Positions 1 to 64,000 of a stretch of DNA of 64,000 bases are shown one piece after another. The translations under genes were made by a program, and so were the position numbers. Position 1 is the stretch's first letter, and the number at the start of each line of letters is the position of its first letter. Origin of the DNA: Photorhabdus noenieputensis (GTDB lineage Bacteria > Pseudomonadota > Gammaproteobacteria > Enterobacterales > Enterobacteriaceae). The stretch is from NCBI RefSeq assembly GCF_018448935.1, contig NZ_RCWC01000019.1, positions 1 to 64,000 of the forward strand. Direction: 5' to 3'. The notes under the pieces are model-generated. The model saw only the letters and a program-made list of their open reading frames with translations. It was not told where the DNA came from and made no database searches.

Positions 1-402
1 GAAACGGACCTGACGATAGACGGTCAGCGGTTGCGTTACTTTAACCAGAGGGAGAGCTGGCAGCGTTTACGCTGGCCGGGGGACGAGGATAATCCCGGGG
101 TGGCGCTGACCTGGACCGGGGTGAATAGCGGGGCGCGGCTGTATGGCGACTATCCGGGGACGTGGGGATTGATGCGCTGGCTGGAGGCGGCTCAGGTGAA
201 GATGCTGGATGAAAGCCGTTACCGGCTGACATTTACCACGCCGGAAGGGTTGCCGCTGACCTGGGTACTGCGGACCGAAGTCGGGAAAGGGCCGCTGGCG
301 TTATTGAAACTGCGGGGGTTTAGATTGCCGAAAACGATTTTTGTGGAGAATAAGGCAAATAGCCTCAGTGTGCCGGGGATAAATAACAACGAAGAAGAAT
401 AA
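1..402 (+). CDS. tssM: TssM (IcmF family) T6SS inner-membrane protein, C-terminal end only
   Basis: The reading frame is open from the first base and ends at TAA 400-402, so only about the last 133 residues are visible and the start lies outside the window. The visible part reads DLTIDGQRLRYFN, then a W-P-G motif, GARLYGDYPGTWGL and a final LRGFRLPKTIF. This is the pattern of the periplasmic C-terminal domain of IcmF/TssM. TssM forms the T6SS membrane complex with TssJ and TssL; tssJ lies about 12 kb downstream. The call rests on motif recognition and on the T6SS genes that follow. The T6SS core genes not seen here (tssB, C, H, K, L, vgrG) are presumably upstream. Confidence 0.85.
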   Translation, partial: ETDLTIDGQRLRYFNQRESWQRLRWPGDEDNPGVALTWTGVNSGARLYGDYPGTWGLMRWLEAAQVKMLDESRYRLTFTTPEGLPLTWVLRTEVGKGPLALLKLRGFRLPKTIFVENKANSLSVPGINNNEEE

Positions 403-1218
403 GTGCTTATTTGATGGCATAAACCGGGGATGATCAATGGCGTGATATTGCCGGTTATCCCCGGAATATGTCACTGAGTCTGATGATTCATCTGATAGTC
501 AATACTTTATAAGCATATCATCATGATATTCTTATTTATATTTAATGCTTTATTATGAGGCAGGGCCATCGTCGCCCTGAATAACAGGGAAGCTATTGTC
601 GATGACATTATTCTCAATAATGAAATCTATTCTCATTCGCATAATATAACTGAGAATTATTCTTTTTTACGTGTCGGTAACGTATTGATGATAATGAATC
701 TGAGTCATGATGAGGATGAAATAATGCCGGTGTTGTATTTTTCGAATTAATTAACATATTGAAAATAAAGTAAAAGTGTATTTTTACGTTAGGGTGATGA
801 GAAATGTAAATATCTGTATAGTGAGTCACTATCATATTATTTTAATCAATGCGATCTTTTTATCCAAATAAATGACATTCTGTTTATGTTTGGTTTAGAT
901 ATAATGAATTTTACCGTTATCATTAAACATTTTGTGCTATTTGATAAAAAAAGACTTGATTTTAATATGCACCCGCATGGAGGATATGAATTATTCAATA
1001 ACTGTCTATGCCGTTATTGGATCTATTAATTTGAACGCATGTGTCAGGCTATATGATTATTCTTCTCCCGGTTAACTGCCGAGTCAGGAAATACCGGCAT
1101 CTATTGACTGTTCCCCGAATTTACCGGGGATGAAAACCGAAAATGTATTCGGTTAGGGTTTTAATCACGTCACCGATATTGGTGGCATTACCCATTCAAT
1201 AATAGAGGAGTCATGGGT
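403..1218. other. AT-rich spacer between tssM and hcp, no gene seen
   Basis: About 816 bases without a convincing reading frame. An imperfect inverted repeat (CCGGGGA at 424-430 with TCCCCGG at 458-464) just after tssM could end the upstream transcript, but no T-run follows it. A 7-bp stem with a 6-base loop (1135-1154, AACCGAA/TTCGGTT) lies about 65 bases before hcp and could sit in its leader. A separate promoter for hcp is likely in this stretch, but I cannot place it. Confidence 0.5.
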
Positions 1219-1710
1219 ATGGCAATCCCTGCGTATTTATGGTTGAAAGATGACGGCGGTGCCGACATTAAAGGCTCGGTGGATGTACACAACCGGGAGG
1301 GCAGTATCGAGGTGGTGGCGCTGGAACATGCGCTACATATCCCGACGGATAACAATACCGGCAAGCTGACGGGCACCCGCGTGCATGCGCCGCTGGTGTT
1401 TACTAAAGAGGTCGATGCGTCTAGCCCGTATCTGTATAAAGCGGTGACGTCTGGTCAGACCCTGAAATCGGCGGAATTCAAATGGTACCAAATTGATGAT
1501 GCCGGTCAGGAGAAGGTCTATTTCATCACTCATCTGAACAACGTGAAGGTGGTGAAAGTAGCACCGTTGATGCATGACATCAAAGATCCGACCAAAGAGA
1601 AGCACAACCATCTGGAACGTGTCGAGCTTCGTTACGAAAAAATCACCTGGACGTACAAAGACGGCAACATCATTCACTCTGATGCGTGGAATGAGCGCAA
1701 TCAGGCGTAA
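1219..1710 (+). CDS. hcp: Hcp, T6SS inner-tube protein
   Basis: 163 residues, the usual Hcp length. It begins MAIPAYLWLKDDGG and continues with DIKGSVDV, IPTDNNTGKLTGTRVHAP and, near the end, VELRYEKITWTYKDGNIIHSDAW. These are hallmarks of the enterobacterial Hcp family (PF05638). Hcp hexamers stack into the tube expelled by the contracting sheath, and Hcp is itself secreted. Two start codons are close together (1213 and 1219). The second is preferred because AGGAG at 1206-1210 is 8 bases upstream of it and because the family starts MAIP. It heads the effector module that separates tssM from tssA. Confidence 0.93.
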   Translation: MAIPAYLWLKDDGGADIKGSVDVHNREGSIEVVALEHALHIPTDNNTGKLTGTRVHAPLVFTKEVDASSPYLYKAVTSGQTLKSAEFKWYQIDDAGQEKVYFITHLNNVKVVKVAPLMHDIKDPTKEKHNHLERVELRYEKITWTYKDGNIIHSDAWNERNQA

Positions 1711-1815
1711 TAGGTTGACGGGCTGGCGGTTATGTCAGCCACTTTAAATCTAACAGGTACCGGTATGATTGCGGTGCCTGTCTTCCCTCCCCTCGGGAGA
1801 ACAGGAGATTTTGTG

Positions 1816-4422
1816 ATGAATCAATCATTATGTTGGATGTGTGAGTCCACCGGACCGGCGCTGTTGCCGGTGCGTTATACCGTGGTGCCGGATGATGTTT
1901 CGGAAACCTTGCCTGCGTGGGCGGAAACGCCAGAACCTTCTGCGCCGGGTTACCATTATGCGCTGCGTGCCTTACGGCAGGGATTTTTGTATGTCTATTA
2001 TGCGAATGCCGGATTAGGTGAACGGGAGAGCTGGGATACCTGGAGCGTCAGCGAGGATGGCGCACTGTGGAGAAATCTGAATGCCCCTTTTGGTATTTTC
2101 CCCAAGAAAACCGCAGATTGTCATGCGCCGACCCATCAGAGCGCTAATATGGAATTTATTACGCTAAGGGATATTGCTTTGCGTCAGGAGACCTGGCTGG
2201 CTTTCTCTCCCTCAATGTGGAGCAGGGAGACCATCGAGTATTATCACAACAACCGCGAAGCGCGGGAAAAGCGGATGCAGTGCGTGAAACCGTGGCAGTG
2301 GCGCGGGGTGCCGGAAGGGGTCGGGATTGCTCAGGCAACGATAGAAAACCTGAATGGGGTCATCGATTACTGTCTGGGCGACAATGATTCCGGCAAATAT
2401 GTTCTGTCTTGTAACCGGAAAGTGCTGCGTATCAGCCGGACATTAGAAGAAGCGCCCTACTACGAAGTTTATCACGGTGCGTTGAGGCCAAAGAGCACCT
2501 TGTATCCGTGGAGTAGCAAGCGAGCGGGATGTGCGGACATTACGGTCAGAGCGATGCAAAAACGCGGGCGGGCTGCGGATGGCACGCCGGTATCGCCGGT
2601 GTTAATCGCGTTGCATGATCCGATAGGAATAGCGCATGAATTAGCGGGCTGGAGTGATGATATCGCCGGGGCGCATAAAACCTTTCTGGATGAATTGTCG
2701 ATTGAGTTTATGACTGACAGTTCATTGAATGGTGTGGAAAATCAACTGTATAAATTGAAAGCCGCGGATGTGCAAGGGCAGGTTGATAAAGCGCTTGAAG
2801 TCACTAAGCAGGAAGAGTTCAAGGCTTTTTCCGATCAGCAGAAGGCTCAGCTCAAAGAGTATGTTACTCGTGACATGGAGAAAGCGGGTAAGAAAGGTGT
2901 TGCCCGTGATTGGAAGAAATATACCGCGGAGCTGAATCTGGCTAAACGACAGGCATTTAACCAATGTTATGCCGATCTTTGCACCGATGTGGCGAAGGAG
3001 CTGGAACAACTGGCCCAGTTAAGGGTGAGTTGGCTGAAACAGAGCGGATTTATCACCAGTTGTCAGGATTTTCATACCACCCAACTGGAGGACAATCTCA
3101 ATTATCGTGAGGCAGTGGATTATGCCATCGCTTCGCTTAATGTGACCGAAACCGGTTGTGCCTATTTAGATGCTTTAATTGACGAATATTCCGCGTTGTC
3201 GCCGGAAAATATTGTCTGGCGCTCGTTATTGCTGAATAACCCGGAAGTGATGAAAGAGATGGACGGGTTTTTACAGAAGATGAATCTGAATAAGGATAAC
3301 CATCAACCGGCGGCACCCTCTGATTTTATGAAAGTGGTGTCAGATCTGAGTGGGAAACTGATTGAAGCCTACGATAAAGCGAATGAAGCACTGGAAAAGC
3401 CGCCAAAATCCAACAGTACTTTTGCTCGTGCCATGCTGCATTGTGACCGGCGACTGGTCACGCTGGGGGATCGGTTCTTGAATTTTACTCGCTTAGGAAA
3501 AGTGCTGGACAGCATGAATGAAATGCTGAGTAAAGCGCTGTTATCGGTGATTTCAGGTGTGCCGCTTGATCAGATGGTTGAACTGTCGGTATCACAACTT
3601 AAGGACGGTAATGCGTTTCGGCAGCAGGTGTTGGAGCAGCTTAAGAAGCCGGGTTCTGAGGCACGGTTAGAAAAAAGTAATAAATATCAGGATCGATTTA
3701 AAGTATTTGCAGACAGCGCCGAAGGAGAGCCAGTATTAAAAAAATCTCGGATTAAATGGTTAGTTTTGGCTTCCAATATTCTGGAGCTTTCCAATCAGTT
3801 GCAAGAGAGTAAAGGGGATGTTAAGAGTCAAGCGCAGGTGACCTCAGCGTTTTTAAGCACACTGAATACAGCGATGGAGATTGTGGAACCGATAGTTAAG
3901 CACGGAATAAAGGATTTGGTTGCTACCGATACTATTAAGTTTATTGGAGCGAGTGCGGGAACACTCTCTTCTGCATTAAATCTGGGGGTAGATGCCAGTG
4001 ACCTTTATTCTGAATGGCATGGCAGAGGGCGCTGGCAGTTTATTGGCCTTTACTGTCTTAAAAGTGCTTATGATTTTATGCAATTAGTAAAAGCATTAAA
4101 TGGTTTATTAGAAGTTTTAATTGATAGAGCATTACTTTCTTCTAAAAATTTATTTGTTGAGGGGGTAGCAAAGCTTTTAGTGTGGGAGACTCTTGCTTGG
4201 TTGTGCACTTGGGAGGCGATGCTGTTAATTTTTGTGGTTGAAGCATTAGTGACCTATTTTTCTGATAATGACTTACAAAAATGGTGCAGAAGTTGTGTTT
4301 TTGGTTTGGAGCCAGCGAAAAATTTGCAATCCACGCAATGGATTTACCCTGAATCACAGAAAGATAAGTTGTGTGAAGAACAACGTAACAGTTTTGCTAA
4401 TGCAATTAAGGACGGCATATGA
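1816..4422 (+). CDS. VasX-like T6SS effector (membrane-active toxin family)
   Basis: 868 residues. The N-terminus has CWMCESTG (Cys6, Cys9) followed by LPVRYTVVPDD and RALRQGFLYVYY, the signature of the VasX N-terminal region found in large T6SS effectors. The middle is rich in charged helices. The C-terminal 130 residues are strongly hydrophobic (about 735-815), as expected for a pore-forming or membrane-perturbing tip. The start at 1816 follows AGGAG at 1803-1807; an upstream in-frame ATG at 1732 has no ribosome site. hcp precedes it and two probable immunity genes follow, the first overlapping its stop by 4 bases (ATGA). Bacterial inner membranes are the likely target. The family is clear; the killing mechanism is inferred. 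Confidence 0.8.
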   Translation: MNQSLCWMCESTGPALLPVRYTVVPDDVSETLPAWAETPEPSAPGYHYALRALRQGFLYVYYANAGLGERESWDTWSVSEDGALWRNLNAPFGIFPKKTADCHAPTHQSANMEFITLRDIALRQETWLAFSPSMWSRETIEYYHNNREAREKRMQCVKPWQWRGVPEGVGIAQATIENLNGVIDYCLGDNDSGKYVLSCNRKVLRISRTLEEAPYYEVYHGALRPKSTLYPWSSKRAGCADITVRAMQKRGRAADGTPVSPVLIALHDPIGIAHELAGWSDDIAGAHKTFLDELSIEFMTDSSLNGVENQLYKLKAADVQGQVDKALEVTKQEEFKAFSDQQKAQLKEYVTRDMEKAGKKGVARDWKKYTAELNLAKRQAFNQCYADLCTDVAKELEQLAQLRVSWLKQSGFITSCQDFHTTQLEDNLNYREAVDYAIASLNVTETGCAYLDALIDEYSALSPENIVWRSLLLNNPEVMKEMDGFLQKMNLNKDNHQPAAPSDFMKVVSDLSGKLIEAYDKANEALEKPPKSNSTFARAMLHCDRRLVTLGDRFLNFTRLGKVLDSMNEMLSKALLSVISGVPLDQMVELSVSQLKDGNAFRQQVLEQLKKPGSEARLEKSNKYQDRFKVFADSAEGEPVLKKSRIKWLVLASNILELSNQLQESKGDVKSQAQVTSAFLSTLNTAMEIVEPIVKHGIKDLVATDTIKFIGASAGTLSSALNLGVDASDLYSEWHGRGRWQFIGLYCLKSAYDFMQLVKALNGLLEVLIDRALLSSKNLFVEGVAKLLVWETLAWLCTWEAMLLIFVVEALVTYFSDNDLQKWCRSCVFGLEPAKNLQSTQWIYPESQKDKLCEEQRNSFANAIKDGI

Positions 4423-5420
4423 GTACCTATCGTCCTTATAAAGAGGCTATTAACTTTGATGAAATAAAAAGTCGGAGAAAAGGCATTGATATTGATATTA
4501 ATGTAAACCGAAAGCTCGTTATCAAGTTCCCCGATAGCAAAGAAAGAGTGGAACGAGAAATAGTGAGTCTTCAAGCCAAAATCCCTGAACTGGATGCAAT
4601 ATTAGCAAAAAAGCCGCCATCACCGGAATTACCGCCGGGTAAGCCATTAATTAAAGTGAGCGGCGTATTGGAAGAGTTCGAAACCCTGTGTGTGATTGGT
4701 TATTTTACCGATCGTGAATATGATCCGGTTGCCTTTGCCCGTCAGGAAGAATTGGAGTTGTATGGCGGGCTATTAATGTCGTTGGCGGGAAATACTTCGG
4801 GGTCTAATGCGTCAACTAACGTTCGGAAGCGTGATGTCTGTGATTTTGTGCGGGGGAAAATCAATGGTATCCCATTCCACGGCTGGTTAGGGTTTACTGT
4901 AGCCAAAGCGGGTGATTATGTTGAATTAGCGGTAACAGAGAAAGAAGGGCATTATGTGGTTTATGCCATTGCTCATCCCGGATTAAGGATTGTTTCTATG
5001 ACGCCGCGTTGTAAGCAGGGGATTCATTCAAATGCCAAATATCAGATACGCGCTACTTGGTATTTTGCTTTACTGCTATTTTTTATATTTATGATACCGA
5101 GCCTTTTTGATGAACAAAACGGAGAAGATATTCTTGGTTATATAAAATGTATCGCTTCACTCTGTGGTTTGATGGCGATTGTCCTTTCACCGTTAATCTA
5201 TTTTTCTTGTATGAGAAAACCTAAACCGACATTTAGGCTGGCTGAGGAGATTTTCACGGTATTGGGTTTCCCTAATCCTACGGAAATTAATCTTGAGAAA
5301 TTCACAAAAAAGAGGTTGAAGGAGATCAAGGTTAATTCCCCGGACGGGCAATCTGGTAAAGAGGGTGAAAGAGTTTTACCCGATAAAGATTGTTTTATAA
5401 GTTATTATTACTATTACTGA
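4419..5420 (+). CDS. Probable immunity/accessory membrane protein of the VasX-like effector, copy 1
   Basis: 333 residues, starting inside the effector's stop codon (ATGA overlap), so it is translationally coupled to it. It has a charged N-terminal region with repeated acidic/Ile residues, a Pro-rich PELPPGKPLIKVSG segment, a soluble middle, two hydrophobic segments (about 212-231 and 241-265) and a soluble tail ending in five tyrosines. Annotators often call this family 'putative T6SS effector', but coupling to a VasX-like toxin and the membrane topology fit immunity better. VasX immunity proteins are known to be membrane proteins. The next gene is a diverged copy. No biochemical function can be read from the sequence. 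Confidence 0.6.
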   Translation: MSTYRPYKEAINFDEIKSRRKGIDIDINVNRKLVIKFPDSKERVEREIVSLQAKIPELDAILAKKPPSPELPPGKPLIKVSGVLEEFETLCVIGYFTDREYDPVAFARQEELELYGGLLMSLAGNTSGSNASTNVRKRDVCDFVRGKINGIPFHGWLGFTVAKAGDYVELAVTEKEGHYVVYAIAHPGLRIVSMTPRCKQGIHSNAKYQIRATWYFALLLFFIFMIPSLFDEQNGEDILGYIKCIASLCGLMAIVLSPLIYFSCMRKPKPTFRLAEEIFTVLGFPNPTEINLEKFTKKRLKEIKVNSPDGQSGKEGERVLPDKDCFISYYYYY

Positions 5421-5443
5421 TTTAAGTAATTAAAAATAGGAAG

Positions 5444-5500
5444 CAACTGTATGAAGAACAAAGTAAAAGTTTTGTTGAAGCAATTAAGGACGGCATATGA
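5444..5500 (+). pseudogene. Duplicated 3' tail of the VasX-like effector gene
   Basis: Bases 5444-5500 translate as QLYEEQSKSFVEAIKDGI then stop, matching the effector's own last residues (KLCEEQRNSFANAIKDGI, ending at 4422). The same ATGA coupling to the following gene is kept. The frame is closed just upstream, so it is only a remnant. It shows that the tandem duplication copied a segment running from the end of the effector gene through the immunity-like gene. Confidence 0.8.
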
Positions 5501-6528
5501 GTACCTATCGTCCTTATAAAGAGGCTATTGATTTTGATGAAATCAAAAGGCAGAGAAAGGGCATTGATATTGATATTGATGTAAACCGAAAACATGCCAT
5601 CAATTTTCCCGATAGCAAAAAAAGAGCAGAACAGGAAATAGTGAATCTTCAAGCTAAAATCCCTGAGCTGGATGCGATATTAGCAAAAGAGCCGCCGCCA
5701 CCGGAATTGCCGCCGGGTAAGCCGTTAATCAAAGTGAGTGGTGTATTGGAAGAATTCGAGGCCCTGTGTGTGATTGGTTATTTTACTGATCGTGAATATG
5801 CTCCAGCCGCCTTTGCTTGTCAGAATGAACGGAAATTGTATCGGGGAGTAGGGGTGTCGATAGCGGGAAATACCTCGGGTACTGATTCACAAACCACCGT
5901 TAGGATAAGTGATGTCTGTGATTTTGTCCGGGGAAAAATCAATGGCGTTCCCTTCCACGGCTGGCTTGGGTTTACCTCTGCAAAGGTGGGGGATTATGTT
6001 GAATTAGCGGTAACCGAGCAGGAGGGGCATTATATGGTTTATGCGATTGCTCATCCCGCATTAAGAGTGGTTTCTATGACGCCACGTTGTAAACAGGGTA
6101 TTCATTCAAATGCTAAATATAATATACGTGTCGTCTGGTATGGTTCTGTGGTTATTTTTCCTATATTCACGATCGATGCGATTTTTGAAAATGGGGAGTT
6201 CATTATAAAATATGTGGTGGAATACTTTGTTGAATATATGGTGAATTGTGTAAAATATATGTCTTTGTCTTTTGGTGTGATAGCCATTATCCTTTCATCA
6301 TTAGTTTATTTTTATTGCATGAGGAATCCTAAACCAACACTCAGGCTGGCTGAGGAAATTTTTACTGTATTGGGGTTTCCTAATCCCACGGAAATTAATC
6401 TTGAGAAATTCACAAAAAAGAGGCTGAGGAAGATCAAAGCTAATTCCCCGGATGGAAAGTTGAATAGGGAGAGTCAGAGGATTTTGCCAGATAAGAGCTG
6501 TTACTCCAGCTATTACTACTATTACTGA
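5497..6528 (+). CDS. Probable immunity/accessory membrane protein, copy 2
   Basis: 343 residues and clearly a duplicate of the 4419-5420 product. The N-terminus (MSTYRPYKEAI.FDEIK), the PPGKPLIKVSGVLEEFE segment, the CDFVRGKING.PFHGWLGFT block and the C-terminal RLAEEIFTVLGFPNPTEIN block are nearly the same, and it too ends in YYYYY. The two copies differ most around the hydrophobic segments (about 211-229 and 254-275 here) and the loop between them. Divergence there would fit altered recognition of a membrane-embedded toxin. It is preceded by a remnant of the effector's 3' end. Confidence 0.6.
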   Translation: MSTYRPYKEAIDFDEIKRQRKGIDIDIDVNRKHAINFPDSKKRAEQEIVNLQAKIPELDAILAKEPPPPELPPGKPLIKVSGVLEEFEALCVIGYFTDREYAPAAFACQNERKLYRGVGVSIAGNTSGTDSQTTVRISDVCDFVRGKINGVPFHGWLGFTSAKVGDYVELAVTEQEGHYMVYAIAHPALRVVSMTPRCKQGIHSNAKYNIRVVWYGSVVIFPIFTIDAIFENGEFIIKYVVEYFVEYMVNCVKYMSLSFGVIAIILSSLVYFYCMRNPKPTLRLAEEIFTVLGFPNPTEINLEKFTKKRLRKIKANSPDGKLNRESQRILPDKSCYSSYYYYY

Positions 6529-6720
6529 TTCAAGTAATAAAGCAGTGAAAAACAATTAAAGAGAGCATGTATGGTGAGTTCCCAAGATTATCGATAAAGA
6601 GTTGTGGCGATATTAAGAGATTGCTTATTTTCGGAAAATTCAGTAACGAATTATCCAATGTAAAGTTTTATCTATTTTTATGCGATTGATATGTAATTTT
6701 GTGTAAATTAAGGTTTTTTT

Positions 6721-7488
6721 GTGAATCAGATCTATAAAATGGTTTGGATAGGTTTGGCTATTAATGTATTAACCTATTTAGTCTTACTGGTTGCTATAAA
6801 GGTAGTGAGTGCTGGTTATTTTGAATTTTCTTATAGAGAGCAATATCTTATTGCTAAATCACCAATATTCAATGCCTTGATGTTGATTATTATTTTGCTG
6901 GAGGTGGTTAATCTGTTTGTTATTCTCAAAGCGCCAAAGTATGCGAAAATCAGTTCGTTTATTGCATCTTGTTTTTTCCCCTTTGGCGCGGTTTATTTCA
7001 TTGGATGTTTGTTGTCAATTCAAAGAGTTGCACTATCCCCATTCTATGAATATCAATATCAGGCAGGTAATATCACTCCTGATTCCACGGTCTATTTTTT
7101 TCGGGATAGGTATTGGAAAAGGATGTGTATTTTGGGTGGCATAACGCTGATTATGTCAATTAAGGGTGCGAGTAATATTTGTGTGATGATGACGGCTATG
7201 CATTGTCTCTCATATCGGAAAACAGAGGGTCGTTATTTCTTTGCCGAGACAGAAGGGGGCTTTTTATTAACGCCAACCGCGTTGAGTAAAACGATTTTCT
7301 TGCCTTATGGCTGTATTAATAGGGTGGAAGAGCGTGAAAATCGTGTGCTGCTTGCTGTTAATTTAAATAAAAAAATCGATATTGTATTTTCAAAGAAGTT
7401 TGTTGAAAGAGACGATCTGATAAAAGTCATCAAGCGGCTTTCACAGGCCGCATTGGATAATCCGAACCATAATATTATCACGTTCTAA
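6721..7488 (+). CDS. Unrecognised multi-pass membrane protein in the T6SS effector module
   Basis: 255 residues with a GTG start at 6721, 9 bases after AAGG; an internal ATG at 6739 is the alternative. Four hydrophobic segments are visible (about 7-29, 48-69, 78-98, 135-155), followed by a soluble C-terminal third with alternating charged and beta-like stretches. I do not recognise the family. Its place after the duplicated immunity-like genes and before tssA suggests another immunity or accessory protein of the VasX-like effector, but this is positional inference only. The gene is AT-rich compared with the T6SS structural genes on either side. Confidence 0.5.
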   Translation: MNQIYKMVWIGLAINVLTYLVLLVAIKVVSAGYFEFSYREQYLIAKSPIFNALMLIIILLEVVNLFVILKAPKYAKISSFIASCFFPFGAVYFIGCLLSIQRVALSPFYEYQYQAGNITPDSTVYFFRDRYWKRMCILGGITLIMSIKGASNICVMMTAMHCLSYRKTEGRYFFAETEGGFLLTPTALSKTIFLPYGCINRVEERENRVLLAVNLNKKIDIVFSKKFVERDDLIKVIKRLSQAALDNPNHNIITF

Positions 7489-7522
7489 ATGTGAAAAATT
7501 TATCCTTAATAATATAGGGATC

Positions 7523-7651
7523 ATGATGTTTAAAGGTGTTATTCGCTTGAGCAATCAGCTCAATAGCGATGGTGAAGTTATTTCTGTCTCTTTATTCATG
7601 AGCAGAATTCCAGAGGCTGACAGAGATATTCAGCGTCAAAGGAGAATATAA
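7523..7651 (+). CDS. Small open frame upstream of tssA, coding status uncertain
   Basis: A 42-codon frame (MMFKGVIRLSNQLNSDGEV...) with AGGGA 4 bases before its ATG. It ends at TAA 7649-7651, two bases before the tssA start, and covers the tssA ribosome site (AGGAG at 7640-7644), so translational coupling to tssA is possible. No family is recognised. It may be a leader peptide, the remnant of a lost gene, or chance. Confidence 0.25.
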   Translation: MMFKGVIRLSNQLNSDGEVISVSLFMSRIPEADRDIQRQRRI

Positions 7652-7653
7652 AG

Positions 7654-9252
7654 ATGCTGCAACAGCTAATTGAGAGTTGTTTTGTTGGACGTGATGCCCT
7701 TGCCGAAGCTCGGCAGAATGCGGCGCGGTGGGAAAGCTGGTTATTACCCATTAGTACTGATGCGCCCACAGGTAATGATCCGGTTTATGAAGACGATTTT
7801 CAGTGTATGCGGGAGGAGGTCAATAAACTCAGTGGTATTGATACCGCCCTGATTTGTCAACTGGCGGAAAAGTTGTTGACCACCAAATGCAAAGATGTCC
7901 GCGTGGCGACCTACTATGTGTGGGCCAGGCTGCATTGTGAGGGGGAACGCGGTCTGGCGGAAGGGTTGGCGCTATTGGCCGGAATGGCGGATCGTTTTGG
8001 CGAAGCCCTGTTGCCCAGTCGGGCTGGCAGCCGTAAAGCTGCGCTGGAGTGGCTGACAGGCGCAAAAATGCGGGACAGTTTATCACGCTATCCAGAAGTA
8101 AATCGGACTGATTTTGACCACATTCTGGCCGCGTTGGTGTTACTGGAACAATCATTTTCCTCTTGGGATGAAGAATCTCGTCCAAGCTTCGTCGGGCTGG
8201 CAAGAACACTGGAAAACCGATTAGCTCAGTCCGGTGGCGTGAGTGCGGTGGTGCCACAAACCGCCGCTCCGGTACCGCCATCGGCGGGGCAGAGCAAGGC
8301 GTCTGCGCCGGGTAAGCCACCCGCGTGGCGTCAGGTGCAATCTGGGCGTGATCTGCTGAATCAGGCGCGTGAACTGGTTCGTTATCTGTGTGATCAACCT
8401 CAGGGCTGGCTCTCTTCTGCCCGGCTGATACGTAGTGTCCGTTGGGATACCGTACATCAGCTACCACCACAGGATGCCGATGAGCGTACCCGCCTGGTAC
8501 CTCCCCGCACTGAATATCGCGCTCAGTTAAAGCGGCTCTACCGGCAACAGAACTGGCATGAGTTATTGGAACAGGCCGAGCGCATGTTTGCGGAAGGGGT
8601 GAATCATTTTTGGCTGGATTTGCAATGGTATCTCTGTCAGGCATTAAGCCGATTGGGCTGCCCTTACGAAGGTTGGGCGGACATCATGAAACACGATCTG
8701 AGAATACTGCTTGAGCGGCTGCCGGGGCTGGAGAGTATGGCCTATAACGATGGGACGCCCTTTGCGGATGAGGTGACAACCGGTTGGATAGCCCAACAGG
8801 TTCATGACAATCAGGCCGATTGGCAGTTTGAGCATTTGCCGGTGCAACCTCGGCATGATGATGATGTTTTGGCGCTGGAAGCGGAGGCGCTGCAACTGGC
8901 GGACAGCGAGGGCATTGATGCGGCGTTGCGCTGGCTGGGGCAATTGCCCGGCATTAATGGGGCCCGTCACCGCTGGTTACAGCGCTTGCTGATGGCGCGG
9001 GTGGCTGAGCAATACGGCAAAAATGAAATGGCGCTGCATTTGTTGACTGAGCTTGACGCCGATGAGCAATTCAATCTTGGCGAATGGGAGCCGGAACTGA
9101 TGTTTGAGGTGAAAGCGTGTCTGCTTAAGTTGCTGCGCATGAAAGCCCAACGTAGTGAACATGATAAAGCGAGGATGGCGCAACGGATGGAGGCTCTGCT
9201 GGCTGGATTGGTGGCGATTGATCCGGTCAGAGCTTCGGTGCTTTGCGGCTAA
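7654..9252 (+). CDS. tssA: TssA, T6SS baseplate/sheath cap protein (ImpA/VasJ type)
   Basis: 532 residues. The N-terminal ImpA_N region (about 25-150) contains WLLPISTDAPTGNDPVYEDDF, then KDVRVATYYVWARL and a GLAEGLALL motif, all typical of TssA. An Ala/Pro-rich linker (about 195-225) leads to a VasJ-type C-terminal helical domain. TssA helps assemble the baseplate and coordinates tail tube and sheath polymerisation. The start has AGGAG 9 bases upstream. It opens the tssA-F-G-J-E-tagA run, transcribed as one unit judging from the short spacings and overlaps that follow. Confidence 0.88.
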   Translation: MLQQLIESCFVGRDALAEARQNAARWESWLLPISTDAPTGNDPVYEDDFQCMREEVNKLSGIDTALICQLAEKLLTTKCKDVRVATYYVWARLHCEGERGLAEGLALLAGMADRFGEALLPSRAGSRKAALEWLTGAKMRDSLSRYPEVNRTDFDHILAALVLLEQSFSSWDEESRPSFVGLARTLENRLAQSGGVSAVVPQTAAPVPPSAGQSKASAPGKPPAWRQVQSGRDLLNQARELVRYLCDQPQGWLSSARLIRSVRWDTVHQLPPQDADERTRLVPPRTEYRAQLKRLYRQQNWHELLEQAERMFAEGVNHFWLDLQWYLCQALSRLGCPYEGWADIMKHDLRILLERLPGLESMAYNDGTPFADEVTTGWIAQQVHDNQADWQFEHLPVQPRHDDDVLALEAEALQLADSEGIDAALRWLGQLPGINGARHRWLQRLLMARVAEQYGKNEMALHLLTELDADEQFNLGEWEPELMFEVKACLLKLLRMKAQRSEHDKARMAQRMEALLAGLVAIDPVRASVLCG

Positions 9253-9341
9253 TTGACTCTGCTTATCAGGTGGAGGCGCAACTGTACGCCTTCTCAACGT
9301 GTTTTATTTTTCGTTTTATAACAACCATTAAGAGTGATGAT

Positions 9342-11108
9342 ATGGATGATTTAATTCTCCGCTATTACGAGGCGGAAATGCACTATCTGCGTGAAGCTGG
9401 CAAAGAGTTTGCGCAGGCTCACCCGGATCGGGCCGCCATGCTGAATCTGAGTGACGATCGGGATCTTGATCCTTATGTCGAGCGATTGCTTGAAGGCTTT
9501 GCTTTCCTGATGGGGCGGATGCGTCAGAAACTTGATGATGATTTACCGGAACTGACGGAAGGGCTGGTGAGTCTGCTGTGGCCGCATTATCTGCGCACTA
9601 TTCCTTCACTTTCCATTGTTGAATTGGCACCTGATTATCAGACGTTGCCAAAAAGTGAAGTGATCGCTAAAGGGTTTGAAGTGATATCTCAGCCCGTAGG
9701 ACCAAGCCAGACCCGCTGCTATTACCGGACTACCCGCGATGTGCAGATTACACCGCTGCATATCACCTCTGCGACGTTGCAAAATGAAGCCGACGGCCGT
9801 TCAGTAATCCGTTTGCGTTTTGACTGCGGTCAGTTGACCGAATGGGATAAAGTGGATTTAGCGCGGCTGCCTCTGTATCTCAAAGCGGGCCGTCCGGTGA
9901 GTTCTGCCTTACATCTGGCGTTGACTCGACAGACTCAACACATTTACACGCGTTTACCTAGTCAGGAAGAGCGTTCTCATCTTGAGAATGGCTCTTTTTC
10001 CCCAATGGGATTCGATAATGATGATGTTCTGTGGCCGAAACAGGAGAGTGCGTTCAGTGGCTATCAGTTGTTACTGGAATATTTTACTTTCCGTGAAAAA
10101 TTTATGTTTGTGGCACTCAATGGCTTGGACTCGTTAGAGATTCCGACCGGTACGCCTTGGTTTGAGTTGGATATCGTACTCAGTGAACTGTGGCCCTATG
10201 AATTGAAGTTTTCAGCGGAAAATATCCGATTGCATTGTGTGCCGGTAATCAATTTGTTCCGTGTTGAAGCTGATCCGATGCACATTTCGCGGCTGCAAAA
10301 TGAGTATCTACTGTGCCCGATGCGTATTCAGGATGGTCATACCGAAATCTATTCGGTGGATGAAGTCTCCTCTTCCCGACGAGGTGATGCTCAGCGTTTT
10401 GTACCGTTTAGCAGCTTTCGCCATCGGGGCGGCATCATGCGAAGTTCCGCACCGGAGCGTTATTTCCATACTCGTGTATGTCGAGGTCCTTCGGGGTTGC
10501 ACGATACCTGGCTGATCCTCGGTGGAGAATCGTTTGAAACTGACCCAGAGATTGATGATGAAACCCTTTCACTGCGTATTACCGGTACCAACGGCCAGTT
10601 ACCTCGTCAGGCATTACGTAATACACAACTTGAACAGACACTACACTCCGCCGCGGGCACGCTGCGCGTAAGCAACCTCTGTTCGCCAACGTTGCCCTGT
10701 TATCCCCCGGCGAACGACCGTTTCCACTGGCGGATATTGAGTCATCTCGGCTCTAGCTTTCTTAGCATGATGGATAACCCAGAGGTGCTGCGCGGCACGT
10801 TAGGGCTTTATAACTGGACAAATGATGAGATGAACTGCCGCTGTCTGGATGCCATTGTTGGGGTGAAACACGCTTTGATCGAACGTTTTGAAAAGGGTTT
10901 CTTACTCCGGGGCGTTGATATTGAGATTACGCTGAATAGCAATGGCTTTTCCGGCGAAGGCGATATTTTCTTGTTCGGTGAGCTGCTTAACCGTTTCTTC
11001 TCGCTATATACCGATATTCATCTGTTTAACCAATTGACACTAATCCTTCAACCTTCTGGGAGATGTTTGCGATGGCAAGAAAATCACAATCAGCGTATTC
11101 CCGGTTGA
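9342..11108 (+). CDS. tssF: TssF, T6SS baseplate component (ImpG/VasA)
   Basis: 589 residues. The start MDDLILRYYEAEMHYLREAGKEFA, with HPDRAAMLNL and DPYVERLLEGFAFLMGRM, is the classical TssF N-terminus. The C-terminus contains GRGVDIEITL-like sequence (LRGVDIEITLNSNGFSGEGDIFLFGELLNRFF). TssF forms the baseplate wedge with TssG, TssE and TssK. The frame is open upstream to 9243, but ATG 9342 is chosen because the protein family begins there and AAGAG precedes it. The 3' end overlaps tssG by 37 bases, which suggests coupled translation. Confidence 0.92.
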   Translation: MDDLILRYYEAEMHYLREAGKEFAQAHPDRAAMLNLSDDRDLDPYVERLLEGFAFLMGRMRQKLDDDLPELTEGLVSLLWPHYLRTIPSLSIVELAPDYQTLPKSEVIAKGFEVISQPVGPSQTRCYYRTTRDVQITPLHITSATLQNEADGRSVIRLRFDCGQLTEWDKVDLARLPLYLKAGRPVSSALHLALTRQTQHIYTRLPSQEERSHLENGSFSPMGFDNDDVLWPKQESAFSGYQLLLEYFTFREKFMFVALNGLDSLEIPTGTPWFELDIVLSELWPYELKFSAENIRLHCVPVINLFRVEADPMHISRLQNEYLLCPMRIQDGHTEIYSVDEVSSSRRGDAQRFVPFSSFRHRGGIMRSSAPERYFHTRVCRGPSGLHDTWLILGGESFETDPEIDDETLSLRITGTNGQLPRQALRNTQLEQTLHSAAGTLRVSNLCSPTLPCYPPANDRFHWRILSHLGSSFLSMMDNPEVLRGTLGLYNWTNDEMNCRCLDAIVGVKHALIERFEKGFLLRGVDIEITLNSNGFSGEGDIFLFGELLNRFFSLYTDIHLFNQLTLILQPSGRCLRWQENHNQRIPG

Positions 11109-12148
11109 TGCAGCAACTGGCACCGAATATTTACGATTTTAACTTTTATCGCTTTTGTCAGTTGCTGGAAAGTATGCGGGATGGCCGTCCGCCGTTGGGC
11201 AGTACGATGTCGCCCGGTGATGATCCGATCCGTTTCCGGCCTGATCCCGGTATGGGTTTTCCCGCCGGTGAACTGAAAAATGTGGAGTGGGATGAGCAAC
11301 AGCCGGAGTTGCCACCGACAGTACGCACGACGTTTCTCGGCTTGTATGGTGTCGATTCGCCACTGCCGACGGCTTATCTGAATGATGTTGTCCAGCAGAG
11401 TGAAGGCTATGAAGGCGTCGCAGACTTTCTGGATATTTTTAATCATCGAATGATGACCCAGTATTACCGTATCTGGCGTAAATATTCCTATCCCGCGACT
11501 TATGAACCGAGTGGTCAAGATCAAACATCACAATGCTTGCTTGGGCTGATTGGTTTGGGGATCGCCGGCAGTCAGCAACATATTGCCACGCCAGCTTCTC
11601 GCTTTCTGGCACTGCTCAGCATCATGCGGTTGCCAACCCGGATAGCGGAAGGCGTGATGGCGCTGGTCAAGCTGTTGGCTCCTCTCACGCAGGTACAGGT
11701 GGTTCCCCATGATCGCAGACGAGTGCGGTTAACCCAGCCGGTTCGCTTAAGTCGTCACCATCCGGTTCAACTTTCTCAACGTTCAGTATTGGGCAACGTT
11801 GGGACGGATGTTAACAGCCAAATGGTGATTGATCTCTATACCGAAGATACCGATGAAGCTCAAGGGTGGTTACCGCAAGGGGAACTGCATACCGACCTGC
11901 TGGTGTTGCTACGTGTTTATCTGGGCTGGCGTTGTAACGTGCGATTACAGCTCACCTTACCCAAATGGGTATTGCCGTCAGCACAGTTAGGGAAACAGCG
12001 TGTTCGGTTAGGCCGTACAGGCGTATTGGGATTGAAACCGGGATCACAAACGGTTTCTGGCATGGTGAAAATTAATCTGGGGCGCTATCAAGGGCTTTTA
12101 CCGAGTTATCAATATAGGGAGGCCGAGAATGGCAGCTATCAATTTTAA
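11072..12148 (+). CDS. tssG: TssG, T6SS baseplate component (ImpH/VasB)
   Basis: 358 residues. Typical features are the N-terminal NIYDFNFYRFCQLLE block, DPIRFRPDPGMGFPAGEL, and a conserved FLGLYGVDSPLPTAYLNDV block followed by FLDIFNHRMMTQYYRIW. These define the TssG family (PF06996). It partners TssF in the baseplate. ATG 11072 is preferred over ATG 11063 because GGGAG (11058-11062) is 9 bases upstream of the former and abuts the latter. It overlaps both tssF (upstream) and the lipoprotein gene tssJ (downstream), consistent with one operon. Confidence 0.92.
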   Translation: MARKSQSAYSRLMQQLAPNIYDFNFYRFCQLLESMRDGRPPLGSTMSPGDDPIRFRPDPGMGFPAGELKNVEWDEQQPELPPTVRTTFLGLYGVDSPLPTAYLNDVVQQSEGYEGVADFLDIFNHRMMTQYYRIWRKYSYPATYEPSGQDQTSQCLLGLIGLGIAGSQQHIATPASRFLALLSIMRLPTRIAEGVMALVKLLAPLTQVQVVPHDRRRVRLTQPVRLSRHHPVQLSQRSVLGNVGTDVNSQMVIDLYTEDTDEAQGWLPQGELHTDLLVLLRVYLGWRCNVRLQLTLPKWVLPSAQLGKQRVRLGRTGVLGLKPGSQTVSGMVKINLGRYQGLLPSYQYREAENGSYQF

Positions 12149-12665
12149 ATCAGCCATGATGGGCGGCATAGTCTGCCTGATGGCGCAAGGGTTAGTCGGA
12201 TGTGGTCTGACACAGACCGTAACTGATGGCACGGCAGCCGTTACGCAATCCATTTTTCATAAGCAGGTGAAAACGTTGCGTTTAGATTTCAGTGCACGCA
12301 GTGCGCTGAACACCACCGACGCGCAAATCCCATTGAGCACGGTAGTACGTGTTTATCAGCTTAAAGACAATAAAGCATTTGAGCACGCCAGTTATGGGGA
12401 ACTGTTGAAGGACGACAGTGAAGCGCTTAAGGCGGATTGGCTGGCGCAGCGGGATATCAGAGTGGCACCGAAGGGGAGTGTGTCATTGAACATGCCGATG
12501 GAGAAAATGGCACGATTTGTTGGGATTGTGGGGCTGTTTCACACACCGGATGCCGCCAATAAGGGTTGGCGGTTGGTGATCAGACGTGACGAATTGGATG
12601 CTGATAAACCGCGCACGATCGAGTTGGGTAGCGGCACTCTGACATTGAATGCGATGAAGGGGTGA
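12129..12665 (+). CDS. tssJ: TssJ, T6SS outer-membrane lipoprotein (VasD/SciN)
   Basis: 178 residues with a signal peptide and lipobox LVGC (Cys25). The mature part has the VasD pattern: LRLDFSARSALN, STVVRVYQLKDNKAFEHASY, then LNMPMEKMARFVGIVGLF and a WRLVI strand. TssJ anchors in the outer membrane and binds the periplasmic C-terminal domain of TssM, whose gene ends at the left edge of the window. It overlaps the end of tssG by 20 bases and is followed after 3 bases by tssE. Confidence 0.92.
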   Translation: MAAINFKSAMMGGIVCLMAQGLVGCGLTQTVTDGTAAVTQSIFHKQVKTLRLDFSARSALNTTDAQIPLSTVVRVYQLKDNKAFEHASYGELLKDDSEALKADWLAQRDIRVAPKGSVSLNMPMEKMARFVGIVGLFHTPDAANKGWRLVIRRDELDADKPRTIELGSGTLTLNAMKG

Positions 12666-12668
12666 GCA

Positions 12669-13103
12669 ATGAAACATCTAAGACCTTCGCTTTACGAAAT
12701 GTTGATGTTTAACTTTAACGGTGGGCTGGATCTCAAGCAGATCGATGAACGAAATCAAGTGATTTTATCCGTGATGGATAATATGCAGCGTATCCTTAGC
12801 AGTCGTGCGGGCTCGCTGGCTCATTTGCCGGATTATGGTCTGCCTGATTTCAACGTCATTTTGCAAGGGCTGCCTGCGTCGTCACAGAATCTGATTGCCA
12901 CAATCGAACACACGTTGTTGACCTATGAGCCGCGTTTGAAACGAGTCTATATCACGTTACTACCGCAAATTGAACCGGGGCATCTGCGTTATGACATCAA
13001 CGCTGAGCTGAAAGACATAGGATTAGTGCGTTTTAGTACGGAATTTGTACCGGAAGGGAAGGTATTAATCCGCCATTTACGTCAACAAGGCCATATAGAG
13101 TAA
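12669..13103 (+). CDS. tssE: TssE, T6SS baseplate protein (gp25-like)
   Basis: 144 residues. It carries the gp25/lysozyme-like pattern of TssE: a leading SLYEMLM segment, NQVILSVMDNMQRILSSRAGSL, then LPDYGLPDFN and a late YEPRLKRVYI strand. TssE links the baseplate to the first sheath ring. The start at 12669 follows a GGGGTGAG ribosome site overlapping the tssJ stop. It is closely spaced with tssJ and 51 bases from the next gene. Confidence 0.92.
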   Translation: MKHLRPSLYEMLMFNFNGGLDLKQIDERNQVILSVMDNMQRILSSRAGSLAHLPDYGLPDFNVILQGLPASSQNLIATIEHTLLTYEPRLKRVYITLLPQIEPGHLRYDINAELKDIGLVRFSTEFVPEGKVLIRHLRQQGHIE

Positions 13104-13154
13104 CTCTCTGTTTCATCAGGCTAACGCTGAAATAGCCTGATAAGGATAACTGTT

Positions 13155-14534
13155 ATGACTACAATATCGTCCGGTAACACGATACATACCGGGGATGACC
13201 CACGCGCACTGCCGGAATTCAGCGCACTGAAAGAAGAAATCGGTAAATTGAACCATCCGGCTCGACCTGATGTTGATTGGGCTAGAGTTGAACAACTTTG
13301 TCTGGTGTTGTTTCGATTAAATGGCGTAGAGCTACAAAGTGCCGCCTGGTACACATTGGCCCGCGCTCAACGCGCCGGATTAGCCGGTATTGATGAAGGA
13401 TTAGCATTGATTGATGGATTAGTGAGCCATCAATGGGCGCAGTTCTGGCCTCAACCAACGCATGCGCGGATTGAAATTTTCGCCTGGCTGGTTGCGCGTT
13501 TACAGCAGATATTGCGTACTTGCGTCTTCTCTTATATTGACTTGCCGCTCATTTACCGGGTGGAAAAGGTGCTTGAGCAACTGTGCGAAGTGCTCCAACG
13601 TCTGGAGCTGAAACATGTCAGTAAACTTGACAGCTTGCGTGTACAGCTTCACAACAGCGCCCGGCGATTAGAGTGTCTGGAGCAGGAAAAGGGCGCGGTA
13701 CCGGTATCTCTTGCCTCTGCGCAGCCTGTTGAGGGCAAGGCTATTTTGCTGCCCGAAGAACCCTCTTCGCCGCAACTGATTTATGTGGTACAGGAGACAA
13801 TCTCATCGGTGCAACCGCAAGTCAAAGTCGCTCAGGTTGTGCCTGCTTCGCGCTGGAAAGCTTGGCACGGTTTTGTGGCGGGGGTTGCATTTTGTGCGTT
13901 GGTGGTGACAGGCGGTTGGCTGGTGGACAGGATGCGACAACCGTCCCCGTTGGTTGAGGCTTTGCTGGCGACGACCTACCCGTTACCGCAGACACTGCTG
14001 CCAGCTCAACTAGCCGAATTACACCAATCGGACAATGCGACGCTATTGAGCCGGTTACAGGATAAAACGTTGGATGCGAGTCGTGCGCAACTGACAAATT
14101 TAACCACTTTGCCAGCCTTTTGGCCTTTGAATTATGGCTCTCAGCTATTACAACAGCTACGTACATTGTGGCCGGCCAGCGAGGCAGTACAGGAGATGCA
14201 AAATCAGTGGTTACACCAGCGTGAGGCGGCGGCACTGCCTATGCAGGAGTTGGAAAATTACCATCTAGCCCAATTACGCCTGCAACATCTGACAGAACGA
14301 CTTGACGCATTGGATGAAAAACGCGGTCGTTATCTCACCGGTTCTGAATTGAAGTCTATGGTGTTTGGCATTCGGCAGCCGTTGGCGAATACTCCGCCAT
14401 TAGAGGAGTTGCTGCGTCAACTGGCGGAACAAAAAAAGAGCGGTACCGTATCGCTGGCATTACTGATGCAAATTAACACCCGTTTTAATCAATTGCTGAA
14501 TCGCTATTATTTGTTGCTGAAAGTAGGAGGGTAA
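13155..14534 (+). CDS. tagA: TagA/VasL-type T6SS protein (ImpA N-terminal domain with membrane anchor)
   Basis: 459 residues. The N-terminal half is an ImpA_N region (DDPRALPEFSALKEEIGKLNHPARPDVDW, then AAWYTLARAQRAGLAGIDEGLAL), related to TssA but shorter. A hydrophobic segment (about 239-260) follows, then a C-terminal VasL-type helical domain. This architecture is that of TagA, which in enteroaggregative E. coli caps and stops sheath polymerisation at the opposite membrane. The assignment rests on architecture and on its place at the end of the tssA-F-G-J-E run. The name VasL is equally used for this family. Confidence 0.75.
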   Translation: MTTISSGNTIHTGDDPRALPEFSALKEEIGKLNHPARPDVDWARVEQLCLVLFRLNGVELQSAAWYTLARAQRAGLAGIDEGLALIDGLVSHQWAQFWPQPTHARIEIFAWLVARLQQILRTCVFSYIDLPLIYRVEKVLEQLCEVLQRLELKHVSKLDSLRVQLHNSARRLECLEQEKGAVPVSLASAQPVEGKAILLPEEPSSPQLIYVVQETISSVQPQVKVAQVVPASRWKAWHGFVAGVAFCALVVTGGWLVDRMRQPSPLVEALLATTYPLPQTLLPAQLAELHQSDNATLLSRLQDKTLDASRAQLTNLTTLPAFWPLNYGSQLLQQLRTLWPASEAVQEMQNQWLHQREAAALPMQELENYHLAQLRLQHLTERLDALDEKRGRYLTGSELKSMVFGIRQPLANTPPLEELLRQLAEQKKSGTVSLALLMQINTRFNQLLNRYYLLLKVGG

Positions 14535-14720
14535 CTTTGTGGAAAGTAAGAAATTAATAAAATCGGGTTAACATGCTGCTCATGAAGGAGAGGGGATGTT
14601 TTATCTATTTTTATGGCTGTTAAAACAGTCAGTGCAGAGGACATGAGGTAAAATCAGATTTCATTGTTGCTCAGTGACGTATCATTTACACTGAACGAAA
14701 TTCACTATCCAGATACGATA

Positions 14721-16187
14721 ATGCTCCAACAACTCGACACAGCAGACCGTGTGCGCCGTAAGATTGCTCCCCGGATTACTAAGAAACGCAAGGCTGAGCT
14801 TGGTCAATTCATGACTCCTGCTAACGTAGCCCGTTTTATGGCATCCCTTTTTCCATCTAGCACTCTGCGTACCTGCCGCCTGTTAGATGCGGGCGCAGGG
14901 GTGGGGACATTATCGTGCGCTTTCCTTGAACGATGGGTGACGGGCGGTTTTGATTTTGAGTCCGCAGAGGTGACGGCTTACGAGATTGATGGCAATTTGT
15001 GTGGCTATCTAGCGCAGCACTTGGCGGGATACAGTTGTGTGACGCCGCGTATTATCGTGGGTGATTATATCGAACTGGCAACGACCGAAGGTCAACAGGA
15101 GCAAGGTTATACACATGCGATCCTCAATCCGCCTTACAAAAAGATTAACAGTAATTCAGCGCATCGACTGGCTTTGCGCCGTGTTGGTATCGAGACAGTA
15201 AACCTGTATTCGGCCTTTGTGGCGCTTGCTGTGTCTGAGACGGTGCAAGGTGGGCAGATCGTGGCGATCATCCCGCGCAGCTTCTGTAATGGACTCTATT
15301 ACCGCCCGTTCCGTCATTTCATTTTAGAGCGTGCGGCTATCCGACATATGCACCTATTTGGATCGCGCAACAAGGCATTCAAAGATGATGAGGTTTTGCA
15401 AGAGAACATCATCATCCGGTTTGAGTGTGGTGGTCAGCCAGGGCCAGTGACGGTATCAACTTCGACTGATGACACTTTCACCGATCTTGTTACCCATGAG
15501 TATCCATTTGATCGGATTATATTCCCGGATGACCCCGGGCAATTTATCCATGTGCCTACGTCGCCGGAGAAAAGCATCCTTGAGCTATCTTCGGCGATCC
15601 GTTACACACTGGCTGACCTTGGTATCAAGGTATCTACTGGGCCTGTGGTTGATTTCCGGCTGAAAGCGCACCTGCACAGCATGCCGGGGCCGGGGACTGT
15701 GCCTTTACTCTACCCCGGCCATTTCAGTAGCAACGTTACTCGATGGCCCATCGAAGGTATGAAAAAGCCCAACGCTATTGAACGCAACACTGATACTGAA
15801 AAATGGCTTTACCCAAGTGGTTTTTACTGTGTGGTACGGCGTTTTTCGTCCAAAGAGGAAAAGCGTCGAATCATGGCGAATGTGGTTGAACCGGATACAT
15901 TTGGTGACGCGCCCGTACTGGGCTTCGAGAACCACTTAAACCTATTCCATGAGAACAAGCACGGTTTACCCGAACGATTGGCCCGTGGTTTGGCCGTGTT
16001 CTTGAACACGACGGCTGTTGATGAAAATTTTCGACGTTTCAACGGCCATACTCAGGTTAATGCAACTGACCTCAAGATGATGAAGTACCCGAGCCGCGAC
16101 ACTTTGATTGAACTTGGCGAGTGGGCCATTCAGCAAGGAGAACTTACGCAAACTATGATTGATGCCAAATTAGAGAGCTTAATCTAA
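14721..16187 (+). CDS. Type II N6-adenine DNA methyltransferase (PstI/BsuBI type)
   Basis: 489 residues. It has a SAM-binding motif I (LDAGAGVGTLS, about 55-65) and the adenine-methyltransferase catalytic motif NPPY at 136-139. The N-terminal RKAELGQFMTPANVARFMASLF is typical of Eco57I/PstI-like gamma enzymes. It should methylate the adenine in the recognition site and protect it from the restriction enzyme encoded next. ATG 14721 is chosen; the frame stays open to a TTG at 14664, and neither start has a strong ribosome site. Its TAA overlaps the next ATG by one base. It is more GC-rich than the spacers around it, consistent with acquisition next to the T6SS cluster. Confidence 0.85.
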   Translation: MLQQLDTADRVRRKIAPRITKKRKAELGQFMTPANVARFMASLFPSSTLRTCRLLDAGAGVGTLSCAFLERWVTGGFDFESAEVTAYEIDGNLCGYLAQHLAGYSCVTPRIIVGDYIELATTEGQQEQGYTHAILNPPYKKINSNSAHRLALRRVGIETVNLYSAFVALAVSETVQGGQIVAIIPRSFCNGLYYRPFRHFILERAAIRHMHLFGSRNKAFKDDEVLQENIIIRFECGGQPGPVTVSTSTDDTFTDLVTHEYPFDRIIFPDDPGQFIHVPTSPEKSILELSSAIRYTLADLGIKVSTGPVVDFRLKAHLHSMPGPGTVPLLYPGHFSSNVTRWPIEGMKKPNAIERNTDTEKWLYPSGFYCVVRRFSSKEEKRRIMANVVEPDTFGDAPVLGFENHLNLFHENKHGLPERLARGLAVFLNTTAVDENFRRFNGHTQVNATDLKMMKYPSRDTLIELGEWAIQQGELTQTMIDAKLESLI

Positions 16188-17134
16188 TGAACGACAAAAA
16201 CGACTATATCGAAGCTGCGTGCCAGATCATCACTTCCTTGGGGCTGCCGCGTGCACAGCAGAATGAACGTTCTGCTTTGTGTTTGTTGGCCCTATTGAAC
16301 CTTACGCCGGGTAAGGCGTGGGCTGCTGCGGAAAACCCGCTTTTGGGCATCACACCCATCATGAACTGGGTGCGAGAGTTCTACAACAAAGAATATGCGC
16401 CGAATACCCGCGAGACATTTCGCCGTCAGACTATGCATCAGTTTTGTCATGCGAGTATTGCCCTTTACAATCCAGATAAACCCGCCCGAGCGGTGAACAG
16501 CCCCAAGGCGGTTTACCAGATTGAACCTGCTACTTTAGCTTTGTTGCGAACTTTTGGTATGCCTGAGTGGTATGACAATCTAACAGCCTATTTGGCCGAG
16601 CGGGAAACGTTGAGCGCCCGTTATGCCAAAGAGCGTGAACATAATCGTATTCCTGTTGAGATCGCTCCGGGGAGGAAAATTGCTCTCAGCCCCGGGGAGC
16701 ATAGCACGCTGATCCGGGCGATTATCGAGGATTTTGCCCCACGCTTTGCGCCGGGTAGTGTGTTGGTCTACGCTGGTGATACTGGCGACAAGTGGGGTTA
16801 CTTCGACTCTGTACTGCTATCTGGGTTGGGTGTTGATGTAGATTCACATGGTAAGATGCCAGACGTGGTACTGCATTACACTGCGAAAAATTGGTTGTTG
16901 TTGGTTGAGTCTGTCACTAGTCATGGCCCAGTTGATGGCAAGCGGCACGCTGAGCTTGCCAAATTATTTGCCGGATCGACCGCCGGTTTGGTCTACGTTA
17001 CTGCCTTTCCGAATCGAAGTATTATGAGCCGCTACCTTGGCGAAATTGCATGGGAGAGTGAGGTGTGGGTTGCAGATGCGCCGTCCCATCTTATTCACTT
17101 TAATGGGGTGCGTTTCCTTGGCCCTTACGAATGA
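16187..17134 (+). CDS. PstI/BsuBI-family type II restriction endonuclease
   Basis: 315 residues. It begins with a helical N-terminal domain and has the BsuBI/PstI C-terminal pattern: GEHSTLIRAIIEDFAPRFAPG, YAGDTGDKWGYFD, then PDVVLHY (Asp226) and LLLVESVTSHGPVDGKR (Glu241), which looks like the PD...ExV/K catalytic core. The family cuts CTGCAG. It overlaps the methyltransferase stop by one base (TAATG), so the pair is translationally coupled with the methyltransferase first. No controller protein is visible upstream. The recognition site is inferred from family membership. Confidence 0.87.
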   Translation: MNDKNDYIEAACQIITSLGLPRAQQNERSALCLLALLNLTPGKAWAAAENPLLGITPIMNWVREFYNKEYAPNTRETFRRQTMHQFCHASIALYNPDKPARAVNSPKAVYQIEPATLALLRTFGMPEWYDNLTAYLAERETLSARYAKEREHNRIPVEIAPGRKIALSPGEHSTLIRAIIEDFAPRFAPGSVLVYAGDTGDKWGYFDSVLLSGLGVDVDSHGKMPDVVLHYTAKNWLLLVESVTSHGPVDGKRHAELAKLFAGSTAGLVYVTAFPNRSIMSRYLGEIAWESEVWVADAPSHLIHFNGVRFLGPYE

Positions 17135-17164
17135 GTGTACCGTGTTTGGATAGATATCGCGTTT

Positions 17165-17197
17165 ATATCAAATTTGATATGGATTCTTGCTTGATAT
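17165..17197 (+). promoter_or_regulatory. Palindromic operator with a repeated half-site
   Basis: 17165-17180 is a perfect 16-bp palindrome (ATATCAAATTTGATAT). The half-site TTGATAT recurs at 17191-17197. The cluster lies 39 bases before the HTH gene and overlaps plausible promoter elements. This arrangement is usual for autoregulated toxin-antitoxin or XRE-type repressors, so it is probably the operator for the adjacent, now broken, HTH gene. It could also affect the restriction-modification genes if they were transcribed from here, but they lie upstream. Confidence 0.6.
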
Positions 17198-17235
17198 AGC
17201 TTGCTTATTCGGCTCTGGTACTGATTAAGGTAGAG

Positions 17236-17556
17236 ATGATGGAATTTATAGTAACGAAAAACCCTTATGTTTCATCCTGCAATAATCCTAACGAAGCAAA
17301 TGATAAACATATTCGCGCTCAATTAATGGTGATCATCCGTAAGATGATTCAGGAGCGCGGTTTAAGTCAGGTAAAAGCGGCGGAGCTTTTGGGAACGACT
17401 CAAGCGAGAATTAGCGAGATCATTAATTGAAAGCTGGAAAACCACACTGTTGATAAATTATTCAATATGCTAAATCGGCTCGGTTGGAATTTTGAATTTA
17501 GTTATCACGACGGTATGGTGGCTGTCGCGGTAGATAAAATAATAAAAGTCGCGTAA
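17236..17556 (+). pseudogene. HTH antitoxin-like regulator interrupted by an in-frame TGA
   Basis: The frame codes for an XRE/HTH_37-type helix-turn-helix (GLSQVKAAELLGTTQARISEIIN) and then meets TGA at 17428-17430. Translation continues in the same frame without a break as KLENHTVDKLFNMLNRLGWNF... to TAA 17554-17556. In relatives the motif reads SEIINGKLE, so the stop replaces a glycine codon (GGA to TGA is one base). The intact product would be about 106 residues, the size of HigA/RelB-like antitoxins paired with RelE-type toxins. No toxin gene is visible beside it. It may be dead, or only a truncated DNA-binding peptide may be made. Confidence 0.75.
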
Positions 17557-18274
17557 ATACTATAATAAATATCTGGTAAGACTTATTATTAATAAGCAGA
17601 TTATTTATTATAAAATTAAGATCTAAACTATTCTAATAGAGGATAGTTGTAAGTCATGATTTTTATATTTGATGCCTTTTAATAACGTTGATGTAATATA
17701 TTTATTGATTATATTTAATATAACTAAAAGTTCTATTCTATAGAAGAATCAGGCATACATTAAACTGTCACATAAGCCAGCCGGTGATTAATGTTGGTAT
17801 ATCGCCAGTTTTAAACGGTCTGACATACTGGTGGTAAGAGTGTGTGCTTGGAATATGTCCTGTCATCAAACTGTGCCAACAATAGGATTAATTGAGCGTA
17901 TCAGCCTGTTTAAGAAATAGGTAATAGAAGCTTTCAGGTTTTCCTATATTGTATTTTGTCTCATCTATCGATTGTTACTCCATGAAAAAATAACCCGACG
18001 CTTAATTTTTAACATGCTGTTTTATAGCATTTTTTAATTAGATGATTATTGCTGATCATTTATTTTACTCTCTGATTAGTCAGAAAATATGAATTTGTAT
18101 AGTGACATGATAAAGAGTTTTGGTATTATAAGTTATTGTAAATATAACACCGATATATTATTGATTTTTACGTAAAAAGGTTAATATTTTTCGTAAATGC
18201 TGACAAAAACTGTCACTAATTTGTGAATAATGCTTGTTAGGGGTAATCGAGTTTTTTCGTGAATAGCAATAATA
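17557..18274. other. AT-rich spacer upstream of antA
   Basis: About 720 AT-rich bases with no gene. With the ERIC repeat that follows, this is the upstream region of the anthraquinone operon. The promoter and the binding site of its activator should lie here or within the ERIC, but no consensus is clear enough to mark. Confidence 0.5.
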
Positions 18275-18401
18275 TATGCCCTATAGATTTCAAGATGTAT
18301 TTCGACGGCAAGGGAGCGAATCTCCGGGAGCATAGGTAACTATGTGACTGGGGTGAGCGAGTGCAGCCAACAAAGAGGCAACTTGAAATATGACGGGTAT
18401 A
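18275..18401 (+). repeat. ERIC repeat copy 1
   Basis: A 127-bp element matching the ERIC consensus: it contains TATGTGACTGGGGTGAGCGA, GCAGCCAACAAAGAGGCAAC and ends TGACGGGTATA, with complementary ends. It ends 22 bases before the antA start codon, so it probably lies in the untranslated leader of the ant operon. ERICs are typical of Photorhabdus and other enterobacteria and can fold into a long RNA hairpin. Confidence 0.92.
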
Positions 18402-18423
18402 AATAACAATAGGAATAGTTCAG

Positions 18424-19200
18424 ATGAAATATGCCTTTATTACCGGCGCGACAGGAGATATTGGTTTCGCAATTACAGAAAGATTATCTGAGGATGGCTT
18501 TGAACCAATATTATTATCGCGTACTCCTGAGCGTCTTGATAGCGCAATTGGCAAGTTACGCAATAAATATGGTAGTCAATTTGCCAAGAAAATAGTTTGT
18601 GATGTCTCTAATCATGAAGATGTTAAAAAAGCATTTGACCAACTGGAGCTTGAAGATAATAAACTGACGGTACTTGTGAATTGTGCTGGTATTGCTGGTG
18701 GCGGTATTACTGCCGAAATAAGTCCACAAACCTGGCAAAATGTCATAAACGTTAATTTAAATGGCACTTATTTTGTTATACATGAAGTTTTGACAAGAAA
18801 ATTAATGTCATCCGGCGGCAGAATTATCAATATTGCCTCCACCGGTGGGAAACAAGGTGTTATTCATGGTACGCCTTATTCTGCTTCTAAGCATGGTGTT
18901 GTTGGCCTGACTAAATCCTTGGGGCTTGAATTAGCACGTAATGGTTCAGGTGTTACGGTTAACGCAGTTTGTCCTGGGTTTGTTGAGAGTGAGATGGCGG
19001 AGCGTGTCAGAGAACATTACGCCAAAATTTGGGGCACTGATGTCGCTGAGGCGAAAAGAAGAGTAGAAGAGCGTGTTCCTATCGGAAGATATGTTGAGCC
19101 TAATGAAGTGGCGGAAATGGTTGCTTATCTTGCATCTCCTCTCGCCGGGGCTGTAACCGCTCAAGCACTTAATGTGTGTGGTGGATTAGGTAATTACTAA
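18424..19200 (+). CDS. antA: AntA, type II polyketide ketoreductase
   Basis: 258 residues, a short-chain dehydrogenase. It has the NADPH-binding TGATGDIG motif at the N-terminus, NCAGIAGGG, and the catalytic Ser-Tyr-Lys in a PYSASKHG context (Tyr152, Lys156). It resembles actIII-type C9 ketoreductases. It should reduce one keto group of the octaketide made by AntD/E/F, before aromatisation, on the way to anthraquinone AQ-256. AGGA precedes the start. It is the first gene of antABC, and antB follows after 2 bases. Confidence 0.9.
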   Translation: MKYAFITGATGDIGFAITERLSEDGFEPILLSRTPERLDSAIGKLRNKYGSQFAKKIVCDVSNHEDVKKAFDQLELEDNKLTVLVNCAGIAGGGITAEISPQTWQNVINVNLNGTYFVIHEVLTRKLMSSGGRIINIASTGGKQGVIHGTPYSASKHGVVGLTKSLGLELARNGSGVTVNAVCPGFVESEMAERVREHYAKIWGTDVAEAKRRVEERVPIGRYVEPNEVAEMVAYLASPLAGAVTAQALNVCGGLGNY

Positions 19201-19202
19201 TT

Positions 19203-19916
19203 ATGGACGGCATTTCTTTATCATCTGATTTTTTTGATCTTTGGATTATAAAAATCGACGATATGGATTTAGTGTCTATTGAACAGTTAATTCACCGTTC
19301 TGATATAGTTCGCCATAACCAAATTTGTTTAGCGGATAGAAGAAAAAGATTTATATTTAGACGGGCTGCATTACGTTATGTTTTAAGTCAATATTTATCT
19401 GATTATGAAATCATAACGAGTGATAACGGAAAACCTTATATATCCACGGAGCAAGACTTCAAATATTATTTTTCACTGAGTGCGTCAGGAAACTATTGTG
19501 CCATTGGTTTTAGTTCAAGGGAAATAGGTGTTGATATTGAAGTCACTCCTTCTAAGATAAAATTTTCAGAAATTATTGAATGTTTTGTTAAGGATAAAGA
19601 GCTGGAATATATGCAAGGTGTAATGTTAAAACAACGATCAGGAGTGAGTCCCGGATTTCAGAATTATTATCATTTAATGTTATTATATTATTGGGTTAGA
19701 CTTGAAGCATATATTAAATTATTTGCTTCGACTTTACATGAGAAATTATTAGCTAATAATCCCGATTCTGTTAAAGATATGAAAGAGTTAGAGGCGAGCA
19801 CATTATTGATTCATCATCAGCAATTTGTTTGTGCTTTATCTCAAAAGAAGGTGATTTATACACCAAATATCAAGGAAATAAACTATTCCGAAATTATAAG
19901 GAACAAAGATGAGTAA
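19203..19916 (+). CDS. antB: AntB, Sfp-type phosphopantetheinyl transferase
   Basis: 237 residues. The Sfp-type motifs are present: GVDIE at 109-113 (Mg-binding Asp) and W.RLEAYIK from Trp164 (the WxxKEA motif, with Lys-Glu here Leu-Glu168). An RRAALRYVLSQYL segment and a SDNGKPYI motif occur earlier. It should attach the phosphopantetheine arm to the ACP AntF. In Photorhabdus the ant cluster carries its own dedicated transferase. It overlaps antC by 8 bases. Confidence 0.88.
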   Translation: MDGISLSSDFFDLWIIKIDDMDLVSIEQLIHRSDIVRHNQICLADRRKRFIFRRAALRYVLSQYLSDYEIITSDNGKPYISTEQDFKYYFSLSASGNYCAIGFSSREIGVDIEVTPSKIKFSEIIECFVKDKELEYMQGVMLKQRSGVSPGFQNYYHLMLLYYWVRLEAYIKLFASTLHEKLLANNPDSVKDMKELEASTLLIHHQQFVCALSQKKVIYTPNIKEINYSEIIRNKDE

Positions 19917-20724
19917 TATTATTGACTTAAGTGTTCCTATAGATTGTGATTTCTGGGAACCTGAGAAAGTAACTAGGGGAGTCGTTGATCATAAAGAGGG
20001 TGCCAATAAATTAGGTGAGAGTTATTTGTATTTCCATACCAATTCATGGTGGAAAAGAGCCTTTGTAAAACGGTTTAAACGTAAAAAGTGGATCATTGAT
20101 CACAATGATTTTCCCGATGGTATGGGATTATCACTGATGTATTATCAATTGACCACGCATACCGGAACGCATATTGATGCTCCCTACCACTATGGGTGGC
20201 ATGAAGGGCAAGACCAACCAGCAACAATTACTGATATTCCTTTGGATTGGTTTTATAGTCATGGTGTATTACTTGATTTTAGTCATGATAATCAGTCAAT
20301 TGATAAACAGGCGGTAGAAAACCAATTAAAGAAAATTAATTATAAAATAAAAGAAAATGATATTGTCCTTATCAATACTGGAGCTGATAAACTCCTGGGA
20401 GCAAAATCCTATTTTACTCACTATAGAGCGATTGAAAGTAGTGCTGTTCAATGGTTAGTAGAGCAAGGGGTAAAGATTATTGGGACAGATGCATTTAGCT
20501 TTGATCGGCCATTCATCGAGATGATTAACGATTATAAAAAAACTGGGAATAAAGATTGCTTATGGCCATCTCATTTTATCGGACGGGATCATCCTTATTT
20601 ACAGATAGAACGGCTTTGTAATTTAACTAGTATTCCTAAACCTTATGGATTTAAAGTGTGCTGTTTTCCAATAAAACTAGAGAAAGCAGATGCTTCATGG
20701 AGTCGAGTGGTCGCAATATTATAA
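19909..20724 (+). CDS. antC: AntC, cyclase-family (metal-dependent) enzyme of anthraquinone synthesis
   Basis: 271 residues. It contains the HTGTHIDAPYH motif (His84, His88, Asp90, His94) of the cyclase/kynurenine-formamidase family (PF04199). It also has the IDLSVPI start and a late GTDAFSFDRP segment typical of this fold. In the ant pathway it acts as a cyclase forming the third ring. It overlaps antB by 8 bases and is followed by a 735-base gap before antD. Confidence 0.87.
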   Translation: MSNIIDLSVPIDCDFWEPEKVTRGVVDHKEGANKLGESYLYFHTNSWWKRAFVKRFKRKKWIIDHNDFPDGMGLSLMYYQLTTHTGTHIDAPYHYGWHEGQDQPATITDIPLDWFYSHGVLLDFSHDNQSIDKQAVENQLKKINYKIKENDIVLINTGADKLLGAKSYFTHYRAIESSAVQWLVEQGVKIIGTDAFSFDRPFIEMINDYKKTGNKDCLWPSHFIGRDHPYLQIERLCNLTSIPKPYGFKVCCFPIKLEKADASWSRVVAIL

Positions 20725-21459
20725 TAATAATATATAATTATATGGTAAGACGGGGGAAATATGAGCAGAAAAGAGACTTCAAGATCATACAATTAAATCT
20801 AATATCCAATATGCCTGAATATGCCTTAGATATTTAGAAAAAGGTGCTTAAGGTATGAATGGTATATTGCATGATTTACTTGTATCGAATCCGCAAAGAT
20901 ATAGCTCAGTATAAATTAATGACTAGAGGTAGAGTAGATACATCGATTTAATCAGAAGTATCAATGATTAAAGCGATATATAAGTTAGCAAAATATATAT
21001 TATCTTTGCTATGTTTTTTGGCTATATTGAACTGTGAGTGAATATATCAGCTCTATAATAATAAATTTGTCATCTACTTTCTGGATGATTTTTTAAGAGT
21101 AAATTGAGTCATTAAGAAAAAACTTAGTTACTCTATCCATATGTAGATCGAAGGGAGTTAACTTAGTTTGGTTTAACCTGAAATATTCATATTATTCTTG
21201 CAGTTTAAATAGATGAAAAATCAGTAAAATAACCAAATGGATATTAAAATGGAATTATGGTTTGGTGCTTATTTTCAAGAATTTTGGCTAGGAGATAAAA
21301 ATCAAATATATATATGGTAAATGTAAATTTAAAGATAAATAAAGTAGTTTAATATCACTACTTGCAGATAATGATTTTCTTAAATGAAAATGGGTGGCTT
21401 TTATATTAATAAAGCTTACCTGAGTAAATGTTTATTCTATTTCTATCGAGATAATTATT
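20725..21459. other. AT-rich spacer between antC and antD
   Basis: About 735 bases with no supportable gene, rich in A/T runs and stops in all frames. Since every other junction in antA-I is tight or overlapping, this break suggests a second promoter or a processing/regulatory region for antDEFGHI. No promoter consensus can be assigned with confidence. Confidence 0.5.
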
Positions 21460-22746
21460 GTGATAATAAATAACAGAAATGAATCTCAACCGCGTAGAGT
21501 TGTGGTGACAGGGCTAGGTGTTGTTGCACCGACAGGTGTTGGCGTTAATGAATTTTGGAGCAATATTCATAATGGTAAATCAGGAGTGAGTAAATATGAA
21601 TGGGGAAGAGAAAAATTTGGTTTTAAAAGCGGAGCAATAGGAAAAGTTTACGGTAACGATAGCAATAACAAAGAGTTTGTTCTGAAAAGTGAACGTAAAT
21701 ATCTCCAGTTTGCGTTAGATGCCTCTGAGATGGCGATGCAAGATGCAAATTTAAAACCTTCAGACATTGATGGCCGACGTTTTGGTGTTGCGATAGCAAC
21801 AGCGATTGCTGATGCTGCGGGAATGGAAGAGTGTTTACTCAGAATCACCAACGGGGGCAAAGAGAATATTCACCCTGATTTAATTAAATCAGAAGATTAT
21901 GACAGCTTTGATTTCAGCTCTGCGGCAACTTCTGTTGCGAAAAAATATGGTGCATCCATGTCCGTCAGTAATATATCAACCGGATGTGCGGCAGGACTTG
22001 ATGCATTAGGCATTGCGATGGAGCATATCCGTTATGGCAGAGCGGATATTATGCTGGCTGGTGCAAGTGAAGCGCCACTTTGTCCACTCTCTATCGGCTC
22101 TTTTGAAGCTTTAGGGGCGCTGTCATCAAGAGAGTTGGAAAATCAGCAAGCGGCAACCTGTCCTTTTTCCCTTGAGCGGGATGGATTTGTGATTGCTGAA
22201 GGGTGTGGAATATTAATTTTAGAGTCTTATGAACACGCTAAGCAGCGTGGAGCTCATATCTATGCTGAATTAGCAGGGTATGCATCCGTCAATAACGCTT
22301 ATCATATGACTGACTTGCCTGCGGATGGAATGGCAATGGCACGATGCATTGATATGGCATTGAAGGATGCCCAGGTATCGCCATCAACGGTAAATTATAT
22401 TAGTGCTCATGGTAGTTCTACAGCGCAAAATGATATTAACGAATCAAATGCGATTAAGTTTGTTTTGGGAGAAAATGCATTCGGTATTCCAATTAATTCA
22501 TTAAAGTCAATGACAGGTCATGCTTTAGCTGCCGCTAATGCGATCGAGTCTGTCGCGTTATGTCTGGAAATAGAAAAGCAGTATGTTCACCCAACAATTA
22601 ATTATCAAACGCCAGATCCTGATTGTGATTTAGATTATATTCCTAATCAAGGTTGCGCATATCCAATTAAGACCGCGTTAAAATTATCAAGTGGTTTTTC
22701 TGGTATTCACAGTGTTATTGTTATGAGGGCAGTAGACAATGCGTAG
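21460..22746 (+). CDS. antD: AntD, ketosynthase alpha subunit (minimal type II PKS)
   Basis: 428 residues, beta-ketoacyl synthase fold. The catalytic Cys176 sits in STGCAAG and the active histidines in SAHGSSTAQND and SMTGHALAAA. The N-terminus RRVVVTGLGVVAPTGVG is typical. With AntE and the ACP AntF it builds the octaketide chain from malonyl units. It starts with GTG (21460-21462), with a weak GAG 10 bases upstream. Its end overlaps antE by 8 bases, as usual for KS-alpha/KS-beta pairs whose products form a heterodimer. Confidence 0.92.
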   Translation: MIINNRNESQPRRVVVTGLGVVAPTGVGVNEFWSNIHNGKSGVSKYEWGREKFGFKSGAIGKVYGNDSNNKEFVLKSERKYLQFALDASEMAMQDANLKPSDIDGRRFGVAIATAIADAAGMEECLLRITNGGKENIHPDLIKSEDYDSFDFSSAATSVAKKYGASMSVSNISTGCAAGLDALGIAMEHIRYGRADIMLAGASEAPLCPLSIGSFEALGALSSRELENQQAATCPFSLERDGFVIAEGCGILILESYEHAKQRGAHIYAELAGYASVNNAYHMTDLPADGMAMARCIDMALKDAQVSPSTVNYISAHGSSTAQNDINESNAIKFVLGENAFGIPINSLKSMTGHALAAANAIESVALCLEIEKQYVHPTINYQTPDPDCDLDYIPNQGCAYPIKTALKLSSGFSGIHSVIVMRAVDNA

Positions 22747-23854
22747 AAAAGTTGTCGTTACCGGTGTTGGTGCAATACATCCTGATGGCAATGATGTCAC
22801 TGCCATAAAATCAAAAGTCATTCAGAAATTATTGGGCCAAGAATCGAAAAATAATACCACCGCAAGTTCTGTAATAAGAACATTGAGTGATTTCGATGGC
22901 GCGAAATATATCAATAACCGTTTAAGACGCAAAATTGATGAATTTTCGGCTTATGGTATCGTCGCCGTTGAAATGGCATTAAGAGCGAGTAGATTGGATG
23001 TAGATAAGCTTGATCCTAATCGCGTTGGAATATATGTCGGAAACTGTTTTGGTGGATGGCAACATATTGAGGATGAAGTTAAAGCGCTCCATGTTGAAGG
23101 CATAAAGGGAATGGGGCCTTATGTTGCCACGGCATGGTTCCCTGCGGCACTTCAAGGGCAATTGTCGCTGCTTTATGGTTTTAGCGCGCAATCTAAAACG
23201 TTTTCTACCTCCGATGTGGCAGGGATGCAAGCAATAGGCTATGCAGCGGAAGCGATTTCTAATGGTGTTGCGGAAGTGATGTTATGTGGTGCGTCAGAAC
23301 ATCTTTCCAGCCCGTTAGTTAAAAATTTACTGGAGAAAACGTCAAGTCAGAAACACTCTGAGGTTTTTGGCGAAAAACGACTAGAAGATTTTTCCGAAGG
23401 CGCTGCATTTCTGGTGCTGGAAGAGAGACAACATGCTTTAGAACGCGGCGCTTCGATATTGTGTGAATTAACCGGTTTTGTTGATTATTTCGCACCGGAT
23501 AAAAATACCAGAAATAACACCTTAGAATATACTGCTGAACTATTCAACCATAATGAGAATGCTGTATTTATTATGGATGGAATATATGATGATGAAAAAG
23601 AGATAACGAGTAAGGCTTTCTCAAATAAAGAGATAAAAACATCATTTATAAATCTGAGGCCTTATTTGAATAATCAATTTTCAGTCAGTGGCGTGATTGA
23701 TTCAGTCCTGGCATCATCATTCTTGTCGGAAAATAGCGGGGATGGAGAACAACAATCTAATAAAATCAATGAGTTTTCAAACACTAACCAAATAATAATT
23801 CAGCGCCTCAGTAACCAAGGTCATGTATGTGCGTTGAGCTTTTCAGCTATTTAA
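22739..23854 (+). CDS. antE: AntE, ketosynthase beta / chain length factor
   Basis: 371 residues, a paralogue of AntD without the catalytic cysteine. The matching segment reads STSDVAGMQA, with Asp159 in place of Cys. The histidine motifs are also not recognisable. Such subunits set chain length in the KS heterodimer. It is somewhat shorter than typical KS-beta proteins of around 400 residues, with a shortened C-terminal half. Coupled to antD by overlap; antF follows after 34 bases. Confidence 0.9.
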   Translation: MRRKVVVTGVGAIHPDGNDVTAIKSKVIQKLLGQESKNNTTASSVIRTLSDFDGAKYINNRLRRKIDEFSAYGIVAVEMALRASRLDVDKLDPNRVGIYVGNCFGGWQHIEDEVKALHVEGIKGMGPYVATAWFPAALQGQLSLLYGFSAQSKTFSTSDVAGMQAIGYAAEAISNGVAEVMLCGASEHLSSPLVKNLLEKTSSQKHSEVFGEKRLEDFSEGAAFLVLEERQHALERGASILCELTGFVDYFAPDKNTRNNTLEYTAELFNHNENAVFIMDGIYDDEKEITSKAFSNKEIKTSFINLRPYLNNQFSVSGVIDSVLASSFLSENSGDGEQQSNKINEFSNTNQIIIQRLSNQGHVCALSFSAI

Positions 23855-23870
23855 TTCCTAAAATATTTAA

Positions 23871-24137
<267 letters not shown>

Positions 24138-24160
24138 TTGCTAATTAAAGGGAAACAGAA

Positions 24161-25708
24161 ATGAAACTCATCTCTATGTTATTACATTCAGAGCATGATA
24201 ACTTACATCATGATTGTATTGTCACTAAGGATTATCATTATACAAGAAAAGAGGTAATATCTTCTGTTTCCCATTTAATTGATGATTTACTTAGTCGAGG
24301 AGTTCAAAAAGGTAATAAAGTCATTGTTATATTTGAACATGATGAGTTAGGTATTTTCTTTTTGGCTGCGGCTAGTGCTATGGGGTTGCATTTATTAATG
24401 CCCTATAATTTATCATCGGCAACAATCGATGAGTGGATTAATTTTACCAATGAAGTGCAATACGATTTTGTTGTTTATCTCAAAAAAGATAAACATTTTG
24501 TTGGGAAGTTAAAAGAAAACAATATTAATGTGATTGATATTGCAGATCATAAGATCAGGGGGGGTGATGATATCGCTGAAATCCCAATGATAACTTATTC
24601 TCCACAATCTATTGCTAACTTTATTGTCCTGTTCACCAGTGGAAGTACAGGTAAACCGAAAGCCATTAGTATTTCAGAATCGTTAGTATGTCGTCGAATT
24701 TATTCGGTGACAGAGAAATTAAAGTTCACTCAAGATGCTAAAATATTCATGTCGGGTTTGTTGAATAATACAACGGGAGTGATTTTTTCTTTCGGCTCAT
24801 TATTACATCAATCAACACTTTTTATACCGGAAGATAGAAATGTAGAGAGATGGCCTGATTATCTTTCTCGCAATAAAATCACTCATATTATGTTACGCCC
24901 GGAATCAATGAAATTATTCGTTAAATCGACAGCGGAACGTAATATCGATCTCTCTTGTTTACAGGTTGTTGCTTATGGTGCTGCGGCTATGCCCCCTAGC
25001 GTACTTGAAAAAGGGCGTCAATTAATTAGTTGTGAATGGGTGCAGGGATATGGGTTAAGTGAAACTTATGGTCCTTTCTGTTGGGTAGATGAGCAAGATC
25101 ATCGTGATAAAAGATATCTCAATTCAATTTATTGTGTTGGTAAGATTGATAATACATTGGAAGTGGCGGTTAAACCTATTATTGGCTCGTCTGATAATAT
25201 CGGAGAAATTATATTAAGAGGTGAAAGTATTATGGAAGGATATTATGATGTCCTTTCTGGAGAAATAACGCCTCCTGATGAGTGGTTTGTTACCGGTGAT
25301 CTCGGTTATATAGATGAAGAGGGTTATTTAGTCTTAAAAGGACGTAAGCAAAATACTTTTATGAGTGCTAACGGACATAGAATTTATCCTGAAGAAGTTG
25401 AATCTATTTTATCCCGAATACCCAATGTGAATGTCGCTACGGTTGTTGGTTTTTCTTTCCATGAAAATGGTGTTGCTATTGATCAACCTGTTGCCTGCAT
25501 GAGTGGCGAGATATCGAAGAAATCATTACCTGAAATTGAAGATATTATTTCATCATTTTTAAGTAGTAAACTCAGTCGAGAAAAATGGCCGGATTGGTTC
25601 TATGTGACTGACGAATCTTTTCCAAAAAGCCATAATGATAAAATATTGAAAGCAGAGTTAATTAAGTCAATCGATCCTAAAAAACTATTTACATTGAGGA
25701 ATCAATAA
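24161..25708 (+). CDS. antG: AntG, AMP-dependent acyl-CoA ligase
   Basis: 515 residues, ANL superfamily. The adenylation loop FTSGSTGKPKA is at 158-168, followed by GYGLSETYG and the hinge region WFVTGDLGYIDEEGYLVLKGR, then the catalytic-lysine motif near the C-terminus (SHNDKILKAEL). In the ant cluster it is the CoA ligase and is thought to act on the chain or starter; the exact role is less certain than for the PKS core. Its stop overlaps antH by one base (TAATG). Confidence 0.88.
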   Translation: MKLISMLLHSEHDNLHHDCIVTKDYHYTRKEVISSVSHLIDDLLSRGVQKGNKVIVIFEHDELGIFFLAAASAMGLHLLMPYNLSSATIDEWINFTNEVQYDFVVYLKKDKHFVGKLKENNINVIDIADHKIRGGDDIAEIPMITYSPQSIANFIVLFTSGSTGKPKAISISESLVCRRIYSVTEKLKFTQDAKIFMSGLLNNTTGVIFSFGSLLHQSTLFIPEDRNVERWPDYLSRNKITHIMLRPESMKLFVKSTAERNIDLSCLQVVAYGAAAMPPSVLEKGRQLISCEWVQGYGLSETYGPFCWVDEQDHRDKRYLNSIYCVGKIDNTLEVAVKPIIGSSDNIGEIILRGESIMEGYYDVLSGEITPPDEWFVTGDLGYIDEEGYLVLKGRKQNTFMSANGHRIYPEEVESILSRIPNVNVATVVGFSFHENGVAIDQPVACMSGEISKKSLPEIEDIISSFLSSKLSREKWPDWFYVTDESFPKSHNDKILKAELIKSIDPKKLFTLRNQ

Positions 25709-27150
25709 TGAATTATGTAGAATCACATTCAGTTATTTGTAATGCTCAGATAGAAGATGTATATCAAATTATTATTAATTCTGATAAATGGCCAGGAATG
25801 TTTGAACCTTGCCAGGAAGTAAAAATTCTCTTTAGGGATAAAGAAGGTGAAAAAATAGAAGTTAAAGCTTTAATTAACGGTATATTAATGCAATGGGAAT
25901 CAAATCGTAAATTTTATCCAGAAACATACAGTATAAAATCAAAATTGAATCCGCCAATGACATTAGTTAAAGAAATGGAAACATCATGGCGCGTGATTAA
26001 AATCAATTCTCAGCAATGTGTGCTGCTGTTAGAGCATTTATATGATCTTGAGTCTGAAATAGCCGGGTTAATTGATGGTGTTGAAACAATAGAGCAGGCG
26101 CATCAATTTATCAGTAAAGCTATTGATACCAATTCAGTTAAAGAATTGAATAATATAAAAAATATCGTCGAATCAGCAGAAGGATCGGAAAAATTATTAG
26201 CAGGACATCGTACTCACTCGGTTATATGTGAAGCACCAGCACAGCAGGTTTATAATTTGGTGAAAGATGTCTCTTGTTGGACAGATATTTTTTCATTCTG
26301 TGATGGTGCAGAAGTTTTAGAGAGATCAGGTAATGAAGAATTGGTTGAAATAAAAGCAAAACAAAATAATAAAGCAGTAAGTTGGCAAACGCAGCGCTAT
26401 TATTTTGATGCTATTTACCGGATTGATTATGTTATGCCTACACCGATGCCATTATTGAAAACAATGGATGGCAGATGGCAAATTATTCCTATCAATGATC
26501 AACGTTGTATTCTAACGGTACAAAGGAACTGGTCTTTATTGGAAGATGTCAGTGGTATTGTTGATGGTATTGATAATCATGACCAAGCTAATTCCTTTAT
26601 TCTCTCATTTATCAATGATAATACTCGAATGGAGATGGATAGTATCAAGAGCCAGGTAGAGAGTCATAAAAAATCAAATTTATTGACTTTCACCGCAGGA
26701 TATTATATCCCTCACCAATTTGATGATGTTTACAATATATTTCTAAATATCGATGACTGGAGCAAGATATTGCCGCATTGTGATTCAGTCAAAGTTATTT
26801 ATAATGATAATAAACATCAAGAATTTAATATGGAAGTATCAACACCAAATGGAAATGAGACTTTCCGTAGTATACGATTCTGTGATGCGGATAATTTATT
26901 GATTGAATATTTCCAACCAGAGCCTCCTTTAGTATTAAAGTCTCATAGTGGCTCATGGAAGATATTGAGTAAAGGGAGTGGTTCGTACATTGTTTCTAGT
27001 CATGATGTTGAGTTAAATCATGAGTTATGTGCAGTTAAATTTGGTACGGAAGATAAAGTAAAACAACGAGAGATAGTAAAAAATGCTATTTCAGAAAATA
27101 GCAAGAAAATGGTTTTTGCTTGCAAAGAGTGGTTAGACGCTCGTATTTAG
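25708..27150 (+). CDS. antH: AntH, aromatase/cyclase with three SRPBCC repeats
   Basis: 480 residues. Three copies of one START/Bet v1-like unit are visible: repeat 1 about 1-160 (SHSVICNAQIEDVYQIIINSDKW), repeat 2 about 165-320 (THSVICEAPAQQVYNLVKDVSCW) and repeat 3 about 325-480 (YYIPHQFDDVYNIFLNIDDW). Each has a P-P/M-L-K-M/S-G-W-x-I motif about 70 residues later. The family closes and aromatises the first rings of polyketides; actinomycete versions usually have one or two domains. It follows antG with a one-base overlap and is 19 bases from antI. Confidence 0.88.
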   Translation: MNYVESHSVICNAQIEDVYQIIINSDKWPGMFEPCQEVKILFRDKEGEKIEVKALINGILMQWESNRKFYPETYSIKSKLNPPMTLVKEMETSWRVIKINSQQCVLLLEHLYDLESEIAGLIDGVETIEQAHQFISKAIDTNSVKELNNIKNIVESAEGSEKLLAGHRTHSVICEAPAQQVYNLVKDVSCWTDIFSFCDGAEVLERSGNEELVEIKAKQNNKAVSWQTQRYYFDAIYRIDYVMPTPMPLLKTMDGRWQIIPINDQRCILTVQRNWSLLEDVSGIVDGIDNHDQANSFILSFINDNTRMEMDSIKSQVESHKKSNLLTFTAGYYIPHQFDDVYNIFLNIDDWSKILPHCDSVKVIYNDNKHQEFNMEVSTPNGNETFRSIRFCDADNLLIEYFQPEPPLVLKSHSGSWKILSKGSGSYIVSSHDVELNHELCAVKFGTEDKVKQREIVKNAISENSKKMVFACKEWLDARI

Positions 27151-27169
27151 TAACTTAAAGGAAAATAAG

Positions 27170-28324
27170 ATGAATAATAAAAATAAACCCAATAGAATTT
27201 CACCAGAACTTCTTGCTACTTGTGGTTATTTTATGCCAAGACTATTTTTCTTAAATTCTCAATATGCTCCCCAGGTTCATTGGGGAGATGTTGTTGCGGC
27301 ATTGAGTCATTTTCAGCCGGAGAACTTAGACTTATCCTCAGAAGAATTTTGGTATGAATGGATGATTAATTGGTCAAAAGTGGGTGATAGCTATATTAGT
27401 ATCGCTAACTCGGCTAAAAGTGAAGTCAGCCATGTTCGTGCTTTGAGGAGTGCCGCTGCCTGTTATCATTGGGCAGAATTTATGTATTTCAGTGATAGGA
27501 GCAGAAAGATACAGCTCAGAGAGTATATTCGTTCATGTTTTTTATCTAGTATAAAATATAGTGACTTACTAGTTGAGCATCAATATATTGTCGTTGATAA
27601 ATTTCATATGCCATTTTTCCTTATATTCCCTAAAGGGTATAAAGAAGAAGAGAATCATCCTTTACCTTGTGTTATTTTATCCAATGGATTGGATTCAATG
27701 ACTGAAATTGAAATATTATCTTTGGCCGAGTTTTTCTTAATGAAAAATATGGCGGTAGCTATATTTGATGGGCCAGGACAGGGAATAAATCTTGGAAACT
27801 CGCCAATAGCCATCGATATGGAGTTATATGTTGAATCAATAGTTAAATTATTAGAGGATGATGCTAGAATTAATAGTGATCTTCTCTGTTTCTTAGGAAT
27901 TAGTTTTGGTGGCTATTTTGCTCTCCGCGTCGCGCAGAAAATTGGCGATAAATTTTGCTGTATCGTCAATTTATCCGGTGGGCCTGAAATAGCAGAGTTT
28001 GATAAGTTGCCAAGAAGGCTTAAAGAAGATTTCCAGTTTGCATTTATGCAAGATAATAGTCGTATGCAGTCTCTTTTTGATGAAATTAAATTGGATGTCT
28101 CTTTACCTTGTAAAACCAAGGTTTTTACTGTTCATGGTGAATTAGATGATATATTTCCGATCGATAAAGTGAAAAAGTTAGATCAATTATGGGGCGATGA
28201 TCATCAGTTATTATGTTATGAATCAGAGGCTCATGTTTGCTTAAATAAAATAAACGAATATATGATACAAGTTTCAGATTGGGTTAGTGAACAATTTTGG
28301 CTTAATGGCTATAAAAAAGGCTAA
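27170..28324 (+). CDS. antI: AntI, polyketide-shortening alpha/beta hydrolase
   Basis: 384 residues with an N-terminal helical cap region and an alpha/beta hydrolase core. The nucleophile elbow is GISFGG (Ser245); Asp326 (HGELDD) and His355 (EAHVC) complete the catalytic triad by position. In Photorhabdus AntI cleaves the octaketide intermediate to a heptaketide by retro-Claisen chemistry, giving the anthraquinone after ring closure. AAGGA precedes the start. It is the last gene of the operon; no clear hairpin terminator follows. Confidence 0.9.
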   Translation: MNNKNKPNRISPELLATCGYFMPRLFFLNSQYAPQVHWGDVVAALSHFQPENLDLSSEEFWYEWMINWSKVGDSYISIANSAKSEVSHVRALRSAAACYHWAEFMYFSDRSRKIQLREYIRSCFLSSIKYSDLLVEHQYIVVDKFHMPFFLIFPKGYKEEENHPLPCVILSNGLDSMTEIEILSLAEFFLMKNMAVAIFDGPGQGINLGNSPIAIDMELYVESIVKLLEDDARINSDLLCFLGISFGGYFALRVAQKIGDKFCCIVNLSGGPEIAEFDKLPRRLKEDFQFAFMQDNSRMQSLFDEIKLDVSLPCKTKVFTVHGELDDIFPIDKVKKLDQLWGDDHQLLCYESEAHVCLNKINEYMIQVSDWVSEQFWLNGYKKG

Positions 28325-28930
28325 CTTATTTTATATTAACTGCCTATTCCATTAGATATTATTATTTTTGGCTATTATTTTGTAAGTTAATAGTGAATAC
28401 AGATAGTGTGCAGGAGTCGCTGCGTATATATAGTATATGAGTATGAGTTGTATTTCCCCTCATTCGTAATGTGCTAACTGAGTTTAGAAATTAGCGATTT
28501 TGTCTAAATATTGTCTTGATTTCGCTCTTTTTATAAAGAATGGTAAATAAAATAGTTTAATGGGATAGGCGTTAATAATTAGGGTTTAAATGTTTACATT
28601 AGGTTGTGAGTAGCTATTTTATTAAAAATCATTTTTATTAATAACTATTTTTATGGTGTTTTTAGGCATGTTTGTAATATTTTATACAGATTTATCAAAT
28701 TACCAAAGGTTATTGTCACTGGCGGTAAAATAATTATCAAAACTTAAATCATAAGGTTATTAGTCAATGGGAATATCAGTATTGATTTTACTTTTTTAGT
28801 AAGTGTAATAGTGTATTTGCGTAATATTACCCTTTGATATTAATAATCTGATACTAGAAATAAATTGAAGATAAATGATTTATTATTATCTTCGTTAAAA
28901 AGTTTTATTTTTTTCAACAGAAGTTAAGGT

Positions 28931-29057
28931 TATACCCTATGGATTTCAAGATGTATCGCGACGGCAAGGGAACGAATCCCTGGGAGCATAGATAACTATG
29001 TGACCGGGGTGAGCGAGTGCAGCCAACAAAGAGACAACTTGAAAGACAACGGGTATA
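28931..29057 (+). repeat. ERIC repeat copy 2
   Basis: 127 bp in the same orientation as copy 1. It begins TATACCCTATGGATTTCAAG, contains TATGTGACCGGGGTGAGCGA and ends GACAACGGGTATA. It lies about 600 bases after antI. Confidence 0.92.
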
Positions 29058-29338
29058 AACCTATTTGGGGTATGTCTTTTAACTCCACTGCTCTTTTACT
29101 ATGAGTAATAAAATCAAAACATCTTCCCAGGCATTACGAAGAGATATGTTCGGATAAAATAAGACCATACTTTCCCTGCTGAGGCATTAATAGGCAGTGT
29201 GAAAATTGACTTTAATATTTATGTTTTCTTATATCATTAATACATAGTAAGTTTACTTATGATAAGTTATCTTATTGAATGTGAATTTTATTTTTTTGTA
29301 TTAATTAGCTGTATATTAAACTTTTAAATATTTGCTCT

Positions 29339-29393
29339 ATGTTCGATGCCCGACACTTACTTCAACTTTGTTTCGGCGTAATGCATCGAACAT
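29339..29393. repeat. Interrupted palindrome, possible cruciform or regulator site
   Basis: ATGTTCGATGC (29339-29349) and its exact inverse GCATCGAACAT (29383-29393) flank 33 bases, in which CCGA and TCGG can pair further. No gene ends just upstream and no T-run follows, so a terminator is unlikely. Function unknown. Confidence 0.5.
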
Positions 29394-29548
29394 TTACTCT
29401 TGACAGAGTTTGGTAATTATGTAAGACGGCAATAGTATTTTCGTCAATCCAGACAATTGAGGTCTATATTAAATATAGGATTTCGAATTGATGGTTTTAT
29501 AGAGAAATCTCGACATTGTTCCATGATAGATAATTAAGAATAAATAGT

Positions 29549-29675
29549 TATACCCTATGGATTTCAAGATGTATCGCGACGGCAAAGGAGCGAATCCCTA
29601 GGGGCATAGGTAACTATGTGACCAGGGTGAGCGAGCGCAACCAACAAAGAGGCAACTTGAAAGATGACGGGTATA
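29549..29675 (+). repeat. ERIC repeat copy 3
   Basis: 127 bp, same orientation as copies 1 and 2, with CTAGGGGCATAGG and GAGCGCAACC variants. It ends 85 bases before the WYL regulator start, so it may lie in that gene's leader or promoter region. Confidence 0.92.
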
Positions 29676-29760
29676 TTGGGTAACTGATTAGTAACTCAAT
29701 ATTATTTATTCAGTAAAGCCTTATCCTATTTGATTTTTATTGAAAATGAGGAGTTCGGAA

Positions 29761-30462
29761 ATGTCAAGAACCGAAAGACTTATAGTATTATTGCAATACT
29801 TGAGACAGAGAAGGTACCCTGTCAGTGGTAAATTACTCGCTAGTGATTTAAATGTGAGCTTACGTACGCTTTATCGAGATATTGCTTTACTAAACAGTCA
29901 AGGGGCAAATATAGAAGGTGAGCCAGGTTTGGGTTATATATTACGACCGGGTTTCATGTTGCCTCCTTTAATGTTTACGATGGATGAGATTGATGCTTTA
30001 GTTTTGGGCAATAAATGGGTTATTGAACAGAATGATGTTGTTTTGGCTAAGTCTGCCCATAGCTTTATATCTAAGATCGCCGCAGTATTGCCAGAAGAAC
30101 AGCGTGATCAGCTATATTATTCACCAATGTTTGTAAAAACAGAAGGTTATAGCAAAGTTACAGATAATAACTTAATGTTATCTGATATCAGAAAAGCGAT
30201 ATACCATAAATCAAAAATAGTGATAACTTTTCTTGATTTAAATAATACACATACTGTCAAGACGGCCTGTCCACTGTCGATCTTTTTCAATAATGAATTC
30301 TTGTTAGTTTCTTGGTGTGAGTTCACTAATAGTTTTCTTAAATTACAAGTAGGAAAAATAGAAAAACTGGAAGTATTGTCTGAAAGATATATACAAGATA
30401 GAATATTATTACTAAAAAAATGGAGTGAGAAAGAAGGATTGTCTGATAATAATTTATCCTAA
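29761..30462 (+). CDS. antJ: WYL/YafY-type transcriptional regulator, probably AntJ
   Basis: 233 residues. An N-terminal HTH_11 winged helix (SRTERLIVLLQYLRQRRYPVS, then LLASDLNVSLRTLYRDI) precedes a region ending in a WYL-like domain (about 140-215) that may sense a ligand. GAGGAG lies 7 bases before ATG 29761, so this start is preferred over TTG 29740 and ATG 29746. Its place downstream of antI matches AntJ, reported to activate anthraquinone production in Photorhabdus in a cell-to-cell variable way. The family call is firm; the identity with AntJ is from gene order and recollection. Confidence 0.7.
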   Translation: MSRTERLIVLLQYLRQRRYPVSGKLLASDLNVSLRTLYRDIALLNSQGANIEGEPGLGYILRPGFMLPPLMFTMDEIDALVLGNKWVIEQNDVVLAKSAHSFISKIAAVLPEEQRDQLYYSPMFVKTEGYSKVTDNNLMLSDIRKAIYHKSKIVITFLDLNNTHTVKTACPLSIFFNNEFLLVSWCEFTNSFLKLQVGKIEKLEVLSERYIQDRILLLKKWSEKEGLSDNNLS

Positions 30463-30855
30463 ATAAATGATTACGGATGAGTAATTTATACGGGTGTTTA
30501 TCCTATACATGTTTAATTGTTCTTTCTACTAAGTATATAGTTGCAAATATAGAGTAGATTCTGATGATTATCTGAACTTTCTGCTTTCATTTATACTGAG
30601 GGCTTAAAAAGTTTAGTGATTTTATTAGGTTTGCTAAAATTCGGTTTTGTTTGCTCAAAATTAGGGATGAGAACCCTTAAAGGATCGAGTAGACAAGAGC
30701 GATTATTAGGAAAAGCCGCCCTAGAGTGCCAATTGTGAATGGTAGGATAAATCACTTAATTTGGTAATCTGGGGCAATGAACAACATAGAGCGGGCTTGA
30801 GATTGTGGATAATAAAGTTCAAGAATTCTTTAGAGGTAAGATTTTAAATCGATTG
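30463..30855. other. Spacer after the WYL regulator, no gene supported
   Basis: About 390 bases. Short frames with many stops occur (for instance around 30660-30840), possibly the remains of a decayed gene, but none resembles a known family. Confidence 0.35.
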
Positions 30856-30888
30856 AACAAAGATCGTGATGCCATCACGATCTTTGTT
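30856..30888. terminator. Bidirectional intrinsic terminator
   Basis: A perfect 33-bp inverted repeat with 16-bp arms (AACAAAGATCGTGATG and its inverse). A T-run follows on the plus strand and T-rich sequence on the minus strand. It lies between the plus-strand WYL regulator and the minus-strand small gene whose stop is at 30983, so it can end both transcripts. Confidence 0.75.
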
Positions 30889-30982
30889 TTATCGACTTGT
30901 GAGCGTGTCTTTATGTAAGAGTGCTATCGATATTTTCCACATGATGCATTTTTCTTACATAAATAATGAAGTAGAAGAAAAG

Positions 30983-31327
30983 CTACCATTTCCATGCATC
31001 CGGGCTGGTGCTAGTGGGTAATACACTAATGCCAAAATTGCTAATGACAACAGCGACATAGATATCGTTACCATAACAATTTAATTGATATCTCCTTCCT
31101 TTCGCTGTCCATTGCCAATAATCACCTTTCCGACTTTCTGGATAGAATTCTTGGATAAGTGAAGCGGTCGCTGGATGTAACCCATCAACATTGAGGGTAC
31201 TTGTATTCCCTGAGCTGCTCCAAATCACATCACCGATTAAATTTTCATTGGTAAGATTAACAACGAAAAAATAATGGTTATTGATTTCAAGCATTTCACC
31301 CTTTTCTTTTTCCTCAATCTCTTTCAT
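30983..31327 (-). CDS. Small protein of unknown function
   Basis: 114 residues. AGGAG lies 6 bases upstream of the ATG at 31327-31325, and a good terminator follows, so it is probably a real gene. After a charged start (MKEIEEKEKGEM) the protein reads as a beta-rich domain with GDYWQWTAKGRRYQLNCYG and ends in DAWKW. No signal peptide or membrane segment is visible. I do not recognise the family. It lies downstream of the deaminase-tipped tccC on the same strand, with a hairpin and an ERIC between them. Confidence 0.6.
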   Translation of the reverse strand: MKEIEEKEKGEMLEINNHYFFVVNLTNENLIGDVIWSSSGNTSTLNVDGLHPATASLIQEFYPESRKGDYWQWTAKGRRYQLNCYGNDIYVAVVISNFGISVLPTSTSPDAWKW

Positions 31328-31776
31328 CTCTAACTCCTGATTAGTGGATAAAATGGGTGATTATTATATAAATAACAATAGTTTCTCTGATATTTCTATT
31401 TTTATTGCTATAAATGCAATAGCCTAATTAATAATTACGCTAGGAATAGAACCACGATAAATATATTTTTATTTGATATTATTTAGGTTTGAATGACTTT
31501 TTTAATCTGATTATCACAGTATTTCATTACTATTCTAGATAATTTATTTCTTGATAATTTATTTCTTGATAATTTATTGTCTGTAAATTAATTGTATTTG
31601 TCCGAATTAATCGGAAATTATATATCATATGTTTTTATAGTAGTGTAAAAATACAGAATGTAAAGTATATCATCATGAATGTTTTGCATGAATATTAAAT
31701 TAATGCAAATCGTTATTCTCGGTAAGTTTGATTAAAATGGAGATAAGTATCTGAAAAAAATCATCAGAATCTGATA
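31328..31776. other. AT-rich spacer upstream of the small minus-strand gene, with a short tandem repeat
   Basis: No gene seen. It contains three tandem copies of a 15-bp unit (31536-31580) and the promoter region of the minus-strand small gene. Confidence 0.5.
31536..31580. repeat. Tandem repeat, 15 bp x 3
   Basis: Three consecutive 15-base units close to TTGATAATTTATTTC (31536-31550, 31551-31565, 31566-31580), with one or two mismatches in the outer copies. It lies about 210 bases upstream of the small minus-strand gene. Confidence 0.75.
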
Positions 31777-31903
31777 TATATCCTATGGATTTCAAGATGC
31801 ATCGCGACGGCAAGGGAACGAATCCCCGGGAGCATAGAGAATTATGTGACCGGGGTGAGTGAGTACAGCCAACAAAGAGGCAACTTGAAAGATAACGGGT
31901 ATA
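31777..31903 (+). repeat. ERIC repeat copy 4
   Basis: 127 bp with TATATCCTATGG at its left end and GATAACGGGTATA at its right end. The core reads TATGTGACCGGGGTGAGTGA. It lies between the tccC hairpin and the small minus-strand gene. Confidence 0.92.
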
Positions 31904-31942
31904 TAACGAATTAATAACTAAAGAACTAATATGTATGAGTCG

Positions 31943-31987
31943 AAACTTGATCTGACATCCATTCTCGACAGTTGTCAGATCAGGTTT
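31943..31987 (-). terminator. Hairpin downstream of the deaminase-tipped tccC
   Basis: AAACTTGATCTGACA (31943-31957) pairs with TGTCAGATCAGGTTT (31973-31987) with one G-T pair. It begins 18 bases past the stop of the minus-strand tccC. The T-run on the minus strand is short, so termination efficiency is uncertain. Confidence 0.6.
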
Positions 31988-32005
31988 GAGTTCTAGTACA
32001 AGTTA

Positions 32006-34882
32006 TTACGCCACGGAGTTTCTGCGTGTCATTCTTCTGTAATTTTCTACTCTTCCTGTCATGACATTTTCTATGCCGGATAATATTCCAGAACAGTTAT
32101 GACAAGCCGGGAAGTCTTGATTTGTTGCACCAACGAGTCGTTGTGTGAATATGTAGGCTTGACTCAAATGACTCGATATATTTTCTCCCCTTTTAGCAAG
32201 TTCCGTGACCATATAATTTAAGGCTTGTACTTCCGCATGCAAGCCCGGAATACCCGCCATTTTCGGTAAAATGTTCTTGTTTTCCTTAATGTGTGCTTTG
32301 ATCCTTTGTTCAATCAGTGGATGTAATGCAGTGCCTGATTCTTGATACGCTTTTTGTATACCCGCAATAAATTCTCCTTCATTAGCAACACGATAGATGC
32401 CAAGATCGATATTTGGCCTCCAATGTTTGGATGTTTGAAGTGTATCGGGGTGGTACTGTTCGAAACCGGGCTTCGCTTTTTCGCTGATAAGCTGCACCCC
32501 AGGGAAGGTGTTTTTTGCACTTAAGCTACCACTCAGGTTTAAAAATTTATCTTTATAGGTATCGTGCTCTCTGTTGGTACCATGACCCATAATACCGGCA
32601 TGGGCGGCGTATCCTTTTAATTTTGCATTTGTATACTTCATATCTCTGGATTTTTTTTCTCTATCTTTTGGTTTCATAGGTTTGAGCGTTTCCTCATTTT
32701 TCTTTGTTTCTTGTAATATTTCATCGGTGCTTCTGGTGAAATATGTATATCTCTGCTCAACTCTTGGATTTTGTTTATATAAAAGTGGAGAAATATCAGG
32801 TTTGTTTTGCGGAATGGCTAGATCAAGCCAGTCCAAACTTGATAGCCCCATATTATCCGCAAGCGTAATTGGGTTATTCATCACCATACAGTAGAGATTT
32901 AAGCCATCGATAGTACCGGCCGGGTCCGCACTTAGCCATCTTCCCACCCACGGCTGATAATACCGATAGCCGTAATAGTACAGTCCGGTGGCATCCCGCT
33001 CTTTACCGGAATACCGGATCGTTTTGTAACTGGCTTCTGTCTGGTTTGTTGCAGCCCATAGCGCTGTGCCGCCAAATGGATAGTACTCTTCTTGACTGAT
33101 AATTTTCCCGTCGCTATCCAGCTCAAGTTGACTGGAACCAATAAGATTGTCGTAACTGTAACGTACCTGATTATTGTTGATATTTTCCGGTTTGCCGCTT
33201 TCCCAATGCAGAATTCGTACTTGAGCGCGACCGGCTTCACCCACGGTAATGATCTCCAACTCTTCCTTCGTGGTATCACCGTTTTGTGTTGTACGTAGTT
33301 CTAATCCTGACAGGTAAACGACTCGTCGTTGCTCAAGGATATTCTGCATTTGCTGTTCACTGACTTTTAATAGCCGCATCCCATCGTTGCCATAGCGATA
33401 CCACTCTATGTCGCTGTCACTGTCGGTGCGGTTATCCCGTTTTACCGGCGTCATCTGTTGTAGTTCACCGCGAGCATTCCAGTTTAAGTTTTGTCCCGGT
33501 AGTAATATCTCCTGATGACCGCCTGCCTGAAACAACGCATCCACTTTGGTTGGATCAATGGTCAAGGTACTCAGTACCGCACGGTTGCTGCGGTTAGAAA
33601 CAGTTATGTCTGTGGTGTAATTGTTTTGACTCGCAGGCGAGCTGTGCCGGATTTGGGTCAGGTTGCCACTACGGTCATAGGTATAAGTACGGGTGTAGCT
33701 AGTGTAAGTGTTGTTATCGGAAGGAAGTGCTGGAGAGGGGAGCTTTTGATTCTGCTGGCTGATATTCGCCATTTCGCGCCCTGTTGCGCTAATAAGCTGA
33801 TACAGGGAATCGTAGGTATAGATATTCTCTGGCATTATTTTCTGATTGCGCCAGAAGCGGGTTGCTTCTGCATCGTTACGAAGGCTGATTATGTTACCAA
33901 CCGGATCATATTCATAACGTAAGTCTTGTAAAGCCTTGCTATTGTTTGAACGACGGGTAGTGATGCCAATTAGTCGCTGAGTTTCCGGCTCGTAAGTGTA
34001 TTCGGTGATGACACCGTTACCGTGCTCTTCGCGTAGTTTTTGTCCTGCGGCTGAATAGGTTAGAGATTTGATAATCACCTGCTCACTTTGGCCTTTCACG
34101 GTCAGCCAACTCCCTTTCAATTGTCCGGCCACATCATAAGCAAGGCGCTGGATATTTCCTTTGGCATCGGTTTGCGTCAACATAGTGCCAGTGGCATCCG
34201 TTTTGCTTTCGGTGGTGTACACATCACTACTTAATCTCTTATCCCAGATCTCTTTATCATCCCCGAACCAATCCGCTTCTTGATCATCAGCCAGTAACTG
34301 ACGGGATTGTGATAAAGCCGCTCCGGTCAGGGAAAGACGATTCAGTTGGGTCACTCCTGCGGTATCGTAGTGATGCACACACTGGCCAGCAAGATTTTGG
34401 TCTTTTTCTGCCGGTGTGTTTCCAGCCCAGATGAGGCGTTCGGTGATATGGTATGCCTCTAGCTTTGGTTCTTGTTCGGTTACGGATAATAGCCGACCGG
34501 GTAGGGCGTTGTCTTCATATTGCCGGGTTTGCTTGACACCCGTTGCAGTTATAGTCAGGACAAGACGGTGTTCAATATCATGAAGAGTGACAGTATTGCC
34601 CGCATCGACACTCTCTGTACGCAAGACGTTGCCCGTTAAATCATATTGCCAGCGAAAATTGGGTTTCACCGTATGGTCTTGCTGCCAGGCGTCATACAGG
34701 CGCGGATCAATGCTTTGGTTCAGGTACCCAAGAGCATCATATTGATGACGGGTGATACGGATGTCACTATTTTCTTCTGTGGTAGTACGGTGATAACGGA
34801 TTTCACGGACATCCAGCCCTCGGTTATCGTGAACAGTGATAGTGGGAGTATGTTGATAAGTTTTGGGGGCAAAGTTATTCAT
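32006..34882 (-). CDS. TccC-type Tc toxin subunit C with deaminase-like C-terminal toxin
   Basis: 958 residues. The first 670 or so form the Rhs/YD-repeat cocoon shared with TccC1: DNRGLDVREIRYHR start, HQYDALGYLNQSIDPRLYDA, and the closing RYYQPWVGRWLSADPAG and DGLNLY motifs around 645-672, where TcC proteins self-cleave. The C-terminal 280 residues are unrelated to TccC1 and contain HAE (882-884) and PACHNC (925-930), the zinc-binding layout of cytidine-deaminase-fold toxins such as the YwqJ type. GAGG precedes the start. By gene order it resembles TccC6 of P. laumondii TT01. The TcA and TcB subunits it needs would come from elsewhere. The fold is inferred from motifs. Confidence 0.82.
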   Translation of the reverse strand: MNNFAPKTYQHTPTITVHDNRGLDVREIRYHRTTTEENSDIRITRHQYDALGYLNQSIDPRLYDAWQQDHTVKPNFRWQYDLTGNVLRTESVDAGNTVTLHDIEHRLVLTITATGVKQTRQYEDNALPGRLLSVTEQEPKLEAYHITERLIWAGNTPAEKDQNLAGQCVHHYDTAGVTQLNRLSLTGAALSQSRQLLADDQEADWFGDDKEIWDKRLSSDVYTTESKTDATGTMLTQTDAKGNIQRLAYDVAGQLKGSWLTVKGQSEQVIIKSLTYSAAGQKLREEHGNGVITEYTYEPETQRLIGITTRRSNNSKALQDLRYEYDPVGNIISLRNDAEATRFWRNQKIMPENIYTYDSLYQLISATGREMANISQQNQKLPSPALPSDNNTYTSYTRTYTYDRSGNLTQIRHSSPASQNNYTTDITVSNRSNRAVLSTLTIDPTKVDALFQAGGHQEILLPGQNLNWNARGELQQMTPVKRDNRTDSDSDIEWYRYGNDGMRLLKVSEQQMQNILEQRRVVYLSGLELRTTQNGDTTKEELEIITVGEAGRAQVRILHWESGKPENINNNQVRYSYDNLIGSSQLELDSDGKIISQEEYYPFGGTALWAATNQTEASYKTIRYSGKERDATGLYYYGYRYYQPWVGRWLSADPAGTIDGLNLYCMVMNNPITLADNMGLSSLDWLDLAIPQNKPDISPLLYKQNPRVEQRYTYFTRSTDEILQETKKNEETLKPMKPKDREKKSRDMKYTNAKLKGYAAHAGIMGHGTNREHDTYKDKFLNLSGSLSAKNTFPGVQLISEKAKPGFEQYHPDTLQTSKHWRPNIDLGIYRVANEGEFIAGIQKAYQESGTALHPLIEQRIKAHIKENKNILPKMAGIPGLHAEVQALNYMVTELAKRGENISSHLSQAYIFTQRLVGATNQDFPACHNCSGILSGIENVMTGRVENYRRMTRRNSVA

Positions 34883-34894
34883 AATTTACCTCTT

Positions 34895-34926
34895 TGTGGC
34901 GTTGAATAATTGTGGCGTTGAATAAT
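34895..34926. repeat. Perfect 16-bp tandem duplication upstream of tccC
   Basis: TGTGGCGTTGAATAAT occurs twice without a gap (34895-34910, 34911-34926). It lies just upstream of the ribosome-binding site of the minus-strand tccC, so changes in copy number would alter its leader. Confidence 0.85.
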
Positions 34927-37121
34927 TTTTTGTCTGCATCGCAGCGAGCGAATGCTAAGTTCAGCTTCTCCATAACGAGGATAATCTTTCTAATTGATAT
35001 ACCAGTGGTATGCGAGATTTCAGGAGATAAGCAGGAGTGACCTCATCCAGAAGCATATTGCTCAAAGGTGCTGCTGCAACCGGATAACAGTAACAAGTAT
35101 AGGTAGAGGAGTACAAGTATTGTAGAAAACAGTGTCAGCATCTTTTGCTGTCGATCATGGCTATTTTTTCTGTCAATAGGTGAAGTTGTCAATAAAGGAG
35201 AAGTAACCTATCCTTATTTAACATACAGTTATGTATTGGCAGAGTGTTAACGGGAAGTAAAGTTATCTGTTATAAGTGTGAGTTATTTTATTGGCTAAAG
35301 AATTTTTGATGTTCGTCCATATACGAAATTTGGTGTGGTTAGTCTGGCGTCAATAATGGCACCAGATTAATCGGATGTATCAGATTATTGTGTCAGGCAC
35401 ATATTCCAACAACAATCACTGGCTTAAATTTCATCTTGTGTATTATGGTGGAATAAAGCTATTGTGCCTGTTATGGTACCGTAAGATGCATTCTTAATTA
35501 AATTCTTAAATTCACTGATAATATTTTTCATGGAAAATGATTTTGTTGTATGCTTTAAATAAATATATGGCTTTAATTCTAATTAAATTATATGAATTAA
35601 ACTTGATAATATCTGGATTGTGTGTTTTATATTATTTTTGATGTTTTTTTACAGTGTGATTTGTCATTGAGATATTATTATGCATAAAATAAATTACCGT
35701 GATTGTTATCTGTTTTCTTTTGAATTTATTAAATAGGAAATTAATAAAAATGAGTCGTCCAGATTTTAGTTTATATGGAATTTATATTTAATCTATTACA
35801 GTGATATAAAATACCAAATTTAGTAAATAATGTAAATTATTGCATGAGTTAATATAAAGTCATGAAATGCATTATTAATTAAAACAAGGAATTAATTTGC
35901 AATCGTTATTTTTACAATGTAAATAATATTTTATTGTAATTCTTGGTGAAATTGTAAAGTAAATCAGCCAATATGGTGATTATAAATATAAATGTTATAT
36001 TTTATGGATTATTAACAGGGTAAGTATATAAATTATAGTTTTATGTTTCATTTATTTTTGATTTTGTAAAAGTAAAAACTTTTAGTTTTTTATTGGAATA
36101 TCATTATATATAATATTGATTATTGGCAATTCTTATTTTAGTTGTTATTGAAATATTTTATTCTTACCGGGAGTTATATACCCTATGGATTTCAAGATGC
36201 ATCGCGACGACAAGGGAGTGAATTCCTGGGTGCAGAGAGAACTATGTGACCGGGATGAGCGAGTGTAGCCAACAAACTTGAAAGATAACGGATATAATGG
36301 TTGATAAAGAAATATTAACATGAATCATTAGTAATATGAGTAAAGTAATTATATGAAAGCAAATTTCTATCGTGTGTATAGAAATATGTTTTTTTATTTT
36401 AATTTTTTAGTGGGTTTTTATGTTGATAAAAAAATTGATGAGTATTAGTAATATCAGAAATTGCTTGTTTTTAGGTATTGTAAATATCGATAATATAAAT
36501 TTAGATCATCAATCTGTGTCTCTTATTATATTGTGAATAATTCTGAAAATTTCTCATCATTGAATATAAATAGACCATATAATGTTTTGCCTGAAATAGT
36601 TTACTTGCTGAAAATAATAAGGCTATTTTTTTGAATTTAATGGTTTTATTTCGGGATTGTAAACTTTATCAATTAAAAAAATTGACGGAAATAAATAGGT
36701 GGCATTATTGATTACCATGCTAATTATATAAATATCGTGGAGATCTTAGTATTCTATTTGTTTTTAAAAGGTTGAATGTTGATTATATATTCATATTTTA
36801 TGAATAATTCCCAATTATTATTGGGTTATTGATGCATAAATAGTGATAACTAAACTCGTTGATAAGGTTGTTGAATATAAGTTGGTTATTATATTAGCCT
36901 TTGTTAAATCATAGTTTTTATATTTTTATTTTTTATTTACAAGGAATTAACAAAACTAAATGTTAGTTTTCACAAAATTGTGACTTGTTTTTATTTGGTT
37001 AAGGAGTTGTATTCAACATGTCGTTATTTTTTCTTCGGGTTTTATTTGCCGAAGGTTGAAACAACGTGCCTATTATTTTAAGGGAGTACATACCCTTTTC
37101 TTTAATTTTTGGAGATGACTT
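34927..37121. other. 2.2 kb AT-rich spacer between tccC and the LuxE-like gene
   Basis: No convincing gene on either strand; only short frames with poor starts. It holds the tccC promoter region at the left, ERIC copy 5 at 36177-36296, and the upstream region of the LuxE/LuxC-like operon at the right. The AT content is higher than in the genes on either side. Confidence 0.6.
36177..36296 (+). repeat. ERIC repeat copy 5, internally deleted
   Basis: About 120 bp. It matches the other copies but lacks 7 bases near the right end: CCAACAAACTTGAAAG replaces CCAACAAAGAGGCAACTTGAAAG. It also carries several substitutions (CGACGACAAG, GAATTCCTGG). Confidence 0.9.
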
Positions 37122-38252
37122 TTGACCTCTCTTGCTTATGTTGACGCCCTTTGTGCGCTTGATCATCCTTATCGGGCCGATAGTGTTTGCGACCAACTAT
37201 TTGATGCTGCCATGCGTGAGTTAACGCTGTACCACTGTGAAAATACTCCCGGTTATTCTCTATGGTTGAAGGCTAATGGTCTGGAAATAGAACGACTAGA
37301 GAAGCTGGATGATTGGTCGCGTTTGCCGCCTATTTTCGCTAATTATTTTAAACGCCAGTTGTTGCTCAGTACCACTGGTAGGAATGCATTGGAGTTGACC
37401 TCCTCTGGGACAACCGGCCAAAAGAGCCGTATGCGTTACGATGCACGTAGTATGGGTGCCGCTCAATATATGGTTGAGCGGATTTTCGAGTATTACGGTT
37501 GGAATACGCCACAGCAGCCTTGCAATTACTTGCTGCTAAGCTATGAACCTGCCGGCACGATTACTTTGGGAACCGCGTATACCGATCAATATCTGTGTCA
37601 GTATGCACCGGTAAATCAAGCTTATTATGCACTGCGCCACAATGGAAAAAGCAATGAGTTTGATCCTTTTGGCGTGATCCGATCCTTACAAGAGTTTGCA
37701 GCACAAGGGCTGCCAGTGCGCATCTTGGGCTTTCCGGCATTCTTGTGGTTCACATTGGAACGGATGCAGGAAATGGGGTTACCGCCGGTACAGTTGCATC
37801 CTGAGTCACTGGTATTTTTAGGTGGAGGTTGGAAAACCCAAGCTGATAAAGCTATTCCAAAATCCTTGCTGTATCGGCGTTTGGGGGAACAACTGGGTAT
37901 TCCTGACGAGCGGTGCCGGGATGGTTACGGCTCGGTTGAACATCCGGTGCCTTATGTTGAGTGCCGAAATCACCATTTTCATGTGCCGAGTTATGCCCGA
38001 ACCTATATCCGCGATACGGCTAACATGGCGGTTCAACCCTATGGTAAGCCAGGTTTTCTGCATCTGGTATCACCCTACATCACTTCCAGCCCGGCACACA
38101 GTATTGTGGTGAGCGATTTAGCGGTGCTGCATCCGGCCGCTGAATGTGGTTGTGAATTAGCTACCGATTGGTTTGAGTTACTGGGTCGTGCTGGTACCAG
38201 TAAAAGCCGCAGTTGTGCGATAGCCGCTTCTGAGTTGATAAAGGAGTCCTGA
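37122..38252 (+). CDS. LuxE-like acyl-protein synthetase
   Basis: 376 residues, LuxE family (PF04443, related to PaaK adenylating enzymes). The nucleotide-binding loop LTSSGTTGQKSR is at about 92-103. DGYGSVEHPVPYVEC follows, and near the C-terminus a cysteine (Cys365, in SRSCAIAASEL) matches the acyl-accepting cysteine of LuxE (near 364 in bacterial luciferase systems). LuxE activates a fatty acid with ATP and passes it to LuxC. It starts with TTG (37122-37124), 7 bases after GGAG. It is the first gene of a tight four-gene operon with no luxA/B or luxD, and it is not the canonical luminescence operon. The substrate is unknown. Confidence 0.82.
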   Translation: MTSLAYVDALCALDHPYRADSVCDQLFDAAMRELTLYHCENTPGYSLWLKANGLEIERLEKLDDWSRLPPIFANYFKRQLLLSTTGRNALELTSSGTTGQKSRMRYDARSMGAAQYMVERIFEYYGWNTPQQPCNYLLLSYEPAGTITLGTAYTDQYLCQYAPVNQAYYALRHNGKSNEFDPFGVIRSLQEFAAQGLPVRILGFPAFLWFTLERMQEMGLPPVQLHPESLVFLGGGWKTQADKAIPKSLLYRRLGEQLGIPDERCRDGYGSVEHPVPYVECRNHHFHVPSYARTYIRDTANMAVQPYGKPGFLHLVSPYITSSPAHSIVVSDLAVLHPAAECGCELATDWFELLGRAGTSKSRSCAIAASELIKES

Positions 38253-38253
38253 A

Positions 38254-40668
38254 ATGTATTTAGTGAATGGTAAGGTTATCTCTGACTTGGAACCCGCTAC
38301 CGTATTGGCGGAACTGAAAAGTAATTTAGCTGAGACGTTGGCTTGTCCCCCAAGTGTACAACAGATATTGGCGTGTGCTGAGCGCTTTGTTGATGATCTC
38401 GATACGGTTGCCGCCAGGCTTGAGCTGGATACAGCCGCCATCGCCGCGTTACGTCACTTCTGTCATCGCGACTCTTTAGAGGCAAAATTGCGGCACGAAT
38501 TGGGAGAGCAACCCTTTTCTCTGCGTCGTTTTGACTATACACAACCCCGTTTTGAAACTTGGCAGCCGTTGGGATTAGTGGTGCATATTACGCCAGCCAA
38601 CGCGCCTTTGCTGCCATTTATGGCCGCGTTAGAGAGCTTGTTAGTGGGTAATGTCAACTGGTTACGCCCTAGTAGCAGTGATCGCGGGCTTAATGCGCGG
38701 ATACTGGCTGAATTCCTGCGTTATGACCAGAGCGGCACGTTGGCACCTTATATCTCTGTATTGCCTTTGCCGTCTGATCAATTATCAGAATTATTGTCAT
38801 GTGCTGATGCCGTATCCGCCTGGGGTAGCAATAGCGCCCTGACCGCTATTCGTAGCCAATTACGGCCCGGTTGCCGTTGGATAGATTGGGGACATCGTAT
38901 CAGTTTTGCTTATTTGGACCCGATGGTTGCCAGTGATGCTGATTACGATGCATTAGCTGATGATGTTTGCCGTTTTGACCAACAAGCGTGTTCCAGTCCA
39001 CAGTGTTTGTTGGTAGATAGCACTGACGAGACCGTCTTACGACAGGTGGTTAGTACAGTGGCCGCCGCGCTGGAACGGCGTGCGTCAGTATGGCCAGCCT
39101 TACAGCCAGACATACAGGAAGCGGCGGAAATTAGCAGCCAGATGGCATTCTTACAGTTGGATCACACTTTTGCTGATCTCCGCGGCTCAGTAGAAAAGGG
39201 CAATGGTTGGCGAGTAGCCTGGATACAGCGTCAAGAACTTGCTCCATCACCTCTGTTCCGTACTTTACAAGTCCGTCCGGCACCACGTGCACAATTGGTC
39301 GAGATTTTGTTGCCGTGGCGCACCTATTTGCAAAGTTGTGCTTTGATAGCTAAAGAAAAAGAGCTGCCGGTGTTGAGTCGTCAGCTGTTAGCCGCCGGTG
39401 TTAGCCGGATATGTCAGGCAGGTACGATGCATGATGGCTATGAGGGTGAACCCCATGATGGTGTTTATGCATTGACTCGGTTGGCGCGACGTGTCTCCAT
39501 CAGCTTAAAACCTGAGCAACTACCGGGCCATGTCGCATTAGATAAATGGTCGGCCAATCCGCCGGAACTGGCAGGGATTCCAGTAATGGATAAAGCAAAG
39601 TTTCAGAACGGCGGCGTGACGGCAAAAGCACAGGTGTTTTTCCGTAGCGGCGGCAGTAGCGGCGAGCCAAAGCTGGCGGGTTTCAGCCATCGAGATTATC
39701 ACCGTCAAATGCAAGCCGCGGCGGATGGTTTGTTCGCTGCTGGTCTGGACCCATCCCAAGACCGGGTAATGAATCTGTTTTATGGCAGTAACTTGTATGG
39801 CGGTTTGATGAGTTTCTTCACTGTGCTGGATAAATTATCCGTGCCACATTATCCGATGGGCGGCCCGATAGATGATGATTTTAGCCAAATCAGGCACTTT
39901 ATTGTCACTCAGGGAATCAATACGCTGGCGGGAATGTCAAGCACGATACACCGATTGTTTGAATGTGAAGAGGCTGCGTTGCGCGCCTATGGTGGGATAC
40001 GCAAAATTTTTACTGGCGGTGAGCATATTGGCGAAGAGCGGTGTCGGTTTCTGTCCAGTTTTGGTGTACAGATAATTCGCTCGGCGATTTACGGTTCCGT
40101 GGATGCCGGTCCGTTAGGTCATGCTTGTGCTTGTTGCCAAGAGGGAGAGTTCCATCTGTTATCTGATATTCAATGGCTGGAAATCTTGGCTCTTGATAGT
40201 GATCAGCCTGTTCCGACAGGGGAAAGCGGTCGATTGGTGTTTACCTCTTTGGCAAGGGAAGGGCAGGTGGTCCAGCGTTATGATGTAGGTGACTTAGGTT
40301 ATTGGCTGCCTGATCTCTGCGACTGCGGATTACCAACGCCGCGGTTTAAACTGGGAGGCCGTCATGGCGTGTTGATAAGGGTGGGTTCTATTTTTCTGAA
40401 CCCAACCGAATTATCAGCCGGGCTGCCGTTTCCGGTGCAGTGGTTGGTAGGGAACAACTCCAGTGGTTGTGATTATATCCATATATTAGCCGACGGGGAT
40501 GCTGAGCAGGTACGTATGCATTTGTTGCAACATAGGATGCTGAATCAGGTTGTCAGTGGTGGATTGCTGCAATTGGAAGTTATCCCGACACCTGTTGGAC
40601 AGTTCCATCGTCACCCGCAAAGCGGCAAAACGCCGCTGGTGCTGGATAGCCGATTCCGAGACCAATAA
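38254..40668 (+). CDS. LuxC-like acyl reductase fused to a PaaK-like adenylating domain
   Basis: 804 residues in two parts. Residues 1 to about 400 are LuxC-like (PF05893): PLGLVVHITPANAPLLPFMAALESLLVGN is the NAD(P)-binding region and the catalytic cysteine is Cys246 in QQACSSPQ. Residues about 420-804 form an AMP-forming ligase of PaaK/LuxE type with RSGGSSGEP (464-472), FTGGEHIGEE and YGSVDAGPLGHACACC. A single chain could therefore activate a carboxylic acid and reduce it to an aldehyde. The start has AGGAG 8 bases upstream and follows the LuxE-like stop by one base. Ordinary LuxC is about half this length. The substrate cannot be told from the sequence. Confidence 0.8.
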   Translation: MYLVNGKVISDLEPATVLAELKSNLAETLACPPSVQQILACAERFVDDLDTVAARLELDTAAIAALRHFCHRDSLEAKLRHELGEQPFSLRRFDYTQPRFETWQPLGLVVHITPANAPLLPFMAALESLLVGNVNWLRPSSSDRGLNARILAEFLRYDQSGTLAPYISVLPLPSDQLSELLSCADAVSAWGSNSALTAIRSQLRPGCRWIDWGHRISFAYLDPMVASDADYDALADDVCRFDQQACSSPQCLLVDSTDETVLRQVVSTVAAALERRASVWPALQPDIQEAAEISSQMAFLQLDHTFADLRGSVEKGNGWRVAWIQRQELAPSPLFRTLQVRPAPRAQLVEILLPWRTYLQSCALIAKEKELPVLSRQLLAAGVSRICQAGTMHDGYEGEPHDGVYALTRLARRVSISLKPEQLPGHVALDKWSANPPELAGIPVMDKAKFQNGGVTAKAQVFFRSGGSSGEPKLAGFSHRDYHRQMQAAADGLFAAGLDPSQDRVMNLFYGSNLYGGLMSFFTVLDKLSVPHYPMGGPIDDDFSQIRHFIVTQGINTLAGMSSTIHRLFECEEAALRAYGGIRKIFTGGEHIGEERCRFLSSFGVQIIRSAIYGSVDAGPLGHACACCQEGEFHLLSDIQWLEILALDSDQPVPTGESGRLVFTSLAREGQVVQRYDVGDLGYWLPDLCDCGLPTPRFKLGGRHGVLIRVGSIFLNPTELSAGLPFPVQWLVGNNSSGCDYIHILADGDAEQVRMHLLQHRMLNQVVSGGLLQLEVIPTPVGQFHRHPQSGKTPLVLDSRFRDQ

Positions 40669-40688
40669 TACGACTTTTTGGGTAAATC

Positions 40689-41960
40689 ATGACACTATCA
40701 TTACACGATCTGGTTGAATACGCCCGCAATCATGCGCCTTTTTTTAAAGATCTTTATCGTGATCTGCCTCGATCCGGTTGGGCGCTAACTGATCTGCCAT
40801 TGATCAATCCTGATGACTATTGGCAGCAATCGCAATCGCTGGAAAACTGGCCGGTATTAACCGGTCCTGTTAACGGCGGTCATGTTTTTAAAACTGGTGG
40901 TTCTACCAGTGATGGTCGATTGTCGGTATTCAGTTGTAGCGAATGGCGTGCTTTTGTACGCGCATTTGGTCAAGGGCTTGCGCAGCAATTACAGCCCGGT
41001 GACCGCGTTGCTAATCTGTTTGTGGCTGGTGATTTGTATACCAGTTTATTGTTTATTCACGGTGCCTTGTCCTATTCACCAGTGCCGGTAGTGGAGTATC
41101 CGTTTACCTGGTCAGTTGATGATCGGGCGCTGGCCGATGCGATTGTCAGCTTGGGGATTAATGTTCTGGCTGGGGTGACGGCACAGCTATTACGTTTTGC
41201 CAGTACCTTGCAGCAGTGCGGCCAGTTTATGCCCGGCATTGATCGTCTGTTGTATGGCGGAGAGAGCCTGTTTCCAGAGCAATTGACACTATTGAGTCAG
41301 GTATTTCCTAATGCGCGTATTGGTTCAGTTGGTTGTGCCAGCGTTGATGCGGGTCTCATTGGCGCTGCGTCTCCCGATTGTTGCTACGGTGAACATCGGG
41401 TTTTTGATACGGATACTATTGTTGAAATTATTGACGAATCCAATGGTCAGCCGATTACGATGCCCGGCCAAAATGGCCTATTGGTTGTGACCAACTTGCA
41501 ACGGCGTCTGATGCCGGTTATCCGCTATCCTACCGGTGACATGGCCTGTTGGTGTGAAGCGCCAGGGCAGCCGCGTCGCAAATTCGCTTTGCAGGGGCGA
41601 GCGGGCAGCGCTCACCGAGTGCGAGTTTTTTCACTGTCCATTTTTCCTGACCATATTGCGCGTTTACTGCAACAGCAAGAGGGCATACTGGCTTGGCAGT
41701 TATTGCTGAGCCGTCAAGGTGGCATGGATAAGATAGAACTCTTGTTAGCGGGCGATTCATCACTGGCGTCATCGACAACATCAGTGCATCAGGCATTGTT
41801 GGCGGCACAACCCGCTATGGCAAAGTTATGTGATCAGGGATTTTTGCATGTGGAAGTCACTTACTGCACTTTGGAAAATATGGTTACTCATCCACGTTCC
41901 GGTAAATTGATGCGGGTGGTTGATCATCGCGGTTATGGTGCCGAAGAGAAGGCAGCATGA
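40689..41960 (+). CDS. PaaK-like AMP-forming acyl ligase
   Basis: 423 residues, phenylacetate-CoA ligase-like. The loop KTGGSTSDG (68-76) binds ATP; YGGESLFPEQ and GSVGCASVDAGLIG follow, then YPTGDMACW. It is a clear paralogue of the C-terminal half of the preceding fusion protein (same motifs in the same order), so one probably arose from the other. It would form an acyl-adenylate or thioester. It overlaps the following acetyltransferase gene by 4 bases (ATGA). Confidence 0.78.
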   Translation: MTLSLHDLVEYARNHAPFFKDLYRDLPRSGWALTDLPLINPDDYWQQSQSLENWPVLTGPVNGGHVFKTGGSTSDGRLSVFSCSEWRAFVRAFGQGLAQQLQPGDRVANLFVAGDLYTSLLFIHGALSYSPVPVVEYPFTWSVDDRALADAIVSLGINVLAGVTAQLLRFASTLQQCGQFMPGIDRLLYGGESLFPEQLTLLSQVFPNARIGSVGCASVDAGLIGAASPDCCYGEHRVFDTDTIVEIIDESNGQPITMPGQNGLLVVTNLQRRLMPVIRYPTGDMACWCEAPGQPRRKFALQGRAGSAHRVRVFSLSIFPDHIARLLQQQEGILAWQLLLSRQGGMDKIELLLAGDSSLASSTTSVHQALLAAQPAMAKLCDQGFLHVEVTYCTLENMVTHPRSGKLMRVVDHRGYGAEEKAA

Positions 41961-42880
41961 GCATGAATCCAGGAATACCATTAGTTCGATTATTCCGGGA
42001 AGAGGATTCTACCGGTATTAGTGCGTTATTTCGGGTTGTTTACGGCGAAGATTATGTTTACCCGGAAGTCTATTTACCTACCATGCTTGGCCGCTATAAC
42101 GCGGCAAAACAGTGGTATTCCGCTGTTGCGGTACAGGATGGACACGTGTTGGGGCATGCGGCACTGTGGCGGGATGAACACTGTTCATTAAGCGCTGAAC
42201 TGGCGTTGATCGCAGTACATCCACAAGCGCGTGGGCAGGGTATCGCTACCGCGCTAGGGCGATATTTGTGTGATCAGGCCAAGAAAATAGGGTTAAGCAT
42301 CCTCACGATTAAACAGGTGTCGTCGCATAACCATAGTCAGCGTCTGGCCCAAAATCTGGGGTTTCACACCACGGGGTTACTGCCGGACTATGTAACATCA
42401 CCGTTTGATCAGGCGCGCCCGGAAAGCATAGTACTGGGTTGTTTACCTTTACAAAGCTGGCCATTTCCAGAGGTACACTGGCCCTCCGGTTGGCAAAGGT
42501 GGTTGACATCGGTGACTCAAGTGTTTGGTCAAGAGCCTCTGCAACCGGAGGCGTTGGCTGATTCGGATATCCGTATAACCAATCATGGATGTCGGTTGGA
42601 AGTGTGGATAGAAAAGCAGACAACCGAGCGGGTAAAAGAGGTGGCGGAGTTACCGGCACACAAGCTGATATATGTGAGATTGCCGGTAGGGGAAGGGACG
42701 CTCCAGGCAATGGAAATTTTGCAGCAAGCAGGATTTGCCTGTACCGGGTTTGTGCCCGGGCATCATCACCATTGGGAAGCTTTGCTGGTTCGGGGACATA
42801 GTAGGAAAGAGTTAGCCTTAAATTGTCAGTTTGCTCGTCGTTTGCACCAGCAAAGCATGTTTGCTTGTGCAAGCGCATAG
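41957..42880 (+). CDS. GNAT-family N-acetyltransferase
   Basis: 307 residues. The N-terminal half is a GNAT domain: VRLFREEDSTGISALFRVVYG, AELALIAVHPQ, then the acetyl-CoA-binding ARGQGIATALG (about 92-102) and LAQNLGFH. The C-terminal half (about 160-307) looks like a second, degenerate acyltransferase-like fold with a late LQQAGFACTG segment. It is coupled to the ligase by an ATGA overlap, so it belongs to the operon. It may modify the amine partner of the pathway's acyl product, but this is inference. An inverted repeat follows at 42950-42979. Confidence 0.75.
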   Translation: MSMNPGIPLVRLFREEDSTGISALFRVVYGEDYVYPEVYLPTMLGRYNAAKQWYSAVAVQDGHVLGHAALWRDEHCSLSAELALIAVHPQARGQGIATALGRYLCDQAKKIGLSILTIKQVSSHNHSQRLAQNLGFHTTGLLPDYVTSPFDQARPESIVLGCLPLQSWPFPEVHWPSGWQRWLTSVTQVFGQEPLQPEALADSDIRITNHGCRLEVWIEKQTTERVKEVAELPAHKLIYVRLPVGEGTLQAMEILQQAGFACTGFVPGHHHHWEALLVRGHSRKELALNCQFARRLHQQSMFACASA

Positions 42881-42949
42881 CCTTCCTGCAAGTGTCAGAG
42901 GTAATCTGGTAAAGCCCGTCAAAGTTTGAATAGTTTTGCAGATTATTGA

Positions 42950-42979
42950 CAAAGTGTTGGTCTTTTGGTCAGCACTTTG
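42950..42979 (+). terminator. Hairpin after the LuxE/LuxC-like operon
   Basis: CAAAGTGTTG (42950-42959) and CAGCACTTTG (42970-42979) pair with one G-T pair and a 10-base loop. There is no T-run after it, so it is a weak terminator candidate. The rest of the 411-base gap between the GNAT gene and the PAAR effector shows no gene. Confidence 0.5.
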
Positions 42980-43291
42980 AACGGATAGTGGTTAATAATC
43001 TGCTCGTGATTTGAAAAAATCTGTTGTGTACTTCTGCCAACTCGTCGCCGCTGCTTGAATTTATTCATGAAACGAAATTTTGTTTAAATATTGTATCAAT
43101 ATTGTTAAAAAACATGGTGAATTACAAGCATTGATCGACATTATTTCTCTAATTTTCAGAATATTCCTATATATTTCTAAGTGAAATTCATTGCATCATT
43201 GTTCATTTATTAATCCATAAGTGGCAAAAGCATGGTGATGATTTCAGTTAGATTCACTCTTCATGTTGTAAATCATTGGAGAAGTGAATAA

Positions 43292-44959
43292 ATGGCAATA
43301 GGGTATTTCCTGCTCGTTGGTGATAAAACAACCTGTGGTGGTCAGATTATTACCGGTGACCACACCATGACATTTAATGGGCGAGCGACCGCTCGTGAAG
43401 GGGATAAGGTTACCTGTGGCAAACATCCCGGTACTTACATCATTGCCGGTGGTGTATCCGATGTGTTTGACATGGGGCGCAAGCTGGCTGGCACATTGGA
43501 TAGTGTGAGTACTTGCCCCTGTCGCGCTCGGTTTATCAATTCGGAGATGGACAGCTATGAGAAGCAAGATAAGACTGCTGACCGGGTTGTCGCTCCCACG
43601 AATATGGCGCAACAGCATTTCTCTTCTCCGGTAAAGGATGTGGGAAGCCCGCCTGCAACACAGGCACCTCCGCCGCCGATACCGGTGTTTACGAAGTCCT
43701 GCCAGCGGGGTAAAGGGTGTACTGACGCTGGAACTGAGCCTGAATCGGCAAATAACTTTGGCAGAATGGCGATATATCAGGTGCCGTCATCTCCTGCGCC
43801 AGCCACGGCACAAAAGCCTGAACCGCCTCCGCAAGGTGAGAAACAGCCGCCAGAACCGGATAAGCCGCGGGATAAAAAATTACCGTGGTATAAGCGGTGG
43901 TTTCGTAGTGGAAAAGATAATGCCGAAGCGGCTGCTACCGCCGTGGCCGCCACTGCCCGCAGCGCGGTAGCGGAAGGGGAAACGCTGGTAATGCGTTACA
44001 TTGGTGGCGGCGCTATCAGTGCTGGACGTTGGCTGGCGGCACCGAATCCGGTAACGGTTGGATTAATGGGGCTGTTTTATTCACCGTCGTTGAATCAGGG
44101 GGAGGAGGATTACTTAGATCCGTATCGCCTGAGACAGATAGCGGAACAGTATGGAAAAGCACCAACTCGTGTACGTTTTCGCTGGATCAGAGATGAAAAA
44201 AGCGGCAGGATGACGGTTCAGGGGTATCACGTCAGCCCGGAAGGCGGTTTGGATAAAGTGCCGGTTCGCATGATGACGCTGAATCGGACCACCGGTAATT
44301 ACGAGTTCTGGGAACCGGGAGAAACCCGGCCGACGATTTTATGGACGCCGAATGAACAGGAATTCAAGGCTCCAGCCCATACCGGGAATGAAGAACAGCC
44401 GTTTATTCCGTCGCAAATAACCGTGTTGCCGATCCCGGATAAAGTGGGCAGCGATATTGAATCGTTGCCAATGCCGGAAGAGAAGGATTTCCGCGATTAT
44501 ATTCTGGTATTCCCCATTCCGAATATGCCGCCGGTGTATGTGTATCTGAGTAAACCGCCGGTGAAACCGCTGGAAGTGGGAGAATATCGTGATCTGGCTG
44601 GACGCAGCTATAAGGATGGGATGGATATTGATCATATTCCGTCTAAGACGGCATTAGAACAATATTTGCTTAAAAAATATCAAGGTAAAATTGTTGAGAA
44701 AAAGATCAAAGCTATCTTAGATAAAGGAGTAGCTATAGCTATTCCGAAACGAATCCACCAAAAATACAGCGAAACCTATGGTGGGCGGAATACTCCAGAG
44801 AAAAAGATAAAAGATGCGATGGATCTGAAAGCTGCTGTAGACAGTAATTTTGACGCCCAGATTCCAGGCTTACGGGAAGAGGGTTATACAGATGAGCAAC
44901 TGAATAAGGCACACGAAGAGTTACATCGTCTTAACAAAATGCAAGGGTGGTATGAATAA
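43292..44959 (+). CDS. PAAR-tipped T6SS effector with pyocin-S-like region and probable nuclease C-terminus
   Basis: 555 residues. The N-terminal PAAR domain (about 1-85; [38 protein letters not shown]) sharpens the VgrG spike. A Pro-rich linker (about 125-200) and a pyocin-S-like region (about 225-430) follow. The C-terminal 110 residues contain [14 protein letters not shown] (Asp447-His448) and SETYGGRN (496-500), the pattern of HNH-like nuclease tips in polymorphic toxins. GGAGAAG precedes the start. Immunity-type genes follow with a one-base overlap (TAATG), so toxin and immunity are co-expressed. The nuclease activity is inferred. Confidence 0.82.
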
Positions 44960-45426
44960 TGACGGATATTATTGCAATTATTAATAGTTTGGGGAAAACC
45001 GCAGATATGTTAGTTGAAAATAAACTTATTCCAGCGGGAAAGTTTGAGTTTACTTTCGAAGGCTCTTCCAGATTTAGTGTTGAACCAGAGGCGGGTCTTA
45101 CTTTAGTTTTCGATGCTATATCAAAAGTGTTGATTTCTGTTCAATTCACATTAATCAACACTTTTGATGATACTGGTACATATAGTGGTGATATGCCTGC
45201 TCCATTCCTTCACCAAATGGATAAGGTTACAGTCAGAGCATTTATGGGAGAACCCGATTCCAGTAGTGGACCGGAGAAAATTCCGGTAATTGGCTTAATA
45301 GGCGGATTTGATGCCTATACTCGTAAACTAAATGATCAGTATCCAAATACAGAAATTCGCTTCCTTTATCAAACTGATCTTCGTGTGGATGCACTGTTAT
45401 TTGAACAGTCGGTAAATAATGATTGA
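44959..45426 (+). CDS. Cognate immunity protein candidate, DUF6392-type, copy 1
   Basis: 155 residues. Its first ATG overlaps the effector stop (TAATG), so it is the most likely partner of the encoded nuclease tip. It shares the opening (INSLGKTADMLVENKLIP) and overall plan of the DUF6392 proteins downstream but differs in most other positions, including the C-terminus. No signal peptide or membrane segment; cytosolic, as needed for immunity to a nuclease. Function inferred from position. Confidence 0.65.
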   Translation: MTDIIAIINSLGKTADMLVENKLIPAGKFEFTFEGSSRFSVEPEAGLTLVFDAISKVLISVQFTLINTFDDTGTYSGDMPAPFLHQMDKVTVRAFMGEPDSSSGPEKIPVIGLIGGFDAYTRKLNDQYPNTEIRFLYQTDLRVDALLFEQSVNND

Positions 45427-45508
45427 TGTTCTTGCAATCATAAATAGTTTAGGACAGACAACCGATATGTTGGTTGAAAAACAATTTATCCCAGATAATA
45501 GATCATGA
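45419..45508 (+). pseudogene. Truncated DUF6392-type immunity gene fragment
   Basis: 29 codons (MIDVLAIINSLGQTTDMLVEK...) end at TGA 45506-45508. It resembles the first 29 residues of copy 1, which it overlaps by 8 bases. The rest of the gene is missing and the next copy starts 10 bases later. It is a relic of duplication and deletion in the array. Confidence 0.7.
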
Positions 45509-45517
45509 GTATGAATA

Positions 45518-45976
45518 ATGACAGTCAACATAGATGCACTCATAAATAGCTTAGGAAAATCTTATCAGGAAATTTTTGATGACGGGCTAATTCCTTATAG
45601 AAGTAAACCAAGCGGTCCCCTTGGGGTACTTAGTATTGGCACTGATATGGTGAAAGAGGGGATTTTTTTATCGTTTGAACAGAGTAGTAAAATATTAAAC
45701 GAAATTACTTTAAGGTTGCTTAGGGACGATAAAGCTTCATTTATATTCCCAAATGAATTGCCATCACCATTGAAGCACTCTATGGATAGGGTATGGGTTA
45801 AAGAAAATTTAGGTGATCCGATTAAGTCAATACCACCAAGGCAAATTTTAAGAAACCAATTTGGTTAGAAAGATTTATATCGTTTCACAGACGAAATCAG
45901 TATGCAGATTTCTTATGACATGATGGAACGAGTAAAATCGGTAACGTTTTTACCTACCTCAGAAGTGCGTTGGTAA
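45518..45976 (+). pseudogene. DUF6392-type immunity gene broken by an in-frame TAG
   Basis: The frame runs 116 codons to TAG 45866-45868 (QFG-stop), then continues in frame as KDLYRFTDEISMQISYD... to TAA 45974-45976. The close copy at 47236-47694 has TGG (Trp) at the stop position, so one base change inactivated the gene. If read through, the product would be 152 residues, the same as that copy. Confidence 0.85.
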
Positions 45977-46084
45977 TCAACAATAGATGGGAGATTATTT
46001 TTAAAGGCCAGTTCATTTGCGGGTAGTTTGAAAAATAAAGTCGTAGATGAATTGGCTGAATCAAGAATAGAGGTTATATGAATA

Positions 46085-46552
46085 ATGACTATCAACGTTG
46101 AAGCGTTAATTAATAGCTTGGGGAAAACCTATCAGGAAATTTTTGATGAAGGGCTAATCCCTTATAAAACCAAACCAACAGGATACCCTGGAGATCCAGA
46201 TATTACTCTGAATATGGCTAAAGAGGGTATGCATTTAGCGTTTAAAAGAGATGGTAAGATTTTATTTGCTGTAGAGCTTTTTCTGCTTGATCAGAAGAGA
46301 CCTTTATACCAATTCCCTAATGAATTACCTTCTCCCTTGAAGCCTTTAATGACTAGGGGATGGGTTCATGAGCAGTTTGGTAAGCCAGAAAAGGCTCTTC
46401 CGCCGAGAAAATTTCTCAAGAAAGATGTTGGTTGGACGGAACTGTATACGCTACTGGATTTTCGGATACCAACCAGTATGCAGATTGATTACGATCTATT
46501 GGAACAAGTGGAGTCAATTGCGTTCTTATCCACATCAGAATTACGTTGGTAA
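46085..46552 (+). CDS. DUF6392-type immunity-like protein, copy 4
   Basis: 155 residues, beginning [31 protein letters not shown] and ending [20 protein letters not shown]. It belongs to the same family as its neighbours. The spacer before it (GAGGTTATATGAATAATG) is nearly repeated before each later copy, so the unit of duplication includes the ribosome site. Probably a cytosolic immunity protein of an alternative or former effector tip. Confidence 0.65.
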
Positions 46553-46661
46553 TCAACAATAGGGTGGGCGGTTATTTTTAAAAGCTAATTCATTTTTGAA
46601 TGGTTTGAAAAGTTAAATCTCCAATGAATTAGCTGAACCAATAACAGAGGTTATATAAGTA

Positions 46662-47126
46662 ATGACTATCAACGTTGAAGCTCTAATTAATCGTTTAGGT
46701 AAAACTTATCAGGAAATTTTTAATGAGGGACTAATTCCTTATAAAACTAAGCCATCAGGTTTCTCTGGTTGTGAAGTGGTATCCTTGGATATGGTAAGAG
46801 AAGGTGCTTTTTTGTCTTTTTATAGAAAAGATAGAAAATTAAAGGAGATTACATTAACTTTAATTAACAATAAACCTGCTTATTTATTCCCTAGTGAGTT
46901 GCCATCACCATTAATTCCTAAAATGTCACGTAAATGGATTCATGAACAGTTTGGTGAGCCTGAGAAATCTCATCCTCCCGAGATGGTTATGAAGCGCCAG
47001 TTTGGTTGGACAGAATTATATACATTACTTGATTTTCGTATTCCTACAAGTATGCAGATTTCTTATGATCTTACTGAACAGGTTGAATCTTTGACTTTCT
47101 TACCCACTTCAGAAGTTCGTTGGTAA
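46662..47126 (+). CDS. DUF6392-type immunity-like protein, copy 5
   Basis: 154 residues, close to copy 4 ([28 protein letters not shown], then a C-terminal [18 protein letters not shown]). The central strand region differs most between copies (about 45-80), where recognition of the toxin would be expected. Same direction and spacing as the rest of the array. Confidence 0.65.
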
Positions 47127-47235
47127 TCAACATGTAGATGAGAGGCTCTTTCTGAAAGCCAATTCATTTTCGGGTAGTTTGAAAAATAAAGTCGTAGGTG
47201 AATTGGCTAAATCAAGAGTGGAGGTGATATAAATA

Positions 47236-47694
47236 ATGACTATCAACGTTGAAGCCCTAATTAATAGTTTGGGGAAAACCTATCAGGAAATCTTCGATGA
47301 AGGGCTAATTCCTTATAGAAGTAAGCCAAGCGGTCCCCTTGGGGTACTTAATATTGGTATTGATATGGTAAAAGAGGGAGTTTTTTTATCGTTTGAACGG
47401 AGTAGTAAAACATTAAACGAAATTACTTTAAGGTTGCTTAGGGACGATAAAGCTTCATTTATATTCCCAAATGAATTGCCATCACCATTGAAGCATTCTA
47501 TGGATAGGGAATGGATTAAAAAAAACTTAGGTAGTCCGATTAAATCAATACCGCCAAGGCAAATTTTGAAAAGGCAGTTTGGTTGGAAAGATTTATATCG
47601 TTTTACAGACGAAATCAGTATGCAGATCTCTTATGATTTACGTGAGCAGGTTAACTCAGTGACTTTTTTACCTACCTCAGAAGTACGTTGGTAA
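47236..47694 (+). CDS. DUF6392-type immunity-like protein, copy 6
   Basis: 152 residues, the intact sister of the broken copy at 45518-45976: the two share SKPSGPLGVL and [20 protein letters not shown]. It has TGG where the broken copy has TAG. It is the last gene of the array; a 437-base spacer with no gene separates it from tccA. Confidence 0.65.
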   Translation: MTINVEALINSLGKTYQEIFDEGLIPYRSKPSGPLGVLNIGIDMVKEGVFLSFERSSKTLNEITLRLLRDDKASFIFPNELPSPLKHSMDREWIKKNLGSPIKSIPPRQILKRQFGWKDLYRFTDEISMQISYDLREQVNSVTFLPTSEVRW

Positions 47695-48131
47695 TTAATG
47701 TAATTAATAAAGAGACTTTATATTTAGAGCTTTAGCTATTCGGATATGCGGAATTTGATTTAATTCACTTCTCATTACCTTTCAATAAACTGTATTGTTA
47801 ATAAAATAATAAAAATAGACCAAGAATATCCATTGTATTGATTATTTTGTAAATAAATCATAAATATAAGTAAATGTTTATTATAAGTAATTATATAAAG
47901 GTAAAGTTATTTTATTGTCTGTATTTTGTTTTTTAATGTAAGCAAGTTTTGTGATTTATTATATTTTTCATCACACATCATCACTGTGTATGGCGTCTTT
48001 GGAAGGTCGGGCTAACTGATGTTCTAAAGGCGTGTGTTTGTTCTGGTGCCTTTCTTACACATAACGATGGTGATTATTTTTTTGCGCGAAAAAACCTGTT
48101 TCTCATAATAAACCTCAATTCAGGAGTCCGT
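47695..48131. other. Spacer upstream of tccA
   Basis: No gene. An AT-rich first part is followed by a leader of more balanced composition (about 47990-48120). The tccA promoter should lie here. TGTGAT and ATCACA occur near 47950-47976 as an inverted hexamer pair, but the spacing does not fit CRP. Confidence 0.4.
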
Positions 48132-51032
48132 ATGAATCAACTCGCCAGTCCCCTGATTTCCCGCACCGAAGAGATCCACAACTTGCCCGGTAAATTGACC
48201 GATCTTGGTTATACCTCAGTGTTTGATGTGGTACGTATGCCACGTGAGCGTTTTATTCGTGAGCATCGTGCTGATCTGGGGCGCAGTGCTGAAAAAATGT
48301 ATGACCTGGCGGTGGGCTATGCTCATCAGGTATTACACCATTTTCGCCGTAATTCTCTTAGTGAAGCGGTTCAGTTTAGCTTGAGAAGCCCGTTCTCTGT
48401 GTCAGGTCCCGATTACGCCAATCAGTTTCTTGATGCAGACACTGGCTGGAAAGATAAAGCACCTAGTGGATCACCAGAAGCCAACGATGCGCCGGTAGCT
48501 TATCTGACTCATATTTATCAATTGGCCCTTGATCAGGAAAAGAGTGGTGCTAGTGCCATTATGAATACGCTGGTGGAGCGCCGACCTGATATCGGGGCTT
48601 TGTTGATTAATGATAAAGCGATCAATGAGGTGATACCGCAATTACAGTTGGTCAATGAAATTCTGTCCAAAGCCATTCAGAAGAAACTGAGTTTGGCTGA
48701 TCTGGAAGCGGTAAACGCCAAACTCTCCACCACCCGTTACCCGAATAATTTGCCATATCATTATGGTCACCAGCAGATTCAGACGGCTCAGTCGGTATTA
48801 GGTACCACGTTGCAAGATATCACTTTGCCACAGACGCTGGATCTGCCGCAAAACTTCTGGGCAACAGCAGCAGGAAAACTGAGCGACGCGACTGCCGGTG
48901 CTTTGACTCGACTGCAAATCATGGCGAGTCAGTTTTCGCCAGAGCAGCAAAAAATCATGGTGGAAACCGTCGGTCAGGATTTCTATCAGCTAAATTATGG
49001 TGACAGTTTGCTGACGGTGAACAGTTTCAGCGACATGACCATACTGACTGATCGAACAAGTTTGACTGTACCCCAGGTAGAACTGATGTTGTGTTCAACG
49101 GTTGGGGGTTCTACGGTGGTTAAGTCTGATAATGTGAGTTCTAGTGACACGACAGCGACGCCATTTGCTTACGGCGCTCGCTTTATTCATGCCGGTAAAC
49201 CGGAGGCGATTACCCTGAGTCGCAGTGGAAAAGAGGCTCATTATGCTCTGACAGTTAACAATCTGACCGATGACAAGTTAGACCGTATTAACCGCATTGT
49301 GCGCCTGCAAAAATGGCTGAATCTGCCCTATGAGGATATTGACCTGTTGGTGACTTCTGCTATGGATGCGGAAGCAGGAAATACTGCTCTGTCGATGAAC
49401 GACAATACGTTGCGTATGTTGGGCGTGTTCAAACATTATCAAGCGAAGTACGGTGTTAGCGCCAAACAATTTGCTGGCTGGCTGCGCGTGGTAACCCCGT
49501 TTGCCATTACACCGGCAACGCCGTTTTTAGACCAAGTGTTTAACTCCGTCGGCACTTTTGATACACCGTTTGTGATAGATAATCAGGATTTTGTCTATAC
49601 ATTAACCACCGGGGGAGATGGGGCGCGTGTTAAGCATATCAGTACGGCACTGGGCCTCAATCATCGTCAGTTCCTGTTATTGGCGGATAATATTGCCCGT
49701 CAACAGGGAAATGTCACACAAAGTACACTCAACTGTAATCTGTTTGTGGTGTCAGCTTTCTACCGTCTGGCTAATTTGGCGCGCACATTGAAAATAAGCC
49801 CAGAAGCTTTCTGTGCTTTGGCTGATCGATTAGATGCAGGTACAGGCATCGTCTGGCAGCAATTGGCAGGAAAACCGACAATCACGGTACCGCAAAAAGA
49901 TTCCCCGCTGGTGGCGGATATTCTGAGTTTGCTGCAAGCGCTAAGTGCGATTGCGCAATGGCAACAACAGCACGATTTACCCGTTGAAACCTTACTTTTA
50001 CTGTTGAGTAGTGGTTCTACCTTCACCGCTCAAGGCACTGACGATCAATTGAATTTTATCCGTCAGGTGTGGCAGAACTTGGGCAGTGCATTGGTGGATG
50101 CAACATTATTATCCCGTAGTGGTGCGCCATTAGTTGATACCAACGGTCACGCTATTGACTGGTTTGCTCTGCTCTCGGCAGGTAATAGCCCGCTTATCGA
50201 TAAGGTTGGTCTGGTGACCGATGCTGGCATAGAAAGTGTTATAGCAACGGTGGTCAATACACAAAGCTTATCTGATGAAGATAAGAAGCGGGCAATCACT
50301 ACTCTGACGAATACGCTGAATCAAGCGCAGCAAACTCAGCAAGGTGTGGCCGTCAGTCTGTTGGCGCAAACTTTGAATGTGAGTCAGTCACTGCCTGCGT
50401 TGTTGTTACGCTGGAGTGGGCAAACAACCTATCAGTGGCTGAGTGCGACTTGGGCATTGAAGGATACTGTTAAGACTGCGGCTGATATTCCCGCTGACTA
50501 TTTGCGTCAATTACGTGAAGTGGTACGCCGTTCCTTGTTAACCCAACAATTCACATTGAGTCCAGTGATGGTGCAAACCTTGTTGGACTATCCAGCCTAT
50601 TTTGGCGCTTCCGTAGAAGTAGTGACTGATATCAGTTTGTGGATGCTCTATACCTTAAGCCGTTACAGCGATCTACTGCTCCAGGTGGGTAAAGCCGGTG
50701 GTGGATCGGAGGATGATGTACTGGCCTACTTACGCACAGCTAATACTGCTGCATCGTTGAGTCAGGCGGATGCTGCTCAAACTTTGGCAACACTATTGGG
50801 CTGGGAAGCTAACGAGTTGCAAGCCGCTTGGGCAGTATTGGGTGGAATTGCCAAAACTACACCGCAACTGGATACGCTGCTGCGTCTGCAACAGGCACAG
50901 AGCCAGACTGGCCTTGGCGTTACACAGCAACAGCAAGGCTACGCTCTGAGCCGTGATAATGATTATCCCCTTTGGCAAAGCACCGGTCAGGCGCTGGTGG
51001 CTGGCGTATCCCATGTCAAGGGTAGTCACTGA
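48132..51032 (+). CDS. tccA: TccA, Tc toxin TcA-type subunit, N-terminal part
   Basis: 966 residues. It starts MNQLASPLISRTEEIHNLPG, with LTDLGYTSVFDVVRMPRERFI, the VRP1/SpvA-related N-terminal domain of Tc toxins, followed by a helical shell. It closely resembles TccA of P. luminescens from memory of the family. TccA and TccB together make the pentameric TcA-type pore that delivers the TcC toxin into insect gut cells. AGGAG is 6 bases before the start. tccB follows after 96 bases. Confidence 0.92.
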   Translation: MNQLASPLISRTEEIHNLPGKLTDLGYTSVFDVVRMPRERFIREHRADLGRSAEKMYDLAVGYAHQVLHHFRRNSLSEAVQFSLRSPFSVSGPDYANQFLDADTGWKDKAPSGSPEANDAPVAYLTHIYQLALDQEKSGASAIMNTLVERRPDIGALLINDKAINEVIPQLQLVNEILSKAIQKKLSLADLEAVNAKLSTTRYPNNLPYHYGHQQIQTAQSVLGTTLQDITLPQTLDLPQNFWATAAGKLSDATAGALTRLQIMASQFSPEQQKIMVETVGQDFYQLNYGDSLLTVNSFSDMTILTDRTSLTVPQVELMLCSTVGGSTVVKSDNVSSSDTTATPFAYGARFIHAGKPEAITLSRSGKEAHYALTVNNLTDDKLDRINRIVRLQKWLNLPYEDIDLLVTSAMDAEAGNTALSMNDNTLRMLGVFKHYQAKYGVSAKQFAGWLRVVTPFAITPATPFLDQVFNSVGTFDTPFVIDNQDFVYTLTTGGDGARVKHISTALGLNHRQFLLLADNIARQQGNVTQSTLNCNLFVVSAFYRLANLARTLKISPEAFCALADRLDAGTGIVWQQLAGKPTITVPQKDSPLVADILSLLQALSAIAQWQQQHDLPVETLLLLLSSGSTFTAQGTDDQLNFIRQVWQNLGSALVDATLLSRSGAPLVDTNGHAIDWFALLSAGNSPLIDKVGLVTDAGIESVIATVVNTQSLSDEDKKRAITTLTNTLNQAQQTQQGVAVSLLAQTLNVSQSLPALLLRWSGQTTYQWLSATWALKDTVKTAADIPADYLRQLREVVRRSLLTQQFTLSPVMVQTLLDYPAYFGASVEVVTDISLWMLYTLSRYSDLLLQVGKAGGGSEDDVLAYLRTANTAASLSQADAAQTLATLLGWEANELQAAWAVLGGIAKTTPQLDTLLRLQQAQSQTGLGVTQQQQGYALSRDNDYPLWQSTGQALVAGVSHVKGSH

Positions 51033-51128
51033 GCATAGCAGAAGCTCACTATCTGAGTGGATTTGATTTTTCCGTATGGCCCAATGAGGCTATTTCTAAA
51101 CCGCCATTTAAGTAAGGCAGGTGTAATT

Positions 51129-54100
51129 ATGTTATCGACAATGGAAAAGCAACTGAATGAATCCCAGCGTGATGCGTTGGTGACCGGCTATATGAATTTT
51201 GTGGCACCAACACTGAAAGGCGTCAGTGGTCAGCCGGTGACAGTGGAAGATTTGTACGAATATTTGCTGATTGACCCGGAAGTGGCCGATGAAGTTGAGA
51301 CCAGTCGAGTCGCTCAAGCGATTGCTAGCGTACAGCAATATATGACTCGTCTGGTTAACGGCTCTGAACCGGGGCGTCAAGCGATGGAGCCTTCTACCGC
51401 TAACGAATGGCGTGACAATGATAGCCAATATGCTATTTGGGCTGCGGGGGCAGAGGTTCGAAATTACGCCGAAAACTACATTTCCCCCATCACCCGGCAG
51501 GAAAAAAGCCATTATTTCTCAGAGCTGGAGACCACGTTAAACCAGAACCGGCTCGATCCGGATCGGGTTCAGGACGCGGTTCTGGGGTATCTCAATGAGT
51601 TTGAGGCAGTGAGTAATCTGTATGTGCTCAGTGGTTATATTAATCAGGATAAATTTGACCAAGCCATCTATTACTTTATTGGTCGTACTACTACTAAACC
51701 ATATCGCTACTACTGGCGTCAGATGGATTTGAGTAAAAACCGTCAAGATCCGGCGGGAAATCCAGTGACGCCGAATTGTTGGAATGATTGGCAGGAAATT
51801 ACTTTGCCGCTGTCTGGTGATACGGTATTGGAGCACACAGTACGTCCGGTGTTTTATAACGATCGACTATATGTGGCTTGGGTTGAAAGAGATCCGGCAG
51901 TACAAAAGGGGGCTGACGGCAAAGATATCGGTAAGACCCATGCCTACAGCATAAAGTTTGGTTATAAACGCTATGATGATACTTGGACAGCGCCGAATAC
52001 TACCACGCTGATGACGCGACAAAAAAAAGATAAAGATGGTGATCAGGATATATCACGCAGTAGTTTGTTGATTGATGAAAATGACATTGCACTACGAGAT
52101 GTGAATTTGCTGGCTACCACTGATTTTAGTATTGACCCGACGGAGGAAACGGACAGTAACCCGTATGGCCGCTTGATGTTGGGAGTGTTTGTACGCAATT
52201 TTACGGGAAACCCATATCAGAATCGCCCTACTATGTATGGCTACTTGTATTGTGATTCAGCCTTTAATCGCCATATTCTCAAGCCGTTAAGTAAGAACTT
52301 TTTGTTCAGCACTTACCGTGATGAAACAAATGATCAGAACTGTCTACAATTTGCGGTATACGATAAAAAATATGTGATTACTAAGGTTATTGCAGGTTCA
52401 ACAGAAGATCCTGAAAATACGGGTTGGGTAGGTAAAGTTGATGACTTGAAACAGGGTACTACCGGGGCTTATGTATATATCGACCAAGATGGTCTGACAC
52501 TTCATATCCAAACCACAACCAATGGGGATTTTGTTAATCGTCATACATTTGGAGATGATGATCAGGAGAGAAATTCTGGGACTGGTTATGGACTAACGTA
52601 TCAAACGGCATCTGGAGGCCATTTTTATATCAATTACCATGATGGAGATTATTATACCTTTGAAAATGCGGAGCTTCATTACAATCCGGATTGGTTTGGT
52701 AAAACTGGGGATTTGTCAGCGGGGACGTATTGGTGGTGTGCTCCTGTCAATGATTCTTGGAGTTCATATGCTATCTCTTGGGATGATAATCGTAAATATA
52801 TTACTACAGATGGTAGTTATAATATCGCTTGGAAGGGGGAAACTCCTCAAAGTTGGGAACTCATTATTCCCGATGGGACGCGCCTTTCTGATGGTTTTGA
52901 TGTAACTAATTATGCCATTAGATCTGATAAGCTTATACCATTATTCTATTCGAATGGGGCTTATTTTACGCTATCTTATGTCAAAAACTTCAGTAAGATC
53001 GCCGATAACCGCAAATTCTATCAGGAAATCAATGTTGATACTGCGGATAACCGTAACCTATTCAGACATTATGGTAGCCAAACTTTCGAACTTGCCAGCG
53101 GTGCGACCTATTCTACAACCTATACTTTATCCGAAGCGGATTTTTCCACTGATCCGGATAAAAACTACCTACAGGTTTGTTTGAATGTTGTGTGGGATCA
53201 TTATGACCGGCCATCAGGAAAAAAAGGAGCTTATTCTTGGGTTAGTAAGTGGTTCAATGTCTATGTCGCGTTGCAGGATAGTAAGGCTCCGGATGCCATT
53301 CCTCGATTGATTTCCCGTTACGATAGCAAGCGTGGTCTGGTGCAATATTTAGACTTCTGGACCTCATCATTACCTGCGAAAACCCGTCTTAACACCACCT
53401 TTGTACGTACCTTAATTGAGAAAGCCAATTTGGGGCTGGATAGTTTGCTGGATTACACCTTGCAGGCAGATCCTTCGCTGGAGGCCGATCTGGTCACTGA
53501 TGGCAAGAGTGAACCAATGGACTTTAATGGCTCAAATGGTCTCTATTTCTGGGAATTATTCTTTCACCTGCCGTTTCTGGTTGCTACACGTTTTGCCAGC
53601 GAACAGCAATTTTCGCCGGCACAAAAAAGTTTGCATTACATCTTTGACCCGGCGATGAAAAACAAACCACACAGTGCTCCAGCTTACTGGAATGTACGTC
53701 CGTTGGTTCCATTGGTTAAAGTAAACAGCGAGTTGTCACGTCATTTGGACGATCCAATTGATCCCGATACTCAGGCTTATGCCAATCCGGTGATATACCA
53801 GAAAGCGGTGTTTATCGCCTATGTCAGCAACCTGATTGCTCAGGGCGATATGTGGTATCGCCAGTTGACCCGTGATGGTCTGACTCAGGCCCGTGTCTAT
53901 TACAATCTGGCCGCTGAATTGTTAGGGCCTCGGCCGGATGTGTCGCTGAGCAGCACCTGGACACCGCAAACCCTCGATACCTTGGCTGCCGGGCAAAAAA
54001 CAGCGTTACGTGATTTTGAGCACCAATTGGCTAACAGTAATACTGCGTTACCCGCATTACCGGGCAATAACATTAGCTACTTGAAACTGGCAGATAATGG

Positions 54101-55859
54101 CTACTTTAATGAACCGCTCAATGTCTTGATGTTGTCCCACTGGGATACGTTGGATGCACGGCTATACAATTTACGTCATAACCTGACCGTTGATGGCAAG
54201 CCGCTTTCTCTGCCGCTGTATGCTGCGCCGGCTGATCCGGTAGCATTGTTGGCTCAGCGCGCTCAGTCTGGCACTTTGGTGAATGGCGTCAGTGGCACCA
54301 GATTGACGGTGCCGCCATACCGTTTCAGTGCTATGTTGCCGCGGGCTTACAGCGCCGTGGGTACGTTGACCGGTTTTGGTCAGAACTTGCTTAGCTTGTT
54401 GGAACGTAGCGAACGGGCCGGTCAAGAAGAGTTGGCGCAACAGCAACTGTTGGATATGTCCAGCTATGCCATCACGTTGCAACAACAGGCGTTGGATGGA
54501 TTGGTGGCGGATCGTCTGGCGCTGTTGGCTAGTCAGGCGACGGCGCAACAGCGTCATGACCATTATTACACCTTGTATCAAAACAATATCTCCAGTGCGG
54601 AACAACTGGTGATGGACACCCAAACGTCAGCACAATCCCTGATATCTTCCTCCACTGGCGTACAAACGGCTAGTGGCGCACTGAAAGTGCTCCCGAATAT
54701 CTTTGGTTTTGCGGATGGTGGCTCGCGCTATGAAGGGGTAACGGAAGCGATTGCTATCGGATTGATGGCTGCCGGTCAAGCTACCAGCGTGGTGGCCGAG
54801 CGTCTGGCAACCACGGAGAATTACCGCCGCCGTCGTGAAGAGTGGCAAATCCAGTACCAACAGGCACAGTCTGAGGTCGATGCATTACAGAAACAGTTGG
54901 ATGCGTTGGCGGTGCGCGAGAAAGCGGCTCAGACTTCCCTGCAACAGGCTAAGGCGCAGCAGGTGCAAATTCGGACCATGCTGACTTACCTAACGACTCG
55001 TTTCACCCAGGCGACTCTGTACCAGTGGCTGAGTGGTCAATTATCCGCGTTGTACTATCAGGCGTATGATGCCGTGGTTGCTCTCTGCCTCTCTGCTCAA
55101 GCTTGCTGGCAGTATGAATTGGGTGATTACGCTACCACTTTTATCCAGACCGGTACTTGGAATGACCATTATCGTGGTCTGCAAGTGGGAGAAACTCTGC
55201 AACTCAATTTGCATCAGATGGAAGCGGCCTATTTGGCTCGTCACGAACGCCGTCTTAATGTGATCCGTACTGTGTCGCTCAAAAGCCTATTGGGTGATGA
55301 TGGTTTTGGTAAGTTAAAAACTGAGGGCAAAGTTGACTTTACATTAAGCGAAAAGCTGTTTGACAACGACTATCCGGGACACTATTTGCGCCAGATTAAA
55401 ACTGTGTCAGTGACGTTGCCGACGTTGATCGGGCCGTATCAAAACGTGAAAGCAACGCTCACTCAGACTAGCAGCAGTACATTGTTAGCAGCAGATATCA
55501 ATGGTGTTAAACGTCTCAATGATCCGACAGGTAAACAGGGTGATGCGACGCATATTGTCACTAACCTGCGGGCCAGCCAGCAGGTGGCGCTCTCTTCTGG
55601 CATTAATGATGCCGGTAGCTTTGAGCTGCGTTTGGAAGATGAGCGCTATCTATCGTTTGAGGGTACGGGTGCGGTCTCCAAATGGACGCTTACCTTCCCG
55701 CGTTCGGTGGATGAGCATATTGATGGCAACACATTGAAGGCGGATGAGATGCAGGCCGCACTGTTGGCGAATATGGATGATGTACTGGTGCAGGTGCATT
55801 ATACCGCCTGCGACGGCGGTGCCAGCTTCGCAAACCAAGTCAAGAAGACACTCTTTTAA
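51129..55859 (+). CDS. tccB: TccB, Tc toxin TcA-type subunit, C-terminal part
   Basis: 1576 residues. The start MLSTMEKQLNESQRDALVTGYM is chosen over an in-frame ATG at 51057 because AAGGCAGG precedes 51129 and the family starts there. The middle holds the neuraminidase-like and receptor-binding-type regions. Residues about 1240-1285 are a long coiled coil (QQAQSEVDALQKQLDALAVR) of the translocation channel, and the C-terminus forms the TcB-binding end. It completes the TcA pore with TccA. The patch about 500-640 is more AT-rich and seems to vary among strains. Confidence 0.92.
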   Translation: MLSTMEKQLNESQRDALVTGYMNFVAPTLKGVSGQPVTVEDLYEYLLIDPEVADEVETSRVAQAIASVQQYMTRLVNGSEPGRQAMEPSTANEWRDNDSQYAIWAAGAEVRNYAENYISPITRQEKSHYFSELETTLNQNRLDPDRVQDAVLGYLNEFEAVSNLYVLSGYINQDKFDQAIYYFIGRTTTKPYRYYWRQMDLSKNRQDPAGNPVTPNCWNDWQEITLPLSGDTVLEHTVRPVFYNDRLYVAWVERDPAVQKGADGKDIGKTHAYSIKFGYKRYDDTWTAPNTTTLMTRQKKDKDGDQDISRSSLLIDENDIALRDVNLLATTDFSIDPTEETDSNPYGRLMLGVFVRNFTGNPYQNRPTMYGYLYCDSAFNRHILKPLSKNFLFSTYRDETNDQNCLQFAVYDKKYVITKVIAGSTEDPENTGWVGKVDDLKQGTTGAYVYIDQDGLTLHIQTTTNGDFVNRHTFGDDDQERNSGTGYGLTYQTASGGHFYINYHDGDYYTFENAELHYNPDWFGKTGDLSAGTYWWCAPVNDSWSSYAISWDDNRKYITTDGSYNIAWKGETPQSWELIIPDGTRLSDGFDVTNYAIRSDKLIPLFYSNGAYFTLSYVKNFSKIADNRKFYQEINVDTADNRNLFRHYGSQTFELASGATYSTTYTLSEADFSTDPDKNYLQVCLNVVWDHYDRPSGKKGAYSWVSKWFNVYVALQDSKAPDAIPRLISRYDSKRGLVQYLDFWTSSLPAKTRLNTTFVRTLIEKANLGLDSLLDYTLQADPSLEADLVTDGKSEPMDFNGSNGLYFWELFFHLPFLVATRFASEQQFSPAQKSLHYIFDPAMKNKPHSAPAYWNVRPLVPLVKVNSELSRHLDDPIDPDTQAYANPVIYQKAVFIAYVSNLIAQGDMWYRQLTRDGLTQARVYYNLAAELLGPRPDVSLSSTWTPQTLDTLAAGQKTALRDFEHQLANSNTALPALPGNNISYLKLADNGYFNEPLNVLMLSHWDTLDARLYNLRHNLTVDGKPLSLPLYAAPADPVALLAQRAQSGTLVNGVSGTRLTVPPYRFSAMLPRAYSAVGTLTGFGQNLLSLLERSERAGQEELAQQQLLDMSSYAITLQQQALDGLVADRLALLASQATAQQRHDHYYTLYQNNISSAEQLVMDTQTSAQSLISSSTGVQTASGALKVLPNIFGFADGGSRYEGVTEAIAIGLMAAGQATSVVAERLATTENYRRRREEWQIQYQQAQSEVDALQKQLDALAVREKAAQTSLQQAKAQQVQIRTMLTYLTTRFTQATLYQWLSGQLSALYYQAYDAVVALCLSAQACWQYELGDYATTFIQTGTWNDHYRGLQVGETLQLNLHQMEAAYLARHERRLNVIRTVSLKSLLGDDGFGKLKTEGKVDFTLSEKLFDNDYPGHYLRQIKTVSVTLPTLIGPYQNVKATLTQTSSSTLLAADINGVKRLNDPTGKQGDATHIVTNLRASQQVALSSGINDAGSFELRLEDERYLSFEGTGAVSKWTLTFPRSVDEHIDGNTLKADEMQAALLANMDDVLVQVHYTACDGGASFANQVKKTLF

Positions 55860-55878
55860 ATTAACTTTTAACTAAGAC

Positions 55879-55905
55879 TTCCCACTCTGGTTGCCAGAGT
55901 GGGAA
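55879..55905 (+). terminator. Strong hairpin between tccB and tccC1
   Basis: TTCCCACTCTGG (55879-55890) and CCAGAGTGGGAA (55894-55905) form a perfect 12-bp stem with a 3-base loop, 19 bases after the tccB stop. No T-run follows (AGGATCTG), so it may protect the upstream mRNA or only attenuate transcription into tccC1. Confidence 0.7.
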
Positions 55906-55992
55906 AGGATCTGTCATATCTAAAATCAATCTTGCGATCTTTCTCCATTTCATTGGAAGGGAAGCTTTAAAACAAAATAAAAGGAATATGAT

Positions 55993-58900
55993 ATGAGTAC
56001 GCCTGATACTGTTCTTTATACTCAAACCCCAACAGTCAGCGTGTTAGATAATCGCGGCCTGTCCATTCGCGATATCGGTTTTCACCGTGTTGTGATCGGG
56101 GGGGATGCTGACACCCGCGTCACTCGTCACCAGTATGATGCCCGTGGACACCTGAACCACAGTATTGACCCACGCTTGTATGATGCAAAGCAGGCTGATA
56201 ACTCGGTGAAGCCTAATTTTGTCTGGCAGTATGATCTGGCCGGTCATGCCTTGCGGACAGAGAGTGTCGATGCTGGTCGTACTGTGGCATTGAATGATAT
56301 TGAAGGTCGTCCGGTAATGACGATGAATGCGACAGGTGTTCGTCAGACCCGTCGCTATGAAGGTAATACCTTGCCTGGTCGCTTGTTATCTGTGAGTGAG
56401 CAAGTTTCCGGCCAAGAGATTTCTCAAGTGACAGAGCGCTTTATCTGGGCTGAGAATACAATCGCAGAGAAAGAGTATAACCTCTCCGGTTTGTGTATCC
56501 GCCACTATGACACGGCGGGCGTTACCCGGTTGATGAGTCAGTCACTGGCGGGTGCCATGTTATCCCAATCTCACCAATTGCTGGCTGAGGGGCAGGAGGC
56601 TAACTGGAGCGGTGACGACGAAACTGTCTGGCAGGGGATGCTGGCGAGTGAGATCTATACGACACACAGTACAACCAATGCCATCGGGGCTTTACTGACC
56701 CAAACCGATGCGAAAGGCAATATCCAGCGTCTGGCTTATGACATTGCCGGTCAGTTAAAAGGCAGTTGGTTGACGGTGAAAGGCCAGCGTGAACAGGTGA
56801 TTGTTAAGTCCCTGAGTTGGTCAGCCGCAGGTCATAAATTGCGTGAAGAGCACGGTAACGGCGTGATTACCGAGTACAGTTATGAACCGGAAACTCAACG
56901 TTTGATGGGTATCACTACCCGCCGTACCGAAGAGAGTCAATCAGGAGCGAGAGTATTGCAGGATCTCCGCTATAAGTATGATCCGGTGGGGAATGTCGTC
57001 AGTATCCATAATGATGCCGAAGCCACCCGCTTTTGGCGTAATCAGAAAGTGGAGCCGGAAAATCGCTATGTTTATGATTCTCTGTATCAGCTTATTAGCG
57101 CAACAGGGCGTGAAATGGCTAATATTGGCCAGCAAAGCAACCAACTTCCCTCGCCCGCTATGCCTGTTCCTGCCGACGACAACACTTATACCAATTACCT
57201 GCGTACTTATAGTTATGACCGTGGCGGTAATTTGGTTCAAATCCGACACGGTTCACCCGCGACTCAACATAGTTACACCACAGATATCACCGTTTCAAAC
57301 CGCAGTAACCGGACGGTATTGAGTATATTAACGACAGATCCAACCCAAGTGGATGCGCTATTTGATTCCGGCGGTCATCAGAAGACGTTAATACCGGGGC
57401 AAAATCTGGATTGGAATATTCGTGGTGAATTGCAACGAGTAACACCGGTGAGCCGCGAAAATAGCAGTGACAGTGAATGGTATCGTTATAGCAGTGATGG
57501 AATGCGGCTGCTAAAAGTGAGTGAACAGCAGACGGGCAACAGTACTCAAGTACAACGGGTGACTTATCTGCCGGGATTAGAGCTGCGTACAACTGGAGTG
57601 GCAGATAAAACAACCGAAAGTTTGCAGGTGATGACGGTAGGTGAAGCGGGCCGCGCACAGGTAAGGGTATTGCACTGGGAGAGCGGTAAACCGGCAGATA
57701 TCGACAACAATCAGGTGCGCTATAGCTACGATAATCTGCTCGGCTCCAGCCAGCTTGAACTGGATAGCGAAGGGCAGATTCTCAGTCAGGAAGAGTATTA
57801 TCCGTATGGCGGCACGGCGGTATGGGCAGCGAAAAATCAAACAGAAGCCAGCTACAAATTTATTCGTTACTCCGGTAAAGAGCGGGATGCCACCGGGTTG
57901 TATTATTACGGTTATCGCTATTATCAGCCTTGGGTGGGCCGCTGGTTGAGTGCTGATCCGGCGGGAACCGTGGATGGGCTGAATTTATACCGGATGGTGA
58001 GGAATAATCCCATCACATTGACTGACCATGACGGATTAGCGCCGTCTCCGAACCGTAATCGGAATACATTTTGGTTTGCTTCATTTCTGTTTCGTAAACC
58101 TGATGAGGGAATGTCCGCGTCAATGAGACGGGGACAAAAAATTGGCAGAGCCATTGCCGGCGGGCTTGCGATTGGCGGTCTTGCGGCTGCCATTGCGGGT
58201 ACGGCTGGCGCGGCTCTCCCCGTCATTCTGGGGGTTGCGGCCGTAGGCGCAGGGATTGGGGCGTTGATGGGGTATAACGTGGGTAGCCTGCTGGAAAAAG
58301 GTGGGGCATTACTCGCTCGACTCGTACAGGGGAAATCGACGTTAGTACAGTCAGCGGCGGGCGTTGCTGCTGGGGCGAGTTCAGCCGCGGCTTATGGTGC
58401 GCGAGCACAAGGTGTAGGTGTTGCATCAGCCGCCGGGGCGGTAACGGGCGCGGTGGGATCATGGATAAATAATGCTGACCGTGGGATAGGTGGCGCTATT
58501 GGGGCCGGGAGTGCGGTAGGTACCATTGATACCATGTTGGGGACTTCCGCCACTCTTACCCATGAAGTTGCGGCAGCGGCGGGTGGGGCGGCTGGTGGGA
58601 TGATTACTGGTACACAAGGGAGTACCAGAGCAGGGATTCATGCCGGTATTGGCACCTATTATGGTTCTTGGATTGGTTTTGGTTTAGATGTCGCCAGCAA
58701 CCCTGCCGGACATTTAGCCAATTACGCCGTGGGTTATGCCGCTGGTTTGGGGGCCGAAATGGCGATCAACAGAATAATAGGTGGCGGATTTTTGGGTAGG
58801 CTCTTAGGCCGGGCTGTCAGCCCATATGCTGCTGGTTTAGCCAGACAATTAGTGCATTTCAGCGTCGCCAGACCTTTCTTTGAGCCGATATTTAGTGTTC

Positions 58901-59124
58901 TCGGTGGGCTTGCCGGTGGCATTGGAACTGGCCTGCACAGAGTGATGGGAAGAGACAGTTGGATCTCCAGAGCGCTAAGTGCTGCGGGTAGTGGTATAGA
59001 TCATGTTGCTGGCATGATTGGTAATCAGATCAGAGGCAGAGTCTTGACCACAACCGGGATCGCCAATGCGATAGACTATGGAACCAGCGCTGTGGGAGCC
59101 GCACGACGGCTTGTCTCTTTGTAG
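55993..59124 (+). CDS. tccC1: TccC1, Tc toxin subunit C (Rhs cocoon with C-terminal toxin)
   Basis: 1043 residues. The N-terminal two thirds is the YD/Rhs cocoon (DNRGLSIRDIGFHR, HQYDARGHLN.SIDPRLYDA) closing with RYYQPWVGRWLSADPAG and DGLNLYRMVRNNP at about 645-676, the self-cleavage region. The C-terminal 365 residues are Gly/Ala-rich and hydrophobic (AIAGGLAIGGLAAAIAG), without the motifs of the ADP-ribosylating TccC3/TccC5; its activity is not clear from the sequence. AAGGA precedes the start. The cocoon normally joins a TcB subunit, which is not encoded in this window. Confidence 0.9.
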   Translation: MSTPDTVLYTQTPTVSVLDNRGLSIRDIGFHRVVIGGDADTRVTRHQYDARGHLNHSIDPRLYDAKQADNSVKPNFVWQYDLAGHALRTESVDAGRTVALNDIEGRPVMTMNATGVRQTRRYEGNTLPGRLLSVSEQVSGQEISQVTERFIWAENTIAEKEYNLSGLCIRHYDTAGVTRLMSQSLAGAMLSQSHQLLAEGQEANWSGDDETVWQGMLASEIYTTHSTTNAIGALLTQTDAKGNIQRLAYDIAGQLKGSWLTVKGQREQVIVKSLSWSAAGHKLREEHGNGVITEYSYEPETQRLMGITTRRTEESQSGARVLQDLRYKYDPVGNVVSIHNDAEATRFWRNQKVEPENRYVYDSLYQLISATGREMANIGQQSNQLPSPAMPVPADDNTYTNYLRTYSYDRGGNLVQIRHGSPATQHSYTTDITVSNRSNRTVLSILTTDPTQVDALFDSGGHQKTLIPGQNLDWNIRGELQRVTPVSRENSSDSEWYRYSSDGMRLLKVSEQQTGNSTQVQRVTYLPGLELRTTGVADKTTESLQVMTVGEAGRAQVRVLHWESGKPADIDNNQVRYSYDNLLGSSQLELDSEGQILSQEEYYPYGGTAVWAAKNQTEASYKFIRYSGKERDATGLYYYGYRYYQPWVGRWLSADPAGTVDGLNLYRMVRNNPITLTDHDGLAPSPNRNRNTFWFASFLFRKPDEGMSASMRRGQKIGRAIAGGLAIGGLAAAIAGTAGAALPVILGVAAVGAGIGALMGYNVGSLLEKGGALLARLVQGKSTLVQSAAGVAAGASSAAAYGARAQGVGVASAAGAVTGAVGSWINNADRGIGGAIGAGSAVGTIDTMLGTSATLTHEVAAAAGGAAGGMITGTQGSTRAGIHAGIGTYYGSWIGFGLDVASNPAGHLANYAVGYAAGLGAEMAINRIIGGGFLGRLLGRAVSPYAAGLARQLVHFSVARPFFEPIFSVLGGLAGGIGTGLHRVMGRDSWISRALSAAGSGIDHVAGMIGNQIRGRVLTTTGIANAIDYGTSAVGAARRLVSL

Positions 59125-59136
59125 TCAACATTATTA

Positions 59137-59168
59137 GAAATCTCCGTCCAATATTGGGCGGAGATTTC
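59137..59168 (+). terminator. Hairpin downstream of tccC1
   Basis: GAAATCTCCG (59137-59146) pairs with CGGAGATTTC (59159-59168), with further CC/GG pairing inside. It starts 13 bases after the tccC1 stop. The T-run is poor, but the position supports a role in ending or stabilising the tcc transcript. Confidence 0.6.
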
Positions 59169-59204
59169 CGGGTGGAATGCGGTTACTTTAATATCAAAAA
59201 CAAT

Positions 59205-59606
59205 TTAATTTTTTAATACGCTCATAATACTCATGGCTTGCTCTTTATCTTTTACCCCCATTCTGAATGAAGGACTTAAAGGAGTTTGAATAGTCGCCGT
59301 GACAAGATGAGTACCTTTAAATGATACTGTCATTTGAGTGCCGATATTTTTATTGATTAAAGCATCAAAATGAGGAAAGCATTGTTTATCGTTTTTTATC
59401 GCTATTTCTATCTGGTCATTACCGCCTTCATCTGGCCCTAAATAATTGATTTTATCGGTACAAACGTGAGTTAAGATAAAATTGCCACCGGATGAAAATG
59501 CAAATTTCAATCCCTCTTCTGCTTGTGTTTGTCTGTTTGGGATGTTTTTACCGGAGCACCCGGTTATTACAGAGAGAAGTAATATAATAACAAACAAATT
59601 TTTCAT
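59205..59606 (-). CDS. Small lipoprotein of unknown function
   Basis: 133 residues with a signal peptide and lipobox VITGC (Cys17). The mature part has two Cys (in HVCTDKINYLG and KQCFPHFDAL) that may form a disulfide, and a beta-rich C-terminal half ending in MSIMSVLKN. The family is not recognised. It is convergent with tccC1, separated from it by the hairpin at 59137-59168. On the minus strand it starts at 59606, with GAGG 7-10 bases upstream. Confidence 0.65.
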   Translation of the reverse strand: MKNLFVIILLLSVITGCSGKNIPNRQTQAEEGLKFAFSSGGNFILTHVCTDKINYLGPDEGGNDQIEIAIKNDKQCFPHFDALINKNIGTQMTVSFKGTHLVTATIQTPLSPSFRMGVKDKEQAMSIMSVLKN

Positions 59607-60137
59607 GATTTCAACCTCAATTTAAGGTGGAATTTCTTTGTCCACGTAATGATCTCGATATACCCGTCATCTTTCAAGTTGCTTCTTTGTTGGCTGCACT
59701 CACTCACCCCGGTCACATAGTTATCTATGCTCCCGGGGATTTACTCTCTTGCCGCCGCGATGCATATTGAAAGATAACGGGTATATAATCCAAAACCAGA
59801 TTAGGAGTAATTATTGCAATAATACCGATAGTAATTCGAATTGAATAATTTAATTTTTTCTTCTACGTTAATGAAGGAAATTCGCTGAAATCTGTTCATT
59901 AGATGAGCTTGACAAAAGTATCGTTGTCGAATAATTCCTGTCTGGTTAGGGAGCGTTACGTATTCGGTACAATTAAGGTTGCCTAATTAGCTTACAATGT
60001 GGGTTTATGCAAGTATTATTGCGCCGATGTTTAATATCTACAGGCGGGTCAGAAAATAGAACTTGTTTTAAACACCTCTTAGACGCCATATAATAACTTC
60101 TTATTTTCCATACAAATTCAGCTAACAGGATTATGTT
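59607..60137. other. Spacer between the lipoprotein and telA-like genes
   Basis: About 530 bases without a gene. It holds ERIC copy 6 (59659-59785) and the divergent upstream regions of both flanking genes. Confidence 0.5.
59659..59785 (-). repeat. ERIC repeat copy 6, inverted and with two alike ends
   Basis: 127 bp, opposite to the other five. The left end is TATACCCGTCATCTTTCAAG; the right end is TATTGAAAGATAACGGGTATA instead of the usual CTTGAAATCCATAGGGTATA. Both ends thus carry the same type of terminus, making the element more symmetrical than the others. Confidence 0.88.
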
Positions 60138-61241
60138 ATGAGTACTAAAGTTACACCTATCCCATCATTTGGTCGTGAAATGGCTCTCAATGAGTCAACT
60201 GTTCTGATTGATCAGGAGCACATCAACACGCTAATAGAAAAGATCGATATTTCGCAACCTGCGGCGGTGATCAGCTATGGTGCTCAGTCTATGGGAGGGA
60301 TTGCCCGTTTTGCTGATACGTTATTGGAGAATGTAAAAACCAAAGAAGCTGATGAGGTAGGCCAAAAACTCTCGGATTTGGTTATGTTTATTCGTGAACA
60401 TGATGCGTTGTCCCCGGAAGAGAAAAGTAGTCGCTTTCTGAGAAAATTACCGTTGATCGGCGGGATTTTTAAGAAAGCTGAACGCACTATGATTGATCAA
60501 AAGACGCTAACACAACAGGTCGATACCATCGCCACTCATCTGGATAGTGCAATGCTTAACTTGCTGCGTGATATCACTGTGTTAGATCAACTCTATGATC
60601 GCAATCTAGGTTTCTATAAAGAGATATCGCTCTATGTTGAAGCGGGCAAACAGAAGTTGCAACAGATTAAAACGGTGGAGTTGCCCTCATTACAGAGAAA
60701 GGCTGAAATGTCTCAAGATATGATGGATGCGCAGAGTGTTAAAGATCTGCTGGAAAATATTAATCGCTTTGAACGCCGTCTTCACGACCTGGAACTGTCA
60801 AAAACCATTGCTATACAGACAGCACCGCAGATCCGGATTGTACAAAATAATAACCAGCAACTGGCGGAAAAGATCCAGAGTAGCATCCTTTCTACATTGC
60901 CAATCTGGAAAAGTCAGATGGTACTCAATCTGTCACTGAAAGCTCAGAGTAGAGCGGCTAAATTGCAAAAAGAGGTGGCCGATACGACCAACGAATTATT
61001 ACGCAAAAATGCTGAAATCCTGCAACAAAGCAGCATTGCAACGGCTACTGAAGTGGAACGCTCTATCGTTGACATTGAAACCTTGCGTGATGTGCAGAGC
61101 CGTTTAGTCAATACGATTGAGGATACAATGCGCATTGCGTCAGAAGCGCGCATTAAGCGGACTGAGATTGAGAAAGAACTCTCCTCAATGGAAGGTAATT
61201 TACGTCAGCGTTTAACTGCGGCGGCTAATGCACAATATTAG
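60138..61241 (+). CDS. TelA-family protein (toxic anion resistance family)
   Basis: 367 residues, almost all helical and highly charged. It matches the TelA family (PF05816): the QTLTQQVDTIATHLDSAMLNLLRD-like block, DQLYDRNLGFYKEISLYVEAGKQKL, and the C-terminal EILQQSSIATATEVERSIVDIETL. The TelA name comes from tellurite resistance linkage; the actual function is uncertain, with roles suggested in envelope stress. It pairs with the XpaC-like gene that follows after 57 bases. Confidence 0.85.
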   Translation: MSTKVTPIPSFGREMALNESTVLIDQEHINTLIEKIDISQPAAVISYGAQSMGGIARFADTLLENVKTKEADEVGQKLSDLVMFIREHDALSPEEKSSRFLRKLPLIGGIFKKAERTMIDQKTLTQQVDTIATHLDSAMLNLLRDITVLDQLYDRNLGFYKEISLYVEAGKQKLQQIKTVELPSLQRKAEMSQDMMDAQSVKDLLENINRFERRLHDLELSKTIAIQTAPQIRIVQNNNQQLAEKIQSSILSTLPIWKSQMVLNLSLKAQSRAAKLQKEVADTTNELLRKNAEILQQSSIATATEVERSIVDIETLRDVQSRLVNTIEDTMRIASEARIKRTEIEKELSSMEGNLRQRLTAAANAQY

Positions 61242-61298
61242 TCATCTCATTAGATGCTTTCCTGACAGTAATAGATATTAAGAAGAGTAAAATACCCT

Positions 61299-62330
61299 AT
61301 GCCTACACCTCAATCATCGTCTGACCGTGATGCGGAACAGTATCAGGAACAGGAAGTAGTGTCCCTGTTCGGTAGCATCAAGCGGTCTCTGTCACGTGTA
61401 CTGTTTCATATCAAAGTCTTTATCCTCGCTTTTATACTGGCTTGTATTGTTTTGTATACTCCTTGGCCTTTTTTGGCCTTGCCTGCGGGTGGTGGTCATA
61501 TTTCCACCATAGTGGTGGTATCAGTCTATATCGGATTGCTGGCTCTCTATCCGTCACGTCCATATAGGCCGGCGACTTTGGCCGGTTGGTTAGTGGTGGT
61601 GTTGAGTCCGCTGGCGGGGCTGTGGGCCGTTGCCCCGTTGTTTGGCGGGTTAGCGGCTTTGTTCATCACGATTATCAGACAACGTAAACTAGAGGTAAGC
61701 AAGTTCCCGTTATTACTGATAATAGCGAGTACTATTGCCGCGTTGTTTAGAATTGATGCCCATGCGATTCCTGTTTGGTTTGGTGTCGTATTTTTTGTTG
61801 TCGTGCTGGTAACGGTGTTGATGGAGCCTTGGAATAATTTTCGACGGCAGAAAGCGCTGCAACAGCAACAACAGATGGTTGCTCGTCAACAGGCAGAGGA
61901 GCAGCGTCGGCAAGATGAGACACGGGCAGAGTTTGCTGAATACTATGAGCAATTGGCTCAGATCAAGCGTTATAAGTCTGGTGTGGCGTATGAGATGCAG
62001 GAACTGGTTAGCCTGATTGAGGAGAAAACGCAGGCGATCATTGGCTGTATGCAGGCAGATGCCAGGGATGTCACTCCCGGTAAGTTATTTCTTAACCGTT
62101 ATTTGCCAATGATTGTCAAGGCATTGGAACGTTGTGTTTTGTTAGAAGAGCAAAACGCTGATAGTGCGCAATTCGAAGAGGTGAAATCCCTAACTTATCA
62201 AGGGATACAGGAAATGAGTGTAGTATTTAGCGAAATGCACCAGCGTCTACTAGATAACGATATCGACGATCTATTGGTCGATCTAAAAGTAATGAATCAG
62301 TTGATCCGTACCCAAGGGTTTGGGCGCTAA
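61299..62330 (+). CDS. XpaC-family membrane protein
   Basis: 343 residues. Several hydrophobic segments occupy about 35-170. A coiled-coil rich in Gln and Arg (QKALQQQQQMVARQQAEEQRR) and a soluble domain containing KLFLNRYLPMIVKALERCVLLEE follow, the hallmark of the XpaC family (PF10112). Annotation pipelines call it '5-bromo-4-chloroindolyl phosphate hydrolysis protein'; that name reflects an old phenotype, not a proven reaction. It forms a common two-gene pair with TelA-like proteins. Confidence 0.8.
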   Translation: MPTPQSSSDRDAEQYQEQEVVSLFGSIKRSLSRVLFHIKVFILAFILACIVLYTPWPFLALPAGGGHISTIVVVSVYIGLLALYPSRPYRPATLAGWLVVVLSPLAGLWAVAPLFGGLAALFITIIRQRKLEVSKFPLLLIIASTIAALFRIDAHAIPVWFGVVFFVVVLVTVLMEPWNNFRRQKALQQQQQMVARQQAEEQRRQDETRAEFAEYYEQLAQIKRYKSGVAYEMQELVSLIEEKTQAIIGCMQADARDVTPGKLFLNRYLPMIVKALERCVLLEEQNADSAQFEEVKSLTYQGIQEMSVVFSEMHQRLLDNDIDDLLVDLKVMNQLIRTQGFGR

Positions 62331-62419
62331 GCATGATTAAAAAGGTTGAAAAAATTGATGGCAATTATTGCATGAGCTTGTAAATAACTTGAATTCTGGA
62401 TAAAAAATTAAATTAAGTG

Positions 62420-62666
62420 CCTGTTCCAAGATCAGAACTTTCGACCAAGAAAAAGACGATCTAAGTCAGGAACAGGTATGCACAAATTAGTTGAACTTTT
62501 CAGTGATATCGACAATTTTTCTCGTGTTTTCATTCCACAATGGTTCTCTATTTCTTCTCCCAATTTTACTTTTGTGTACAGAGTCCAAATGCTGTGCTGC
62601 TTGGCCGTTGCCAGTGAGAAGGTGAAGAATTGCGGCACTACAACAGGTCATCTTAGAGTTATTTGA
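62420..62666 (+). pseudogene. Degraded IS982-type transposase start
   Basis: From ATG 62478 the frame reads HKLVELFSDIDNFSRVFIPQWF, which resembles the N-terminus of IS982-family transposases (KLVELFCDVDDFC..F.PQW). It then departs and stops at 62666 after 62 codons. CCTGTTCC (62420-62427) and GGAACAGG (62469-62476) form an inverted pair just upstream, possibly part of the old IS end. The element is too short to be active. The rest of the gap (62331-62693) has no gene. Confidence 0.5.
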
Positions 62667-62693
62667 TTGTGATATCAGACATTTGTTACATTC

Positions 62694-63308
62694 TCAGAGG
62701 AATTGTTCTGCCAATAAGAGTGCCGCGATGATAATCATTATGGTGCCGGATACCTGGCCGACAATGTGCGCGGCCTGTGGGCGGGTTTTTAGGATTGCCC
62801 GGGAACCATACCCGACTATCAGATAAATTACACCACAACTTAAAATGTGAAGCAGACCCAGTGCCATAATTTGTACCGGGATCGGCCAGTCGGCTGTCGG
62901 ATCGGTGAACTGCGGCAACAGTGCCAGGAATAGCAGGAAGACTTTCGGGTTCAGGCCACTGACACAGAGTCCCTTTATCGCCCATTGGGACTTGGAACCT
63001 ATCTCCCGCTCATCGCTGTCTGTAGGTACGGAAGGATGACGGATCATGTTAATGCCAAGCCACAGCAGGTAACCCGCTCCGGCTACTGTTAACACTGTCA
63101 TAGCGACTGGTGTACCAGCAACTAGTGCTCCTACACCGGCTGCCACAACAACTGTCGCAATGAGGTGCCCACACAGTAATCCCATGACCGCAGGAAGTAC
63201 TACACGACCGTGCATACCCGCAGAGATAGCGTAAGCCCAGTCTGCTCCCGGAGTGATGATAAACAAAACGGAGACAACCCAGAATGCGGCAAACAGACTT
63301 AACTCCAT
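62694..63308 (-). CDS. LysE/RhtB-family amino-acid exporter
   Basis: 204 residues with about six hydrophobic segments. It has the LysE family pattern: ITPGADWAYAISAGMHGR near the N-terminus, GAGYLLWLGINMIR, then GLCVSGLNPKVFLLFLALLPQF. It should export an amino acid across the inner membrane. The start MELSLFAAFW at 63308 is preferred over TTG 63323 because GGGGA lies 8 bases upstream. It is divergent from the Lrp-type regulator next to it, a common regulator-exporter arrangement. Confidence 0.85.
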   Translation of the reverse strand: MELSLFAAFWVVSVLFIITPGADWAYAISAGMHGRVVLPAVMGLLCGHLIATVVVAAGVGALVAGTPVAMTVLTVAGAGYLLWLGINMIRHPSVPTDSDEREIGSKSQWAIKGLCVSGLNPKVFLLFLALLPQFTDPTADWPIPVQIMALGLLHILSCGVIYLIVGYGSRAILKTRPQAAHIVGQVSGTIMIIIAALLLAEQFL

Positions 63309-63570
63309 AGTTTTATTCCCCAATCAGATTGCAGGGTTACAGCTTCTACAGTCACAAGTTGTAGTGTCTTCCAGTCTGAAAGATTCCTGCAACATGAGTA
63401 AATACGCATATTATTTCCACCTTTATTATTCCCATTTCCGGATTACCATTTTGATGAAAAATATAAGTACATCCGGGCTGTTTACATCAGTGGAAAGAAT
63501 ATCCTTCTATCGTTAAAATGTGCTTCCAACTTTGGTTATTTTGATACGGATAAAAGAGAGATCCTTCCAA

Positions 63571-64000
63571 ATGGATAAGATTGATCGCAAGATTCTTGCT
63601 GAACTACAGGCGGACGGTCGTCTTTCTGTGACTGACCTTGCTGAACGGGTAGGTCTCAGCCTTTCACCATGTCATCGCCGGGTTCGGTCACTGGAACAAT
63701 CGGGGATTATCAGAGGCTATCGTGCTCATCTTGATCCTAGCAGCCTTGGTTTTAACTTTTCCGCGATTGTGTTCGTAACCTTGCGTGAAGGGGACAGGTT
63801 GGCAATCAGGTCATTTGAAGACGCCGTTACGGAAATACCGCAGATTATCTTGGCGCAAAGGCTTTTCGGTGATCCTGACTATCTCATGCACGTCGTTACG
63901 CATGATCTGCCAGCTTTCCAGAAGCTCTATGACGAACGGTTGTCTAGCATGCCCGGCGTTCAGCGCCTAATATCTACCCTCGTCATGAAAACCGTTATCC
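63571..64000 (+). CDS. Lrp/AsnC-family regulator, 3' end outside the window
   Basis: 143 residues are visible. MDKIDRKILAELQADGRLSVTDLAERVGLSLSPCHRR is the classical Lrp winged HTH, followed by an AsnC-type ligand-binding (RAM) domain (FGDPDYLMHVVTHDLPAF.KLYDE). The frame is still open at base 64000; most family members are about 150-160 residues, so little is missing. GAGAG precedes the ATG. It likely controls the divergent LysE-family exporter in response to an amino acid. Confidence 0.88.
   Translation, partial: MDKIDRKILAELQADGRLSVTDLAERVGLSLSPCHRRVRSLEQSGIIRGYRAHLDPSSLGFNFSAIVFVTLREGDRLAIRSFEDAVTEIPQIILAQRLFGDPDYLMHVVTHDLPAFQKLYDERLSSMPGVQRLISTLVMKTVI

Follow-up and report, generated by a model that had tools for sequence, protein, structure and literature searches.

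The luciferase-free operon and its gene products

The question raised by this locus is what luminescence-type enzymes make where no luciferase accompanies them. The window, a 64,000-nucleotide stretch of Photorhabdus noenieputensis DNA (contig NZ_RCWC01000019.1, positions 1 to 64,000), carries four tightly spaced genes (Table 1); by the ORF coordinates, 1 base and then 20 bases separate the first three, and the last two overlap by 4 bases. The first-pass annotation had described a LuxE-like gene, a LuxC-ligase fusion, a PaaK-like gene and a GNAT gene, the ORFs lie exactly where it placed them, and Pfam and NCBIfam matches bear out the families; all four ORFs are intact. It had also held that this is not the luminescence operon. 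Indeed, luxA, luxB and luxD are absent among the four genes, and the complete luxCDABE operon of this genome lies separately, on contig C38.

Table 1. Features of the operon in window coordinates, named after the leup genes to which they are assigned in the text.
Feature	Position	Strand	Size and basis
leupA orthologue, LuxE-like adenylating acyltransferase	37122..38252	+	376 aa, TTG start; Pfam, primer site in orthologous K. michiganensis ORF
leupB orthologue, LuxC-type reductase/PaaK-type adenylating domain fusion	38254..40668	+	804 aa; Pfam/NCBIfam, primer site in orthologous ORF
LuxC domain of leupB	38344..39492	+	PF05893, residues 31-413, about 498-501 bits
PaaK-type ligase half of leupB	39541..40665	+	about residues 430-804, boundary approximate
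leupC orthologue, stand-alone PaaK-type ligase	40689..41960	+	423 aa; orthology by position, gene order as in L075
leupD orthologue, GNAT N-acetyltransferase with extra C-terminal half	41957..42880	+	307 aa; orthology by position, gene order as in L075

The catalytic cysteines proposed in the first pass could be aligned with those of the luminescence enzymes. Cys365 of the LuxE-like protein (codon 38214-38216) aligns with the C-terminal cysteine of two LuxE proteins, PDB 7xc6_E and the one encoded elsewhere in this genome; it is invariant in 26/26 rows of one alignment and kept in at least 97% of the 86 rows of another. Cys246 of the fusion protein (QQACSS; codon 38989-38991) aligns with the QQAC cysteine of 7xc6_A and of the genome's own LuxC, and is present in all rows of two alignments (32/32 and 78/78). 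The larger one, which includes the window, was built after excluding 8 of 85 LuxC-ligase matches, which run over a stop codon; for the tree, these rows were included again, trimmed at the first stop. The LuxE-like protein scores 78 bits against PF04443 (LuxE). Against the NCBIfam long-chain LuxE and LuxC equivalogs, it and the fusion protein reach 52 and 63 bits, versus cut-offs of 550 and 750.

Both ligases are of the PaaK type. Residues 465-664 of the fusion match the PaaK-type AMP-binding family at 29.7 bits, just below the Pfam cut-off of 29.9, and the stand-alone ligase has two Pfam matches and a top NCBIfam match of 90 bits, all below cut-off. The Gly of the nucleotide-binding loop, the Asp and the C-terminal Lys are invariant in both and align with 2y27, 2y4o and 4r1l, as the first pass expected of its ATP loops. 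The alignment of the stand-alone ligase comprises 83 rows including the window, with 3 of the 85 matches excluded as running over a stop codon. The invariant Asp and Lys are Asp680 and Lys792 in the fusion, where they sit at ANL motif positions, and Asp284 and Lys406 in the stand-alone ligase. The fourth protein matches GNAT at 54 bits in Pfam, and its structure model (mean pLDDT, 90.9) has N-acetyltransferases as its top structural matches. The model of the fusion protein (mean pLDDT, 82.5; pTM, 0.66) matches PaaK ligases and LuxC 7xc6_A. Both models were used for fold confirmation only, and no domain arrangement was taken from that of the fusion. Phosphopantetheine carrier domains were absent among Pfam and NCBIfam matches of the four proteins with E values up to 1, which sets them apart from NRPS and from carboxylic acid reductases linked to a carrier protein.

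Identity as the leupeptin operon

Leupeptin (Ac-Leu-Leu-argininal) is a small inhibitor of serine and cysteine proteases that is sold as a laboratory reagent. Judged by sequence, the four genes are almost certainly leupABCD, its biosynthetic operon. The link comes from primers leupA_f and leupB_r, published for the Klebsiella oxytoca complex with a product of 1,235 bp in the cited part of PMC8283571. In K. michiganensis DSM 25444 (L075), both primers match without mismatch: leupA_f at 8924-8944 (+) within the LuxE-like ORF (8863-9999), and leupB_r at 10139-10158 (-) within the LuxC-ligase ORF (10001-12409). The predicted amplicon is 1,235 bp, equal to the published size. Because these exact sites fall inside the L075 orthologues, leupA corresponds to the LuxE-like gene and leupB to the gene for the LuxC-ligase fusion. 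The arrangement in L075, MFS-LuxE-LuxC/Lig-PaaK-GNAT (ORFs 7576-14699), also agrees with the published cluster, given in that source as four genes plus an adjoining transporter at 315,353-321,183.

The window shares the four-gene order of Klebsiella michiganensis/oxytoca leupABCD (passages of PMC8283571 and PMC11480411) at 44 to 68% protein identity to L075, but lacks the MFS transporter directly upstream in Klebsiella. Identity rises to 79 to 89% for Xenorhabdus bovienii (L019), which has the same four genes and no adjoining MFS match on its 7.9-kb contig, and to 82 to 90% for P. khanii NC19 (L017). The leup operons described for X. bovienii and P. luminescens (Li et al. 2020, as cited) come from these same two genera. 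According to the cited passages of PMC11480411, leupeptin comes from the leup operon in K. oxytoca, and the P. luminescens leup cluster yields a leupeptin-derived pyrazinone, with the same derivatives known from X. bovienii. PMC11212599, in the part citing Li et al. 2020, describes a pathway of separate AMP-dependent ligases and a reductase in X. bovienii SS-2004, and a P. khanii region is typed as Leupeptin in PMC12542766, with high similarity to leupeptin A-D where that source lists it.

The enzyme inventory of the operon (three adenylating domains, one reductase and one GNAT) fits leupeptin, which needs three carboxylate activations, one reduction and one N-acetylation. The operon is real but already known, having been described in Photorhabdus and its relatives. 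The first pass knew of no product for such a set; with a leupeptin cluster already described, these genes belong to a known system, and the supposed orphan pathway of a luciferase-free LuxE/LuxC/PaaK/GNAT set disappears.

Proposed pathway

In Lux chemistry, a thioester is relayed from LuxE to LuxC and then reduced to an aldehyde. The window proteins share both nucleophiles with these enzymes, but their LuxC is fused to a ligase, and a peptide acid rather than a fatty acid is the proposed substrate. In the most likely route, LeupD would N-acetylate leucine with acetyl-CoA as the first step, and the two PaaK-type enzymes, LeupC and the C-terminal half of LeupB, would form the Leu-Leu and Leu-Arg amide bonds without carrier proteins. 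LeupA would then adenylate the C-terminal carboxylate of Ac-Leu-Leu-Arg, and the peptide thioester would pass from its Cys365 to Cys246 in the LuxC half of LeupB, which would reduce it to the aldehyde with NAD(P)H, like the LuxC-LuxE fatty acid reductase. This gene-by-gene allocation is our inference, and either ligase could make either bond. The earlier proposal that an acid is activated and then reduced to an aldehyde agrees with the leup assignment. It also rightly included an acyltransferase, which more likely acts at the start than in finishing the product. Photorhabdus would be expected to form a homoarginine congener as well, along with pyrazinones that arise by breakdown.

Alternative readings

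The same type of pathway could, through relaxed ligases, have as its main product another N-acyl tripeptide aldehyde, such as a homoarginal, a lysinal or one with a different acyl or aliphatic residue. We regard this as unlikely, though worth keeping in view. Leup operons of Photorhabdus and Xenorhabdus give a homoarginine pyrazinone form that K. oxytoca does not, and K. oxytoca produces a lysine analogue of leupeptin, as stated in the passages of PMC11480411; in addition, the window and L075 differ most in the GNAT (44% identity) and the LuxC half (50%). The high identity to L019 speaks against it, as the cited passages describe leupeptin biosynthesis for that species (strain SS-2004).

Fatty and aromatic acids, the substrates suggested in the first pass, are unlikely to be the true ones, published work favoring N-acyl peptides with Arg, Lys or homoarginine as the last residue (PMC11480411, in the passages cited). 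A fatty- or aromatic-acid reductase of the LuxC-LuxE or GriC/GriD type, followed by acylation, would explain the Lux homology and the aromatic-acid ligases among solved PaaK-type relatives. GriC/GriD of grixazone biosynthesis offer a precedent in which separate adenylating and reducing proteins convert a carboxylate to an aldehyde, as in the window; their substrate is aromatic, however, and the likeness is one of described chemistry. Orthology to leupAB and the scores below the long-chain equivalog cut-offs make such a pathway highly improbable, and the aryl-acid version was abandoned once the leup match was found. Decay of the operon to a non-functional state has equally little in its favor. 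No exporter gene adjoins it, and decay does occur elsewhere (the MFS remnant of Salmonella plasmids and the GNAT of CP053580), but the ORFs are intact, catalytic residues are retained, dN/dS against eight Photorhabdus loci is 0.05 to 0.16, indicating purifying selection, and the remaining Photorhabdus and Xenorhabdus loci likewise have no adjoining MFS gene. LuxC/LuxE-like genes are also found in flagellin glycan modification; that reading was set aside, as there are no glycan genes among the annotated neighbors of L008, L009 and L011.

Distribution of leup-type cassettes

Gene order and strand are identical in 80/80 fetched loci (the best 80 of 431), a check suggested in the first pass, and the fusion is full length in 12 of 12 genomes of the genus, window included. 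The constancy of order and strand, together with the dN/dS values, places the gene set beyond chance. The sampled distribution is patchy: Pseudomonas accounts for 36 of these best 80 loci, and further hosts are Chromobacterium, Rugamonas, Iodobacter, Burkholderia, Morganella, Erwinia, two Salmonella plasmids and, in rearranged form, Streptomyces. Megablast against E. coli genomes gave no close match to the cassette of the Salmonella plasmids. In CP053580, the GNAT match falls into two overlapping pieces and the gene is unannotated.

By tblastn, an MFS gene adjoins the operon in 47 of 86 loci, including near full-length matches at L022, L024, L027 and L060, and two more loci (L008 and L009) have a short remnant, which in both Salmonella plasmids is only a 79-residue match upstream of LuxE. 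In the same search, neither the window operon nor the other Photorhabdus and Xenorhabdus loci had an adjoining MFS match. Since these include X. bovienii, a described producer species, an adjoining transporter does not define a leup operon. Leup-type cassettes are portable and extend to many genera that the cited passages do not mention, although Li et al. 2020 may already list some of them.

A Streptomyces relative beside a putative repeat precursor

On a Streptomyces europaeiscabiei plasmid (L105), a LuxE 42% identical to that of the window and a LuxC 34% identical over the matched part neighbor enzymes of RiPP type: an MNIO enzyme, an MBL-fold protein and a divergent YcaO-nitroreductase. 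A precursor-like ORF of 53 aa, annotated only as hypothetical, lies 80 bases downstream of luxC and carries the (D/E)FPFR repeat four times. If its product were cut after Arg and then reduced, FPF-argininal would result. We tentatively propose, as a conjecture that may well fail, that the LuxE/LuxC pair is a wider module for converting peptide acids to aldehydes, recruited also to ribosomal peptides, and that L105 directs RiPP protease inhibitors of the FPF-argininal type. This lead is more novel than the window operon. If the proposal holds, the L105 product would be a ribosomal counterpart of leupeptin, and the placement of LuxE/LuxC next to a precursor-like repeat ORF suggests an ability of this reductase pair to form aldehydes from ribosomal peptides.

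The four-gene operon is the known leupABCD operon

The first-pass annotation described four tightly spaced genes at 37122-42880. Four ORFs were confirmed there on the plus strand; the first three are separated by 1 and 20 bases, and the last two overlap by 4 bases (see the table). Pfam and NCBIfam assign the first product to LuxE, the second to LuxC plus a PaaK-type AMP-binding ligase in a single 804-aa chain, the third to a PaaK-type ligase, and the fourth to GNAT. For the AMP-binding and PaaK domains, scores fall short of the curated cut-offs of these databases, but both assignments are backed by PDB profile searches (1e-15 to 1e-22). The operon has a GC content of about 50%. Since the same 5.36-Mb genome carries a complete luxCDABE on contig C38, the operon represents a second, independent LuxE/LuxC pair.

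A literature search by enzyme names found no publication on this gene set. Leupeptin as the product was suggested by the tripeptide-aldehyde chemistry and by the work of Li et al. 2020, reportedly on this compound. According to one source, leupeptin is made by the leup operon of K. oxytoca, the P. luminescens leup cluster yields a leupeptin-derived pyrazinone, and the Photorhabdus and Xenorhabdus operons yield its homoarginine form (PMC11480411). Another defines leupABCD of K. michiganensis CAV1374, together with the transporter next to it, and gives primers (PMC8283571). These leupA/leupB primers match exactly within the LuxE-like and LuxC-ligase ORFs of K. michiganensis DSM 25444, with a product of 1,235 bp, the size published there. 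Two further papers attribute separate AMP-dependent ligases and a reductase to X. bovienii (Li et al. 2020 as summarized in PMC11212599) and list a P. khanii region as leupeptin (PMC12542766). The window proteins share 79 to 89% identity with those of X. bovienii and 82 to 90% with those of P. khanii NC19. Orthology to leup is considered settled. The four-gene set was real and correctly seen, and the proposal of an undescribed product fails, as the primer matches and published leup operons show this operon to be already known.

Coordinates of the operon and of other features discussed
Feature	Sequence	Coordinates	Remarks
leupA	Window	37122-38252
leupB	Window	38254-40668
leupC	Window	40689-41960
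leupD	Window	41957-42880
Region directly 5' of leupA	Window	35000-37100	No ORF of 80 aa over about 2 kb; GC down to 23%; strong G-over-C skew
958-aa ORF	Window	32006-34882	Rhs/Tc-type repeats (by eye)
Stretch of large ORFs	Window	48132-59124	First ORF with VRP1 domain
PAAR and S-type pyocin domain protein, then five related small ORFs	Window	43292-47694
Third LuxE-like gene region (L110)	Same genome, contig C2	14000-27000	392 aa, 131 bits
Published leupABCD and transporter	K. michiganensis CAV1374	315,353-321,183	PMC8283571
Segment with signs of decay	Salmonella plasmid L008	13461-13697
Segments with signs of decay	Salmonella plasmid L009	13461-13697; 18752-19626
L105 cluster	Streptomyces europaeiscabiei NBC 01735 plasmid NZ_CP109155.1	553-9253	LuxE, LuxC, MNIO, MBL-fold, and YcaO-nitroreductase genes
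L105 53-aa ORF	NZ_CP109155.1	9092-9253	80 bases 3' of luxC; annotated as hypothetical only
L108 ligase region	Streptomyces sp. NBC_01343 plasmid	4993-8420	721-aa PaaK-family ligase

Catalytic residues and proposed route

The expected alignment of the catalytic cysteines with LuxE and LuxC held for both nucleophiles in profile comparisons with PDB 7xc6. The LuxE profile (26 rows) aligns with LuxE as far as the C-terminal Cys, and the fusion profile (32 rows) aligns its QQAC Cys with that of LuxC. Over its second half, the fusion profile can be aligned to PaaK structures as far as the region of the C-terminal Lys; the stand-alone ligase aligns with PaaK end to end. Invariant in the profile alignments are Cys365 (LuxE-like), Cys246 (LuxC), Lys792 and Asp680 (fusion ligase), and Lys406 and Asp284 (stand-alone ligase), whose motif roles we take from family knowledge. 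With these residues aligned and invariant, the reductase appears competent by sequence, as do the adenylating sites. In comparisons with eight Photorhabdus loci, dN/dS was 0.05 to 0.16 for all four genes; in a ninth, with Chromobacterium, dS was saturated.

Leupeptin requires one N-acetylation, two carboxylates activated for amide bonds, and a third that is activated and reduced. For these steps, the operon supplies a GNAT, three adenylating domains, and a single LuxC reductase. Given the LuxC-LuxE homology and the two aligned nucleophiles, LeupA and the LuxC half of LeupB would carry out the reduction, while the two PaaK-type ligases may form the amide bonds. The GNAT would acetylate leucine. 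Its confident model matches N-acetyltransferases across about 170 columns, and its best structural matches include enzymes whose names refer to the amino-acid analogue phosphinothricin, in keeping with this role.

Distribution of the cassette

A scan of genome contigs gave 431 relatives of the fusion, of which the best 80 were kept. P. caribbeanensis is the nearest named relative for the fusion (97% identity). The gene order recurs throughout the 80 loci, all four genes being matched in the same order and strand in 80/80, although a few matches are incomplete or fragmented (L059 and L082 for LuxE, L027 for GNAT). Hosts of these 80 are Photorhabdus, Xenorhabdus, Chromobacterium, Pseudomonas (36 loci), Rugamonas, Iodobacter, Parachitinimonas, Klebsiella michiganensis, Morganella, Erwinia, Pantoea, Burkholderia multivorans, and two enterobacterial MAGs. 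Three Streptomyces-type plasmid records (L010 to L012) carry LuxE and LuxC-ligase genes with PaaK placed ahead of both; the annotated one, L011, has MFS and GNAT genes in between, but none of the three records matched the window GNAT at 1e-8.

With the window genome counted each time, the full-length fusion occurs in 12/12 genus, 3/394 order, and 2/398 phylum genomes sampled (at most two candidates scored per genome in the latter two samples). In all, 85 of the 394 order genomes have lower-scoring partial hits to LuxC or PaaK domains. The distribution is therefore patchy outside Photorhabdus and Xenorhabdus.

The cassette also resides on two Salmonella plasmids, L008 and L009, which show signs of decay. 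On one of these two, CP053580, the GNAT match is split and the GNAT lacks annotation. CP053407.1 and NC_019126.1 (H54 and H55) hold fragments that correspond to residues 1 to 167 of the LuxE-like protein; with the rest of the cassette absent from their match lists, these are further remnants.

In 47 of 86 loci, the gene immediately before LuxE encodes an MFS protein (MFS_1 in one Pseudomonas copy); L008 and L009 retain a 79-residue MFS remnant there. No adjacent MFS match was present in the remaining 37 (the window, L010 to L012, L052, L054, the other Photorhabdus and Xenorhabdus loci, and MAG L049). In a quick tree, Photorhabdus groups with Chromobacterium and Burkholderia (support 88), whose loci bear the MFS gene, apart from Xenorhabdus; insect pathogens have therefore probably lost this gene, or left it behind, on two occasions.

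Genomic surroundings

The Rhs/Tc-type ORF and the large ORFs flanking the operon are probably a toxin-complex island. The PAAR/pyocin region resembles an effector gene with immunity-like genes arrayed in tandem behind it: two of the small ORFs, when tested, match DUF6392, and the other three are related by family clustering. Elsewhere in the genome, the third LuxE-like gene lies near class V aminotransferase, ketoacyl synthase, and MaoC-like dehydratase genes, a separate pathway.

Streptomyces relatives

The 721-aa ligase of L108 is 26% identical to the LeupB ligase half and adjoins an MFS gene, with methylaspartate mutase and cobalamin-dependent protein genes nearby on the opposite strand; the locus may encode a further pathway of carrier-free ligases.

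A search with the window LuxE also picked up the S. europaeiscabiei plasmid (42%). In this locus, L105, an MBL-fold gene and an MNIO gene (PF05114, 88 bits) precede LuxE and LuxC, and a divergent YcaO-nitroreductase is also encoded. The 53-aa ORF contains four direct 27-nt repeats, 67 to 100% alike, encoding (D/E)FPFR, and has no relative but itself in the plasmid collection. We read it as a putative RiPP precursor with cores that end in Arg and would be converted to argininal by reduction; the locus as a whole resembles a cluster for peptide argininals of the RiPP type. More than the leup operon itself, it is this RiPP relative that deserves a second look.
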